This document shows, piece by piece, positions 1-64,000 of a stretch of DNA of 64,000 bases (positions within the stretch are counted from its first letter, which is position 1; each line of letters begins with the position of its first letter). This DNA is from Lantana camara (Eukaryota > Streptophyta > Magnoliopsida > Lamiales > Verbenaceae): contig CM074864.1 of NCBI GenBank assembly GCA_037501455.1, forward strand, positions 38,528,001-38,592,000. Reading direction: 5' to 3'. The notes beneath the pieces are model-generated. The model searched no databases. It was not told the origin of the DNA and saw only the letters and a list, made by a program, of their open reading frames with translations. The position numbers and the translations under genes were made by a program.

Positions 1-2509
1 GATATATATGAGATATCATTTATGAAATTTTCAGAAAATTCCACATGAAGGTCACGTATGCTTCCATGCCTTGATTGATCACTTTTGGAACTGATTTACT
101 TGTTGAATTCATGATGTTTTGCTGTTTATTTGTTGGCCATAACTGAGTGAATAGATGGAGAAGGATTGAATTGTTCTTGCCCTGTTTTTCCCGCAGCTGT
201 GCCCTGTTTTTCACGCTGTGATGTTGCTGTAAAACTGCTGATTTCCTTCATGCTTTTGCTGTTATCTTTCATGGCTTTTTGGTGTGTATTCTTGTTGAGT
301 TCTTGCAGCAATTTGTGCCTTGTAATGTTGCAATTGTTGCTTGCTTTTCCTGCGCATTTGGCTGCCTTTTTCTTGCTCTGTTTCTGCGCATTTCTGCTGC
401 TAACGGAGGCTGCTGCTGCTGCACGTCACGGGCGTGCCGTTTCTACCCGTTCCAGCGAGGAACGGGGGTGCTGTGTGGATTGGAGCTGCTGTACCGAGAC
501 ACGGGGGTGTCTCGGTCCAGGCGGGGAGGGTGACACGGGGGTGTCACCCCGTTTTTCTGGATTCTTTAGCCTGGATTTTCTTCTTCTTCCTCGCGTGAAT
601 ATTGTTGCTGCTACTGTTTTGTGGTTGTATGGCTGTATATATATATATGTCTGTGTTGTGTGTGTATTGATTGTGTAATATGTGTGCATGCATGTGTTGC
701 ATGCATGTAAATTATATATAGTATATAATATGTATATAATATAGAGTATATACGCATGTATGCTTGGGTGTGTGTGTGCGTGAGTATATATATATATATG
801 AAATGTGTATATATGTTATTATATTATATGATTATAAGTATATATTATATTATATGTATATTTATTATATATTTTAAATATTATTTGATTTAATTTAATT
901 ATTGAAATTAATTGATTTCCATTTCGCGTATTTATTCCACCGACTATTGATTGAACGTTTTATTTGTTTTATTCCTAAATGTGAATTTGAATAATATGTG
1001 TTGTGCTTATTAAATGAATTTTAGATTAATTGTTATGCATTATGAATTTATAAATTTATGAATGTTAGGAATATTGTAAATTTATGAAATTATGAATTTA
1101 TGAAATTATGAAATTGAATAAAATATATGAACGAATGATTTGATTATATGATTTAAATTCTTTAATCGTGCACATGAACATTTTTATAATATAACATGAT
1201 CATTTATGCATTCATGTCATATTCACTTCATTGCCGAGCGTCATATGTGGTCATTGTGTCTCATACCTTTTCTTTTGCACAGATTCGGGTTTTGTCGGAG
1301 ACGAGGGCGAGCATTGAGACGCTTGTGCCTTTATTTTGCTTTGGTAAAGGTGGGTTTTTCTTCTATTAGTTAAAACAACCCTATAAATCCCTTATGTGTA
1401 AAGTTTTAAGCCAAAATAATATATTTATATCAATCGAGTCATTTTGGGTAAATGATTTCAAATGTATGACCCCCTTTTAATTGTGAAACCCTACCTTATG
1501 TTTGGCGAGACACATTTATATATATGCTTATACGGGCCCCGGGACTTAGTATATGTGGCTAACCGAGGAAGCAAGGGCTAACGGGGATCCCATATACTAG
1601 TTCCAACCAAACTACGGTGATACCGGCCCTCGCTAGGAGGTTTAGCGAGGAATGGGAGCTGAGTGCCCTTGGGGGATTCATGTACCCCCATTGGCCCATG
1701 TAAGAACCGGTGGTCAGGTCTAGCTAACTTGTCCACCACCCGGAGGAAGAAGGTGTATATGTATGATTATGATCATTTATGTATGTGCACGAAAGATATG
1801 TATGACAACCACTAATTATGATGTGATTACACGAGGAGAAGGTTGGAGATTGTGCACGCTCACTCGCCGAGCTTAAACCCTTATGAACAATTATGAATGA
1901 ATATGAACGTCGTAATCCCGTTGATGCTTTCTATTGTTTTAACCACTTGGTAAATTCCTTTCAAACTTCACACGGGATTAGGGCTTGCATGTATGTGTTT
2001 AATTTATGCGATATTATATATCTTATGCCCCGTTTTTATACCGACCAGTCTCTTTTAGACTGAACCCGGTTGTTTTCAGCTGTTTTGTGCAGGTATAGGA
2101 GTGCTAGGCGGGAATACAAGTCGTCTAGGTCTTGCATTTATGTTTAGCACTTCTTTTCAGTTTCACATTCATACTCTTGTTGCTACTTTTGTATTTGATC
2201 ACAGTTTAGAGTAGAGCGTTATGATTTTGTAGGCCGTGAGTGCCGTGCATATTTGAATGCTCTTGTATATCGATTTTTGGAGCTTGTTAGCTCATTGTAT
2301 ATATGCTATGTAGTTCTTGCTTCCGCGAATTTTATTTAACTCTGATTTTATGATTCTTGCACTTTTTGGTTTAAGGGTTAGTCCCGCCTAGCATAGCGTG
2401 TGTGTTGTGTCCCCGTTCGCCGTGGATTTGGCACGTGTATGGACTTCCATTTCATATACGGGTCGGGTCTCGGTGCGGGGGATGTGGTACCTTACGCTCG
2501 GGTGCTACA
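1..2509 (+). repeat. LTR W: 3' part of a long Tekay-like gypsy LTR
   Basis: The right end (GGGTGCTACA at 2509) matches the ends of the other long LTRs here, and copia sequence starts at 2510, so W inserted into copia; its left end lies outside the window, so no TSD can be tested. It holds the shared LTR plan: palindrome cluster 421-549, acceptor AG 1281-1282, predicted exon 1283-1349, donor GT at 1350, a conserved module 1535-1755, a CAGTCT/AGACTG hairpin 2046-2062, acceptor AG 2091-2092, then inverted arms 2103-2113 and 2382-2392. Positions 600-860 are TA-rich low-complexity DNA. The Cys/Leu-rich reading frame at 166-678 lies in the predicted intron and is not credible as a gene. Confidence 0.85.
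421..549. repeat. Cluster of GC-rich hairpins in LTR W
   Basis: Three perfect hairpins follow each other. CCCGTTCC and GGAACGGG pair around a 5-nt loop at 446-466. A 10-bp stem, ACCGAGACAC with GTGTCTCGGT, flanks GGGG at 493-516. A 9-bp stem, GGGTGACAC with GTGTCACCC, flanks GGGG at 528-549. A weaker GCACG/CGTGC pair sits at 421-437. Comparable clusters occur at the same place in LTRs T, G1, R, Q and, decayed, P. Confidence 0.85.
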
Positions 2510-3451
2510 TGTCCTTACATCATATGTCGTATCTGGTACATCATAAGTATCCATTACATTTTCAGTTGTTATGGGTTCTTGGAGTTTAGTATCTGATACT
2601 GTCATTTCTTCTAGCACTATTTTACTTCTACCCTTGTGGTCATTTACGAAATCGTCTTCGAGATACTTAGCATTAGTGCTTACAAACACTTTGTGATCTC
2701 TCGGGTCGTAAAATATCCCACCTCTTGTTCCTTTAGGATAACCTATGAACAAACAAACCTCTGTTCTTGATTCCAACTTGTCAGGATCCTTTCTTAACAC
2801 ATGGGCTGGGCTTTCCCATATCCGAAGATAGGAGACACTGGGCTTCCGCCCTCACCACAGTTCCATTGGTGTTTTAGGAACTGACTTGGATGGAACATGG
2901 TTTATTATGTGAGCTGTCGTTTCGAGAGCAAAGCCCCAAAACGAACTCGGTAGGGTAGCATGACTCATCATGGATCTTACCATTTCCATTAGAGTTCTAT
3001 TTCTCCTTTCTACAACACGATTCTGTTGGGGTGTACCTGATGCAGATAACTGAGATTTAATCCCATTTGCAGTGAGAAATTCTAGAAACTCTGTTGATAA
3101 ATATTCTCCACCACTATCCGATCGAAGTGCCTTTATACGTTTTCCAATTTGATTCTCGACTTCAACCTTATATTCTTTCAACTTTTCAAAAGCTTCAGAC
3201 TTATGTCTCATCAAATAGACGTATCCAAATCTTGAATAATCATCCGTATAAGTGATGAAATACTCAAAACCTCCTCTTGCTTGAACACTCAAAGGACCAC
3301 ACACATCCGTATGAATTAATTCAAGCAACTCTGTGGCTCGATTACCTTTAGTCTTGAAAGACCTCTTGGTCATTTTTCCTTCTAAACAGGATTCACAGAC
3401 TGGAAGTTCTGTCAAGTCCAAAGGACTCAATAGTCCATCCGAAATTAGTCT
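2510..3451 (-). pseudogene. copia integrase region (broken)
   Basis: The translated strand shows a Cys-rich segment (CESCLEGKMTKRSF) ending the zinc-binding region, then the integrase catalytic core with HTDVCGP (first catalytic Asp), FITYTDDYSRF (a family-typical Asp pair) and SDSGGEYLS / GTPQQNRVVERRNRT (the Asp-35-Glu half with its typical flank). A TGA stop lies just after the core, and the frame then continues with the family motif CLFIGYPKGT until cut at 2510. The protein would insert copia cDNA into chromosomes. It is incomplete: no RT or RNase H follows. Assignment to Ty1/copia rests on motif order (integrase before RT) and is secure. Confidence 0.93.
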
Positions 3452-4225
3452 TTAGATCCTATTCGAATTAATATGACCAAGCCGTAGGTGCCACTTATAA
3501 GCCTCGTTGGGCATAGAAGCTTTTCTCTTGGATGGTAAGTCAAGTTTAGTAGTGTTAAGTTCGGAATTAGGGTTTTTATCAGGGTATAATAAGAAAAGAC
3601 CATCGCTTACTGTACCAGAGCAAATAAACCTTTTATTATGCTTAATGGTTAAACATCGTTCAAAATAAACACTAAAACCATTATTCATTAAACAACTAAC
3701 AGAAATCAGATTTATGCGTATAGACGGTACGTATAAAGTGTCTTTCAAAATCAAAACCCTACTGCCAAAATATAGTTCTACAGTCCCTACTGTTAATACA
3801 GATATACTAGTATTATCTCCGAGCAGTAGCTGCATCTCGCCGTCTTCAAGCTTCCTGGTTAGCTTGAATCCCTGCAATGAATTGCTGATATGATTAGTTG
3901 AACCTGAGTCCACACACCAGGAATCTGGTGGACTTCCAACTAAACATACTTCTAATAAACAAGACATCATCATACCTTGTGTAGACGACTTAGCAGGAAG
4001 ACTGGCTAAGTATTTTGGGCAATTCCTTTTCCAGTGCCCATTACCTCCACAATGGAAACATTTTCCCTTGCTTGACTTAGCTTTCTTCTTCTGAACCTTA
4101 CCTTTAGGATGGGAAATTTTTCCCTTTCCTTTCTTCCTCTTATTGGCTTTTGGAGCCGTGGAAGTCGATGCCTGTGCCAGGAGAACCGTTCCTTTAGCTT
4201 TCAATACCCCTTCTGTCACCTTGAG
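3452..4225 (-). pseudogene. copia zinc knuckle, protease and GAG-pre-integrase
   Basis: A Lys-rich stretch leads into a perfect CCHC zinc knuckle (CFHCGGNGHWKRNC), the nucleocapsid RNA-binding motif. Next comes the aspartic protease with active-site triad D-S-G in WCVDSGSTNHIS, and near the end the GAG-pre-integrase motif YKWHLRLGHIN. An in-frame TAA separates this part from gag and another separates it from the integrase, so the polyprotein cannot be made whole. It shares a single frame with its neighbours. The first in-frame start here is only a GTG, so this is a segment of a polyprotein and not an independent gene. Confidence 0.93.
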
Positions 4226-4747
4226 TTAATTCATCAGCTCAGGCAGAGTAAAATCCAACTTATTCATAGAATAGTTCTGCCTGAACGTATCGAATGATTT
4301 TGGCAGAGAGCACAGGATCATGTCCTGTTTGCTGAGATTATCCATCTTAGCACCGAGGCTCTCAATTTCGTTCAGATAAGCCATCATGTTCATAACATGA
4401 TCCTGAACAGGTGATCCTTCAGACATCTTAGTTACCACCAACCTTCTCATCAGCTCGTGCCTACGTGCACGATTCTGCATTTCATGCATGTGATGCTTAA
4501 GAACATTTGAGACAGATGCCAGGATATAAGACATAACCAGATCATTGTGCTTGATCCACTTGGCATAGTTGTCTTTCAAAGCCTGGGAGGCTGTAGTTTC
4601 TGGTACTCCCGGACAAGGTTCAGTGAGCACATATTTCAAACCCTCGTGTCCAAACACGATATCAAGATTCATTTTCCAGTCAGCATAGTTTGAACCTTCA
4701 AGCCTATTTTCCTTAATAATCGATTGAAGCGGGCTAGCGGACGTCAT
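4226..4747 (-). pseudogene. copia gag (capsid) N-terminal region
   Basis: It starts with an ATG on the minus strand at 4747 and gives 173 residues before an in-frame TAA. It contains the copia gag signature LEGSNYADWKMNLDIV near residue 16 and a C-terminal half typical of the UBN2/gag family (MSYILASVSN, NMMAYLNEIESLGAKM, CSLPKSFDTF). Gag forms the cytoplasmic virus-like particle. The same frame resumes after the stop into the zinc knuckle, so the stop is a lesion and not a natural gag end. The upstream 1.3 kb has no competing start in this frame. Confidence 0.92.
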
Positions 4748-6042
4748 TATTTTAAAACTGAAATATTTAAAATATGTGCAAGTTATGAATTTGTATATTA
4801 TTTCTTTAGCGTCTAACCATTAAATGAAATCCACAGAATGCATTTTGGTTTACGCAATGATGACTTAACTAACCGCAGTTAGCTCCCCGGAAGCGAGGTC
4901 GAAAACTACTTAGAAAAGCAAGAATTATTCTTAATTAACATGTTATCCAGGTAATTCTTACCAAACTATGTTAATCTACCACGTCAACCTTTGGTCTCTA
5001 AGTGAGTGTAACAGAGCTCCGAAGGGAGGTTAATACATCACTCAGTCAAGTGTATACCATTACCTAGAAATTCACACTAGTAGGTCAAGACACTCCACGG
5101 AAGTGTGGTCGTGCTTGACTTTCCCCGTATTTCATTCTATCAGAAGAAGTCTAATCTTGTATACCGAGAACACATACCCGCCGAAGGGAGTAGTATGTAT
5201 CCACTATACTATAGACGGGCAATGGAGACCGTAAGAATCCATCTATCTCATCTTGCTCCCACTTGAATTTTTTTAGAGTTGTGAACTATGTTGCACGGAT
5301 ACGGACACGGCGACACGGACACGACACGACACGGATACGGCAACACGAGTTTTTTTGTGAATTTTCCACGTGAGAAGTGTCGGACACGGTGTCACGACAC
5401 GACAAATTGATATTTTTAGAAGTGTCGGTGCATTAGAGGTTGTGGATTATCTTTGATTATCACATAATCTATTTGGCGTCTTATAATTGGAAGTGATTAA
5501 TCTAATTAATATGCTCCCACTTGGATTAATAAATCGTATTTATAATCCTAATAATATTTTTAAGTCTATTTAATAACTCTTTATTAATTAGGCCGGAAAA
5601 TATTAATCCAATTATGCATCTTGTTCAATCTCTATTAAACATTATTTATCTAATCATATCAAATAAAATATGCATAATTGAAAATAACATAATATCTCAT
5701 ATTATCATGATCATGCCATAAAATAAAACAATTAATTAAGCATGCTTTCACATAATTATCACATAATTATTTTGCTTAAAATAAATGGCATAAAGTAAAC
5801 ATGTTATAAATAAATTATCTCATAATTTAAATCATGTTTACTATTCGGTAATTAACCAGGAAGATTATTGAAATCCATTCCCGAAAAATTACCATTCCAC
5901 GTAAATTCCCAGGAAACACTGGAGGGGTCACAACGGTCCCACTTAAAAACCAGTCTCCTTTGACAAAATTTACGTGCACAGTAGCAGATTTAAAATTATG
6001 CATCGCATGCATCATATCAATGCATGTATATATCTAAAACCT
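4748..6042 (-). other. copia untranslated leader
   Basis: This is non-coding DNA between the PBS and gag. In the sense strand it carries four short hairpins with CTTCGG- or CTTCCG-type loops at 4881-4901, 5012-5032, 5091-5111 and 5176-5195. It also holds a block rich in ACGGACAC words at about 5290-5440 and AT-rich sequence at 5500-5830. No credible reading frame is present. Confidence 0.6.
5290..5440. repeat. ACGGACAC-rich block, possible MITE
   Basis: The block opens with GTTGCACGGATACGGACAC, carries many near-repeats of CGGACACG and CGACACG, and closes with GTGTCGGTGCATTAG. Its outer ends (CTATGTTGCACGGA and the complement of TCGGTGCATTAG) are imperfect inverted repeats. Similar sequences are common in plant genomes to my recollection. 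I could not fix a target duplication, so the class is uncertain. Confidence 0.4.
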
Positions 6043-6055
6043 GGCTCCGATACCA
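6043..6055 (-). other. copia primer-binding site
   Basis: The sense strand reads TGGTATCGGAGCC, two bases inside the LTR end. It matches the 3' end complement of plant initiator tRNA-Met (TGGTATCAGAGCC) with one mismatch. Confidence 0.88.
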
Positions 6056-6057
6056 GT

Positions 6058-6997
6058 TGCTGGGAGGTGGGCCCAGAACAGTAGCAGTCCGGGATCATAC
6101 TTAAAATTTTTTTCTAATATACAGGTATCAAAATATTTCTAAAATATTTAAATACAAACATCGGAAGACTAGCCGGAACTACTCAAGTATATACATGCAA
6201 TTGATAATAAAATTTTAAATCACAAAGGTTTTGCATTTTACTCCTCCGTGTAGATATCCATGAAAAATAAATTAATACTACTATCATTTATTTTTCATTT
6301 CTAATTTGAAATTTCCTGATTCGCCTTAAGTTCAAATCTCTTGTACGTGAAACACATTCAACATACAACTTCAGTGACGCATTACACGGGCCAAATTTTA
6401 ATTCGAACTTTGCAAATCTATTTCAGGAATATCTTTTAACTTTCCAGTAAAGCCACAAATTCCTCGATCAATATTTCTCTTTAGCACATTTCATGTAATC
6501 ACTGAACGTACAAAGGTTTCGGTCATTTGATATCGAGACCTCACTTATGAGCAAGTTATAATGATTAACACTACATGCCTAAAGTTGAAATACTACCAGG
6601 ATTAAGAGTTCAATGCTCCATAAGATTTGTTCATTTTAGATAGTAATTTAAAATGAACTATCTTAGTGGTCCAGTTCGATGTTTCCAAATCTATTGAAAA
6701 TCATCAATGTGTTATAACTGGAAACTCCATTTCCCTATGACGAAAGACTAATCATCTTATATAACACATTATAGTCTCGATAAGAACTTATTCTTATCAT
6801 ATCGACTAGAACTTTAATAACACGTGATTTCGATATCCAAAGTCCTTTCCTATGAAACACCTTTCATATAAGAATATCATCACACGTTATTAATTATGCT
6901 AATATACTCATAACTTGCGATAATTTCAGTTTTATTAATCCAACAAAATACGAAGTATTTACAAAGAAATTGGATTTTCAGGGTACTAATCCCAACA
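6058..6997 (-). repeat. copia 5' LTR
   Basis: Sense ends are TGTTGGGATTAGTACCC and CCACCTCCCAGCA, giving the canonical TG...CA. The PBS follows two bases later. The length of 940 bp is larger than usual for small copia LTRs but normal for plants. The partner 3' LTR lies beyond LTR W and is not in the window. Confidence 0.87.
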
Positions 6998-7518
6998 ACA
7001 TATACCCATCTTAGGAGTCATAATCATTCCCCGATCACTCTTATCTTATCAAGTGTCTCTCTACCATTGCATCTCTAAAGTGGAACCTCCCATTCCGGAT
7101 CCTAACCCCAGAACTCTAGCTCCACCTATAAAGCCATGCAACTGGAATTCTCTTTATTCTTCCCCGGTGCATCCTTCCTATCTTCCGTGCATCAGAAAGA
7201 ACTTGTAACAGATCATTGCTATCGTGGAACTTGGCCGTGGTTTAATATTATCTTCATAACCTATAAATCATCACTCATTTCAAGGAGATATGCATGCGAT
7301 TAGTGCATGCTCATGTCACGTATTCAACACGGAAGGCATGGATTCAACGTAAGAATGCAACAGGTAATTCAACAAGATTCAACAGAGAAGGCAATTCATT
7401 CTCAAAATCAATGCAATGCACACATTATCATGTAGTTCCTAAGTCGTACGACCTAGACTGACTTAATCACGACACGAGAACACCGGTTTTACAACCGAGC
7501 TCTGATAGCACTTAAGGA
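6998..7518 (-). other. G1 internal region, first 0.5 kb
   Basis: This is the untranslated start of element G1, between its PBS and the copia insertion. In the sense strand it contains the palindrome GTCGTACGAC (7443-7452), about 45 nt after the PBS; related sequence occurs at the same place in M, N2 and P. No gag codons are recognisable before copia interrupts it. Confidence 0.7.
7497..7510 (-). other. G1 primer-binding site
   Basis: The sense strand reads TGCTATCAGAGCTC eight bases after the LTR end, an initiator tRNA-Met PBS with one internal mismatch. It shows that 7519 is the 3' end of a 5' LTR and that G1 reads leftward. Confidence 0.8.
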
Positions 7519-8617
7519 TGTAGTACCCGAGCGCAAGGTACCGCATCCCCCGCACCGAGACCCAACCTAAATAAGAAATGGACAATCCATACCCGAGCTA
7601 AATCACGGCGAACGGGGACATACACACTCGCTATGCTAGGCGGGAGCTAACTTTCGCTACCAAAGAAGCATTCCAACCGAAATAAAACCAGTACGGAAGC
7701 AAAGTACATTCAAAAATAACAAGATAAGCAAAGAATAACGGGTTCAACTAGTATAGATTCCTAATCCCGAAATTCAATAAAATCATAAAACATCAATTAC
7801 GGATTCTTTCTATTCCTATAAGCTTATCTCGAACTCATGATGGTAGTAATAATCAATACAAATCTTACATTCTTCATAACTCCAACAATTCATGGTACAC
7901 TATGCATGAACAGACTCTGACTCGACCGAAAGACTTAAAAGACTTGACTTCCCCCCTAGCACTCCAAACCTGCAAGAAAACTGAAAACAATTCGGGTTCA
8001 GTCTATATGAGACTGGTGGGTATAAAATGAGGTATAAGTATAGTATAAGACGATATTTAAACATTCACATGCAAGTTATAATCCTAAGTGAGGTTTTCAA
8101 AGCATTTTCCCAAGTGGGCGAGATAAAGAATCATCAAAAGGGATTATAACATTCATTTTCATTCTTTAGGTCTTTCGTAGCCCGGTGAGTGGGCGTGCCT
8201 TATCTCCAACCAACACCTTGTGTAATTCATTAAACATTCTTTCTTTCTTTCTTTTCATGCATTACTTTCTTTCGTGCACATTCATGATTATTTACACCTT
8301 CTCCCTCCGGTTGGTGGACGGGTTAGCAAGACCCGGCCACCTCCTTGATTGACCAAAAGGGGTTACATGACTCCCCAGATGGCACTCAGCGTCCATTCCT
8401 CGCTAACTCCTAACGAGGTCCGGTTACACCGTTCATTGGTTGGAACTAGCATGAGGGATCACCGTCGGCCCATGCCTCCCCGGATAGCCACTCACACTAA
8501 GTCCCTGGGCCCCATTCTGTGCATTCGTTCATTCTTTCTAGCCAAAACATTTGGTAGGGTTCATAAAATAAAGGCTTTACGTTGCAAACATTTACCCTTA
8601 AAACGACTCTATATACA
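7519..8617 (-). repeat. G1 5' LTR, segment 1 (3' portion)
   Basis: Begins TGTAGTACCCGAGCGCAAGG, near-identical to the start of LTR R at 54742, and continues at 37406 after element M. Sense features: acceptor AG 7971-7970, inverted arms 7634-7645 and 7950-7961 (one mismatch), and the loop-conserved hairpin 8398-8418. The last five bases, ATACA, are M's target duplication. Confidence 0.9.
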
Positions 8618-11600
8618 TGTAACACCCCGCTCGTCCTACAAATAAGGTACGCCATATTTCAACTTCCTTGTGTGTTTAATTCATTGATTTTGTGCTTTGC
8701 ATGACCCTATTTTGAACTCTTTTAGAGTTTGGGGGCTTGTTTGCAATTTTCTCTTTTTAGGGGTTTTACAGTCATTTCTCGTTTGGTCGAGAGTTCGACC
8801 TTTTTGACCCCTGCTTCGCGTTCGGGGCAGCGAAACGAGTCCATAGACTCTAAGTTTGCCCATTTCTGACGTCGTTAACCCCTTCTTTCAATCGTTTTCA
8901 CATACGAAGACCCGAGATATAATACTTGGATCCTCGTAATTCGTGCCAAGCGCAGCAGACCTCAGCCTGCTCTCTTCTCTCTCTCGCTCCAGCGATGCAC
9001 ACGCAGTGAAGGTGTGAAAACACACATAACTCCAAACTCGATCTATACTCGACGGAATTTGACGAACCAATAGTCCATTTTGAAGAGGTCGACGAGCCCG
9101 ACACGATGATACAAGTTTCATGGCCCGAAAATGTCCGACGGAGGTGCAGTGGTGGTCTGAAGGTGGCGGGTTGCGCCACCTCATCGTCGGCGACAATCCG
9201 GCGAGCTTCGCAGGCCAACACCACCCTACCCCCATCTTTTCCGACCCGCTGGTGACGATTCCGGCCTCGGTTTACCACGAAAACCACCGGAAATGGAGTT
9301 TTCCAGCAGCAGCAGTGCGGCGGCGTTTGGTGGCGGGTTTGGTGCTCCGATCATTGTCCGGCGACGGGACTTGAGGGGAAAGACACAGGACAACGAGCTG
9401 AGTCGATTGAGGTCAGTCCCGCCACCTGAAATTCGTCAGAGTGGCGGCGGCAGAGCAGCAGTGGTGGCGCGACGGTGCTTCGCGACGGCGGCCATCTCCG
9501 GTGACTTTTTCCGGCGAACAGCATAGGGGTTTCAAAGAGCACTTCACGGGGTTTCGTATTCTTGGATTTGAAATTGGAGACGATTGACTTGGAATTTGTA
9601 GAAATTTCTTGAGGAATTGGAACGAGCACGAGGAATACTTGCACGAGTGAATTTTGGGGATTTTTCCGGCATGCTCCGGTGGCGGCATTCCGGCGGGCTT
9701 CGGTTTATTTTTTACGAATTTATTTGTGTATTTGAGACATATTTGATTTAATTGTTTTAATGCGAATTAATGGCCATATGCTTGAATTGTCGATCGGAAT
9801 GAATTCCAATGAATATGAAATCAGGTATTAAATGAAATGTGATATGTATTCATGCTTTGAATTGTGAATTGAACCCCCGTTATGCCGAATTGTATTAGTT
9901 GTTAATTGTTTTAAAATGTAATTCGCTCTTGTATGCTCGATAAATTGATGAATATGCATTGTATGGTATTTGGAAATATGTAATGAATGATGAATGTATG
10001 ATTTCATGATTGTTGTTGATATTAGTTTCGTTTCATGCCATTAGATTTAATATAGCCCTGGTAGAAGGGGTGTTTGTGTAATTTTAGAAAATGTAAATTT
10101 GTATAACTTGAATTAATTGAACATTATCATTTGAAAACGATTATGCTAATTTTGATGAAGTAAAAGTTGCTTTATTATGCTTTGGATAATTAAATTTGAG
10201 ATTTTTGTAATTAACGTTTAATTACCTAAATTGAATTTGAATTTATGATGCAATGTATGAATTGTATGAACTTTGAATGATTAAATGGCTTAGTCGGAAT
10301 TTGGTATGTAACCCCATGGGTCTAAATGAATTCGTCTCATACTATTATACGATTCAATTGGCCTTGTAATATGTGGATTTTGTATGAAATGTGAAATATG
10401 ACTTGAATTGAAATTTATTATATGATAAAAGAATTTGTTATGCAATTTATGATTTAGCAAGAATTGAATTAGTATGTCTTGGATGAGTTAATTTGAAACT
10501 TTGTAATTTAGGTTTAATTACTTAATTTAAAATAAATCTATTATGCGATATGTGAACTGTATAAAACTTGTATGATTAAATTAGGAACTTTTGCACGTAA
10601 GAAATAAGTTATTCGTATGAATATGAATTGGTTATTTGATATATGAATTTATATGAAATAAGGTGACATGCATTGCCTTTCCATTTTGTTTATTTGAATT
10701 AATTATGCATAAGAACATCTCTGGAAGTGTTTTATGAATATGTTGAGTTATGTGATATTTTATTTTGCAGGTAATTAGTATGATTATGAACTTTGCTTAT
10801 GTGATTGCCTTTCTTAAGTACTTCAGCATGTGCCGTGCGTCTTTATATGGTTGTCTGAGTCTGAGTCTGAGTTCTGTACTGTGTTTGGTGTGTTCAGCTG
10901 GTACAGGTGCACCCGGGATGGTGACTTGTGGTCGTGGAGGTTCCGGGGTGGACCATTTTCTTTGGGTTTGGCTTTGTCTGGTACCAGGTGAGGGTGTTTT
11001 TATTCTAGTTACATACTAAACCCTACAACCTTATGTGACAAATTTGGCTAAAATCTTATGTATTATCGAGTACCTTTTCTCCAAAATTATAGAATATGTT
11101 ATGTATCTTATGAATTCAAATATTTTGGCGAGATTATGTATGTATGTTATGATTGCACGGGCCCAGGGACTTAGTGCAAGTGGCTATCTGGGGAGGCAAG
11201 GGCCGACGGTGATCCCTTGTACTAGTCCCACCACATTTATGGTGATACCGGCCCTCGCTAGGAGGTTTAGCGGGGAATGGGAGCTGAGTGCCCTTGGGGG
11301 ATTCATGTACCCCCATTGGCCTATGTATGGACCGGTGGTCGGGTCTTGCTAACCCGTCCACCACCCGGAGGAAGAAGGTTGGAACTTATTTTATGATTAT
11401 GATTATGTTATGATTGTTATGCACCGTGCGGGAAGGCCGGGAAACGGATTGCCCAAACGACTATGTCTTATCTTATGTTATATGACTTGTGTGTCTTATA
11501 ATATATTGCATGATCACGTATTCAATATATTAATGATATTTGTCGTACACGGTCGGAGTTTGGTTGGAGACTGTGCACGCTCACTCGCCGAGCCTTATTG

Positions 11601-12144
11601 ATTTTGTATGAATTATGAACTTAATGAATTTAATATGAACAGTCGTAAAGTCCGAGCATTGCTTAGTTATTCTCTTGCCCTCTTGGGAACTAACTTTAAA
11701 TAAAACCTTGCTCGGGATTTATGACTTGCATGCGCATGTTTCTATATTTATGTATCGCCCCTGCTCACTCAGTCTTCTAGAGACTGACCCCTCTTCCCCA
11801 CTTTTCAGTTCTTGCAGGTTTGAGCTAGGCGGCTGTCAGTGTCTGTTGAGTCTGTATCTGTTTGTTTATGTTGTTAGGTGCGTTGCTTCGGTTTATGTTT
11901 GAAGTCTTGTTTATGTAGGTTGTGTTAGTCCGTCTGAGTCTGTCGTGTATTTTGTTTCAATTTATGGTAACATTACTTATGATATGGTTTTGCACAGGTT
12001 TATAATTATGATTCGAATGTATAAATTTCGGGACAGGTTAGGACAGGTACTTGGTTTAGTTGAACCCGTTTAGTTGAAGTTGATTTACCTTTTGAAATAT
12101 ATGGATTATGATTGCTGATTAAATTTTTGAGAATTCGTATTTTG
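8618..12144 (+). repeat. M 5' LTR, segment 1
   Basis: It matches the M 3' LTR almost base for base. A TATA-like TATAATA is at 8918-8924, followed by a CT-rich tract (8970-8990) that fits a plant start site, so U3 would be only about 330 bp. About 90 bp including the exon-1 donor are deleted near 9690 compared with the 3' LTR. Predicted exon 2 is 10898-10987, with donor GT at 10988 (CCAG then GTGAGG). Then come hairpin 11253-11275, CAGTCT/AGACTG hairpin 11770-11786, acceptor AG 11816-11817 and arm AGCTAGGCGG 11823-11832. Interrupted at 12144 by N1. Confidence 0.92.
8918..8924 (+). promoter_or_regulatory. Predicted TATA element of M 5' LTR
   Basis: TATAATA lies about 300 bp into the LTR and about 50 bp before a CT-rich tract. 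The same pair recurs in the 3' LTR at 33812-33818. Prediction by sequence only. Confidence 0.45.
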
Positions 12145-13293
12145 TGTAACTCCCCAAACGGAGTCCATGCCCAAATCCAAATCATAGCGAACGGGAGACC
12201 AACTCACACACTAGGCTAGGCGGATCTAACTTGACAAACTAGAGTGCGGAAGTAATTAAAACCAACAACAATAGATAGCGGAAGCATTTAAAACAAAACA
12301 TGCAAAGCAGGTGACGGGTTCAACTAGCATAGATACCTAATCCCGAATATCAACATACATAATCCAACATAATAAACAACATAAATATCATCAATATCTA
12401 GTAACAACCAAATACTAGCTTACTAACCCCACATTGGTTGAAGTCTAAATAGAACATAAACATAACCTGCAGATGTGAAACATAAATACATAAAATAAGT
12501 AGAGTATGCGACAAATGCATCCTAACACCTACTAGACTGACAAGTGTGACTCAGAAGAATCACTTCCGCCTAGCTCAAGCCAAAAGAACCTGCAACTAAA
12601 AGATAAAATGAGGTGTCAGTCAGCTGACTGAGTGAGGGGGCTAACGCACACCCACAATATATATATAGAGCACAACACATATCATAAGGGTGGACTCATG
12701 AACCGGAGATAGGAGTTGCATACCAAAGACATTTCCAAAAGTACCCAAAAGATAGTTATATAAGATTTAGAAAACATTTCAGAAACTCTATCTCGATTCA
12801 TGATTCCCAGATAGAACACATCACATGCTCGGCGAGTACGAGCTTCCAACCTTTACTCCTCATAACATATCAAATCATAGAATACAAAAATCAATCCAAC
12901 CGTCACACCAATGATGAAGGAGATGTACCGTCCCCAAACCATCCATAACAGACATACCCTCAAGGGGTAGCGAACCCACAAGAGTTCTCCCCGGCCTTAG
13001 CCGAAGGCTCAAGATACCACACCTTCCCTACAGCACGGGTCGCGTGAAGATATCTCAAATGGAACTACGCACAGGTATTGTAACACCCCAAACAGAGGAG
13101 TGCCACATCCCCCGCACTGTGACCCAGACCCGATCCATGAAATGGGAATCCATGTCCGGATCCGAATCAAAGCGAACGGGAGACAAACGCACACGCTATG
13201 CTAGGCGGATCTAACTCGACAAACTCAGAGTGCGGAAGCAAATCAAACATTTAAACAAGATAGCGGAAGCATTTAAATCAACATTCAAAACAA

Positions 13294-13455
13294 GTGACGG
13301 GTTCAACTGCATAGATACCTAGTCCCGAATAATAAATCAACATAAAGTAACAGGTGACGGGTTCAACTAGCATAGATACCTAGTCCCGAATAATAAATCA
13401 ACATAAAGTAACAGGTGACGGGTTCAACTAGCATAGATACCTAGTCCCGAATAAC
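13294..13455. repeat. 60-bp tandem repeat, about 2.7 copies
   Basis: Units start with GTGACGGGTTCAACT at 13294, 13354 and 13415. The same array is at 19849, 19909 and 19970 in the other N2 LTR, so it predates the insertion. N1 has one unit only. Confidence 0.9.
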
Positions 13456-14135
13456 AACATAAATTAATAATCATCAAGTGCCACAAGGGGCTGAATGAGG
13501 GTGCCACAAGGGGCTACCGAATAGTAAAGTATAATCTCAAGTCTACAAGTCTTAAGTATAAGTAAAGTGTATGAGAGGACAAATGCAAATAGAAAGACTA
13601 GACCGACGAAGTGCAACTCAAAGGACTCACTTCCGCCTAGCAAACGCCAACAACCTGCAACTAAAAGTGTAAATGAGGGGTCAGTCAACTTGACCGAGTG
13701 AGGGGGCTAACGCACACCCACTGTATATATATATGGAGCATAGCACATATCAGAAGGGTGGACTTATGAACCGGAGATAGGTGTTGCATACCAAAGACAT
13801 TTCCAAAAGTACCCAAAAGATAGTTATAAGTATAAGCTTTAGAAAACATTTCAGAAACTCTATCTCGATTCATGATTCCCAGACAGAACAGAACACATAC
13901 TTGGCGAGTACGAGCTTCCAACCTTTACTCCTCAGAACATATCAAATCATAGAATACAAAAATCAATCCAACCGCTACACCAATGATGGAGGGGATGTGC
14001 CGTCCCCAAACCATCTAGAACATACACACCCTCAAGGGGTAGCGAACCCACAAGAGTCCTCCCCGGCCTTAGCCAAAGGCTCAAGATACCACGTCTCCCT
14101 CATCACCCTAAGGTCGCGCAATGATATCTCAAATA

Positions 14136-14266
14136 GAACTACGCACAGGTATATCCCCGATGGCCTTAACAGTCTCGGGGGCTCCTTACCCATAGCTCCA
14201 TGGAACTACGCACAGGTATATCCCCGACGGCCCTAACCGTCCCGGGGGCTCCTTACCCATAGCTCC
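14136..14266. repeat. 67-bp tandem duplication in N2 LTR
   Basis: Two units start GAACTACGCACAGGTAT at 14136 and 14203; the counterpart is at 20691 and 20758. Each unit contains a hairpin with CCCCGA and CGGGG arms. N1 has a single unit, and N2 inserted into N1 exactly within it. Confidence 0.88.
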
Positions 14267-17224
14267 TCGGATCCACATACAAACATACATACATACAGAT
14301 GCCAATATTTCATGGCCAACTCGCTACAGAACATAACGTAACATACTTTTTAAAACAGCTTACATATGCTTTCATATCTAATTTTCCAAAACAGAGTTGT
14401 TTCACAAGGTCATAAACATATCATAGCCAACACGTACGTATATAATAGATATACTCGCATGCAGGGATTAAAAATCATCATATTAAGGCCATAGGTCGCA
14501 TAACTATACAAAATCCTAAACCTCACCTCGTGAAAGTAGAGTCTGAGAGTGTGAAGGGCCAAACACTCTAAACCTCGGGCCCACCGGCACCACCAAACTC
14601 TGTGACAAGACATACAGAAGCCCAGACTTAGACTCTATATGAACCAAACAAGACGCACGGCGTTGCTCAACATGATCGTGGTTATGCATAAGTGTTCATG
14701 TTGTGCTTGGATAAGGTGTCGTGGTCAATCAAGGCATATCAATGCTCAACAAGATCATATTTACAAGCAACCGACATGTAATTCCATATCCAAAGATGCA
14801 CAATCAATTTAGGAAGTCAATGTGTTCACAAAATGCATATTAAATCATCCAATGTCACAGGGTTCAATTATAATATTAGAATTAAGCATCAAGTTCATGT
14901 CGAGTTATAAAGTGCATAAGTAAGAGCAACTTGATCGTATAAACATACAAAGTTGTTGTAAGTAGATGGCATGCTTGATACAAATAAAGAGTGCATTTAA
15001 TTCACTTAAGATCATACTTTACAACTTCACAACATGTTTGGTACACAAGCTCAAATCACATACATAGTTTCATAAATATTACACTTACATCCCCTAAGTT
15101 ATTTATAAAGTTTAGAATTATTACACATACATCCCCTTAGTTGATTACTAAGCATAATTGTTCGTTTAAAGTGTTTATACAATTATTCCACTAGGAATTA
15201 ATTACTTACAAACATGACAATTATCAATTTATCGTAATTCATAATATACCATTTTCAAGTAGTAAGAGTAAATCAAGATATTACAATTCTAACTCCTATC
15301 ATGCATAAAGTCTCAAGTTGTTCAAGCATCCTTCATGTATCTAAATTTAATATTGGAAACACAATTTACAACAAACATAACATTGAGAACGTCTCAAATT
15401 CATATAGAGAAATCACAACATGTTCGTTCTTCTAAAATATCATTCAAGTTCATTTAGTCACATAAAATTAGTTTCTAGATATTACACTAACACCCCTTCG
15501 TACTTAACAAATAGCGTAAATTCATCACATCGGGATTCAAATTGTAAATCGAAACATTCATGCATATCACAATCCATTCAACACATGTTTTCATATACGG
15601 TTAGAATACATCTCGATCAACAAACCAACAATAACCAATTTATTTGCACTTAAAACAATTAATTCAAATAATCACAATTATGCAAAATAATTCGTAATAA
15701 ATAGATCGAGTGTCCGATTAGCGAACGGAAGGTGGCGTTGAACTCACCACAACGAGACGAACATTCTGACCAAACGTTGCCGGAACGCCACCACTGTAGC
15801 TGCCGCAATTTGGCCGGACTGCCGCCGAAGGTCGCCGGAAAAATCTCGAAAAATCATTCCTGAATGAAGTCTTCGTGCCCGTTCCGAATCCTCAATCAAT
15901 TTCTGGAAATTCCAAGCCGATTGTCGTAGATCTGAAATCTAAGAGCACGAAAACCCTAAATCTTCAAACTCAAATTACTTCCAAACCGGTGAACCAAAAT
16001 GCGATCCGAAAGAGGCGTTCTCTTACCCATAACGAGCTCTTCGAAAGCCCTAAGGTAGCTTTCCGGAAAAATCCTCGGAGTTAGTGCCGCCGTTGCACCG
16101 CCACTTTGCCGCCGCCGATCCGCCGCCAAACCACCGAATCTGGAGTCGCCTGATCACAGGTCACTAGTTCTCGTCGTTCCGAACAACTTTGGTGAAGAGC
16201 CCGAGACCAAAAGATGGCCGGAAAAGGCCCCCGTTGGCCGCCGAAGTTTCTGCCGCCGCCGCTACAGTAACTCGAGCCGCCGCGAGCTTTGGGCGGCGCG
16301 TGCGGCGCCTTCGCTGCTCCGATGGCCGCGCCGCCGATGTCAAACGAAGCGCCTGGAAGTCCTCTGTCTGGGCATGGGGCGCGTGCATTAAGGAGGTGGC
16401 CGGAAACCACCGCGAAAGGCCGGCGAAGTGGCGGCGGTCCGACACCTCCGCCGCTGCTACTGAAATCCGGCGATAACTCCGCCATCGTTCGTCGTTAGGC
16501 CGTGAAATTGGTACTCTTGCGTCGGTCTCGCTGAGATAATCGAAATGGACTATTCGTTTGTTGAATTCCGTCGAGAAACGATCGAGTTATGGGCTCGTAA
16601 CCAGAGCCGCGCATAGTAACCCGCGGGAGAGAGAGAGTGGGAGAGGAGAGAGAGAGAGAGAGAGAGAAAAGGGATTGGGAGAAATGTGTCTTGTGCACAA
16701 GCTATATACAATCGGGTATCCTTATCGCGTAGCAAAGAGACATATCGCGTACAAATAATCGTGAATAAAATTGGTAAAGTTACGAATAAACATTCAAGCT
16801 CCGAATTAATTTTACAAATTAAAATGAAAGAGATAGATTTACCAATTAGGGTTTAATTCAATTTAATTTTAGAAACCTTTCGTACAATTTAACGATATTT
16901 CGTAAACACATGATTGACAATTAATCTCAAGTACTTCAAGTAAACCGAAATTAAACAAGTTAAGTAACATGATGGATTTAAAATCAACTTGACAATTATT
17001 TCATGGAATAAATTTGAATTAAATCAAATTAGACAGTTAGGGTTAAATATGCGCGTAATTAATCAAGTTGACAATTAGTCTTAACATAATTCGAATGAAT
17101 ACATATTAAATTGGATTTACATTAAATCACATAATTCAAGAACTCTTAAATTAAACACGCACAAGTGTAGAGACATACATGTAAATGTCGTCAGGATGCC
17201 TTTCGAGAATACGGGGCGTCACAA

Positions 17225-17259
17225 CCTTCCCCCCTTAAGAGAACCTGGTCCCCAGGTTC
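17225..17259 (-). other. N2 polypurine tract and adjacent hairpin
   Basis: The sense strand has AAGGGGGGAAGG (within 17225-17238) just before the 3' LTR, preceded by an 8-bp hairpin (GAACCTGG / CCAGGTTC, loop of 3) at 17241-17259. Equivalent hairpins with different but pairing bases occur in M, P, Q and T. Confidence 0.88.
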
Positions 17260-17549
17260 CACTGCAAAAATGTAGTTCCTCGAGTAGTAGTGCTCCAACC
17301 CTTCTCCCGAACTCGCGTGAGATCATAACTCTAATGATGAGGCTTACTCCGGTCATCTACACCGAACCTCCTTTAGGATGTTTTGTTATCGTCGAGGTCC
17401 GTGCGAGTACTTGATCCGTTAGTTGTTCGAACTCGATCGGTCATATCCATGATCGGATAGCTGCAACTGCACCCAACCTCGTTGTCGTCTCAGACTCGCC
17501 ATTTGCAACCCGTAGTTAAAACAACGCGTAACGCAACCACAACAAACAA

Positions 17550-17925
17550 GAGAGAATCCTATCTCTCAACACGTAAGTGAGAGAGCCCCGTCCCTCAGCA
17601 CCCACAAGAGAGAGAACCCCGTCTCTCGAGCACATATAAAAGAGAGAACCCCGTCTCTCAAGCACATAATTGAGAGAACCCCGTCTCTCAACCTAAGTCG
17701 GGCAGATTCCAACATCTCTCAACATTCTAGTTTGAGAAAATCCAGCATTCCTCAAATCCCTAGATTCAAGAGAATCCAGCATCCCTGAATATCTAAGTAC
17801 AAGAGAATCCAACATCTCTCGTGCACAAAACTTAGAAAGATTCCGACATCTTTCTACCACATAAATAGAGAGAATCCTGCATCTCTCCAACACGTAAAAA
17901 GAGGGAACCTAAGGTCTCTCTTACA
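17550..17925 (-). repeat. Array of short GAGAGA...TCTCTC hairpins
   Basis: About ten units of roughly 30-37 bp. Each has a purine arm such as GAGAGA, a core such as ACCCCG or ATCCAACA, and the complementary arm TCTCTC, with variable AT-rich spacers. The best units read GAGAGAACCCCGTCTCTC. Homologous array in M at 28955-29097 and 32965-33215. Confidence 0.85.
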
Positions 17926-19611
17926 CATAAATCCACTGATTAGTTATTCATACATACACACATCATAGTAACATTTGACGAAAAGTATGCGATGCATGTT
18001 TGGTGTACCTTATACAACTGATATCGGCGTCCCTTGAGTATAGATTCAACGCTCATACCTCAACTCAAGGGGGATATCGCGATGGAATCCCTATAAAATA
18101 AGGTTACAGTATGTATGTATGTTGTATGAGAAGTTAGTGAGCAATCACGAGAGTTTTAAATCACATAGGCGTGAATAGTTCACATAAGTACATAACTCAT
18201 TCATCAGCAACGGTTCATAAAAAGTAGAAATTTCAAGTTACAATTACTAGATCAGGTATCCAAGTTATCACAATTAAAATAACAAAAGTCAACACCCACA
18301 TCAAGCAAAACAAGATAAGAATATTTAAGCGATGCATGTATGCAAATGCCATGAATGTCTGGCGTACCGATCACCGTAGTGTCAAACTCTTGACAGGAAG
18401 TTGAGATGAAGTAGTAGGAGTTGTTTAAGCCGACAATGATGCAACCCTCGTCATCTGAACCTCTTTGTCTTGAGTCTTTTCATAAAGTGGTAACTCAGCA
18501 AAGCTCGTCTATCACCAAACCCCTTACTATACCGTAATCCTTGCTCAACTAGAATCATCCTCAGTTTCTCCCAAGAATTCTCATTTATGTGTTAAATCTT
18601 AGTCTACTCATCTTCAAGGAGTTGTCCATGATTCATTTGTCAATTAGATATTTACCTCAGATTTTCGTTGGATGATCGTGGTGCTAAGCACTTCCCAAAC
18701 CAATTCATGGTATATGGTTCTGAAACTTGGATAAAGTCTTTCAGCATCTAAGTTTTATATTCCCACACCAATAATGTCTTCCATCTCATCTTGAAGAAAC
18801 ACCCAAAGAGCTAACAATCAATCTTGCCTTGTTGTTCGTTAACTCTAAACGGCACCAAAACTTTCAACACTCACCGATGGGTTGTAGCTCGTTGCTTAAG
18901 TAACATGATTACCTATCCACATTCCTTGAACTTGATCGGATCTTATTTGATTGGATTCTTCTACATTAACTCATTGCCATCAACAAGGCGACTACTTCCA
19001 AATAAATGAATCATCAAGGCGAAAGCTCATCAAACTCCTTCAAAACGGTTCTACTTGATCAGATTCTCCTCCATTGACTCATTTCCTCAACAAGGTGACT
19101 ACTTCCAAATGAACGAATCCTCAAGGTGAAAATTCATCAAACTCCATCTTTCAATTGACTTTAAGATAGTAAGTCAATAATATAGCAATCTCATTCCTTC
19201 AACTCTGAACCTTTTCATGAACATTGATCTTGGTAAAGAATCATTTCATCTTCGAATTATGACTTGTTTTCGTTGTAGTGCTAATAGGTAGTGTTGACGG
19301 AGGAAAATCTTAGTGTTGACTCATAGGGCACCCTGAAATTCAAACACTAAATTCGATGCATGCGAATTAGGATGCAAATGAAATGTAACAAGTATATCAC
19401 GTAAATGCAACAATTAGTTGTAATTTATAAAGCACATAAAATAAGATGTTGCATAATCAATGTCATAATGTGCACACAATCATATAATCACGAAATAACT
19501 CATGCCGAAGGGTCAAAATATCAAGTCAAACAAACGCAATGCACAGTTATTCCTATGCCGTACGACCTAGACAGACTCAACACGACTCAAGAGCTCGGTT
19601 TTGCAACCTAG

Positions 19612-19624
19612 AGCTCTGATACCA
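19612..19624 (-). other. N2 primer-binding site
   Basis: The sense strand reads TGGTATCAGAGCT, matching initiator tRNA-Met, eight bases inside the 5' LTR. Confidence 0.92.
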
Positions 19625-19632
19625 CTTAAGGA

Positions 19633-22600
19633 TGTAACACCCCAAACGGAGGAGTGCCACATCCCCCGCACTGTGACCCAGACCCGATCCATGAAATGGG
19701 AATCCATGTCCGGATCCGAATCAAAGCGAACGGGAGACAAACGCACACGCTATGCTAGGTGGATCTAACTCGACAAACTCAGAGTGCGGAAGCAAATCAA
19801 ACATTTAAACAAGATAGCGGAAGCATTTAAATCAACATTCAAAACAAGTGACGGGTTCAACTAGCATAGATACCTAGTCCCGAATAATAAATCAACATAA
19901 AGTAACAGGTGACGGGTTCAACTAGCATAGATACCTAGTCCCGAATAATAAATCAACATAAAGTAACAGGTGACGGGTTCAACTAACATAGATACCTAGT
20001 CCCGAATAATAACATAAATTAATAATCATCAAGTGCCACAAGGGGCCGAATGAGGGTGCCACAAGGGGCTACCGAATAGTAAAGTATAATCTCAAGTCTA
20101 CAAGTCTTAAGTATAAGTAAAGTGTATGAGAGGACAAATGCAAATAGAAAGACTAGACCGACGAAGTGCAACTCAAAGGACTCACTTCCGTCTAGCAAAC
20201 GCCAACAACCTGCAACTAAAAGTGTAAATGAGGGGTCAGTCAACTTGACCGAGTGAGGGGGCTAACGCACACCCACTGTATATATATATGGAGCATAGCA
20301 CATATCAGAAGGGTGGACTCATGAACCGGAGATAGGTGTTGCATACCAAAGACATTTCCAAAAGTACCCAAAAGATAGTTATAAGTATAAGCTTTAGAAA
20401 ACATTTCAGAAACTCTATCTCGATTCATGATTCCCAGACAGAACAGAACACATTCTCGGCGAGTACGAGCTTCCAACCTTTACTCCCCAGAATATATCAA
20501 ATCATAGAATACAAAAATCAATCCAACCGCTACACCAATGATGGAGGGGATGTGCCGTCCCCAAACCATCTAGAACATACACACCCTCAAGGGGTAGCGA
20601 ACCCACAAGAGTCCTCCCCGGCCTTAGCCGAAGGCTCAAGATACCACGTCTCCCTCATCACCCTAAGGTCGCGCAATGATATCTCAAATGGAACTACGCA
20701 CAGGTATATCCCCGATGGCCTTAACAGTCTCGGGGGCTCCTTACCCATAGCTCCATGGAACTACGCACAGGTATATCCCCGACGGCCCTAACCGTCCCGG
20801 GGGCTCCTTACCCATAGCTCCTCGGATCCACATACAAACATACATACAAACAGATGCCAATATTTCATGGCCAACTCGCTACAGAACATAACGTGACATA
20901 CTTTTCAAAACAGCTTACATATGCTTTCATATCTAATTTTCCAAAACAGAGTTGTTTCACAAGGTCATAAACATATCATAGCCAACACGTACGTATATAA
21001 TAGATATACTCGCATGCAGGGATTAAAAATCATCATATTAAGGCCATAGGTCGCATAACTATACAAAATCCTAAACCTCACCTCGTGAAAGTAGAGTCTG
21101 AGAGTGTGAAGGGCCAAACACTCTAAACCTCGGGCCCACCGGCACCACCAAACTCTGTGACAAGACATACAGAAGCCCAGACTTAGACTCTATATGAACC
21201 AAACAAGACGCATGGCGTTGCTCAACATGATCGTGGTTATGCATAAGTGTTCATGTTGTGCTTGGATAAGGTGTCGTGGTCAATCAAGGCATATCAATGC
21301 TCAACAAGATCATATTTACAAGCAACCGACACGTAATTCCATATCCAAAGATGCACAATCAATTTAGGAAGTCAATGTATTCACAAAATGCATATTAAAT
21401 CATCCAATGTCACAGGGTTCAATTATAATATTAGAATTAAGCATCAAGTTCATGTCGAGTTATAAAGTGCATAAGTAAGAGCAACTTGATCGTATAAACA
21501 TACAAAGTTGTTGTACGTAGATGGCATGCTTGATACAAATAAAGAGTGCATTTAATTCACTTAAGATCATACTTTATAACTTCACAACATGTTTGGTACA
21601 CAAGCTCAAGTCACATACATAGTTTCATAAATATTACACTTACATCCCCTAAGTTATTTATAAAAGTTTAGAATTATTACACATACATCCCCTTAGTTGA
21701 TTACTAAGCATAATTGTTCGTTTAAAGTGTTTATACAATTATTCCACTAGGAATTAATTACTTACAAACATGACAATTATCAATTTATCGTAATTCATAA
21801 TATACTATTTTCAAGTAGTAAGAGTAAATCAAGATATTACAATTCTAACTCGTATCATGCATAAAGTCTCAAGTTGTTCAAGCATCCTTCATGGATCTAA
21901 ATTTAATATTGGAAACACAATTTACAACAAACATAACATTGAGAACGTCTCAAATTTATATAGAGAAATCACAACATGTTCGTTCTTCTAAAATATCATT
22001 CAAGTTCATTTAGTCACAAAAAAGATTAGTTTCTAGATATTACACTAACACCCCTTCGTACTTAACAAATAGCGTAAATTCATCACATCGGGATTCAAAT
22101 TGTAAATCGAAACATTCATGCATATCACAATCCATTCAACACATGTTTTCATATACGATTAGAATACATCTCGATCAACAAACCAACAATAACCAATTTA
22201 TTTGCACTTAAAACAATTAATTCAAATAATCACAATTACGCAAAATAATTCGTAATAAATAGATCGAGTGTCCGATTAACGAACGGAAGGTGGCGTTGAA
22301 CTCACCACAACGAGACGAACATTCTGACCAAACGTTGCCGGAACGCCACCACTGTAGCTGCCGGAATTTGGCCGGACCGCCGCCGAAGGTCGCCGGAAAA
22401 ATCCCGAAAAATCATTCCTGAATGAAGTCTTCGTGCCCGTTCCGAATCCTCAATCAATTTCTGGAAATTCCAAGCCGATTGTCGTAGATCTGAAATCTAA
22501 GAGCACGAAAACCCTAAATCTTCAAACTCAAATTACTTCCAAACCGGTGAACCAAAATGCGATCCGAAAGAGGCGTTGTCTTACCCATGACTAGCTCTTC

Positions 22601-23756
22601 GAAAGCCCTAAGGTAGCTTTCCGGAAAAATCCTCGGAGCTAGTGCCACCGTTGCACCGCCACTTTGCCGCCGCCGATCCGCCGCCAAACCACCGAATCTG
22701 GAGTCGCCTGATCACAGGTCACTAGTTCTCGTCGTTCCGAACAACTTTCGTGAAGAGCTCAAGACCAAAAGATGGCCCGAAAAGGACCCCGTTGGCCGCC
22801 GAAGTTTCTGCCGCCGCCGCTACAGTAACTCGCGCCGCCCAAAGCTGCTCTGATGGCCCCGCCGCCGCCATCAAACAAAGCGCCTGGAAGTCCTCTATCT
22901 GGGCATGGGGCGCGTGCATCAAGGAGGTGGCCGGAAACCACCGCGAAAGGCCGGCGAAGTGGCGGCGGTCCGACACCTCCGCCGCTGCTACTGAAATCCG
23001 GCGATAACTCCGCCACCGTTCGTCGTTAGGCCGTGAAATTGGTACTCTTGCGTCGGTCTCGCCGAGATAATCGAAATGGACTATTCGTTTGTTGAATTCC
23101 ATCGAGAAACGATTGAGTTATGGGCTCGTAACCAGAGCCGCGCATAGTAACCCACGGGAGAGAGAGAGTGGGAGAGGAGAGAGAGAGAGAGAGAGAGAGA
23201 AAAGGGATTGAGAGAAATGTGTCTTGTGCACAAGCTATATACAATCGGGTATCCTTATCGCATAGCAAAGAGACATATCGCGTACAAATAATCGTGAATA
23301 AAATTGGTAAAGTTACGAATAAACATTCAAGCTCCGAATTAATTTTACAAATTAAAATGAAAGAGATAGATTTACCAATTAGGGTTTAATTCAATTTAAT
23401 TTTAGAAACCTTTCGTACAATTTAACGACATTTTGTAAACACATGATTGACAATTAATCTCAAGTAATTCAAGTAAACCGAAATTAAACAAGTTAAGTAA
23501 CATGATGGATTTAAAATCAACTTGACAATTATTTCATGGAATAAATTTGAATTAAATCAAATTAGACAGTTAGGGTTAAATATGCGCGTAATTAATCAAG
23601 TTGACAATTAGTCTTAAAATAATTCGAATGAACACATATTAAATTGGATTTACATTAAATCACATAATTCAAGAACTCTTAAATTAAACACGCACAAGTG
23701 TAGAGACTTACTTGTAAATGTCGTCAGGATGCCTTTCGAGAATACGGGGCGTCACA
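19633..23756 (-). repeat. N2 5' LTR
   Basis: 4124 bp, partner of 13079-17223. Sense features: TATATA 23241-23236, exon-1 donor GT 22305-22304, exon-2 donor GT 21081-21080, acceptor AG 20211-20210. Both inverted arms carry one C-to-T change (19753-19763, 20187-20197). Compared with the partner LTR it shows a 16-bp inverted segment plus a deletion at 22831-22846. Confidence 0.94.
22722..23102 (-). CDS. Small open frame in exon-1 region of N2 LTR (doubtful)
   Basis: 126 codons from an ATG just downstream of the predicted promoter. The first part (MEFNKRIVHFDYLGET, then SRPNDERWRSYRRIS and RHFAGLSRWFPA) aligns with a frame at the same place in S1 (29534-29806) and more loosely with M near 9050. 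It has no recognised domain and ends in Ala/Gly-rich sequence. In the partner LTR the start is ACG, and M also has ACG there, so the ATG may be a chance CpG change. It could be a leader peptide, or only conserved leader RNA. Confidence 0.3.
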   Translation of the reverse strand: MEFNKRIVHFDYLGETDARVPISRPNDERWRSYRRISVAAAEVSDRRHFAGLSRWFPATSLMHAPHAQIEDFQALCLMAAAGPSEQLWAARVTVAAAAETSAANGVLFGPSFGLELFTKVVRNDEN

Positions 23757-23761
23757 GGTAT

Positions 23762-26700
23762 ATCCCCGACGGCCCTAACCGTCCCGGGGGCTCCTTACCC
23801 ACAGCTCCTCTGATCCACATACATACATACATACATACTGATGCCAATATTTCATGGCCAACTTGCTACATAATCACAACACAACTGTTTTTCCAAAATA
23901 GCTTACATATGCTTCAAAAACTGGTTTTTATATATATTCCTACGCTGCAGGGATAGCCCGCCCACGCAGGACTCACACACTTACATTCCCACGCTGCAGG
24001 GATTGCCAGCCCGGGAAGAAGTGCAAGCATAAGATCATAAAAATATCATATTCAACACATACATAACTATTGTAAGGTATACTCGCATGCAGGGGTAGAA
24101 ATCAGCATGTAAAGGTCATAGGTCGCATAACTATACAAAATCCTAAACCTCACCTTATGCAAGTAGAGTCTGAGAGTGTGAGGGCCAAACAATCTAAACC
24201 TCGGGCCCACCGGCACCACCAAACTCTGTGACAAGACATACAGAAGCCCAGACTTAGACTCTATATGAACCAAACAAGACGCACGGCATTGCTCAACATG
24301 ATCGTGGTTATGCATAAGTGTTCATGTTGTGCTTGGATGAGGTGTCGTGGTCATTCAAGGCATATCAATGCTCAACAAGGTCATATTTACAAGCAACCAT
24401 CATGCAATTCCATATCCAAAGATGCAAGATCAATTTAGGAAGTCAATGTATTCACAAAATGCATATTAAATCATCCAATGTCACAGGGTTCAATTATAAT
24501 GTTAGAATTAAGCATCAAGTTCATGTCGAGTTATAAAGTGCATAAGTAAGAGCAACTTGGTCATATAAACATACAAAGTTATTGTACGTAGATGGCATGC
24601 TTGATACAAATAAAGAGTGCATTTAATTCACTTAAGATCATACTTTACAACTTCACAACATGTTTGGTACACAAGCTCAAGTCACATTCATAGTTTCATA
24701 AATATTACACTTACATCCCCTAAGTTATTTATAAAAGTTTAGAATTATTACACATACATCCCCTTAGTTGATTACTAAGCATAATTGTTCGTTTAAAGTG
24801 TTTATATAATTATTCAACTAGGAATTAATTACTTACAAACATGACAATTATCAATTTATCGTAATTCATAATATACCATCTTCGAGTAGTGAGAGTAAAT
24901 CAAAATATTACAATTCTAACTCCTATCATGCATCAAGTCTCAAGTTGTTCAAGCATCTTTCATGTATCTAAATTTATATTTGAAACACAATTTACAACAA
25001 ACATAACATTGAGAACGTCTCAAATTCATATAGAGAAATCACAACATGTTCGTTCTTCTAAAATATCATTCAAGTTCATTTAGTCACATAAAAGATTAGT
25101 TTCTAAATATTACACTAACATCCCTTCATATCTAAACACATAGCATAAATTCATCACATCGGGATTCAAATTGTAAATCAAAATACTCATGCATATCACA
25201 ATTCATTCAATACATATTTTTGTATATGATTGGAATATATTTCGATCAATCAAACCAACAATAACCAATTTATTTGCACTTAAAACAATTAATTCAAATA
25301 ATCACAATTACGCAAAATAATTCGTAATAAATAGATCGAGTGTCCGATTAACGAACGGAAAGTGGCGTTGAACTCACCACAACGAGAAGAACATTCCGAC
25401 CAGACGCCGCCGGAAGGCCACCACTGTAGCTGCCGGAATTTGGCCGGGCCGCCGCCGAAGGCCGCCGGAAAAATCCTGAAAAATCAGTCCTGAATGAAGT
25501 CTTCGTGCCTGTTCCGAATCCTCGATCAATTTCTGGAAATTCCAAGCCGATTGTCCTAGATCTGAAATCTAAGAACACGAAAACCCTAAATCTTCAAACT
25601 CGAATTAGTTCCAAACCGGTGAACCAAAATGTGATCCGAAAGAAGCATCGGCTTACCCATGACGAGCTCTTCGAAAGCCCTAAGGTAGCTCGCTGGAAAA
25701 ATCCTCGGAGCTAGTGCCGCCGTTGCACCGCCACTTTGCCGCCGCGATCCGCCGCCAAACCACCGAATCTGGAGTCGCCTGATCACAAGCTACTAGTTCT
25801 TGCCGTTCTGAACAACTTTCGTGAGGAGCCTAAGGCCAAAAGATAGCCGGAAAAGGCCCCCGTTGACCGCCGAACAATCTGCCACCTCACGCGTCGTCGG
25901 AACCACCACCTACGGTCAAGATCTGGTGAAATTGATGCCGGAAATGAACTCAAGGGGTCGAAAAACCTTGGAAACCATCAAGCCCCGTCAAAAACCACTA
26001 TCGGAAGGCGGCGAAACCCGCCGCTACAGTAACTCGTGCCGCCGCCGCGAGCTTTGGGCGGCGCATGCGGCGCCGTCTCTGCTCTGATGGCCTCGTCGCC
26101 GACGTTAAACGAAGCACCTGGAAGTCTACTTTCTGGGCATGGGGCGCGTGCATCAAGAAGATGGCCGGAAACCGCCGCGAAGGCCGGCAAAGTGGCGGCG
26201 GTCTGACAGCTCCGCCGCTGCTACTGAAATCTGTCGATAACTCCACCACCGTTCATTGTTAGGCCATGAAATTGGTACTCTTGCATACGTCTCGCCGAGA
26301 TAATCGAAATGGACTATTCGTTTGTTGAATTCCATCGAGAAACGATCGAGTTAAGGGCTCGTAACCAAAGCCGCGAATAGTACCCGCGGGAGAGAGAGTG
26401 GGAGAGGAGAGAGAGAAAGGAGATTGGGAGAAATGTGTCTTGTACACAAGCTATATACAACCGGGTATCCTTATCGCGTAGCAAAGAGTAATATCGCGTA
26501 CAAATAATCGTAAATAAAATTGGTAAAGTTACGAATAAACATTCAAGCTCCGAATTAATTTTATAAATTAAAATGAAAGAGATAGATTTACCCATTAGAG
26601 TTTAATTCAATTTAATTTTAGAAACCTTTCGTATAATTTAACGACACTTCGTAACCACATGATTGATAATTAATCTCAAGGAATTCAAGTAAACCGAAAT

Positions 26701-26893
26701 TAAACAAGTTAAGTAACATGATGGATTTAAAATCAACTTAACCATTAATTTTAGAATAATCCGAATGATCACATATTAAATTGGATTTATATTAAATCAC
26801 ATAATTCAAGAACTCTTAAATTAAACACACACAAGTGTAGAGACTTACTTGTTAATATCGTCAGGACGCCCTTCGAGAATACGGGGCGTCACA
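23762..26893 (-). repeat. N1 solo LTR, 5' portion (sense)
   Basis: This is the larger part of N1 after the N2 insertion. It has about 150 bp (25865-26020) that N2's LTRs lack but S1 shares, so that part is ancestral. A shorter version of the exon-1 open frame is at 26335-26153, starting MEFNKRIVHFDYLGET and ending early. Confidence 0.9.
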
Positions 26894-26898
26894 TTTTG

Positions 26899-27082
26899 TA
26901 TCGCTTCCACATTCAGGTTTGGCATATTTGCACTAGTACAGGGTTTAGGTACCGCCTAGCTTAGGTTGGTTTTTCGTTTGTCACCCGTTCGCTGTGGCTT
27001 GGTGTGTGTGCGGACTTTCCATTTCGTACACGTGTCGGGTCATAGTGCGGGGGTGTGGTGCGCCAGCGCTTGGGGTGCTACA
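26899..27082 (+). repeat. M 5' LTR, segment 2
   Basis: The last 184 bp of M's 5' LTR after N1. It contains the second inverted arm CCGCCTAGCT (26952-26961) and ends GGGGTGCTACA at 27082. Matches 37217-37400. Confidence 0.93.
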
Positions 27083-27089
27083 TCTTAAG

Positions 27090-27102
27090 TGGTATCAGAG
27101 CC
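27090..27102 (+). other. M primer-binding site
   Basis: TGGTATCAGAGCC, an exact match to the initiator tRNA-Met complement, eight bases after the LTR. Confidence 0.95.
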
Positions 27103-29097
27103 GCCAGGTTCAGAACCGGTGCTCTGGAGTCGTGTCGTGTTAGTTTAGGTCGGACGACATAGGAATACTTGTGCATTGCATTCGTCTGATGTGAAATTTT
27201 GACTTCTCTGCATGAATTTGTTTGAGCTTATGTGATTGTGTGCACACTATGATTACGATTTTTTCAAAATTATCACTGTTATGCTTTAAATTTTATTAAA
27301 TTACGTACTGCATCTGCATTACTTAAGTGTTCTTAATTGCTTTTATTACTTCACATATCCACGTACTAACCCGCATGCATAGATATTTATTCAATTTGTG
27401 AATTGCAGGGTGACATCTCGACGCTAAATTGTAAATGATCGTGACAATTCTTCCCACTTCTACAAATTTTTGACAAGAGATTCAAAGCAGCCATACTCTA
27501 ATGAGAGACAATGGACCTCTACAAGAATTCGAAACAAGGAATCAATGCTATCATTATGAAAACGGGTATTATGCATTCATAGCACGTGCATCATGCATTG
27601 GATTAAACTGTAAATTAAATTTAAATCTTTGTCCTACGTGATTGATTGTCTTCCTTGCTGATTAATGAGTGTATGTCATTCACATCCCTAACCCCACATG
27701 CATGAGCTTCGTGGTTGTAATTTAGGTGTTCCCCTACCTGATCCACTAAGTGCTGTCTTGATCGAAGCAACATTGGGATTCGAACCGGGGTTGACCAGAA
27801 GATGTATGATCGAGCTACACAATCAGGGTATTGGGTGGATACAAGGAAGATATTTGTATATGAGGGAGACAAGAGATCTTTTAACTATCAAGGTGCTTTC
27901 AGGATATATACTCTACATATTTGGGGGTGCTCAGGAGTAACATGCTTTATAAAGATATCAAAATTTCTAACTCTGGATAACATGAGGTAGCAATGAAGAA
28001 ATCGAGGCATTTGTACCATTTAGAGTCATATAAGAGGTCAGACTATTTTAAAGACATCAGCAAGAATGGTTACACTTATACTAAGGAAAAGGGGGAAATT
28101 ATATAAAATAAGGAATTTTGTGGCAATGTTTTTGAAGGCCAACTCTACCAAATGATGAGAATGGGAGCAGTAGTTAAAACGACGGTAGCAAAGTGGGATT
28201 GATTAAAGATTCTCCATTGATTCCTTCAAGAACGTTCTAAGAGACCTTACCATTGATAGAGATAGCAAATTCCGATTCTCGAGAATTTTATCTGGATTTC
28301 AGGAGACCCTGTGGATCACTTTGTTCTGAGAACCAATTGAAATGGTTCGAGACCTTTTTGAACCCAAAGGATTCAAGGAAATACCAAAGAATGCAACTTT
28401 GAATATGGATTTGGAACTACGGCCAGATAAGGATTTGATTAGTCCCTCAAGTTAAAGAATTGTCAACCTCGAATCCACTACTACGGTGAACGGTACATTG
28501 AGCATTCATGGCATTTGCACCCATGCATTTCATAAGTAATTATATTTTATTTTATTTTATTTTGCTTGATGTGCGTGACGACGTGTAATGCGTGATGCTG
28601 CCTTGACTGTAATAACGTGGTTAATTAATTTAATTTCCATAACTTGAGATTTATTATGGTTGTGAATTCTTGTAAACTGAATGGATTACATGCTTTCGTG
28701 AACTGTTCATGCTTCAGTGTTTATAGTTTCCTTAATGGCTCACTAACCCTTCGTGCACATACATACATATTGTAATTTTATCTTACAGTGATCCCATCGC
28801 GATATCCCCCTCGAGATGAGCATGGATGATGAGTCTATACCTTAGGGACACCTATATCAGTTGTGTAAAGGTACACTATACATGCATCTCATGTTTGGCA
28901 TCAAGTGTTACTTTGATGTGTGTATTTAGAATGCTGAGTAAGTGAACTTATGTGCTAGAGAGTTGTCGAGATCTCTCTCTATTTACGTGTTAGGGAGATG
29001 TGGGATTCTTCCTATTTATGTGATAGAAAGATGTTGGATTCTTTCTAAATTATGTGAGCAAAAGATGCTGCATTCTCTTGGAGTTAGATATTTGGGA
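27103..29097 (+). other. M internal domain, 5' part (non-coding)
   Basis: About 2 kb without any recognisable retroviral protein. It holds a GTCGGACGAC-like block at 27149-27158, a stretch homologous to N2 (28790-28890) and the first part of the hairpin array (28955-29097). The 75-codon frame at 27698-27940 has no family resemblance that I can see. S1 interrupts the array. Confidence 0.8.
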
Positions 29098-32000
29098 TGT
29101 AACATCCCGCTCGTCTGATTTATAAGGTACGCCACGTTTCAACCTTTTAATGTATTTAATTATGTGATTTTATATTTTTCGTGGCCCTATTTTGAACTCT
29201 TTTAGAGTTTAGGGGCCCCTTTGTAATTTTCTCTTTTTAGGGGTTTTTCGGTCATTTATCGTTCGAAAGAGATTTTGACCATTTTGACCCATTCTTCACG
29301 TTCGGGGCATCGAGACGAGTCCGTAGACTCTAAGTTTGCCCAATTCTGGCGTCGTTTGCCCCTTCTACCGTTCGTTTTTCGTGAGAGGACCCTGGATAAA
29401 ACACCCGGATCCTCGTTTAAGGTGTCATAACTCAGCAGCTCTCTCTCTCTCTCCCCCGCCAGACAGAACACTACACACACACACACACTCGAAGGTGTAT
29501 TTTCACACACAACTCAAACTTGCCCGTTTCTATATGGATTTCGACGAACCACTAGTCCATTTCGACGAGCTCGACGACACGGTCACAACCGTACCAAGAT
29601 CTCGACCAAACGATGACCGACGACGGAGATATCGGCCATTTTCAGGCGCAGATGGAGAGAGGTGGTGGAGCCGCCACTTCGCCGCCCTTCCGCGGTGCCT
29701 TCCGGCGATACGCGCCCCACAGCCGGCAAGAGGAGGTCCCGGCGCATCGAATGACGTTGGCGGTGCGGCCAGTAACAGTTGGATGGCGGCGCGTGCCGCC
29801 GCGTGAACAGTGTCACGGCGGCGCTCCGGCGCCCTTTTTCGACGAAGGTTAGTGTTTTCCAAGGTTTTCCGACCTCCTGAGTCCATTTCCGGCATCGTTT
29901 TCACTGAATTTTGGTTGTAGGTGGTGGTTCCGGGGAGGCGTGCGGCGGCAGAAACTTCGGAGCCCAACGGGGCCCTTTTCCGGCCATCTTTTGGCCTCGG
30001 GCCCTTCACGAAAGTTGTTCGGAATGACGAGAACTAGTGGCCTTTGATCACACGACTGCTGATTCGGCCAATTGGCTGCGGATCACGGCGGCACAGTGGC
30101 GGTGCAACTGCGGCACCACCTCCGGGGATTTTTCCGGCGAGAAAGCTTAGGGCTTTCATAAAGCTCGTCACGGGTAAGCCGATGCCTCTTTCGGATCTCA
30201 TTTTGGTTCACCAGTTTGAAAGTAATTGAAGTTTGAAGATTTTAGGGTTTTCGTGTTCTTGGATTTTAAATTGGAGACAATTGGCTTGGAATTTGCAGAA
30301 ATTGATCGAGGAATTAGATTGAGCACGACGAATCCTTACATGGGTGGTTTTTTGGGATTTTTCCGGCACGCTCTAGCGGCGGCCGAGCTGCGGCCCGCCA
30401 CTGTTCCGGCGGCTCCGGTGGCGGCGATCAGGCGGGCTTCGGACAGAATGTCCGTCTCGTTATGGTGAGTCCGTTGCCGCTTTCCGTTCGTTAATCGGAC
30501 ACTCGGTTTATTTTCTACGTATTTATTTGTGTATTTGGGACATATTTAAATTAATTATTTAAATGAGAATTAATTGTTATATGTTTGAATTGTCGATCGA
30601 AAGGTACTCCTATGTGTATGAAATCATTTATGATATGGAATGTGATAAGTATGGACTTTGTAATTTGTAAATTGAACCCCGATTTATTGAATTTATGCTA
30701 ATTGATTAAATTAGAGGGGGTGTTTGTGTAATTTTGAAACAGGATGAAATTGTTTGATTTGATTTGTTCAACCTTGCTAAGTGAATCCGTTTTGTAACAT
30801 ATGATTTGGGTATGTCACGTAGGAATTATATGAACTTAGTATGATTGGGATTTAATAGGTAACCTCGTGAGATTTATATAAATTTCGAAGCATGCTATTA
30901 CGATTTGTTTAGCTGTGTAATACGTGCAAATTTGTATGAAATATAATATGTGAACTTGCGTGATTTGAATTAATTTAACTTTAATTTTTCACTTGGTAAA
31001 TAAATATATTAATCTCGATGTGTTAAAGAAATTATTATGTCTAACATTGAACTTTAAATTAAGGTTTAATCACGTAAATTGGAATTTAATCTATTATGTA
31101 ATATTTGTGAATTTGTTATGCATCGGAAAATTATATGAGAACTTGAATAATTATGTAACTTAGTTGGAAGTTGCTTATGACCCCGTGGATTTAAATGAAT
31201 TCGTAGCATGTTACTACATGATTTATTTGGCCTTGTAATACGTGCAAGTTTATGAAATGTTATATATGAATTTGATTTGATTGCTTTGTAAATGTGCAAT
31301 ATATGAATTGATACGAGATAATGTGGTTGCATTTGCCGTGCGTCTCTGTGTGGTTGTCTGTCTGAGTCTGAGCTTTGTGGTCTGTTTTGTGTGTTCAGTG
31401 GATCAGGTGCACCCGAGGTGGTGACAAGTGAGTCGTGCAGGTTTCGGGGTGGACCTTCTGCTTTGTGTTCGGCTGTGTTTGGTACCAGGTGAGGTTAGGA
31501 TATAGTTATACCGTATTACAACGTGCTGGTTTTTGAATGCATGCGGTTTATAAGCCTTATGTATATGTAGATATGTGCGAAGTACGTATTTTGTTGGTTT
31601 TGTCATATGATTTGATTTGAAAATACGAAACGCTATGTATGAGCCTATGTATGCTTTATCTCAGTTCTGTTATGATTCCGAGGTCAGTGTGTGTGATATG
31701 TACGTGTGATATATGCATGAGATATGTATGTATCTGTGTGTGGCAAGTTAAGTTTCCGATATATGTCTATTTATTTGTGTGATGGGCCCCGGAGATTGTG
31801 GGTAAGGGAGACCCGGGACGACCATGGGGTCGCCGGTTATGACCCCTGTTCACTTCTCCACCAACGGGAGACTAGTTCTCCTATGCCGACGGAGCGCATT
31901 TTGGCATGGCCATTGAAGGAACTGGGCGGGATCCTCCGGTTCACATGTTTAGTTCTATGGTGGGTTGAGAGGGGCACCTCTCTTCCCCAATGGTGTGCAG

Positions 32001-32959
32001 GTGGGATTGTTTTATGAGTTTTGTTTTGATATGAATCAGTGTGTTATGTCTGTCCGTCTGTCATAAGTTCGTGAAACGGGGGTAGGTTCTTAAATTAAGA
32101 TAAAAATTGATATACCTTTAAGCTAATAAGATATGCTCCGATATGTGTGTTAAGTCTGCATGAATCTGAGCTATGCCTTAAGAAACTTTTGATTTAAGAT
32201 TTGTTTGGTCTGTTTGATAAGTCTCCCTATATGTATAGTGTCACGGAAATGTTTTGGCGTGCAAAAACTAACCCCGGGTTCACGAACGTCGCTTCTTCTT
32301 TGTGCTGTGCTCTATATATATGTATAGTGTGCGTGTGTCAGCCCCTCGCTCAGTCTTTGGACTGACCCCTCCCCTTTTATGTTTTAGTTCGCAGGCTTTG
32401 CTTTGAAGGTCGTTGGAGTTCGTGCTAGGCGGCTGTGTGTCGGGTCTGTCGAGTCTGTGTCTGTCTGTTTAAGTTTATTAAGTTCTGGCTCTGGTTTACG
32501 ATTTGTAAATGTTATATAAGATATGTTTGTGCAGGTTTGCATTTATGATTTGAATTTATGGAATTCGGGACAGGTTAGGACAGGTGCTCGGATTAGTTGA
32601 ACCCGTTGTGAATATATGATTGCTCGGGACAGGTTAGGACAGGTTTGCTGGATTAGTCGAACTCGTTTAGTTGATTTTGATGTTTGTATGGTACTGTATG
32701 TTTAAGGTATGAAAGTTTTTTAAAGTTGGCATTTCGTACTACTTCCGCTGTCATGTTTTGCATTCTTTCATTCGTACAGGGTTAGATACCGCCTAGCTAG
32801 TGGGTGTGTTTTTCGTTAGTCACCCGTTCGCTGTGACTTGGGTGTGTTTTTCGTTAGTCACCCGTTCGTTGTGACTTGGTGCATGTGCGGACTCTTCATT
32901 TCGTACACGTGTCGGGTCATAGTGCGGGGGTGTGATGCCCCACCGCTTGGGGTGTTACA
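29098..32959 (+). mobile_element. S1: solo LTR inside M
   Basis: TGTAACATCCC to GGGGTGTTACA, 3862 bp, flanked by TGGGA on both sides (29093-29097, 32960-32964). It is a relative of the M LTR, clearly diverged. It shows the LTR plan without interruption: CT-rich tract near 29438, exon-1 donor GT 30465-30466 (ATG then GTGAGTCC), acceptor AG 31397-31398, exon 2 31399-31488, donor GT 31489 (CCAG then GTGAGG), CAGTC/GACTG hairpin 32351-32364, acceptor AG 32393-32394, arms 32424-32432 and 32789-32797. No internal region remains. Confidence 0.95.
29534..29806 (+). CDS. Small open frame in exon-1 region of S1 (doubtful)
   Basis: 90 codons from an ATG about 90 bp after the CT tract. The start MDFDEPLVHFDELDDT and the later SRPNDDRRRRYR and RHFAALPRCLPA parallel the frame at 22722-23102. 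Several differences in the aligned part are at third codon positions, which hints at coding constraint, but the sample is small. No known domain, Ala/Arg-rich end. It could equally be a conserved untranslated leader. Confidence 0.3.
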   Translation: MDFDEPLVHFDELDDTVTTVPRSRPNDDRRRRYRPFSGADGERWWSRHFAALPRCLPAIRAPQPARGGPGASNDVGGAASNSWMAARAAA

Positions 32960-32964
32960 TGGGA

Positions 32965-33511
32965 GATGCTGGATTCTCTCGAATTTAGGGGTTTGAGAAA
33001 TGATGGATTTTCTCAAACTAGAATGTTTGGAAGATGTGGAAGTCTGCCAGACTTAGGTTGAGAGACGGGGCTCTCTCGATTACGTGGTTGAGAGACGGGG
33101 TTCTCTCAATTCTGTGTTTGAGGGACGGGGTTCTCTCTTTTGATGTGTCGAGAGACGGGGCTCTCTCTATCTCTACCGTGCTGAGAGATGGGATTCTCTC
33201 TTGTTTGTTGAGGTTGAGTTGCGTGTGGCCAGACAGTAGCTAGCAAGCGATGAGGGTGCGACGGTATCGAGCTTTGGGTGCAGTGGCCTAGCGAGGGATC
33301 GAACGAGTTTGAAGCGACCAACGGTTAAGTGTTTGAACAACCTCTGTGACTACGGAACTCTAAGGGGAGTTGATGCAATCAGTGGGAGTAAACTCCACAG
33401 CCAGGGCTATAACTCTACACGATCTCAGGAGATAGATTGAAGTATTCCAGTTCGAAGTTTTACGACTCAGTAATAGGACCTGAGGACAGGTCCTTTTGAA
33501 GGAGGGAAGAT
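32965..33511 (+). other. M internal domain, 3' part with hairpin array and PPT
   Basis: The hairpin array resumes after S1 (to about 33215); units such as GAGAGACGGGGTTCTCTC recur every 30-33 bp, so one frame (33034-33243) repeats the peptide LRDGxLSI. Then follow about 260 bp of plain sequence, the hairpin GGACCTG / CAGGTCC (33476-33493, loop AGGA) and the PPT GAAGGAGGGAAG (33498-33509). Confidence 0.88.
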
Positions 33512-36030
33512 TGTAACACCCCGCTCGTCCTACAAATAAGGTACGCCACATTTCAACTTCCTTGTGTGTTTAATTCGTTCATTTTGTGCTTTGCATGACC
33601 CTATTTTGAACTCTTTTAGAGTTTGGGGGCTTGTTTGTAATTTTCTCTTTTTAGGGGTTTTACGGTCATTTGTCGTTCGGTCGAGAGTTCGACCTTTTTG
33701 ACCCCTGCTTCGCGTTCGGGGCAGCGAAACGAGTCCACAGACTCTAAGTTTACCCATTTCTGGCGTCGTTAACCCCTTCTTTCGATCGTTTTCGCGTACG
33801 AGGACCCGAGATATAATACATGGATCCTCGTAATTCGTGCCAAGCGCAGCAGACCTCAGCTTGCTCTCTTCTCTCTCCCGCTCCAGATATGCACATGCAG
33901 TGAAGGTGTGAAAACACGCACAACTCCAAACTCGATCTATACTCGACGGAATTTGACGAACCAATAGTCCATTTCGAAGAGGTCGACTAGCCCGACATGA
34001 TGATACAAGTTTCATGGCCCGAAAATGTCCGACGGCGGCGCAGTGGTGGTCTGAAGGTGGCGGGTTACGCCACCTCATCGCCGGCGACAATCCGGCGAGC
34101 TTCGCCGGCCAACACCACCCTACCCCCATGGTTTCCGACCCGCTGGTGACGATTTCGGCCTCGATTTACCACGAAAACCACCGGAAATAGAGTTTTCCGG
34201 CAGCAGCAGTGCGGCGGCGTTTGGTGGCGGGTTTGGTGCTCCGATCATTGTCCGGCGACGGGATTTGAGGGGAAAGACACAGGACAACGAGCTGAGTCGA
34301 TTGAGGTCAGTCCCGCCACCTAAAATTCTTCGGAGCGGCGGCAGAGCAGCAGTGGTGGCGCGACGGTGCTTCGCGGCGGCGGCCATCTCCGTTGACTTTT
34401 TTCGGCGAACAACATAGGGGTTTCAAAGAGCACTTCAGGGGGTTTCGTATTCTTGGATTTGAAATTGGAGACGATTGGCTTGGAATTTGCAGAAATTGGT
34501 TGAGGAATTGGAACGAGCACGAGGAATACTTGCACGAGTGAATTTTGGGGATTTTTCCGGCACGCTCCGGTGGCGGTCGAGCGGCGGCCCACCACTGTTC
34601 CAGCGGGCTCCGAACAGTTTGTCCGCCTCGTTGTGGTGAGTCCAACGCCACTTCCCATTCTTCAATCGGACACTGGGTTTATTTGTTACGAATTTATTTG
34701 TGTATTTGAGACATATTTGATTTAATTGTTTTAATGCGAATTAATGGCCATATGCTTGAATTGTCGATCGGAATGAATTCCAATGAATATGAAATCAGGT
34801 ATTAAATGAAATGTGATATGAATTCATGCTTTGAATTGTGAATTGAACCCCCGTTATGCCGAATTGTATTAGTTGTTAATTGTTTTAAAATGTAATTCGC
34901 TTTTGTATGCTCGATAAATTGATGAATATGCATTGTATGGTATTTGGAAATATGTAATGAATGATAAATGTATGATTTCATGATTGTTGTTGATATTAGT
35001 TTCGTTTCATGCCATTAGATATAATATAGCCCTGGTAGAAGGGGTGTTTGTGTAATTTTAGAAAATGTAAATTTGTATAACTTGAATTAATTGAACATTA
35101 TCATTTGAAAACGATTATGCTAATTTTGATGATGTAAAAGTTGCTTTATTATGCCTTGGATAATTAAATTTGAGATTTTTGCAATTAACGTTTAATTACC
35201 TAAATTGAATTTGAATTTATGATGCAATGTATGAATTGTATGAACTTTGAATGATTAAATGGCTTAGTCGGAATTTGGTATGTAACCCCATGGGTCTAAA
35301 TTAATTCGTCTCATACTATTATATGATTCAATTAGCCTTGTAATATGTGGATTTTGTATGAAATGTGAAATATGACTTCAGTTGAAATTTATTATTTGAT
35401 AAAAGAATTTGTTATGCAATTTAGGATTTAGCAAGAATTGAATTAGTATGTCTTGGATGAGTTAATTTGAAACTTTGTAATTTAGGTTTAATTATTTAAT
35501 TTAAAATAAATCTATTATGCGATATGTGAACTGTATAAAACTTGTATGATTAAATTAGGAACTTTTGAACGTAAGAAATAAGTTATTAGTACGAATATGA
35601 ATTGGTTATTTGATATATGAATTTATATGAAATAAGGTGACATGCATTGCCTTTCCATTTTGTTTATTTGAATTAATTGTGCATAAGAACATCTTTGGAA
35701 GTGTTTTATGAATATGTTGACTTATGTGATATTTTATTTTGCAAGTAATTAGTATGATTATGAACTTTGCTTATGTGATTGCCTTTCTTAAGTACTTGAG
35801 CATGTGCCGTGCGTCTTTATATGGTTGTCTGAGTCTGAGTTTGAGTTCTGTACTGTGTTTGGTGTGTTCAGCTGGGACAGGTGCACCCGGGGTAGTGACT
35901 TGTGGTCGTGCAGGTTCCGGGGTGGACCATTTGCTTTGGGTTTGGCTTTGTCTGGTACCAGATGAGGGTGTTTTTGTTCTAGTTACATACTAAACCCTAC
36001 AACCTTATGTGACAAATTTGGCTAAAATCT

Positions 36031-36104
<74 letters not shown>

Positions 36105-37400
36105 ATTTTCAAGTTGAGTCATCGAGTAAATTATTATCGAGTAACCTTTTCTCCAAAATTATGGAATATGTTATGTATCTTATGAATTCAAATATTTTGG
36201 TGAGATTATGTGTGTTTGTTATGATTGCACGGGCCCAGGGACTTAGTGCAAGTGGCTATCCGTGGAGGCAAGGACCGACGGTGATCCCTTGTACTAGTCC
36301 CACCACATTTACGGTGATACCGACCCTCGCTAGGAGGTTTAGCGGGGAATGGGAGCTGAGTGCCCTTGGGGGATTCTTGTACCCCCATTGGCCTATGTAT
36401 GGACCGGTGGTAGGGTCTTGCTAACCCGTCCACCGCCCGGAGGAAGAAGGTTGGAACTGATTTTATGATTATGATTATGTTATGATTGTTATGCACCGTG
36501 CGGGAAGGCCGGGACACTGATTACCCAAACGACTATGTCTTATCTTATGTTATATGACTTGTGTGTATTATAATATATTGCATGATCACGTATTCAATGT
36601 ATTAATGATATTTGTCGTACACGGTCGGAGTTTGGTTGGAGACTGTGCACGCTCACTCGTCGAGCCTTATTGATTTTGTATGAATTATGAACTTAATGAA
36701 TTTTATATGATCAGTCGTAAAGTCCGAGCATTGCTTAGTTATTCTCTTGCCCTCTTGGGAACTAACTTTAAATAAAACCTTGCTCGGGATTTATGACTTG
36801 CATGCGCATGTTTCTATATTTATGTATCGCCCCTGCTCACTCAGTCTTCTAGAGACTGACCCCTCTTCCTCACTTTTCAGTTCTTGCAGGTTTGAGCTAG
36901 GCGGCTGTCAGTGTCTGTTGAGTCTGTATCTGTTTGTTTATGTTGTTAGGTGCGTTGCTTCAGTTTATGTTTGAAGTCTTGTTTATGTAAGTTGTGTCAG
37001 TCCGTCTGAGTCTGTCGTGTATTTTGTTTCAATTTATGGTAACATTATTTATGATATGGTTCTGCACAGGTTTATAATTATGATTCGAATGTATGAATTT
37101 CGGGACAGGTTAGGACAGGTACTCGGTTTAGTTGAACCTGTTTAGTTGATGTTGATTTACTTTTTGAAATATATGGATTATGATTGCTGATTAAAGTTTT
37201 GAGAATTCGTATTTTGTATCGCTTCCGCATTCAGGTTTGGCATATTTTCACTTGTACAGGGTTTAGGTACCGCCTAGCTTAGGTTGGTTTTTCGTTTGTC
37301 ACCCGTTCGCTGTGGCTTGGTGTGTGTGCGGACTTTCCATTTTGTACACCTGTCGGGTCATAGTGCGGGGGTGTGGTGCCCCACCGCTTGGGGTGCTACA
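33512..37400 (+). repeat. M 3' LTR
   Basis: 3889 bp, complete. TATA-like 33812-33818; exon-1 donor GT 34636-34637 (GTG then GTGAGTCC); exon 2 starts 35872; its donor is mutated here (CCAGATGAGG, 35957-35966; the 5' LTR has CCAGGTGAGG); hairpin 36325-36347; acceptor AG 36888-36889; arms 36895-36904 and 37270-37279 (10 bp, perfect). It differs from the 5' LTR by a (TA)n expansion and by keeping about 90 bp lost there. The 199-codon minus-strand frame (33530-34129) is antisense and broken in the partner LTR. Confidence 0.95.
36032..36101. repeat. (TA)n microsatellite, about 70 bp
   Basis: Pure TA run in the M 3' LTR, with about 35 bp of extra sequence to its right. The matching position in the 5' LTR (near 11055) has only TATGTAT, so the run expanded or was gained after insertion. 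Confidence 0.97.
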
Positions 37401-37405
37401 ATACA

Positions 37406-39705
37406 TATATTAGTTTTGGTCAAAAGCTTTACACTTTGAAGGTAGATAGGGTCATTTAGCTAGATAGTAGAGAAACCCACCTGTACAACTCTTACCGAAC
37501 AATACCAGAAGAAAAGGAGACTCGTGAGTGTCCTATGAACCCGACAAGTCTCCGCCCTGGAGAAACTGTACAAGAAACAATATAACGTGTTTGTGAGACT
37601 CAAGACACCAAATGAACCATATATGACGCACAACAATGAAATGATCATGATATAAATGTATAAAAGATCATATTATGTAATGAACACGTTCATGTGCACT
37701 ATTAATGTCTTAAGGACATACAAACATTCATTCCATTCCTTTCATGAAGCGTTTAAAGCCGTTCATGTTCATAACCTTCACATTTAAATCAAATTGATCC
37801 AAGAATTTCAAATACCGATCATAAAACATAGTATAACATGTTTACAATTAGGAAATAGGTAAATAGAAACATTCAAGTCATATTCGGAAATTAAATAACA
37901 TGAAATAGATAACAATTAAATTCTAAAATTTAAATAAATTAAACAAAGCTTTAAATAAATATACAAAATCATATCTATGTATATTTATATATATAGGTGT
38001 ACGTAAACATTCATGCAATTTAGAATAAAATGAAACAATTATTCATGAAATCAAACATGTTCAACATTAACATGCATTTAATAACAAAATAATGAAATGA
38101 ATACTTGTTCATGCAAACCTATGAATATACAGATGTGGCTATGCATGCATGCAAAGATGGGGAATTAGAAAACAAAATTAAACCATGCAAATGAGTTTTA
38201 AAAACTGAAAATTTTCCAGAAAGAGCAGGGGTCGCGGCCGCGACCCATTTTCTTCATGAAATGGTAGCGGCCGCTACCCTATTTTTCAACAATTTTCCTC
38301 CAATTTTTACTGAATACGTGAGCAGCCCAAAAACCAGTCGCGGTCGCGACATGAAATACGTGCATTTAAGGTCGCGGGCGCTACCCTGGGCAACGCAGCA
38401 AAATAACACAGCAAACTGGATGAAAACAGAGCAGCAACAAATTTAATCTTCAACCAACAAGTTCAGATGTTAATATGCAGCAAAAGAGCAATATTTCAAT
38501 CCCAATTTGACACCCAAACTTGCAGCCAAGGTCATCAAACGTGAGCAAGGAAATTATAAGATCAATTCATGCTATTTCTTCAAAATTTCATTAATGGCTA
38601 CTCATGAATGCTTCAACTACCATGTAATACATCACCATAAATGCAAAGAAGGAGTCACGACAATCATATTCGTGCTTCGAATCAACCAAAACCTTCAAGG
38701 AATCAAAGAGATCAACATATAATACCATAACCTAACTATTTCATCTCCTTCTCCAAAAACTCATGAAAGCAAGCTCAAAATTAGGGATGAATGGATCAAA
38801 ATGACTCATAATGAATGTATAATACAACCCTAAGCTTACCTTGTGGATTGGATGAAGTTTGGAGGAGATTTGAGCTTGAATCTCCAAGGTTGACAAGAGC
38901 TATGGGATTTTCTGGAACAGGGGATTTTTGGCTGAATTTCTCCAAGTGATGAGGGTTGGTTTGGTTCGGGGGGTTACGATCAGGTAGGGGGTTGAGTTAG
39001 GGTTCCAAGGGCTCAAACCATGGTTAATTTGGTCAAGGTTTGAATGTGATATGGCTCTTTTGGCAATAGGTGGCAATTTTGGCTTCTGTTGCATGTTTCG
39101 GTTGATTTTCGGAGGTTCAAATAACTTTGGAAAAATATAAGGCTAAGTTCATTGAACTCGAATTTTCATTGCGAGTTCAGCGAAGTTGACGAAACTCGCC
39201 GAGTTTCCTAGCTCAAGATATCACATAAGGAACTAATGGTGCGCTAATTGCTCGTTAGCCCCCATTTTGGATTCCAAAATCAAAATAAATTCGAAACTCA
39301 TGCAAACGAACCCGAAACATGAAGCTAACACATATTCATATTCATAACACGTATATCTCCGACATATTAAATTTTCACGAAATTTCGGTATCAAATCATA
39401 TAAAAACGAAGCACGTTTATAAAACTCATGAGCGATGTATTTAAAAATCCATAACATTTCCGAATAAATAACAAAAATTAAACTCATTTGTTTAAATATA
39501 AACCAAAGTGCACTAATTAAATATACTTTAAAATCAAAGTGCACGAATTAATTTAATTCTAATATTAATAAACTTAAAATATAAATAATTAACATTTTAA
39601 TATTTAATATAAAATTAAACATACAAAACACTTATAAACAATTAATTCGCGTAATTTGGTAAACACATACGTCATACAAGAATATAAAAAAGTTGGGGCG
39701 TTACA
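37406..39705 (-). repeat. G1 5' LTR, segment 2 (5' portion in sense)
   Basis: It resumes directly after M's target duplication and ends GGGGCGTTACA at 39705, parallel to LTR R (55740-57864). Sense features: exon-1 donor GT 38839-38838 (CAAG then GTAAGC), acceptor AG 37567-37566, exon 2 37565-37481, donor GT 37480-37479 (ACAG then GTGGGTTTC). Total LTR length without M is about 3.4 kb. Palindromes are at 38229-38384. Confidence 0.9.
38229..38384. repeat. Palindrome cluster in G1 LTR
   Basis: Perfect palindromes GGGTCGCGGCCGCGACCC (38229-38246) and GGTAGCGGCCGCTACC (38263-38278), then GTCGCG-GT-CGCGAC (38337-38350) and an imperfect GGTCGCGGGCGCTACC (38370-38385). They lie in the predicted first intron. 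Confidence 0.9.
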
Positions 39706-40434
39706 GTACCTCTCGAATCGAAAAAGATACGAGCTTAAAATCTTCAATGATGAATAGTGGCGGGTTACCTTCTCTCTCTTTCTTCAAGTTGGGTCCGAAA
39801 ATGAGGGGTTAATGTCTGATTATAGGGTTAATTTAGGGTTAATTAGGCTCAAGAATCAAGTCATTTGGTTAAGAAACGAAGAAGTTATGGCTAAAACCGT
39901 AAAAGTTGGCAAATCTACCCGAGGTCCAGGTTTCGGGCGAAATTCAGAGGATCAAACAGGCTTAGAAAAATACAAAACTAGCTTTGAAAGCTTCCATTTT
40001 TTGTTACAAGTCCAGCGCCACTTCTGGAATTCAAATCCAAATCCCCGAGCTCAAGTTACGCATTTCGGAACCCAAGGCGCGCTAAAATGAGTTAGGCTCT
40101 CGAGTCCCTAACAAATAAAACAGTTTAAGAAGTGTATAAAACGAAGTCAAAAACATAAAACGAGTATGTAAACAAGTTCGTCACACATATAATTCATGCA
40201 TATCATGTAATCACAAAAATGGGAAGCAAGTACGGGGTCAAACGGATTAAAGCGAGGCAAATAAGGGTAAAACGTTCAAAAATCCAAACACGTACTAAAC
40301 AAATAATTCAAATAACTTCCAGAATATCATTTAACAATATAAGAAACATATGATTGCATGAATAAATAATTTAAAAGCACAATTAACACTCTCGTAGCAA
40401 CATACCTGTATGGCCGGACGAGCGGGGTGTTACA
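39706..40434 (-). repeat. P 3' LTR fragment
   Basis: Ends GGGGTGTTACA at 40434, followed by a PPT, and aligns with 46105-46848 of P's 5' LTR. It is cut at 39705 by G1; the rest of this LTR must lie left of the window. Confidence 0.87.
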
Positions 40435-41469
40435 AACTCCCCTCCTTCAAAAGGACCTGTCCTCAGGTCCTAAGGCAATGTCTTGAACAACTCTTAGAGC
40501 GAACTCAACTCCATACTTCCGCTGCGCCACTCTGATGCAAGTGAGCTGAAGACTCCTCGGGATATCACTTTCTTAATTAAAGAATAAAGAAGACTTCTCA
40601 TATCCCGGACAACTCGGTGGTGACACCAACCAGAGAGCCACTTCTCTTCTATTCTTCCAGGAATCTCAAAGGTCTAAGTAGCACCGGTTAAACTCCCCGT
40701 CTTGCCAACTCCGAGCGAATCCCTTTACAAGAGATACTTCTTAGAAGTCTCGATCTCTCACTTTGACTCCAGGGGTCTTCTCTCCGAACTACGAAGCTTT
40801 CGAACCCTTGCCAAACAACCGCGCTATGAGAGAATAGGTCACTCATTGAACAAAGCAACCCCTAAATTCTCATGAGATCTCCTTAGCCTTAGCAAACTAG
40901 ACACGAAGTCCTCGGCCATTTGCTCCCACTTCCAAATAGAATTCAGAAGCAGTTGGAGAATCCTTTCGGTTCTTGATGTTCGGTCTTCAACTGATGGCAC
41001 ATTAGACGTCGCTACACTAAGTTCACAACATCTTTTCTCATGCCAATACATCATTATCGATTCTTCAAGTCCTCGAACAAACTCGAACCAAGAGTTGAAT
41101 TAGTTCTTGTGACCTTGAACTTCTAGAGGCATAAACTACACTCTTCTGAAAGCCACTCGCAACCAAAGCCTTCCTTAGTGCCTCGATTGTAACAGAGTAG
41201 TTTTGAGTACCCTCGGGTAAGTAAAGCCAGTACCAAAGGCAACTCTCTTTAAACACCTCTTTCCACAACCATGCCTCTTCCTTGTCGTTCATGTCAATAG
41301 GATGGCCACCTCTAGGAAGACAAATCTCCTATTGAATCCCGATAAGACCTCTTCTCTGAGCCAATTCTCGGTTCTTCTACTCGAACACGTAGTCGACAAT
41401 ACCCTTGTAGAGACCACCCTTGGTGCCGACTACGAAACTCTAGAGAAGAAAGAACAACTCTCGAAGCGA

Positions 41470-41635
41470 GCAAAGGGTATTTATCTTCCACAGTTGACCT
41501 GTGCAGCTCACAATAGTTTATATCATCCTAAGGTCCAGTCTTCTTCTTAGATAGGACTAAAGCACTCCATGAAGAAGTACTCGAACGGATGAAACCACCT
41601 TCTAAGAGCTCATCGAACTACGCCTTGAGCCCCAA
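41470..41635 (-). pseudogene. P reverse-transcriptase N-terminal remnant
   Basis: The sense translation reads through FDELLEGGFIRSSTSSWSAL, then KKKTG and later KYPL, with stop codons between. This lines up with [20 protein letters not shown] in element T (61120-61180). It is the start of the RT fingers domain; the YIDD-type active site is not present. Confidence 0.72.
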
Positions 41636-41785
41636 CAACCTTGCAAGAGCTAAATGGTAGGGAGTTTTCAAACAAGGTTCAACTCCGGGATAAAGACCAC
41701 GGCAACCGCAATGTCCCTATCGGGTGGTAGCGAATTCCAACCCTCAAGGAGACATCAAGAGAGTCTTACTACGATTCTCGTCTCC

Positions 41786-42007
41786 TCAAGCTTGGCTCGA
41801 TCCCTTGGTTACCCCAAAGGTAAGCCACATATCTTGTCGCACTGTCCCGAAATAACCAACCACTTCTACGAAGGATATAAACGGGTCAGCTTTCAATCTA
41901 TTACCCAAAAATATCGTTGAGCCCCAAATGGACCTCCTAAAAGCAACCTCCAACTCAATGCGGTGCTCGAACAACCAACCCACGCCTGAAGTAGCTCCGT
42001 ACCTCAC
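41786..42007 (-). pseudogene. P protease remnant
   Basis: RYGATSGVGWLFEHR followed by a GNRLKADPFISF stretch corresponds to DRYGAMLGMDWLFQHR and GDGLKAPPLLSF in T's protease region. The DSGA-type active site is not visible in this fragment. Degenerate Ty3/gypsy aspartic protease, C-terminal part. Confidence 0.6.
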
Positions 42008-42363
42008 AAGGCGTCTTCAAGCAAAACCACCAGGCAACTTCGACCCTCACAACTCACCAAACACTCTCGGGCACTCAACCTTACCAAACTCTATCCAAGA
42101 AGAGAGTTTCACAAAAGAAGGTAACAAAAGCAACAACAACAAGCACCAAGAAGCAAAGGAACAAGAATAGAAGCAAACAAATGGGTTTCCTCGAAATAAA
42201 ATATGCATGAATGAGATGTCATGAATACTTAGTGTACCTTTCACCATGGCAGTAGTGTCGATCTCGACATCAAATTCTTCACCTTCATTTTCTCTTACAT
42301 CAACTCGAACTTGACTCGGAATCTTGGAACCACGGCTCTTCGTATACTACAGATTCTTGTTCT

Positions 42364-42411
42364 TCGGGCAACCATTCACTGAATGTACCGATTCTCTGCA
42401 CTTGAAGCATC
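42364..42411 (-). pseudogene. P gag second zinc knuckle
   Basis: CFKCRESVHSVNGC fits C-x2-C-x4-H-x4-C. It is the second of two knuckles; the first, degenerate one (CSYC...) lies across the mini-LTR at about 42613-42660. T has the same pair. Confidence 0.8.
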
Positions 42412-42428
42412 TAACAAACTTTATCCTA

Positions 42429-42612
42429 TGTGACACCCCTGTCCCACACCGGGAAAGTATAAGGATTAAGTTTAGTATATAAATTAAAGAGTCCAAGTAT
42501 AACCAATAGATATCCTTTTTGGGTAGTGGTTTAGGTCCAATTTCAGGTTATACTCGATGGGCTTGGAGACTTGCGCTCGCGTCCAACGGGCCCGCAGACC
42601 CGGGGCGTGACA
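42429..42612. mobile_element. 184-bp mini-LTR (solo TRIM-like)
   Basis: TGTGACACCCC at 42429 and GGGGCGTGACA at 42612, flanked by TCCTA on both sides (42424-42428, 42613-42617). Its ends copy those of the long gypsy LTRs in this window, but its body (starting TGTCCCACACCGGGAAAG) is different. No internal region, so it is a solo LTR of a miniature element. Confidence 0.85.
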
Positions 42613-42748
42613 TCCTATAAACTTTTTTCGTGTCATTTGGGCCTCGACAATAAGAGCATTGAATTATTTCTGGCAGGGAAGGCATTGAATCCATCTTCGG
42701 TGGTCGAAGCTTCTTCTTCTTCTTGGTGTCGTTGACATCTTAAAATTC

Positions 42749-43411
42749 TTAAAGTTTCTTTTGGGACACGGGTCTCTTGCTCGAACTCGAACTCGATCCT
42801 TGTCCCACATAAGAGGTGTGAGACTCCAACCGTTGGTTATCCATTTTCTCTTGAACCCCCTTTCTTACATCCTCGGACCATTTATACATCGACATGGTTT
42901 GAAAAGCTTGTTGAATTTCATCTCTATGACCTTGTATATAATTCCGGGCGTTAGGGCAATCTTTTTCAGCTTCCGATCTCTCAAGTTCCAATATGAGATC
43001 ATCCATCATCTTCAACTCTTGTTCGAGATCCAAAAATTCTCGAAGTTTTCTTACCATCACACTTGGGGAAATGTATTTGTAGCAAAATTCTCAGATGAAA
43101 TTCTCCCAAGTGAATTCTTCTTCGGACATCTCCAATCTCGATCTAATTTGCTTGAGCCATTTTGAAGCTCAGCCTTGAAGTAAACGGGAAGTGCAATTTA
43201 CCTTTTCTAGTGAGGTCCCCGGACAATTTTTCCAAATCCATATCACCTCAGACAACCATTCTTCGGCCTTGATATCATCCCCTCCAAACCACTTCGGCGG
43301 ATCAAAATCTTTAAACTTCTTGTAGACCGAAGTCACTTGCTTTTCTTGTCCTTCCTTTGATAATGCATGTTGAGGTTGAGATTTCATCCTGAAATAAGGA
43401 AACAATTCCAA
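42749..43411 (-). pseudogene. P gag remnant
   Basis: Two frames (43411-43169 and 43060-42749) carry gypsy gag features: FKDFDPPKWFGGDDIKAEEW at the N-terminus matches the start of the retrotransposon gag domain, and FLDLEQELKMMDDLILELE corresponds to the LREFLDL region in T. The spacing requires a frameshift between them. An acceptor-like TTATTTCAG sits just before the ATG of MKSQPQHAL. This was the capsid protein. Confidence 0.78.
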
Positions 43412-43584
43412 GAAATATTAATGCATGCGGGGGTTTAGTGCATGTTCATGTGAACAATTCATACAAATTATATGAAATAATTCATAGGAAAGTGAAAGTC
43501 AATGCAAAAACAGACAAATAATCCTAAGCCGAACGACCTAGACAGACCCGACATGAAACTAGAGCTCTGGTTTTGCAACCAAGA

Positions 43585-43596
43585 GCTCTGATACCA
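43585..43596 (-). other. P primer-binding site
   Basis: The sense strand reads TGGTATCAGAGC, matching initiator tRNA-Met, eight bases inside the LTR. Confidence 0.92.
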
Positions 43597-43604
43597 CTTT
43601 AGGA

Positions 43605-46600
43605 TGTAGCACCCCGGAGCGCAGAACACTAGATCCCCTGTACCATAGCCCGACACGTGTAACAAAATGGAAACTCTGCACACGCACCAAGCTACAGCAA
43701 ACTGGAGATAAACAAAATCTCACCTAGGCTAGGCGGTCTAGACCCTAATACAGAGTGCACAAAATAACCAAAAGCAAATGCCGAAGCACCAGGATTTCAA
43801 ACATAAACACTTACACGTGCTCAACATATAAACAAGATATATATAACATGCCCATCCCGGGCCAAATAAATCTTACAAGTTCCAAAGCTAAATCCCAAGA
43901 TCATAATCTTATACATATCTATACATAATACCAAAGTTTAAAAGTAAAGATGCAAGGTATGCAAAGACTCTACTAAGAGACTCGAACAACTCAAAAGAAA
44001 GACCGCTGCCTAGCACAAATCGAAAACCTGTACCTACAACTCTAAGAAACAAGGGAAAAAAGAAAACAACCAGGAGGGGTCAGTCCTAAAGACTGGTGAG
44101 GGGGCTAACACACTCACACGTACATATACATAGGAGCATAGCATATTCAAATAAGAAAAATACATGAACCGGGGTATGGTTTTTGCATTCTAAACATTTT
44201 ATCCCGTGATAGTAGATATATGGAAAAGGTTTAAGGCCGAAGACCAAAATCAGCAAAGTTTTAGAAATTATAAGTCCACTACCGTTTCACGAACAATAGT
44301 CATAATCAAAATCACACTAACTCGGCGAGTTTGAGTTCCCAACCAACCTACTACATATTCATAATCAAAATTCAGAAATAAATATAAAGGTCAACATCAA
44401 TCCAACCTTCTCCATTTAGGGATGAGAGAACGTCCTATCAACCCCGATTCAAAGTTTAAAGAATTGAGTCGAGGGATCCTACCAGCTTCATCGATGCGGT
44501 TACCGTCGGTTCAAGAAAACCCACCTTTCCCTCGACCTCCCGAGGTTGGGCTAAGTCTCTCAAAGGTGTAGTTATGTTGATGGGAGAGCTCGGCGACCCC
44601 ACAGCCGACCCTAGTTACCATATCACTTCTCCGGGGCCCAATTCAAAGTTTAGAATTCAAAAGTTTGAAGGTCAAAGGCTTATCTTTCAAAGTCAAAACT
44701 CGCTAGTTCAAAACACACACCAACCCTTTTCAAAGCAAATAAACAAAAATATAGTTTACGTATATATATAAAAGCGTTTCCCAAATGGTTTCATAACAAA
44801 CGGGCTAATTCCCATAAAATACATATCACACACATATCTATATACATATATATACGTTAGTCGTATGCGGGGCTTAAAACTCAGGCAGGGTTGTATGTCA
44901 TATTAACTAAAAGAAAGAAAACCTCACCTTGACGACGTAGCGGGAACAAAAGAGACCAAAAGGAAGTTCATGGAACCTCCTCGTTACCCATGGGATAAAC
45001 CTAAGAACAAAACAAAGAACGAAAGACATACTTAAACTCAATATGAACCACTTAGAGGCTCGGCAAATGCATACGAAAGCAAATAATGCATATGAAATGA
45101 AATGAGTTAACACTTAGGTCTTATTAAATCATATTGAATCATAACTCACATAATTCACGTCAAACAAATTCATAAATTTCATGCAATGAACATAACACAT
45201 CATATAATAATTTAACAATGCATACACTTCATAAAAAGAGCAACGAAATATCATGCGAGGCAAATAAACGAGATATGAAGTCATGTATGCACGTAAGAGA
45301 ACATATAAAACATATTAGGTCATATATTGTATATAAGAGCATCGAAATTACACAATAAATTCATAATGAAGCAAATAACAAATAATATAGCAAGTTAACA
45401 ATGCATAAGAGGTGAGAAAGAAGAGCACGAAGATCAAGGAAAATGCAAACAAAACGACAAAATAACAACCGATGAAACACCACTCAAAAGTACCCTAAAA
45501 CAAGGTCGCGGTCGTAACCTAAAACAGGCATAAAATGGTCGCAGTAGTGACCACCACTAGCTCCAGCACCTGCAGCAGCAACACCTCGAAGCCAGGCGAA
45601 AATCCAGTTGAGGCCGCGACTAAGAAAAGCCTTGGTTCGAAACCCGACCGCGACAACATGTTGCAATCGCGGAAATGGCATCAATCCAGTCCTGTTCTTC
45701 GTCTCCAAGCTCAGCAACAATAGCAGCATGAAAAGGCCAACAAAAAGGTAATAAAACAGCAACTAAAGACACCAAATATCACAGCAAGAAAGCAAGAATG
45801 AATCAACGAATCAAGAGATACATATATTCAATCATATCATCAAGTTCATGGAGGTGCAGCCATGGTGGATCAAAACACAAGCAATTTGCATGAAAATCAT
45901 GCTCAAAATCTTAACAAGGAAGTCATGTAGATCATATATCTAGCTTGAAATCAAGAAATGGATCAAAGAGATGCAAGAATTCATCAAATTTGTCTCTAAC
46001 CCTTACTATTCATACATATGGCCATAACATGCTCAAAAATGGATGAAAATGCACAAATCATAGCTCTAAAGAAGCATGAGAAGATGGAGAACACAAAAAT
46101 TTACTTACCTCTTGCATTTGATGAAGAACGGAGGTCGAACAAGCTTGAAATCGCACTTCATGAATAGTGACTGCCCTCTTTTCTCTCTTTCTTCCTTGCT
46201 CGTCTGATTTTGAAATGAGGGCTGGGTAGGGTTAAAGAGGGTTGAGTTAGGGTTAATTAGGCTCAAGAATCGGGTCATTTGGTTAAGAAACGAGAGAGTT
46301 ATTTCCAAAACCGTAAAAGGTGGCAGTCACACGCGAGAGGCTCGGTTCGGGCGAAATTCGGGGGTTCAAACGGGCTTAGAAAAATACAAGGTTGGGTTCC
46401 TTAGGTCCATATTTTCGTTACAAGTCCAGTTCCACTTCTGGAATTCGAATCCAAAACCTCGAGCTCAAACTACGCCTTCCGGAACCCAAGGCACACTAAA
46501 ACGAGTTAGACCCTCGAGTCCCTAACAAATAAAACGGTTTAAGAACCGTATCAAACGAACTCAAAAACATAAAATGAGTATGTAAACAAGTTCATAACAT

Positions 46601-46848
46601 ATATAATTCATGCATATCAAGTAATCACAAAAATTGGAAACGAGTACGGGGTCAAACGGATTAAAACGAGGCAAATAGGGGTAAAATGTTCAAAAATCCA
46701 AACACATAGTTAACGAATAATTCAAATAACTTCAAGAATATCATTTAAACAATATAAGAAACATACAATTGCATAAATAAATAATTTAAAAGTGCAATTG
46801 ACACTTCATAACGACATACCTGTACGGCCTGACGAGCGGGGTGTTACA
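43605..46848 (-). repeat. P 5' LTR
   Basis: 3244 bp, TGTAGCACCCC to GGGGTGTTACA. The next five bases, CTTCT, would be the target duplication; the partner is not visible. Sense features: exon-1 donor GT 46108-46107 (GAG then GTAAGT), acceptor AG 45002-45001, exon 2 45000-44928, donor GT 44927-44926 (CAAG then GTGAGG), acceptor AG 44029-44028, arms 43728-43736 and 44006-44014 (one change). Palindromes near 45490-45660 are decayed. Confidence 0.92.
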
Positions 46849-47641
46849 CTTCTCCTGTCCAGGATTCCGCATTCTTCCGAAGACCGGTTATACAAAAGGC
46901 ATATTAAACGAAAGGTGTTGCAGAGCCTTGTCCTAAAGTCCCACACATGCCTGCTCTTCGTAGATAGAGACAAGATTCTCGAATTTGAAACTGACTCCCT
47001 CCTCGTACATTTCTATTAATTAGATGCTTGAATATTGAAAGTGCCACACATGAGGCATAACCTGTCGGCATTCTGATCTTACTTTTACAATTGCTTTAAT
47101 TGATACTTCGAACGAAAAAATATTTAAATAAAGCGACATAGAAAAATCGAATATTTACCGTGACGAAGGAAGACACAGAATTACTCCCCTCTTCTCTCTT
47201 CGTCTCGTACTCAGTTGCGCTATCTCTATTCTCTGACTCCTCCTCTTCTCTCTTAGGGTTTTTTATGCCTTAACTACTCATAAGAAAATAAAAACCCAAA
47301 ATCGTGAATTATTTCTGTCAGGCGTCGTTTGCGGCCCCTAATGATCTATGTGTAAATTTCTCACGGTTGTGATTCATAAAGAATTGTTAATGCAATTTTA
47401 ACACTCATTCGCGATTGTTAAGAAATTCCTCTTGCAAAGTTCACGGCCACTAATCGCCTAAACTGTAGCTTTTTCCTCTGCTTTCCTCACGACCTCTAAT
47501 AAATTTAGCGTGAAGAGTTGGCAGCCACTAACTTCCTAAGTCAGTTCCAACCTCCCCTTTTTCATTGGGAAAAGTTGTTGTTGTCGTGTATTCATCATCT
47601 TTAGAGGGAGCGTCTTTGGGAGCCTCCTCTTAACTTATCAT
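46849..47641. other. Non-coding flank of the gypsy scrap
   Basis: Target DNA of element P. I see no protein, LTR end or RNA gene. Probably untranslated or decayed parts of the gypsy fragment that follows. Confidence 0.4.
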
Positions 47642-48002
47642 CTAGCAAATCGAAGTTGTTGTAGCATTTGACATCACACTATCATCTTCAAGCGAGATCT
47701 TTCCTTGTCGTGCCAACTGCATCAACTTGTCCTTAAATATGAAGCATTCGTGGATTGAGTGTTCGAGAAGATGATGGCACTTGCAATACTTAAAATCGTC
47801 AGTCTTTCCAACTTTATTAGGCCTTTTCATTTGGTGCCTCCCTTGATTTTGTCTTTGATCGTCCCCACGATAAACTCTTTTAGCTACTCCACCCGAATGA
47901 GCCCATACGATGAGACTTGAAATTCTTTCTTTGAAGGCTTCTCAATTCCAGTTGATTCCCCTTTCATTGAGGTTTCTGACTCATCTCGCCCCTCTGCACC
48001 AT
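47642..48002 (-). pseudogene. Gypsy gag-pol linker fragment of another lineage
   Basis: KTDDFKYCKCHHLLEHSIHE followed by CFIFKDKLMQLARQGKI is the well-known Cys/His segment after gag in many plant Ty3/gypsy elements (KYCRYHR...HPxEKC...FKDxIMxLxxxGKI). The frame extends upstream to about 47950 before decaying. It is unlike the gag of T or P, so it is a separate element. It is cut on the right where the truncated LTR of Q begins. Confidence 0.75.
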
Positions 48003-50946
48003 AAGTCTAGTCCAGGCATGAAATGGGCGATCCATACATGAACCGGACTCATAGCGAACTGGTGACAAATAAAAACTTCCCTAGCTAGGCGGATTCTAAC
48101 CCTGTACCAATCAATCAGAGAATACAACAATACAGTACGGAGGCAATAATATCAAACATGGAATTCCAATTAAGGCTACAAGCCCAACAATATCACCACG
48201 TAATTAAATTCATCATATAACCTTACAATGGGTTCAACTAATCATGCAACCTGTCTTGAATCAAAATCCATCAATAAATAGCAATTGGACCTCAAGCCTA
48301 AACACTAAATTCAATACGATAAAATGTAATAATATGAAACGTGACTTAAGTGTACAAGTGTAACTCCAACAAGGACACTAAGACTCGATTCCGCCTAGCA
48401 AAACCTGCAAGAAAACTGGAGAAGTGGAAAGAGGGGCCAGTCTCTAAAAGACTGAGTGAGCAGGGGCTATACATATATATAGAAACATGCACATGCAAGT
48501 CATAAATCCCGAGCAAGGTTTTATTGAAGTTAGTTCATTCAAAGAGGCATAAAATAGTTATCAATGCTCAGATTTTACAATTATATCAATTTATAAACAT
48601 TTCAATTCAGTTGGGTGATCAGTGGCTCGACGAGTGAGCTTGCACAATTCTCCATCCTTAGTCCGACCGTGTACAGTTAAGGGGTGATATTTATTGAAAA
48701 CGCGATCATGAAAACAATGAAACAATCAGTCAGTCATTCAGTACGTTTAATATCAATCAAGAGCAATATAGTCCAACCTCCTTCGGTGATGGTCAGACCT
48801 GCAGACCCAAACCATCCAATCAGTATAGGGATGAGACAGGGGCTCATGACTCCTACCCGTTCCTTCGATGGTATGGGAACCACCAGCTCAGGAATACCCC
48901 TCCTTCCTGTCTCCTAGGTCGCGCGAAGGTATTCCTAATAGGTACTTCATGTAAGGGTTCTTTCTGATGGCCGAATGCCGTTTCGGTCACCAATCCACGT
49001 TTTCCCTGGGCCCACAGTACAGTACAGTACAGTGCAGTGCAGTTCTCGCCAAAACAGTAGGGAATCAGTAATCATTTCAGTACATTGGAAGCAGTTCATT
49101 ACTTTTAAAACATTTACTCGATGATTCTCATTTGAAAACAATATAAATATACAATAAGGTTTTTGGCCAAAACATTGACATATGAAATGAAGGGTTTAAT
49201 ACATAACTAGAACGAAAAACACCCTCACCTGGAAGACGACGATATAAGGATACGAGCTATACCGGGTGCCTATTTGATCATGATATCTCCGCCCTGGAGA
49301 CGAGCTGTACAAGAAGGGAAACAATGTGTACTCGTGAGATACGACTCAATATGAAACTATATAGACGCACGATAATGCTCATAAAGTGGTGTGATATGTT
49401 ATGAAATGATATGATATATAATAAATCATAAAATGTCATGAAGTGTTGTGTTCATGTTCATGTGCACAATTAATGCTCTCACGTAATAGGCGATCATATA
49501 AATTCATACCATAACAAACAATCAACCATTAAAAAATTACCAAGCCATTGACACTCATTAACATGTATAACATGCTATTTAAGTTACCTGAGAGGTCGAG
49601 GGAGTGAAAAGGAAGCGATAAAACAAGTTTTGGTAAAGTTTAGCAAAAGTTAGGAGTTTTCCAAAATACACATACTGTAGGAAACTGGAAATATCTCAAG
49701 TTCTAGAAATTGGAATGGAGTTTTGTTTGTTGGATATGAAACTAGACAAATAGGTCTTTCTAATGATATATGGCTTGAATTATGGTTCAAAGTAATGTGA
49801 AAATGGAGTAGGCATGAAGTTGGATGAATTTAGATTTTCGAAGAAATGGTGATACCAAAATGGATTGATTATATCTCACAAACCAGAAAGGATATTGAGG
49901 TGATTCCAATTAGAGATTACTCTAGACTTCAAAAGGTTTCTGTGGTTAATTTCAGGTCAATCGGAGTTCGTTTGAAGAGGTACTGAAGAACAAAACAGTG
50001 CATATGTCCAGGCAGGGGGAGACACGCCTCAAGGCAAAAGAGCGACACGGCCGTGTCAGAGTACAAATGCGAAAAAGGGCTTGAGACACGGGCGTGTCTC
50101 CCGTCATCCCCAAGCTCCAAAAGCTTCAACAATGGTAGAAAAAGGAAAGAAATGGGGCAACAACACCACCTCAACCTCAAATCACACGAAAAAAACACCA
50201 TGAGGCATACACAACACGTAGAACACATATTTGCAAACGAGAGTTCCCGAAACGAGCTCGAACACATAAATCTCCTAACCCAGCACTATTCATCTTCTTC
50301 CCCAATTAGCTAAACAACACATATCCAAGGTACGAAAGAGATATTAAATCGAAGCACGTACCGAGTAGAGCACAAATCTTACCTTGGATCGTTGATCAGA
50401 TGGTCGGATCTTGCTTGCTCAAGCTCGAGAGCTTAAGGGACAAAAAGGGGGTTGTTTCCTTCTCTTCTCCCTCCCTCTTGCCTGGTCTAACGTGGAAATA
50501 GGTGGGAGAATGGAAAGGCTGGCCCTTTTTAGGGCTGGTCAAATGGGTCGGTTGAAATAGGGCAGGGTCAAACGATATTCGGTTCATTCATATCGGATTT
50601 TAAAACGTTAGGGCAATCAAATGGCTTTAGAAATTAAATAGTTAATCTATTGAATCCGAATCATCAAAATGAACTCAATGATAAGGTTGGGATTCGAATC
50701 CAAATCATCAAAACAAAAATAGCCACGGACGGCCCAAAACACCCTAATTACAATTAGGTCCCTAACTTGCAAATATCGAACAATTGAGTCCAAGTACGAT
50801 TTAAATAAATTCTAAGGCGAACATAATTAAAATAAACTTACACGATGACACTTAAATCATGCGTATTCACATAAATCATAGAAGTACAAAATAAAACTCT
50901 CTCGTGATGCCATACCTGGTCAGTCTTGAAAACACGGGGCGTCACA
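48003..50946 (-). repeat. Q 3' LTR, truncated at its distal end
   Basis: Ends GGGGCGTCACA at 50946, followed by a PPT. About 70 bp including the other terminus are missing at 48003, where it joins gypsy scrap. Sense features: exon-1 donor GT 50382-50381 (CAAG then GTAAGA), acceptor AG 49306-49305, exon 2 49304-49229, donor GT 49228-49227 (CCAG then GTGAGGG), acceptor AG 48406-48405, arms 48084-48093 and 48390-48399 (10 bp, perfect). Palindromes at 50044-50100; an ACAGT pentamer run at 49016-49043. Confidence 0.88.
50044..50100. repeat. Palindromes in Q LTR
   Basis: GACACGGCCGTGTC (50044-50057) is a perfect 14-bp palindrome. GAGACACGGGCGTGTCTC (50083-50100) is an 8-bp stem with a 2-nt centre. 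Confidence 0.9.
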
Positions 50947-52338
50947 ACCTCTCCCCCATAAGAAGGACTTGTCCTCAGGTCCTATGCCTCAAGTTCTGGA
51001 CTCTAAGCACAACTTCTCCATGTTCATCCCATGCGGGGTTCACGACATCCCAATAGGATTAGTTTGGAAAAGGTCTTCAAGCAACAGGGGTCTTGACCTC
51101 GTTGTAGAGAAGGCTTGTCCTTGAACTTGATCTGGTGTTAAGCGAGTAGCTCGGTTGGACTCGTACAATAAGAGGTTCCAAAGGATGCATCTTTTATCGT
51201 TTAAGTTCATTACGACCTAACTCTTGGGGTTCGGTTTGAAACGAGTATGGTGCCTTAGACAACCACTAACTCACAACCATGAACCTAACTGAACTCTTCA
51301 ATGCTTCGAAGTGTAGGTTCGATGTTGGGTGAATTGAACCATTCTCGGTCGAGTACTCCAGTGTTTGTTGCAACTCAGCTCTTGAATCATCCACGACCCT
51401 TGTCTCACCATGAAGCCTAAACACTCCCACAAACTAAGCTACCTCCAACGGCTAGCTAGCCAGCAACATGCAAAACTCACGCACTCGGCATGAGCAAAGA
51501 AATTGTCATCACGCATAGCAATCACTAACGGGAAAACCAACAATAAATAACAATGAATACGTAAATTTTTCATGAATGTTCTGATGTACCATGCACCGAA
51601 GAATGAAATTGGAATTCGATGTTGATGACTCAAGCTTGCATGTATATTTTGCCCCATGGTTGTTTTAACTTTCGATCTCCTCTAACGTCTGCTCGGTCGA
51701 ATTGATAGTCCGGCCCTTAATTGATCCCATCCTCCGGATAACCTAATTCTTGATGCCTCTTTCACATTCTTTCTCTTTGTTCTCTCAAGCTCTTGAGTGT
51801 TCACTTGACCTTGACCCGATTAACTCATTTTCCTAGCGAGTTATATTCGTCGTCCCGGATGTTTGAACCACTCTTCTAGGAGCCCGAATTACCATGCCTA
51901 ACTCTTCATGTCGAGTTGGATCTCGCTATCTCGGATTCTCGAGGTAATTTCCTATTAACTCAAGTTACGGTTGTTTCCTTAGACGTGTTTCCGACTCATC
52001 ATGGAAAAATGACTAATGAATTGGAAACCAGACCTGCTCATGTTGTCTCACCTCGTAGATATTCCACCTTCAACGCTTGGTTGAATTAATTCTCACTTTT
52101 ACCATCACGGAATGTGATAATCCGATCAGACTTTCCTTACCCGATATTTTTTCTACCGTTCCCATAGTTCCTTCATGCTTCTATTAACCTTGATATTCGA
52201 AACTTGATATACAACTTCAAACATTTTAAAAACTTCAGAGGTTGAATTCGTACGTGTCTTTGAATGAGATGTCGACGGTGTTATCCCCGATTATTGATCA
52301 TCCCTCCTCGGTACAATGATTGAATATCCCGTGAGCTC
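50947..52338 (-). other. Q internal region, part 1 (non-coding), with PPT
   Basis: The PPT complement ACCTCTCCCCCA is at 50947-50958, and a PPT hairpin with one mismatch at 50965-50982. The remaining 1.35 kb shows no retroviral protein. Q may be another non-autonomous element, or its coding part lies beyond T. Confidence 0.7.
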
Positions 52339-52752
52339 TGTAACAGCCTGAAAACCCACCTGTAGATATTGTCCGCTTTGCTATCCAAAAGTTAGCATAG
52401 CCTCACGGTTTTATTCTTCCCGGTGGAATTTAAGCCAAAGGCGTCCACCCAGGAAAAGGCCTCTATAGAGAAGAGGTATCCACCCCCTTATAAGGAAGGC
52501 TTAGTTCTCCTCTTCCTCCGATGTAGGACATTACATACCGGCTCTGATACCATTTGTAATAGCCCGAAAACCCGCCTGTAGATATTGCCCGCTTTGCTAT
52601 CCATAAGTCGGCATAGCCTCACGGTTTTATTCTTCCTGGTGGAATTTAAGCTAAAGGCGCCCACCTAGGAAAAAGGCCTCTACAGGGAAGAGGTATCCAC
52701 CCCTTTATAAGGAAGGCGTAGTTCTCCTCTTCCTCCGATGTGGGACATTACA
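52339..52752 (-). mobile_element. TRIM element with near-zero internal domain
   Basis: Two direct repeats of about 197 bp (52339-52535 and 52555-52752) begin TGTAACAGCC / TGTAATAGCC and end GGACATTACA; AGCTC flanks both sides (52334-52338, 52753-52757). The 19-bp middle is just the complement of a tRNA-Met PBS (TGGTATCAGAGCC). The LTR words GATATTG, CTTATAAGGAA and CGATGTGGGA are those of a TRIM family I recall as widespread in angiosperms. No PPT fits in the middle, and there is no coding capacity. Confidence 0.9.
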
Positions 52753-52757
52753 AGCTC

Positions 52758-53559
52758 GCACTTTTATTCGCTTAAGTACTCATCTTCCTTACAACTTCTT
52801 AAAGTCCTTAATCATCCCAGATCGTGCTCTCCCCCTTAAGAATTTCTTTCTTTGTTTGTTGAATTCGCCTTATCATTTTCTTGACCCAACTCTCAACTCC
52901 TTCAAAATCCTCCTCCTCAAATTGGTTGGCACTAATTATGTAGTGTATACGGTTCTCTTACTCACACTCTCTTTAAGTGATTGGTTAGGGTAGTAACCAT
53001 ACTTCTCTCATGTCCAATTTTCTGCTCGATCTCGACACTCTTCAAAATTTTCCATTGTTCCCTCTTTCACTTTACAACCCGAGATTTATTTCTCTCCCCA
53101 ATCTCGATTGGTTTAATATGGTATGCAAGGCATGAGGTGAAAAAGACTTCCTATCAAGCAAACACCAAACTATGCATGTCGGGTTAGAATGTTTAATGCA
53201 TGTTGCACGTTTCCAATAATCAAAGTATGCATCATATTTGAGCAATTAGTTCAATTAAATCAATATAAGATGAGATTAAAATAATTAATGTGATTTATGA
53301 TGAACGTGCCATGAATGCAAGTACCTTTCACCGTAGTGGAAATCTTTAGCCCAGTGGATCAGTCCCTTGGTCTTAAAATCTTTAATCGCCTCTAGCGTAC
53401 CCACGGTCTTCTAACTTCCTTGATTTACCTTGTATCCACCCACATTTTCCGAAATCCGAATGCGTTGCTTCGTTTCGATTCTTCTATACCCTCTCTCGAC
53501 ACCTTAACTCCTCCAACATACCAATTTCTCGTTTATCCAACTCCTCACTGTAGTTGTTA
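52758..53559 (-). other. Q internal region, part 2 (non-coding)
   Basis: About 0.8 kb without recognisable codons. The stretch near 53310-53350 (CATGAATG..., then CTTTCACCGTAGTG) resembles N2 near 18350 and P near 42220, so it is a shared internal motif of these minus-strand elements. Interrupted by T at 53560. Confidence 0.6.
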
Positions 53560-53960
53560 TGTGACACCCAGATTTCCCGACCGTACAGGTACGCGCACCG
53601 CACATGTGAGTTTTGAGATTTAGGATTTATTTAATTCCTTTTTGTTATTTATTTGCACGATTTAATTTATTTTAATTTGAGTACTTGTGATTTATGTGAT
53701 TTCAATTTTTAACTTCGTGAATTTAATTCCTGATTTGTGTATTTAATTTTCGAGCATGATTTATGTGTTTGATTACTTCTAATTTTGAGGCTTACATGAC
53801 TATTTGGCCTTAACTGTAACAATTCAAATCTTGCGGACTTAACTGATAATTCGATTTGGACTTGTTTGTAACAATTGTAAATTACATACCACTTTGTATG
53901 AATTTAAATTCTTGGAGGGCTTAGTAGTAATTTCCCTTTTCTTCCTCATCTCTTTCATGA

Positions 53961-53966
53961 TATAAA
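53961..53966 (+). promoter_or_regulatory. Predicted TATA box of T
   Basis: TATAAA 400 bp into the LTR, followed by a C/T-rich start-like region near 53990. No longer has a functional product to express. Confidence 0.55.
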
Positions 53967-54488
53967 CATATGTACCCATATACATACATTCTTCTTCATC
54001 TCTTATACAAAAGAACAAGAACAAATCACTCCATCTCCCTCCCCTTTCATCTCGGCATGGACAAGGAAGCTTAAGCCAAAGATTTATCTCTATTTACTTC
54101 AAGAATCAATCACAAAACTCTCTCTCTTTCTTCCCCTTCATCCTTTCTTATTTACAAGGTGAGCTATGTGTATAGATATGTTTGAGGTATTTGAATAACT
54201 GTTAGAGATTATGAATTCTATGAATTCCATGATATGTTTTGAAGTATTTGTAATGATCTGAGTTGGTTTCATGCATATATAACTTGAGTTCATGAATTTT
54301 TGAGCATGATTGATCATTTGGCAACTTTAAGGGTTTCATGAATGGTTTTTGATGAATTTAAGCATGTTTCCATGGACTTATTGTGGCCTAATTGATATAT
54401 ATGAGATGTGTGCTTGATATATGTTGGTTTTGGGGTGTTTTATGTGTTGTGGTGTGGTTTTTCCCCTATTTCTGCGCGTTCTTGCATC

Positions 54489-54614
54489 GTGACATGCCCG
54501 TGTCACCCTTTGTACTGAGTGGGTGACACGCTTGTGTCACATCTCCTTATCGCGCCTGTACTGAGACACGGGCATGTCTCAGTTTGGCCATAGGGAGAGA
54601 CACGCCCGTGTCTC
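54489..54614. repeat. Hairpin cluster in T LTR
   Basis: Four stems in a row: GTGACA/TGTCAC (54489-54506), GTGACAC/GTGTCAC (54523-54540), CTGAGACA/TGTCTCAG (54561-54582) and GAGACACG/CGTGTCTC (54597-54614). Confidence 0.88.
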
Positions 54615-54741
54615 ACCCTTTCTTGTTTATGTATGTTTTACACTTTCTCTATTGTTTCGCATATAATCTTGTTACTTCAATTACGATGTATATGCATAAG
54701 TGAATTATTGAATTTGAATTCCCGATACATGCTTTATATTC

Positions 54742-57700
54742 TGTAGCACCCGAGCGCAAGGTACCACATCCCCCGCACCGAGACCCGACCCGAATATGAA
54801 ATGAACGAGGATATACACACACACTATGCTAGGCGGGACTAACCCTTGAACCATAAAATCAGAGTAAATATTAAAGCGGAAGCTATAACTGATCATGATA
54901 TAAACAATGAGCATTCAAGCTCCAAAACTATAGATCATTTACAATATTTTCATGCCATCACGGCTCAAAACATGTACGCTCCAAATCATAATTCATATAC
55001 AATGATCATAATATGAGTATGCAAGTGTAACATCCAAAAATACTAGAGTTAGAGATAAATACGAGACACTCGACTCGAATTCTCGCCTAGCTCCTTACAC
55101 CTGCACAAAATAACTGAAAACAAACGGGTTCAGTCCAAAAGAGACTGGTGGGTATAAAACAGGGCATAATTATAATATAAGACAGTATTTAAACATTCAC
55201 ATGCAAGCTACAATCCCAAATGAGGTTTTTAAAGCATTTCCCAAGTGTGTGAAATAAAGAAATCATCAAAAAGGATTATAACGCCAATTTCCATTAGGTC
55301 TTATGTGGCCCGGCCAGTGGGCGTGCATTATCTCCAACCAACACCTTGTGTAATTCATTAAACGTTCATTCTTTCTTTGTTTTCAAGCATCACATTCTTT
55401 CGTGCACATTCATTATCATTTACACCTTCTTCCTCCGAGTTGGTGGCGGGTTTGCAAGGCCCGACCACCCATTCATTGACCAAGAGGGGTTACATGACTC
55501 CCCTAGTGGCACTCAGCTCCCATTCCTCGCCAATCTCCTGGTAAGGTCCGGTATCACTGTAGTTTGGCTGGAACTAGAGTAAGGGATCTCCGTCGGCCCA
55601 TGCCTCCCTGGATAGCCACTCATACTAAGTTCCTGGGCCTCATTCCCTGCATTCATTCATTCCTTCTCGCCAAAACAATTGGTAGGGTTCATAAAATAAA
55701 GGCTTTACGTTGCAATCATTTACTCTTGAAACGACTCTATATACATATAATAAATTTTGGCCGAAAACTTTACACATTGAAGGTATATAGGGTCATTTAA
55801 CTAAATAGTAGAGAAACCCACCTTAGAACGACAAAAAGAGAGCACAAGAGCCTCACGGACCGGCCTCGTCTCCAACAGGATCAAAATCTGTGCAAGGAAG
55901 GTGAAGTGAGACTCAAAATGACCATATAAGACGCTCGGTAATGTAATGATCATGATATGAATGCATAGAAGAGGATATTACGTAATGAACACGTTCATGT
56001 GCAGGATTAATATCTTAAAAACATATAAGCTATCATTCCATTCCTTTCAAGAAACGTTTAAATCCATTCAAGTTCATAATTTCCATATTTCATACCAAAT
56101 CAATCCAAAGAATTCAAATAACGTTCATAACACGTAATATAACATGTATACATATCATACGAGTCATAAAACAAGAGGTACATAAGCAATTAGGGTTTAA
56201 TTTAAGAGCAAAGATCCATGCATGCACATATTGTAGCAAAGAAGACACCTTGAGACATAACTTGACAAATATTCCACGAAAAATCATAAAATTTCATGAC
56301 ACATAAGATAATAGATTATATGACATGTTAATGAAGTGTATGAACCAAAAACAAGCCAAGGAAACCATGCATTTTACGTTTGAAAATTGATTTTTTGTGC
56401 AGAAAGTGCAGGGGTCGCGGCCGCGACCCATTTCCTTCATGAAATGGTAGCGGCCGCTAACCTATTTTTCACCAAATTTTCGTCCAATTTTTCAACAACT
56501 CGAAAGTAGGCCAATTTTGGGTAGTGGGCGCGACCTAAAATGAACGTGTTTCAGGTCGCGGGCGCGACCTGAGAGACAATGCATCAAATATGTGAGAGGG
56601 TCGCGGCTGCTACCAATTTTCCTCTAATCGCGATCGCGGCCGCAACCGCCCTGCACCAGCAACAAAAATGCAACGAAACAGAGCAGCGGCTGTGCCAAAC
56701 TTCAACCAACAAGTCCATGTATGAAATGATAACAAATATGCAACAAAACAACTCGAAAAGAACACTTAAACAGGCTCCCAAAGTGATCAAACATGAGGAG
56801 GATAAATAGGTGATCATTTCATCCAATTTCTTTAAAGTTCCATTAATGGAATCTCATAAATTCTTCAACTACCACATAATTCATGATCATAAATGAAAAA
56901 AGGGAGTTAAGGCCACCATTTCCATGCTTTAAACCAACCAAAACCATCAAGGAATGCATGAGATCAACAATATGACATAAACCTAACTATTCATCATCTT
57001 CTCCAAAACCCCATACAAACATGCTCAAATTTGGGGATGCATGGTTCAAAATGACACATAATGAATGTATATTACAACCCTAAGTTACCTTTTGGATTGG
57101 ATGAAGTTTGGAAGAGATTTGAGCCTTGAATCTCCAAGCTTGACAAGGGTTACGGGAAAACACTGGAGAACAGGGGTTTTTGATGAAATTTCTCTAAGTG
57201 TGGAGGGTTGTTTCGGGTTGGGGTGGTTAAGGGCTGATCGATGGTTAAGTTAGGTTCCAAGGAATCCAACCATGGTTAATTTGGTCAAGCTTTGTGAAAG
57301 TTATAGCTATTTTGGTAAAAGGTAGCAGTTTTGGCGAACGTAACACATTTCGGTTGAATTTTGGAGGTTCAAATAATTTTGGAAAAATATAAGGCTAAGT
57401 TCATTAAACCCGAATTTTTGATACGAGTACAACGAAGTTGACAGAACTCGATTCCGAGTTCCCTAGCTCAAGATATCACATACGGAACCAATGGTACGCT
57501 AATTGCTCGTTAGCCCCCGTTTTGGATTTCAAAATCAAAATAAATTCATAACTCAAGAAAATGAATCCAAAAACATGAAACGAACATATATACATATTCA
57601 TAACACGTATAATTCCAACATATTAAATTTCCACGAAATTTCGAATTCATTTAACATAGAAACGGCAAGCAAACGAGTCATACACACACAAATCGTTCAA

Positions 57701-57864
57701 AATAGCATATAAATTCAAATTCAAATAATTTCAAATAATTCAATTATTCAAGAATTTCATGTAATATGGAATAAAAAACTTAATGAAGTAATTAAAATAA
57801 ATTAACGCGCACGTAATTATCACATAAGCCATACCTGTACAACTTGAAAAGTCGGGGCGTTACA
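54742..57864 (-). mobile_element. R: solo LTR inside T's 5' LTR
   Basis: TGTAGCACCCGAGC to GGGGCGTTACA, 3123 bp, flanked by TATTC (54737-54741, 57865-57869). It is the same family as G1's LTR. Sense features: exon-1 donor GT 57088-57087 (AAAG then GTAACT), acceptor AG 55889-55888, exon 2 55887-55822, donor GT 55821-55820 (TAAG then GTGGGTTTC), acceptor AG 55102-55101, arms 54828-54838 and 55081-55091 (one change), hairpin 55525-55546. No internal region, so an LTR-LTR recombination product. Confidence 0.95.
56412..56640. repeat. Palindrome cluster in R
   Basis: GGGTCGCGGCCGCGACCC (56412-56429, identical to G1), TAGCGGCCGCTA (56448-56459), and a 10-bp stem TCAGGTCGCG / CGCGACCTGA around GG (56551-56572). 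Two decayed units follow near 56598 and 56625. Confidence 0.9.
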
Positions 57865-57869
57865 TATTC

Positions 57870-59179
57870 GTTATGCAATACGTGGATCCGTAATTGTGTA
57901 CATGAACATGCCATTTATATAATGTGATCTCATAATCATGCCATGTGCATTTTATCAATTACTGAGCGTCGTACTTGATTCATTTAGTCGAGTCTCACTC
58001 GTGTCCTGTTTATCTTATCCAGAGGGTTCTCAGGAGGGCGACGAGCCAGCTGTGTAGGGTTCGGCGAGTTTGTTTCCTTCTTTTTGGTTCGGCACATGTG
58101 AGGATTTGATAGGTTATGTATTATCAAACCTACAACCATATTATGTGAAATTTTGGCCAAAACCTATCTTATACTTATGTACCTTGATTTCAAAGATCAA
58201 ATGGTTTTAAAGTACAACCCTAAAAACCTGTTCCTGTCCTATTTTGGCGAGAACCTGACACTTCCTGGGGACCAGGGGCTTGTGTATTGAGAAAACTGGA
58301 AAAGCATGGGTTGACGACTATCTCCTGCATAAGTCCCAACCAAAGTAGGACTACCAGGATATTCACCGGGAGGTTTGGTGAATTGAAGGGGCTCCAGATC
58401 ATTGGGATTCATGTACCCATTGATCATCCTGTCCTGGGTGGCAAGGGCTGGCTACCCGAACCAGCAACCCGCAGGAAAAAGTTGTATTTGTGCACTTGAA
58501 CTGAACCCTGTATTAAGTGAAACATAATTCTTGCATGACCACTTAATAACTATATTTTGTGCACTAAAGGAGTAAGGTTGGAGAATGCTCACTCGCCGAG
58601 CTACTGATCACTTTCCTGAAATAAACTTGAAAGTTGTAATTCCATACATTGACATGCTGTGTTTTCACTTATTCTTTGAAAACCTCGTGTGAAATTACGG
58701 CTTGCATGATCTTTACTGGTTTATATATATTATTTATGCCATTCACTCAGTCTTGTAGAGATTGACCCCTCCCTCCTTTGTCCCTCAAGTACTTGGCGTA
58801 GCTAGGCGGGAAATTGCATTTGTTTTTGTAATTTTATATCTAGCTTGAGTCACACACATCCTGTACCACACACTTGTATTTACCTCTGATTTTGTGTTAG
58901 CTTGTGACCGAATACTTTTATATCTTGATGATTATGTAACGGAGACTTGTGGTTTAACTGTATATTCTTGATCTATTATAACTATGCTTCTGTAACTTCT
59001 ATCTCGATTCCTGTTTATATTACTGCTCGATTTCTGATTGTTGGTACAGGGTTAGTCCCGCCTAGCCAGGGTCCGTGTCGTGTCTCCGTTCGCTATGATT
59101 AGACTTGTATGTGGACTATATTCGTATATGAGTATGGTCTTAGTGCCGGGGGATGTGGGGACCCATGCTCGGGATCACA
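57870..59179 (+). repeat. T 5' LTR, segment 2
   Basis: Acceptor AG 58021-58022, predicted exon 2 58023-58097, weak donor (CAT then GTGAGG at 58098). Loop-conserved hairpin 58361-58383; CAGTCT-type hairpin near 58748; degenerate acceptor next to arm GCTAGGCGGGA 58801-58811; second arm TCCCGCCTAGC 59056-59066 (11 bp, perfect). Ends GGGATCACA at 59179. Confidence 0.9.
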
Positions 59180-59187
59180 TCCTAAAG

Positions 59188-59200
59188 TGGTATCAGTGCC
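59188..59200 (+). other. T primer-binding site
   Basis: TGGTATCAGTGCC, initiator tRNA-Met complement with one mismatch, eight bases after the LTR. Confidence 0.9.
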
Positions 59201-59382
59201 CGGTTGCAAAACCGGGGTTCTAGCTTTGAGTCTGTCTAGGCCCTTCAGCTTTGGAACAACTTGTCAATGTGTTCTTGCATTTACTTGCTAACTTCTTGTT
59301 ATGTGAACTATTTAAGTGTTGCATTTTGTTTTCATGGGCATAAATTGATCAATCATGCATTTTCAGTGTTTGATATTACAGA

Positions 59383-60411
59383 ATGCCTCCCCGAAGAGAT
59401 CGTGATCGTTCTCCGGGTCGCCGTCGTCGCCGTGACCGCTCTCCAACACCCCAAGGGAGAAATCCTCAAGCTACTCCCGAAAATTTCATGGAAACAGTCA
59501 TGAACTATGTGGAGAGAAGACTCCGAGAGAATCCACCACCACCACCTCCGGCTCTAGCCCCTCTCCCGGTTCAAGAAGGGGGTTTGTCTTAAGCTTAAAG
59601 GGGTTTCCGTTCTTACCACCCGCCATAATTTCATGGTGGTAACGATGTATTAGCCGAGAACTGGCTCGCTGAGATACAGGATATATTTTGGGCATGCTGT
59701 TGTAGCCCGCAAGAAATGGTTGACCTCGCCATCTTTCAGCTTCAAGGAGAGGCTCGTAATTGGTGGAATACTGCAAACATCACAATTCAAGCCAATGGAA
59801 ATGAACTCACTTGGGAAACTTTTGTAATGGAGTTCAAGAACAATTATATTCCACCATCGGCAAGGACTCGAAGGCTTAGGGAGTTTCTGGATTTGAAACA
59901 ATCAGGGAGGATGGTTAATGAGTACATCTTGTAATTTAATCGATTGGCACCATATGCTTCTCATATTTCTGGAGATGATGAGCTCAAGGCTTTGCAATTT
60001 GTGGAGGGTCTTCAATACGAAATCAAGGATTTGATTGGGGTTTTTTATGTGAAAACTTGGGCGAAGGCCACCAATAAAGCTTTGAAGGTCGAGGCCAAAA
60101 TTGTGAAGAGTAAAGCAAGGACCTTCCATGCCGGTTCAGGCTCGGGAGCGGGAAAGAGGACTGTATTTCAACAACTACAAGCTCCCAAGGGTAATGACAA
60201 AAAAAAAAAAAAAGGCCGTGGGGAAGGCTCCGGCACTACCGGCTCCACCACTACAACAAGAGAGACCCGGTTGCACTTATTATAGACATCCTTCTCATAC
60301 ATATCGCAATTGTCGCCGCCAGTTGGGTCTATGTTTGAGGTGCGAAAAAGCAGACCATAAGATTGATAATTGTCTAGAACCGTCACCGAGAGCTCCACAA
60401 GGGGGGTCAAA
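59383..60411 (+). pseudogene. T gag (capsid and nucleocapsid), broken
   Basis: Starts at the ATG of MPPRRDRDRSPGRRRR, a basic Arg/Ser N-terminus. The gag core follows with WLAEIQDIF, then LQGEARNWWNTA and FKNNYIPPSARTRRLREFL, all in one frame despite stops at about 59590, 59596, 59626 and 59932. A run of A bases near 60200 causes a frameshift; the next frame holds two zinc knuckles, the first damaged (CTYYRHPSHTYRNC, second Cys lost), the second intact (CLRCEKADHKIDNC). An acceptor-like TTTTCAG is about 20 bp before the start. Gag would package the RNA in the cytoplasm. Confidence 0.92.
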
Positions 60412-60416
60412 GGCCA

Positions 60417-60872
60417 TTGGTCAAAGCTCGTGCTTATGCTATTGGGCGTAAAGAACAAGATGTTGATATCGACCCTAACGCCGTGGTTGAAGGTACTATA
60501 TACATTCATGGCATAAACATTCATGCGTTATTTGATCCGGGTGCCACTCACTCTTTTATTTCCTGTGGTTTGGTTCCTTCTTTACCCATACTTGTTGCTT
60601 ATACTTCTTCGTGCTTTGTGATTAGTTCTCCTCTCGGGGGGAGCTTAGAGTCGAATCGTGTGTTTAAGGAGGTACCGGTGAGCATCGAGGGCTTTGTTTT
60701 TTTAGCAGACTTAATTGAGATGCCCATGGATAGATATGGGGCAATGTTGGGTATGGATTGGCTCTTTCAACACCGAGCAAAGATCAATTGTTTTGAGAAG
60801 AAGGTTTGTTTGGATTTGGTTATGTTTGTGGGTGATGGTTTGAAGGCTCCTCCACTTCTCTCTTTTACATAA
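60417..60872 (+). pseudogene. T aspartic protease
   Basis: The active-site region reads ALFDPGATHSFIS, where D-P-G-A replaces the more usual D-S-G-A; the catalytic Asp is present. RYGAMLGMDWLFQHRAKINC further on is the conserved C-terminal flap/ILGMDWL motif. A stop (60870-60872) separates it from RT, but the frame is the same. One more frameshift lies between the zinc knuckle and this start. The enzyme would cut Gag-Pol into its parts. Confidence 0.92.
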
Positions 60873-61649
60873 GCTTTTGAGTTAGTTCATAAGGGGGCTA
60901 CAGGTTTTCTGGCTTATCTTCTTAACAAGCCCAAGGATCAAGCTAAGATCGAGGAAACCGAAGTTGCTAAGGATTTTCTCAGTGTTTTTCCTGAGACTTT
61001 GGATTCTCTACCACCTGAGCGGGAAATAGAGTTCGCGATTGATTTATTTTCGGGAGGTGAGCCTTATTTGAAGTCTCTATACCAAATGGCTTTGGCCGAG
61101 TTGAAGGAGTTGAAGACTCAACTCGATGAGCTTCTTGCTAGTGGGTACATCCGACCGAGTTGTTCGTCGTGGGGTACACCGGTTCTATTTGTAAAGAAGA
61201 AAGACAAAACCTTGAGAATATGTATCGACTACCGCAAGCTAAATAGGATGACAATTAAGAACAAGTACCCTGTTCCTCACATTGAAGAGCTTTTCGATTT
61301 TCTACAAGGATCTAAGGTTTACTCCAAGCTTGATCTTCGATAAGGGTACTATCAGCTGCGAATCCGAGAAGAGGATATTTCTAAGATGGGATTCAATACT
61401 CGGTATGGGCATTTCAAGTTTGTAGTGATGTCGTTTGGTTTAACAAATGCCCCTGCAGCTTTTATGGATATGATGCACAGGATCTTTTGTCCGTATCTTG
61501 ATAAGTTTGTTGTGATCTTCATTGACGACATCCTTGTGTACTCCAAGTCTCCCGAAGAGCATACACAACACCTTAGGATTGTGCTAGAGGCTCTTAGAGA
61601 GCACCAACTGTTCGCCAAGTTCAGTAAGTGTGAGTTTTGGATCGACTGA
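60873..61649 (+). pseudogene. T reverse transcriptase
   Basis: The fingers region shows [20 protein letters not shown] then [28 protein letters not shown] and SKLDLR; palm motifs are [14 protein letters not shown] and the catalytic [13 protein letters not shown] (F-I-D-D instead of Y-V/I-D-D). In-frame stops at 61341-61343 (just before GYYQL) and 61647-61649 (before VTFLGHVVS) inactivate it. The linker between protease and RT includes [20 protein letters not shown]. No frameshift across the whole RT. Confidence 0.95.
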
Positions 61650-62290
61650 GTGACTTTCTTGGGCCATGTAGTGTCCGGTAATGGAGTAGAGGTGGATCCC
61701 TCCAAGATTGAAAAAATGGAGCATTGGGAGAAACCGAAGAATTCCTCTGAAGTAAGAAGTTTCTTGGGTCTAGCGGGATACTACCGGAGATTTGTGAAGG
61801 ATTTCTCCAAGATTGTTGTTCCTTTGACCCGACTAACTAAGAAAGAGGTAAAGTTTGAGTGGGATGAGGCCTGCGAGGCAAGTTTTCAAGTCTTGAAGGA
61901 GAAGTTGACTTCTGCTCCAGTGTTAACCCTACTCGAGGGTTCTGAAGGGTATGTTGTATACACCGATACCTCGAAGGAAGGCCTGGGTTTTCTCATGCAG
62001 AATGGTCGAGTAATAGCTTATGTCTCGAGAAAACTGAAGGACCAAGAAAAGAAGTACCCCACTCATGATCACGAGTTAGCCGCCGTGGTTTTCACTTTGG
62101 CTAAGTGGCATCATTATCTCTACCGGGTTACTTTTGAGTTCTTTTCCGACCACAAGAGCCTCAAGTACCTATTCACTCAGAAGGAATTGAATATGAGGCA
62201 AAGGCACTGGATGGAATTTCTTAAGGACTATGATTGTAAAATCCATTACCATCCGCATAAAGCCAATGTGGTCGTAGACGCGTTGAGTAG
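61650..62290 (+). pseudogene. T RT thumb and RNase H
   Basis: [36 protein letters not shown] and PLTRLTKK are the RT connection. RNase H follows with [14 protein letters not shown] (first catalytic Asp; usual DAS is DTS), [19 protein letters not shown] (Glu) and [11 protein letters not shown] (Asp), ending VVVDALSR (Asp). All four acidic positions are present. This part is stop-free and is continuous with the integrase to 63065. Confidence 0.95.
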
Positions 62291-63390
62291 GTACACTAGT
62301 GTGTCTTCTTTGGAATTTGATTCCAGGAGGGGGGAGAGGAGGGATACCCAGCCTATCATGTTAAAGGCTCGTGTGGCTAATATCACGGTACAACCCGAGT
62401 TGAGGCAGAGAATGTATAAAGATCAAGCTACCGATCCCGAGATTCAGAGGTTGGTGGTGAAAGGCCAAGATGATCCAGAGTGTCCGTTTAGTTTGGATAA
62501 TACGGGGTTGTTGAGATACAAGACTAGAGTTTATGTATTTGAGGAGTTAAAACGCGTAATTCTCGAAGAAGGTTACAGGTTGGGTTACTCTATCCACCCG
62601 GAAGGTACAAAGATGTACCGAGATTCAAAGCAATTCTATTGGTGGAATGGTTTAAAGAAGGATGTAGCCAAGTTTGTGAAACATTGTTTAACGTGCCAAA
62701 GGGTAAAGGCGGAACACCAAAAGCCCGGAGGATTATTACAACCTTTACCTATCCCGGAATGGAAGTGCAAACAAGTCACCATAGATTTCGTGTCCAGATT
62801 ACCCAAAGCTAAGGGTGGACTGGATGGAATTTGGGTGATAATTGATAGGTTAACTAAATCAGGACACTTCCTTGCAGTTCAGATGACGGATAAGATAAGC
62901 AAACTTGCAGATATGTATTTTCGAGAGATAGTCAGACTTCGTGGCACACCTCTCAGTATTGTTTCCGACAGAGATCCGAGATTTACTTCCAAGTTTTGCC
63001 AAGAACTTCAGAAGAGGTTGGGTAATCTTAAGTTCAGCATGGCTTCGCATCCTCAGACAGACGGGTAATCAGTGATTCAGTATTTGGAGGATATGCTTCA
63101 GGCTTGTGCATTGGATTTTCAAACTAAGTGGGATGAACATTTGCACTTGATTGAGTTTGCTTACAATAACAGTTACCAAGCCTCGATCAAAGCCGCCCCT
63201 TATGAGATCTTGTATGGCTGAAAGTGTCGATACTCGTTGTTTTTCGATCTTGAAGAGTGGCGATGGTCTAAATAAGAGGGTGTTCAGAGAAATATTAGAA
63301 AGACAAAACTCACGGTATCCACTCAAGATGCGGTTGAGAAAGTTCAGATGATAAGACAACCTATGAAAGCCGCTCAAGATCGATAGAAGA
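62291..63390 (+). pseudogene. T integrase
   Basis: The H2C2 zinc site is at [20 protein letters not shown] and [12 protein letters not shown], with His positions typical of gypsy. The catalytic core has [11 protein letters not shown] (first Asp), [13 protein letters not shown] (second Asp) and, after a TAA in HPQTDG-stop-[13 protein letters not shown] carrying the catalytic Glu. Further stops follow LYG (about 63219) and near 63273 and 63384. The stop after HPQTDG, the one after LYG and the one before KSYAD sit where the family has Gln, Arg and Gln, so C-to-T changes explain them. Same frame throughout. Confidence 0.94.
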
Positions 63391-63856
63391 GTTATGCTGA
63401 TCGCCGTAGAAGGAAACTTGAATTTGAGGTTGGTGATCGTGTGTTCTTGAGAGCATCTCCTTGCAAGGGTTTTGCGAGAATTAGCCAAGGAGAGAAGTTG
63501 AACCCTCGTTACATAGGCCCTTTTGAGATTCTTGAGAAAGTTGGAGAAGTTGCATACCGACTTGACCTACTGCCAAAATTAACCGGGATTCACAATGTCT
63601 TCCACGTGTCTCAGTTAAGGAAGTATTATTCCGGTGATTCAGAGATCCTTCCCCTTGAAGAAGCCGAAGTTGATCCGGATTTAACTTTTATCCAGAAGCC
63701 GGTTAAGATATTGATCAGAAGTTTCAAGAGCTAAGAAATCGGCGTATACCCTTGGTTAAGGTTTTATAGAGAAGTGACAAGACCGAGGAAGCTACTTGGG
63801 AAACAGAGGACAAAATGAAGAGATTTCATCCGGAATTATTTCCAGGCGAGCTGTGA
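63391..63856 (+). pseudogene. T integrase C-terminus and chromodomain
   Basis: KSYADRRRRKLEFEVGDRVF then GEKLNPRYIGPFEILEKVGE and AYRLDLLPKLTGIHNVFHVS (GPY/F-type module) lead to VDPDLTFIQKPVKIL. A one-base frameshift near 63714 precedes the chromodomain core (ELRNRRIPLVKVL, stop, then TEEATWETEDKM and FHPELF), ending at the TGA 63854-63856. Chromodomains guide chromoviruses to marked heterochromatin, which fits this crowded region. The aromatic cage looks incomplete in the visible residues. Confidence 0.88.
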
Positions 63857-63889
63857 ATCTGGGGACCAGATTCTTTTAAGGGGAGGAGG
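63855..63889 (+). other. T PPT-proximal hairpin and polypurine tract
   Basis: GAATCTGG and CCAGATTC pair around GGA (63855-63873), overlapping the stop of the coding region; the PPT AAGGGGAGGAGG (63878-63889) ends one base before the LTR. Confidence 0.93.
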
Positions 63890-63890
63890 T

Positions 63891-64000
63891 TGTGACACCC
63901 CGATTTCTTGACCGTATAGGTAGGCGCGCCGCGCGTGTGAGTTTTGAGATTTAGGATTTATTTAATTCCTTTTCGTTATTTATTTGCACGATTTAATTTA
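63891..64000 (+). repeat. T 3' LTR, first 110 bp
   Basis: Starts TGTGACACCCC and aligns without gaps to 53560-53669, differing at 9 of 110 bases (7 transitions, 2 transversions). It continues beyond the window. Confidence 0.95.

What the first reader, a model, noticed from the sequence alone, without database searches (positions are those of the whole stretch)
29098..32959. Conserved two-intron splice layout inside diverged chromovirus-type LTRs
Seen directly: at matching places the LTRs carry (a) a donor after exon 1: S1 30465, M3' 34636, T 54159, and minus-strand N1 25377, N2 15747 and 22305, G1 38839, R 57088, P 46108, Q 50382; (b) a pyrimidine-rich acceptor opening a 66-90 nt segment: W 1283-1349, M 10898-10987, S1 31399-31488, T 58023-58097, minus N2 14599-14527, G1 37565-37481, R 55887-55822, P 45000-44928, Q 49304-49229; (c) a donor of the form AG then GTGRG at its end in all but T (weak) and M3' (mutated); (d) 720-910 nt later an acceptor ending CAG/TAG. 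The surrounding sequence is far more diverged than these sites. Inference: the LTR (R-U5) encodes a three-exon leader. Reverse transcription copies U5 into both LTRs, so packaged RNA must stay unspliced; splicing would serve mRNA only, as in retroviruses. I do not know of this described for Tekay-like elements.
Basis: partly seen in the sequence, partly recalled or inferred. Interest (0 to 1): 0.88.

Follow-up and report, generated by a model that had tools for sequence, protein, structure and literature searches.

The report
Spliced leader introns inside retrotransposon LTRs
A group of jumping genes in what looks like a plant genome carries introns inside its long terminal repeats, and the genome holds copies from which the first intron is cut out exactly, showing that such RNAs really are spliced, while the second intron was kept in every such copy read.

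Summary
Across diverged LTR families, donor 1, a 60-90 nt exon 2 (YAG...AG|GTGRG) and a strong third acceptor are conserved while flanks are near random (donor-2 core 0.90, rest 0.37). In 20 copies from the next 200 kb, donor 2 is intact in 18 and acceptor 3 found in 19. A further acceptor lies one base before an ATG at the gag start in 7 of 12 elements read. Decisive: the genome has 21 (M-type) and 9 (N-type) places where exon 1 joins exon 2 at the predicted sites. All 14 read lack intron 1 and keep donor 2 with intron 2 following; a tree needs six state changes. No exon-2 exit junction was found, against 394 unspliced exact matches. Intron 2 also holds a covarying 220-nt RNA structure. Best reading: intron 1 is a leader intron; intron 2 must stay in genomic RNA, while splicing to the gag start gives mRNA without the primer-binding site. 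Intron-2 splicing is inferred. 'Tekay' was not confirmed.

The parts
29098..32959 (+). S1 solo LTR (TG...CA) nested in the internal region of M
   Evidence: TGTAACATCCCGCTCG start and GGGGTGTTACA end
30465..31398 (+). S1 intron 1: donor ATG|GTGAGTCC to acceptor TTCAG; T 0.41, GC 0.30, 33 ATG
   Evidence: exact loss of this intron in the related genomic copy L047
31399..31488 (+). S1 exon 2, 90 nt, no ATG
31489..32394 (+). S1 intron 2: donor CAG|GTGAGG to acceptor 3 TTCGCAG|G (top-scoring acceptor of this LTR)
31784..32000 (+). S1 counterpart of the structured intron-2 RNA block
   Evidence: CM hit E 8e-06; covariation in the small S1/N2/P group
32351..32365 (+). hairpin CAGTC..GACTG with branch-point-like CTGA at its 3' side
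   Evidence: 12 of 12 window copies keep all 6 pairs
32424..32432 (+). GCTAGGCGG, left arm of long-range stem, just after acceptor 3
32789..32797 (+). CCGCCTAGC, right arm of long-range stem
   Evidence: compensatory pair in copy c190k
8618..12145 (+). M 5' LTR, first piece (rest 26893-27082); exon 2 10898-10987, acceptor 3 at 11818; donor 1 lost in a deletion
33512..37400 (+). M 3' LTR; donor 1 at 34636, exon 2 35872-35961 with donor 2 mutated to ATGAGG, acceptor 3 at 36890
27090..27101 (+). M primer-binding site TGGTATCAGAGC
27409..27412 (+). M gag-site acceptor gaattgcag|GGTG (no ATG there)
   Evidence: top acceptor after the PBS
11159..11385 (+). structured RNA block in intron 2 of M5 (also 36231-36457 in M3)
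   Evidence: 16 of 60 pairs with two-sided change, 0 of 500 shuffles
13079..17223 (-). N2 3' LTR (N2a): donor 1 15747, exon 2 14599-14527, acceptor 3 13654
   Evidence: N-type exon1|exon2 joined copies elsewhere
19633..23756 (-). N2 5' LTR (N2b): donor 1 22305, exon 2 21154-21082, acceptor 3 20209; internal region 19632-17224 with gag-site acceptor 19332
23757..26893 (-). N1 solo LTR, first piece (rest 13078-12146): donor 1 25377, donor 2 24153, acceptor 3 12589
37401..39705 (-). G1 LTR, first piece (rest 8617-7516): donor 1 38839, exon 2 37565-37481, acceptor 3 7969, block 8512-8290
43605..46848 (-). P 5' LTR: donor 1 46108, exon 2 45000-44928, acceptor 3 44033
43387..43388 (-). P gag-start acceptor tatttcag|G then ATG at 43387; best acceptor between donor 2 and gag
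   Evidence: P ORF resembles T gag, E 3e-06
48000..50946 (-). Q LTR (end about 48000, not sharply seen): donor 1 50382, exon 2 49304-49229, acceptor 3 48404
54743..57864 (-). R solo LTR nested in the T 5' LTR: donor 1 57088, exon 2 55887-55822, acceptor 3 55100, block 55640-55420
53560..54742 (+). T 5' LTR, first piece (rest 57865-59181): TATA-like about 53960, donor 1 54159
58023..58097 (+). T exon 2; donor 2 AT|GTGAGG here, CAG|GTGAGG in the T 3' LTR
59382..59385 (+). T gag-start acceptor atattacag|A then ATG at 59383
   Evidence: gag and pol domains downstream
1283..1349 (+). W exon 2; acceptor 3 at 2093, block 1534-1755, LTR end about 2480

Best explanation
The LTRs carry a conserved leader-splicing programme. 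Transcription from the LTR promoter gives an RNA whose R-U5 holds exon 1, intron 1 (0.9-1.3 kb, U-rich, full of AUGs), a 60-90 nt exon 2, and then intron 2. Step 1, shown: intron 1 is spliced, because exactly intron-1-less LTRs exist, which had to pass through a spliced RNA that was reverse transcribed. Step 2, shown as a pattern: intron 2 is kept in every such copy read. Step 3, inferred: for translation, the exon-2 donor is joined to an acceptor one base before the gag AUG (or to acceptor 3 in U5). Joining to gag removes dozens of upstream AUGs, the structured block, U5 and the PBS, giving an mRNA that cannot be reverse transcribed. RNA that keeps intron 2 is poorly translatable and becomes the genome. 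Step 4, inferred: the hairpin against the acceptor-3 branch point tempers splicing, and the covarying 220-nt intron-2 RNA is the best candidate for a signal needed in genomic RNA (packaging, dimerisation or export). Families without a recognisable gag keep the signals, as would be expected if the cis parts serve replication.
For: Intron 1: 21 places with M-type exon1|exon2 joined (1 exact, 12 with one, 8 with two mismatches; reversed control 0) and 9 N-type places (4 exact; control 0). I read 14 of these 30; all 14 join the two exons at the predicted bases and keep donor 2 AG|GTGAG. In the 11 M/S1-type copies intron 2 follows (acceptor 3 seen in 9 of 11); the 3 N-type copies were seen only to about 110 nt past donor 2. 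N-type hits lie in pairs and a triplet 5.19-5.29 kb apart, as expected if both LTRs were copied from one spliced RNA. The tree needs 6 state changes, starred branches force 3, and 0 of 200 bootstrap trees make the intron-less copies one group.

Intron 2 kept: exon2|exon3 M/S1-type 0 exact, M-type 0 at up to 2 mismatches, N-type 0 at up to 3, S1-type one hit at 3 mismatches whose letters fit the unspliced acceptor, so 0; exon2|gag M-type 0; unspliced exon2|intron2 394 exact, control 0.

Signals. gag-start acceptor. AUG density: exon 1 last 150 nt 7 in 1050, exon 2 4 in 695, intron 1 302 in 7985, intron 2 198 in 5790. RNA structure: 16 of 60 and 18 of 48 pairs with two-sided changes, 0 of 500 shuffles each; G-U cells 24 against A-C cells 10.
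Against: No RNA reads were available, so splicing of intron 2 is not shown at all, and the absence of intron-2-less LTRs would also follow if donor 2 were never used. The intron-2 junction patterns rest on exon-3 starts whose variation I did not measure, so their sensitivity may be below that of the intron-1 patterns; only M, S1 and N types were tried. Exon 3 up to the LTR end is not AUG-poor (84 in 3502 nt), so an exon1-exon2-exon3 leader would be a bad mRNA leader; this is why I favour the gag acceptor. In c122k, c113k and c118k the gag-start acceptor is only the fourth-best nearby; in G1 it scores 5.9 and the ATG is not adjacent. Folding-energy z-scores of the block are unremarkable (-2.1 to +0.25 over ten copies). 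Both consensus structures were derived from the alignments they were counted on, the second on only four sequences, two of them near-identical; the antisense fold also exceeds shuffles (13 of 52 pairs). The model of the block did not find the P copy and gave N2 only E 0.13. Acceptor 2 does not stand out by exact identity. Three forced tree changes could in principle be one loss and two regains. Splice weight matrices were written from memory.
Confidence: 0.8

Rival explanations
1. Intron 2 is kept only because donor 2 is rarely or never used; only intron 1 is a working intron, and the exon-2 donor and later acceptors are remnants or serve other RNA-binding roles.
For: No intron-2-less copy in five genome searches.
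Against: Donor 2 is among the most conserved GT contexts and intact in 29 of 32 copies (one search prints 28; c99k corrected by eye). Acceptor 3 is the top-scoring acceptor in 9 of 12 window LTRs. Unused sites should have drifted as the exon did.
Confidence: 0.15
2. Acceptor 3 starts a terminal exon: transcripts go exon 1 - exon 2 - exon 3 and are polyadenylated in the T-rich 250-420 nt between GCTAGGCGG and CCGCCTAGC. The LTR is then a self-contained three-exon unit, and splicing to gag competes with termination in the 5' LTR.
For: The segment is T-rich (0.40-0.44) and GC-poor between two GC-rich flanks in ten copies; acceptor 3 is very strong and conserved.
Against: I did not locate a polyadenylation site (none was searched for by a tool); no donor is conserved in exon 3.
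Confidence: 0.3
3. The intron-2 RNA block is a packaging or dimerisation signal, and this alone explains why intron 2 is kept; splicing to gag is incidental.
For: Covariation in two alignment groups; 83% mean column identity over six copies while exon 2 hardly aligns; kept in families without a recognisable gag.
Against: Function untested; energy z-scores weak; an export, translation or DNA-level role is not excluded.
Confidence: 0.35
4. The matches are chance or shared ancestry without function, and the intron-1-less copies are ordinary deletions.
For: The families share ancestry, and anchoring inflates core identity.
Against: Deletions would not end at the predicted GT and AG in two sequence types and in several branches of the tree. 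Out-of-window copies repeat the layout.
Confidence: 0.03

Closest known systems
BARE1/BARE2 (barley Ty1/copia), distinct RNA pools (PMC3735527, abstract and passages read)
   Same: Separate RNAs for translation and for reverse transcription; translated RNA cannot be copied; a partner that makes no Gag produces replication RNA.
   Different: BARE separates pools by promoter choice and splices near the end of gag; here the introns lie in the LTR leader and the one classified element (T) is Ty3/gypsy.
Ogre and EVADE introns (as described in PMC12786077 and PMC6317226, passages read)
   Same: Functional introns in plant LTR retrotransposons.
   Different: Those introns lie between or within coding regions, not in the LTR.
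Sunflower Tyran and Varan isoforms (PMC7730604, abstract and passages read)
   Same: Spliced isoforms of plant LTR elements seen in direct RNA reads, one with two introns.
   Different: Described for isoforms encoding truncated Gag; no conserved LTR leader layout in the passages I saw.
Diaspora of soybean (PMC1142308, passages read)
   Same: Donors predicted in the LTR and acceptors flanking the gag start; the authors noted the long leader.
   Different: Prediction in one family with relevance stated as unknown; it says no intron upstream of gag was reported for any LTR element. Here: many families, conservation, and spliced genomic copies.
L1 SpIREs (PMC5860796, abstract and passages read)
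   Same: Spliced leader RNA reverse transcribed and left as intron-less genomic copies.
   Different: SpIREs are described as mostly dead ends with lost promoter parts; here some intron-1-less LTRs come in pairs and related groups, so some may have replicated again (inferred).
Retroviral leader (major splice donor, packaging signal; recalled; review PMC9143442, passages read)
   Same: A signal in an intron so that only unspliced RNA is packaged.
   Different: Here two introns and an extra leader exon lie inside the LTR, so they are copied at both ends of the element.
CaMV and RTBV pregenomic RNA leader (PMC5902531, passages read)
   Same: Structured leader with many upstream ORFs, splice donor, primer site and packaging signal.
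   Different: Those viruses use ribosome shunting past the leader; no LTR.

Membership tests
LTR retrotransposon | TG...CA LTRs, PBS after the 5' LTR, polypurine tract before the 3' LTR | tested here: met
   e.g. M 8618-...-27082, PBS 27090, purine-rich tract then 3' LTR 33512-37400; N2, P likewise
Ty3/gypsy | gag, protease, RT, RNase H, then integrase | tested here: met
   T only, in decayed pieces: Retrotrans_gag, RVP_2, RVT_1, RT_RNaseH, Integrase_H2C2, then rve (below its own cut-off), in that order
chromovirus clade Tekay | chromodomain at the integrase C terminus | tested here: not met
   No Pfam chromodomain in the stop-free piece 63387-63731, which gives SH3_Tf2-1; the next stretch is broken and was not read through
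chromovirus clade Tekay | grouping with Tekay in a polyprotein tree | not tested
   No reference set of plant elements was searched
LARD-type non-autonomous element | long LTRs, PBS, internal region without coding domains | tested here: inconclusive
   N2 and M: LTRs about 3.9-4.1 kb, internal 2.4-2.6 kb, no Pfam domain in the three pieces scanned (2 of N2, 1 of M); shorter pieces were not scanned. P is not a case: it has a gag remnant
spliced retrotransposon leader | intron removed exactly at GT...AG in a product | tested here: met
   intron 1 only:
spliced retrotransposon leader | junction reads in RNA | not testable with these tools
   no RNA data
retrovirus-like packaging control | cis signal confined to unspliced RNA and needed for packaging | tested here: inconclusive
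   structured block lies in intron 2, and intron 2 was kept in the copies read; packaging not tested

The most novel reading that the evidence does not exclude
One LTR-encoded splice choice decides the fate of every transcript across many families: joining exon 2 to the base before the gag AUG strips out U5, the primer-binding site and a packaging structure and so makes a translation-only mRNA, while retaining intron 2 makes a replication-only genome. Gag-less parasite families keep the same switch to be packaged.
Probability: 0.45. Interest if true: 0.9.

Novelty: new variant of a known kind. Interest (0 to 1): 0.82.

Why it matters
How retrotransposons divide one transcript between translation and replication is an open question. 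Here a conserved splice programme in the LTR itself offers a concrete answer, and the genome keeps products: intron-1-less copies exist, intron-2-less copies were not found with the patterns tried. It could explain very long LTRs and leaders crowded with upstream AUGs, gives a possible reason why gag-less derivatives keep large LTRs, and gives an exact junction set to look for in long-read RNA data.

Tried and rejected
A third donor (GGTTAG before CCGCCTAGC) pairing with the gag acceptor: absent from several copies (P, c20k, c31k, c65k, c122k, c190k), rejected. A coding function of exon 2: lengths do not keep one frame, not pursued. Recursive splicing at acceptor 3 (CAG|GT): kept only as a thought. 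Minimum-energy z-scores as proof of structure: weak (windows), so I rely on covariation. Spliced junctions inside the window: of 15 joined 44-nt probes one (Q exon 2|3) gave a spanning hit, which is the unspliced acceptor itself, whose last bases resemble the end of exon 2. Copies in viral and prokaryote collections: 4 and 7 hits of an 18-base pattern, taken as chance; one search looked for the paired motif at 100-130 nt, shorter than the real 230-420, so it is no test. A pol search found nothing. Rfam: no hit at gathering scores. P gag piece in the protein collection: no homologue. Four 10-kb samples from other chromosomes held no GCTAGGCGG or GTTAGGCGG, and three exon-2-like patterns in one of them were not followed; yet the 40 scored M-type exon-2 hits lie on contigs C1-C11. 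Literature on LTR or pre-gag introns: searches (listings), and passages of ten papers; nothing describing this was seen. Only open-licence papers are held.

Errors of mine: one search used a wrong donor 1 for M5 (deleted there) and an M3 exon 2 off by 6 nt; one search recounts intron 1 without M5 but keeps the 6-nt-off M3 end. In one search the anchors of M3 and c99k were off; 29 of 32 is the printed 28 with c99k corrected by eye. In one search several exon borders were corrected by eye (c24k, c31k, c65k, c99k, c109k, c118k, c126k, c190k, c20k).
Full report
What the window holds. It is a stack of nested LTR elements. M (8618-37400) has LTRs of about 3.9 kb and an internal region of about 2.6 kb that holds the S1 solo LTR; N2 (13079-23756) sits in the N1 solo LTR, which sits in the M 5' LTR; M sits in the G1 LTR; R sits in the T 5' LTR. 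T is the one with Ty3/gypsy gag and pol domains, broken by stops. P has a gag remnant resembling T gag (E 3e-06 over 38 residues). In N2 and M no coding domain was found in the three pieces scanned. The window lies in G000, contig C10, of a 1.27-Gb genome without name; that it is a plant is my inference.

All listed donors and exon-2 borders are as stated. Scored with a recalled plant matrix, donor 2 ranks 1-4 among 181-328 GT in 8 of the 9 LTRs where it was ranked (10 of 161 in T). Acceptor 3 is the top acceptor of the LTR in 9 of 12 and second or third in two (M5, P); T5 lacks it. Around the sites the families hardly align: identity of the splice core is 0.81-0.93, against 0.33-0.38 elsewhere in the anchored windows. 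Because anchoring favours the core, I compared 941 GT contexts matched across families; 13 of the top 15 are donor 2 or the TGAGTCTCA block upstream of acceptor 2. Acceptor 2 itself does not stand out (ranks 21-236 of 462). The pattern YAG-60..95-AGGTGRG is in 8 of 9 families sense, 1 of 9 antisense, and in a mean of 1.07 of 9 after shuffling.

Independent copies. I took the next 200 kb of the chromosome, searched it with window exon-2 regions as probes (35 hit clusters, which I took as 20 copies) and read those 20. Donor 2 AG|GTGRG is intact in 18 (c65k and c109k have single-base changes), the acceptor is YAG in 19 (T3 is not), and the exon is about 60-90 nt; several belong to families not in the window (some borders set by eye). 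An acceptor before GCTAGGCGG is found in 19 (c99k gave none); the hairpin matches in 16 by the strict pattern, and by eye is kept with G-U pairs in c190k and broken in T3 and c20k. Eight more acceptor-3 sites in the block lie in copies that the exon-2 probes did not find, and their exon 2 was not examined.

Composition. Introns are U-rich and AUG-rich, exons 1 and 2 are not: exon 1 (last 150 nt of seven copies) 7 AUG in 1050, exon 2 (nine copies) 4 in 695, intron 1 (seven) 302 in 7985, intron 2 (seven) 198 in 5790. Against a simple three-exon leader, exon 3 has 84 AUG in 3502 nt.

A further acceptor at gag. After the PBS the best acceptor in 5 of 5 elements examined in the window is P tcag|GATG, T acag|AATG, N2 tcag|GGTG, M gcag|GGTG, G1 atag|GTTATG. 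In T the ATG starts gag by Pfam, and in P by likeness to T. Between donor 2 and gag it ranks 1 of 86 in P, 2 of 56 in T and 2 of 89 in N2, the other top site in P and N2 being acceptor 3; in G1 it ranks 3 of 91. Outside, of seven copies with a PBS, five have YAG|RATG (c42k, c20k and the related c122k, c113k, c118k, where it is only fourth by score), c82k has YAG|GGTG and c11k YAG|GGGC; their reading frames were not tested for gag. So YAG|RATG stands in 7 of 12 elements read. Joining donor 2 to it would remove 24-50 AUGs, U5 and the PBS in P, T and N2.

RNA structure. Intron 2 holds a GC-rich block of about 220 nt. In six copies 16 of 60 consensus pairs show two-sided change, more than any of 500 shuffles, and slides destroy it. 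The S1/N2/P group, aligned apart (four sequences, two near-identical), gives 18 of 48. Both structures were derived from the alignments they were counted on. The sense fold has a favourable covariation term (-1.54) and the antisense fold does not (+1.18), although the antisense also beats shuffles; G-U outnumber A-C cells 24 to 10. Folding energies are not unusual for the composition. A model of the block finds the S1 copy at E 8e-06, N2 copies at 0.13, Q at 0.35 and not P. Just before acceptor 3 a hairpin CAGTC..GACTG runs into a branch-point-like CTGA (CTGG in Q); 12 of 12 window copies keep all six pairs with U-A, A-U and U-G variants. GCTAGGCGG after acceptor 3 and CCGCCTAGC near the LTR end are complementary; the first occurs 66 times on both strands in 264 kb against 0.57 expected, and copy c190k carries a compensating change, T3 and c93k keep the stem with G-U, and c113k breaks it. 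In the window three of ten copies have one mismatch, and N2b, not in that count, is changed on both arms without compensation.

Decisive test. If an LTR RNA is spliced and reverse transcribed, intron-less LTRs must exist. Searching the genome for exon 1 joined to exon 2 gave 21 places for the M type and 9 for the N type, with reversed controls at 0. I read 11 of the 21 and 3 of the 9: all 14 are joined at the predicted bases and all 14 keep donor 2. In the 11, intron 2 sequence follows and acceptor 3 was seen in 9 (not in L037 and L041); the 3 N-type copies were seen to about 110 nt past donor 2. The 11 are scattered among intron-bearing relatives in a tree that needs 6 state changes and is forced to at least 3; as exact regain of an intron is unlikely, I read this as several losses. 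N-type hits are spaced 5.19-5.29 kb apart in two pairs and a triplet, near the 5.4 kb expected when both LTRs of an N2-like element lack intron 1 (my arithmetic from N2). By contrast exon 2 joined to exon 3 or to gag was not found: 0 (exact), 0 (up to 2 mismatches), 0, 0 (up to 3), and one hit whose letters fit the unspliced acceptor (not fetched). Unspliced exon 2 plus intron 2 has 394 exact matches. Only M, S1 and N patterns were tried, and how far exon-3 starts vary was not measured.

Meaning. Shown: intron 1 is a real intron, and RNAs lacking it can be reverse transcribed. Shown as a pattern: no LTR lacking intron 2 was found. Inferred: either intron-2 splicing takes out something needed for replication (the PBS if the gag-start acceptor is used, the structured block in either case), or it does not happen. 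Conservation of donor 2, acceptor 3 and the gag-start acceptor argues for the former. I therefore propose a splice switch between mRNA and genomic RNA, with about 0.45 probability for the full version.

Comparison. BARE keeps separate RNA pools by promoter choice and splicing near the end of gag (PMC3735527, abstract and passages). Ogre and EVADE have coding-region introns (PMC12786077, PMC6317226, passages), and sunflower elements have spliced isoforms (PMC7730604, abstract and passages). Diaspora had predicted LTR donors and gag-flanking acceptors, with the statement that no intron upstream of gag was known (PMC1142308, passages). L1 SpIREs are the closest parallel to the intron-1-less copies (PMC5860796, abstract and passages). 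I saw no report of this in ten searches of the open library, which does not cover most subscription journals.

Noticed in passing
LTR position about 29-45: 8647, 33541, 29127, 57834-, 46819-, 50915-, 53589 and others: A donor-like site, mostly AG|GTAYG, lies 29-45 nt into the U3 of 12 of 13 LTR starts (G1 has only a weak one; N2a and T3 are weaker), and is the best-scoring donor of the LTR in 6 of 12; role unknown.
   Followed up: partly
2852-4819 (-): Fragments of a Ty1/copia element (Retrotran_gag_2, zinc knuckle, Pol_BBD, integrase core) in separate open pieces.
   Followed up: no
52339-52752: Two 198-bp direct repeats, 91% alike, with a PBS-like TGGTATCAGAGC at 52552 on the minus strand; may be a small TRIM-like element.
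   Followed up: no
neighbouring block (L013-L032), about 135-181 kb into it: A run of LTR copies with GCTAGGCGG, partly at 4.4-kb spacing, whose exon 2 was not found by the probes.
   Followed up: no
33060-33200 (+): Repeated gagagacggggttctctc-like motif in the M internal region upstream of the 3' LTR.
   Followed up: no
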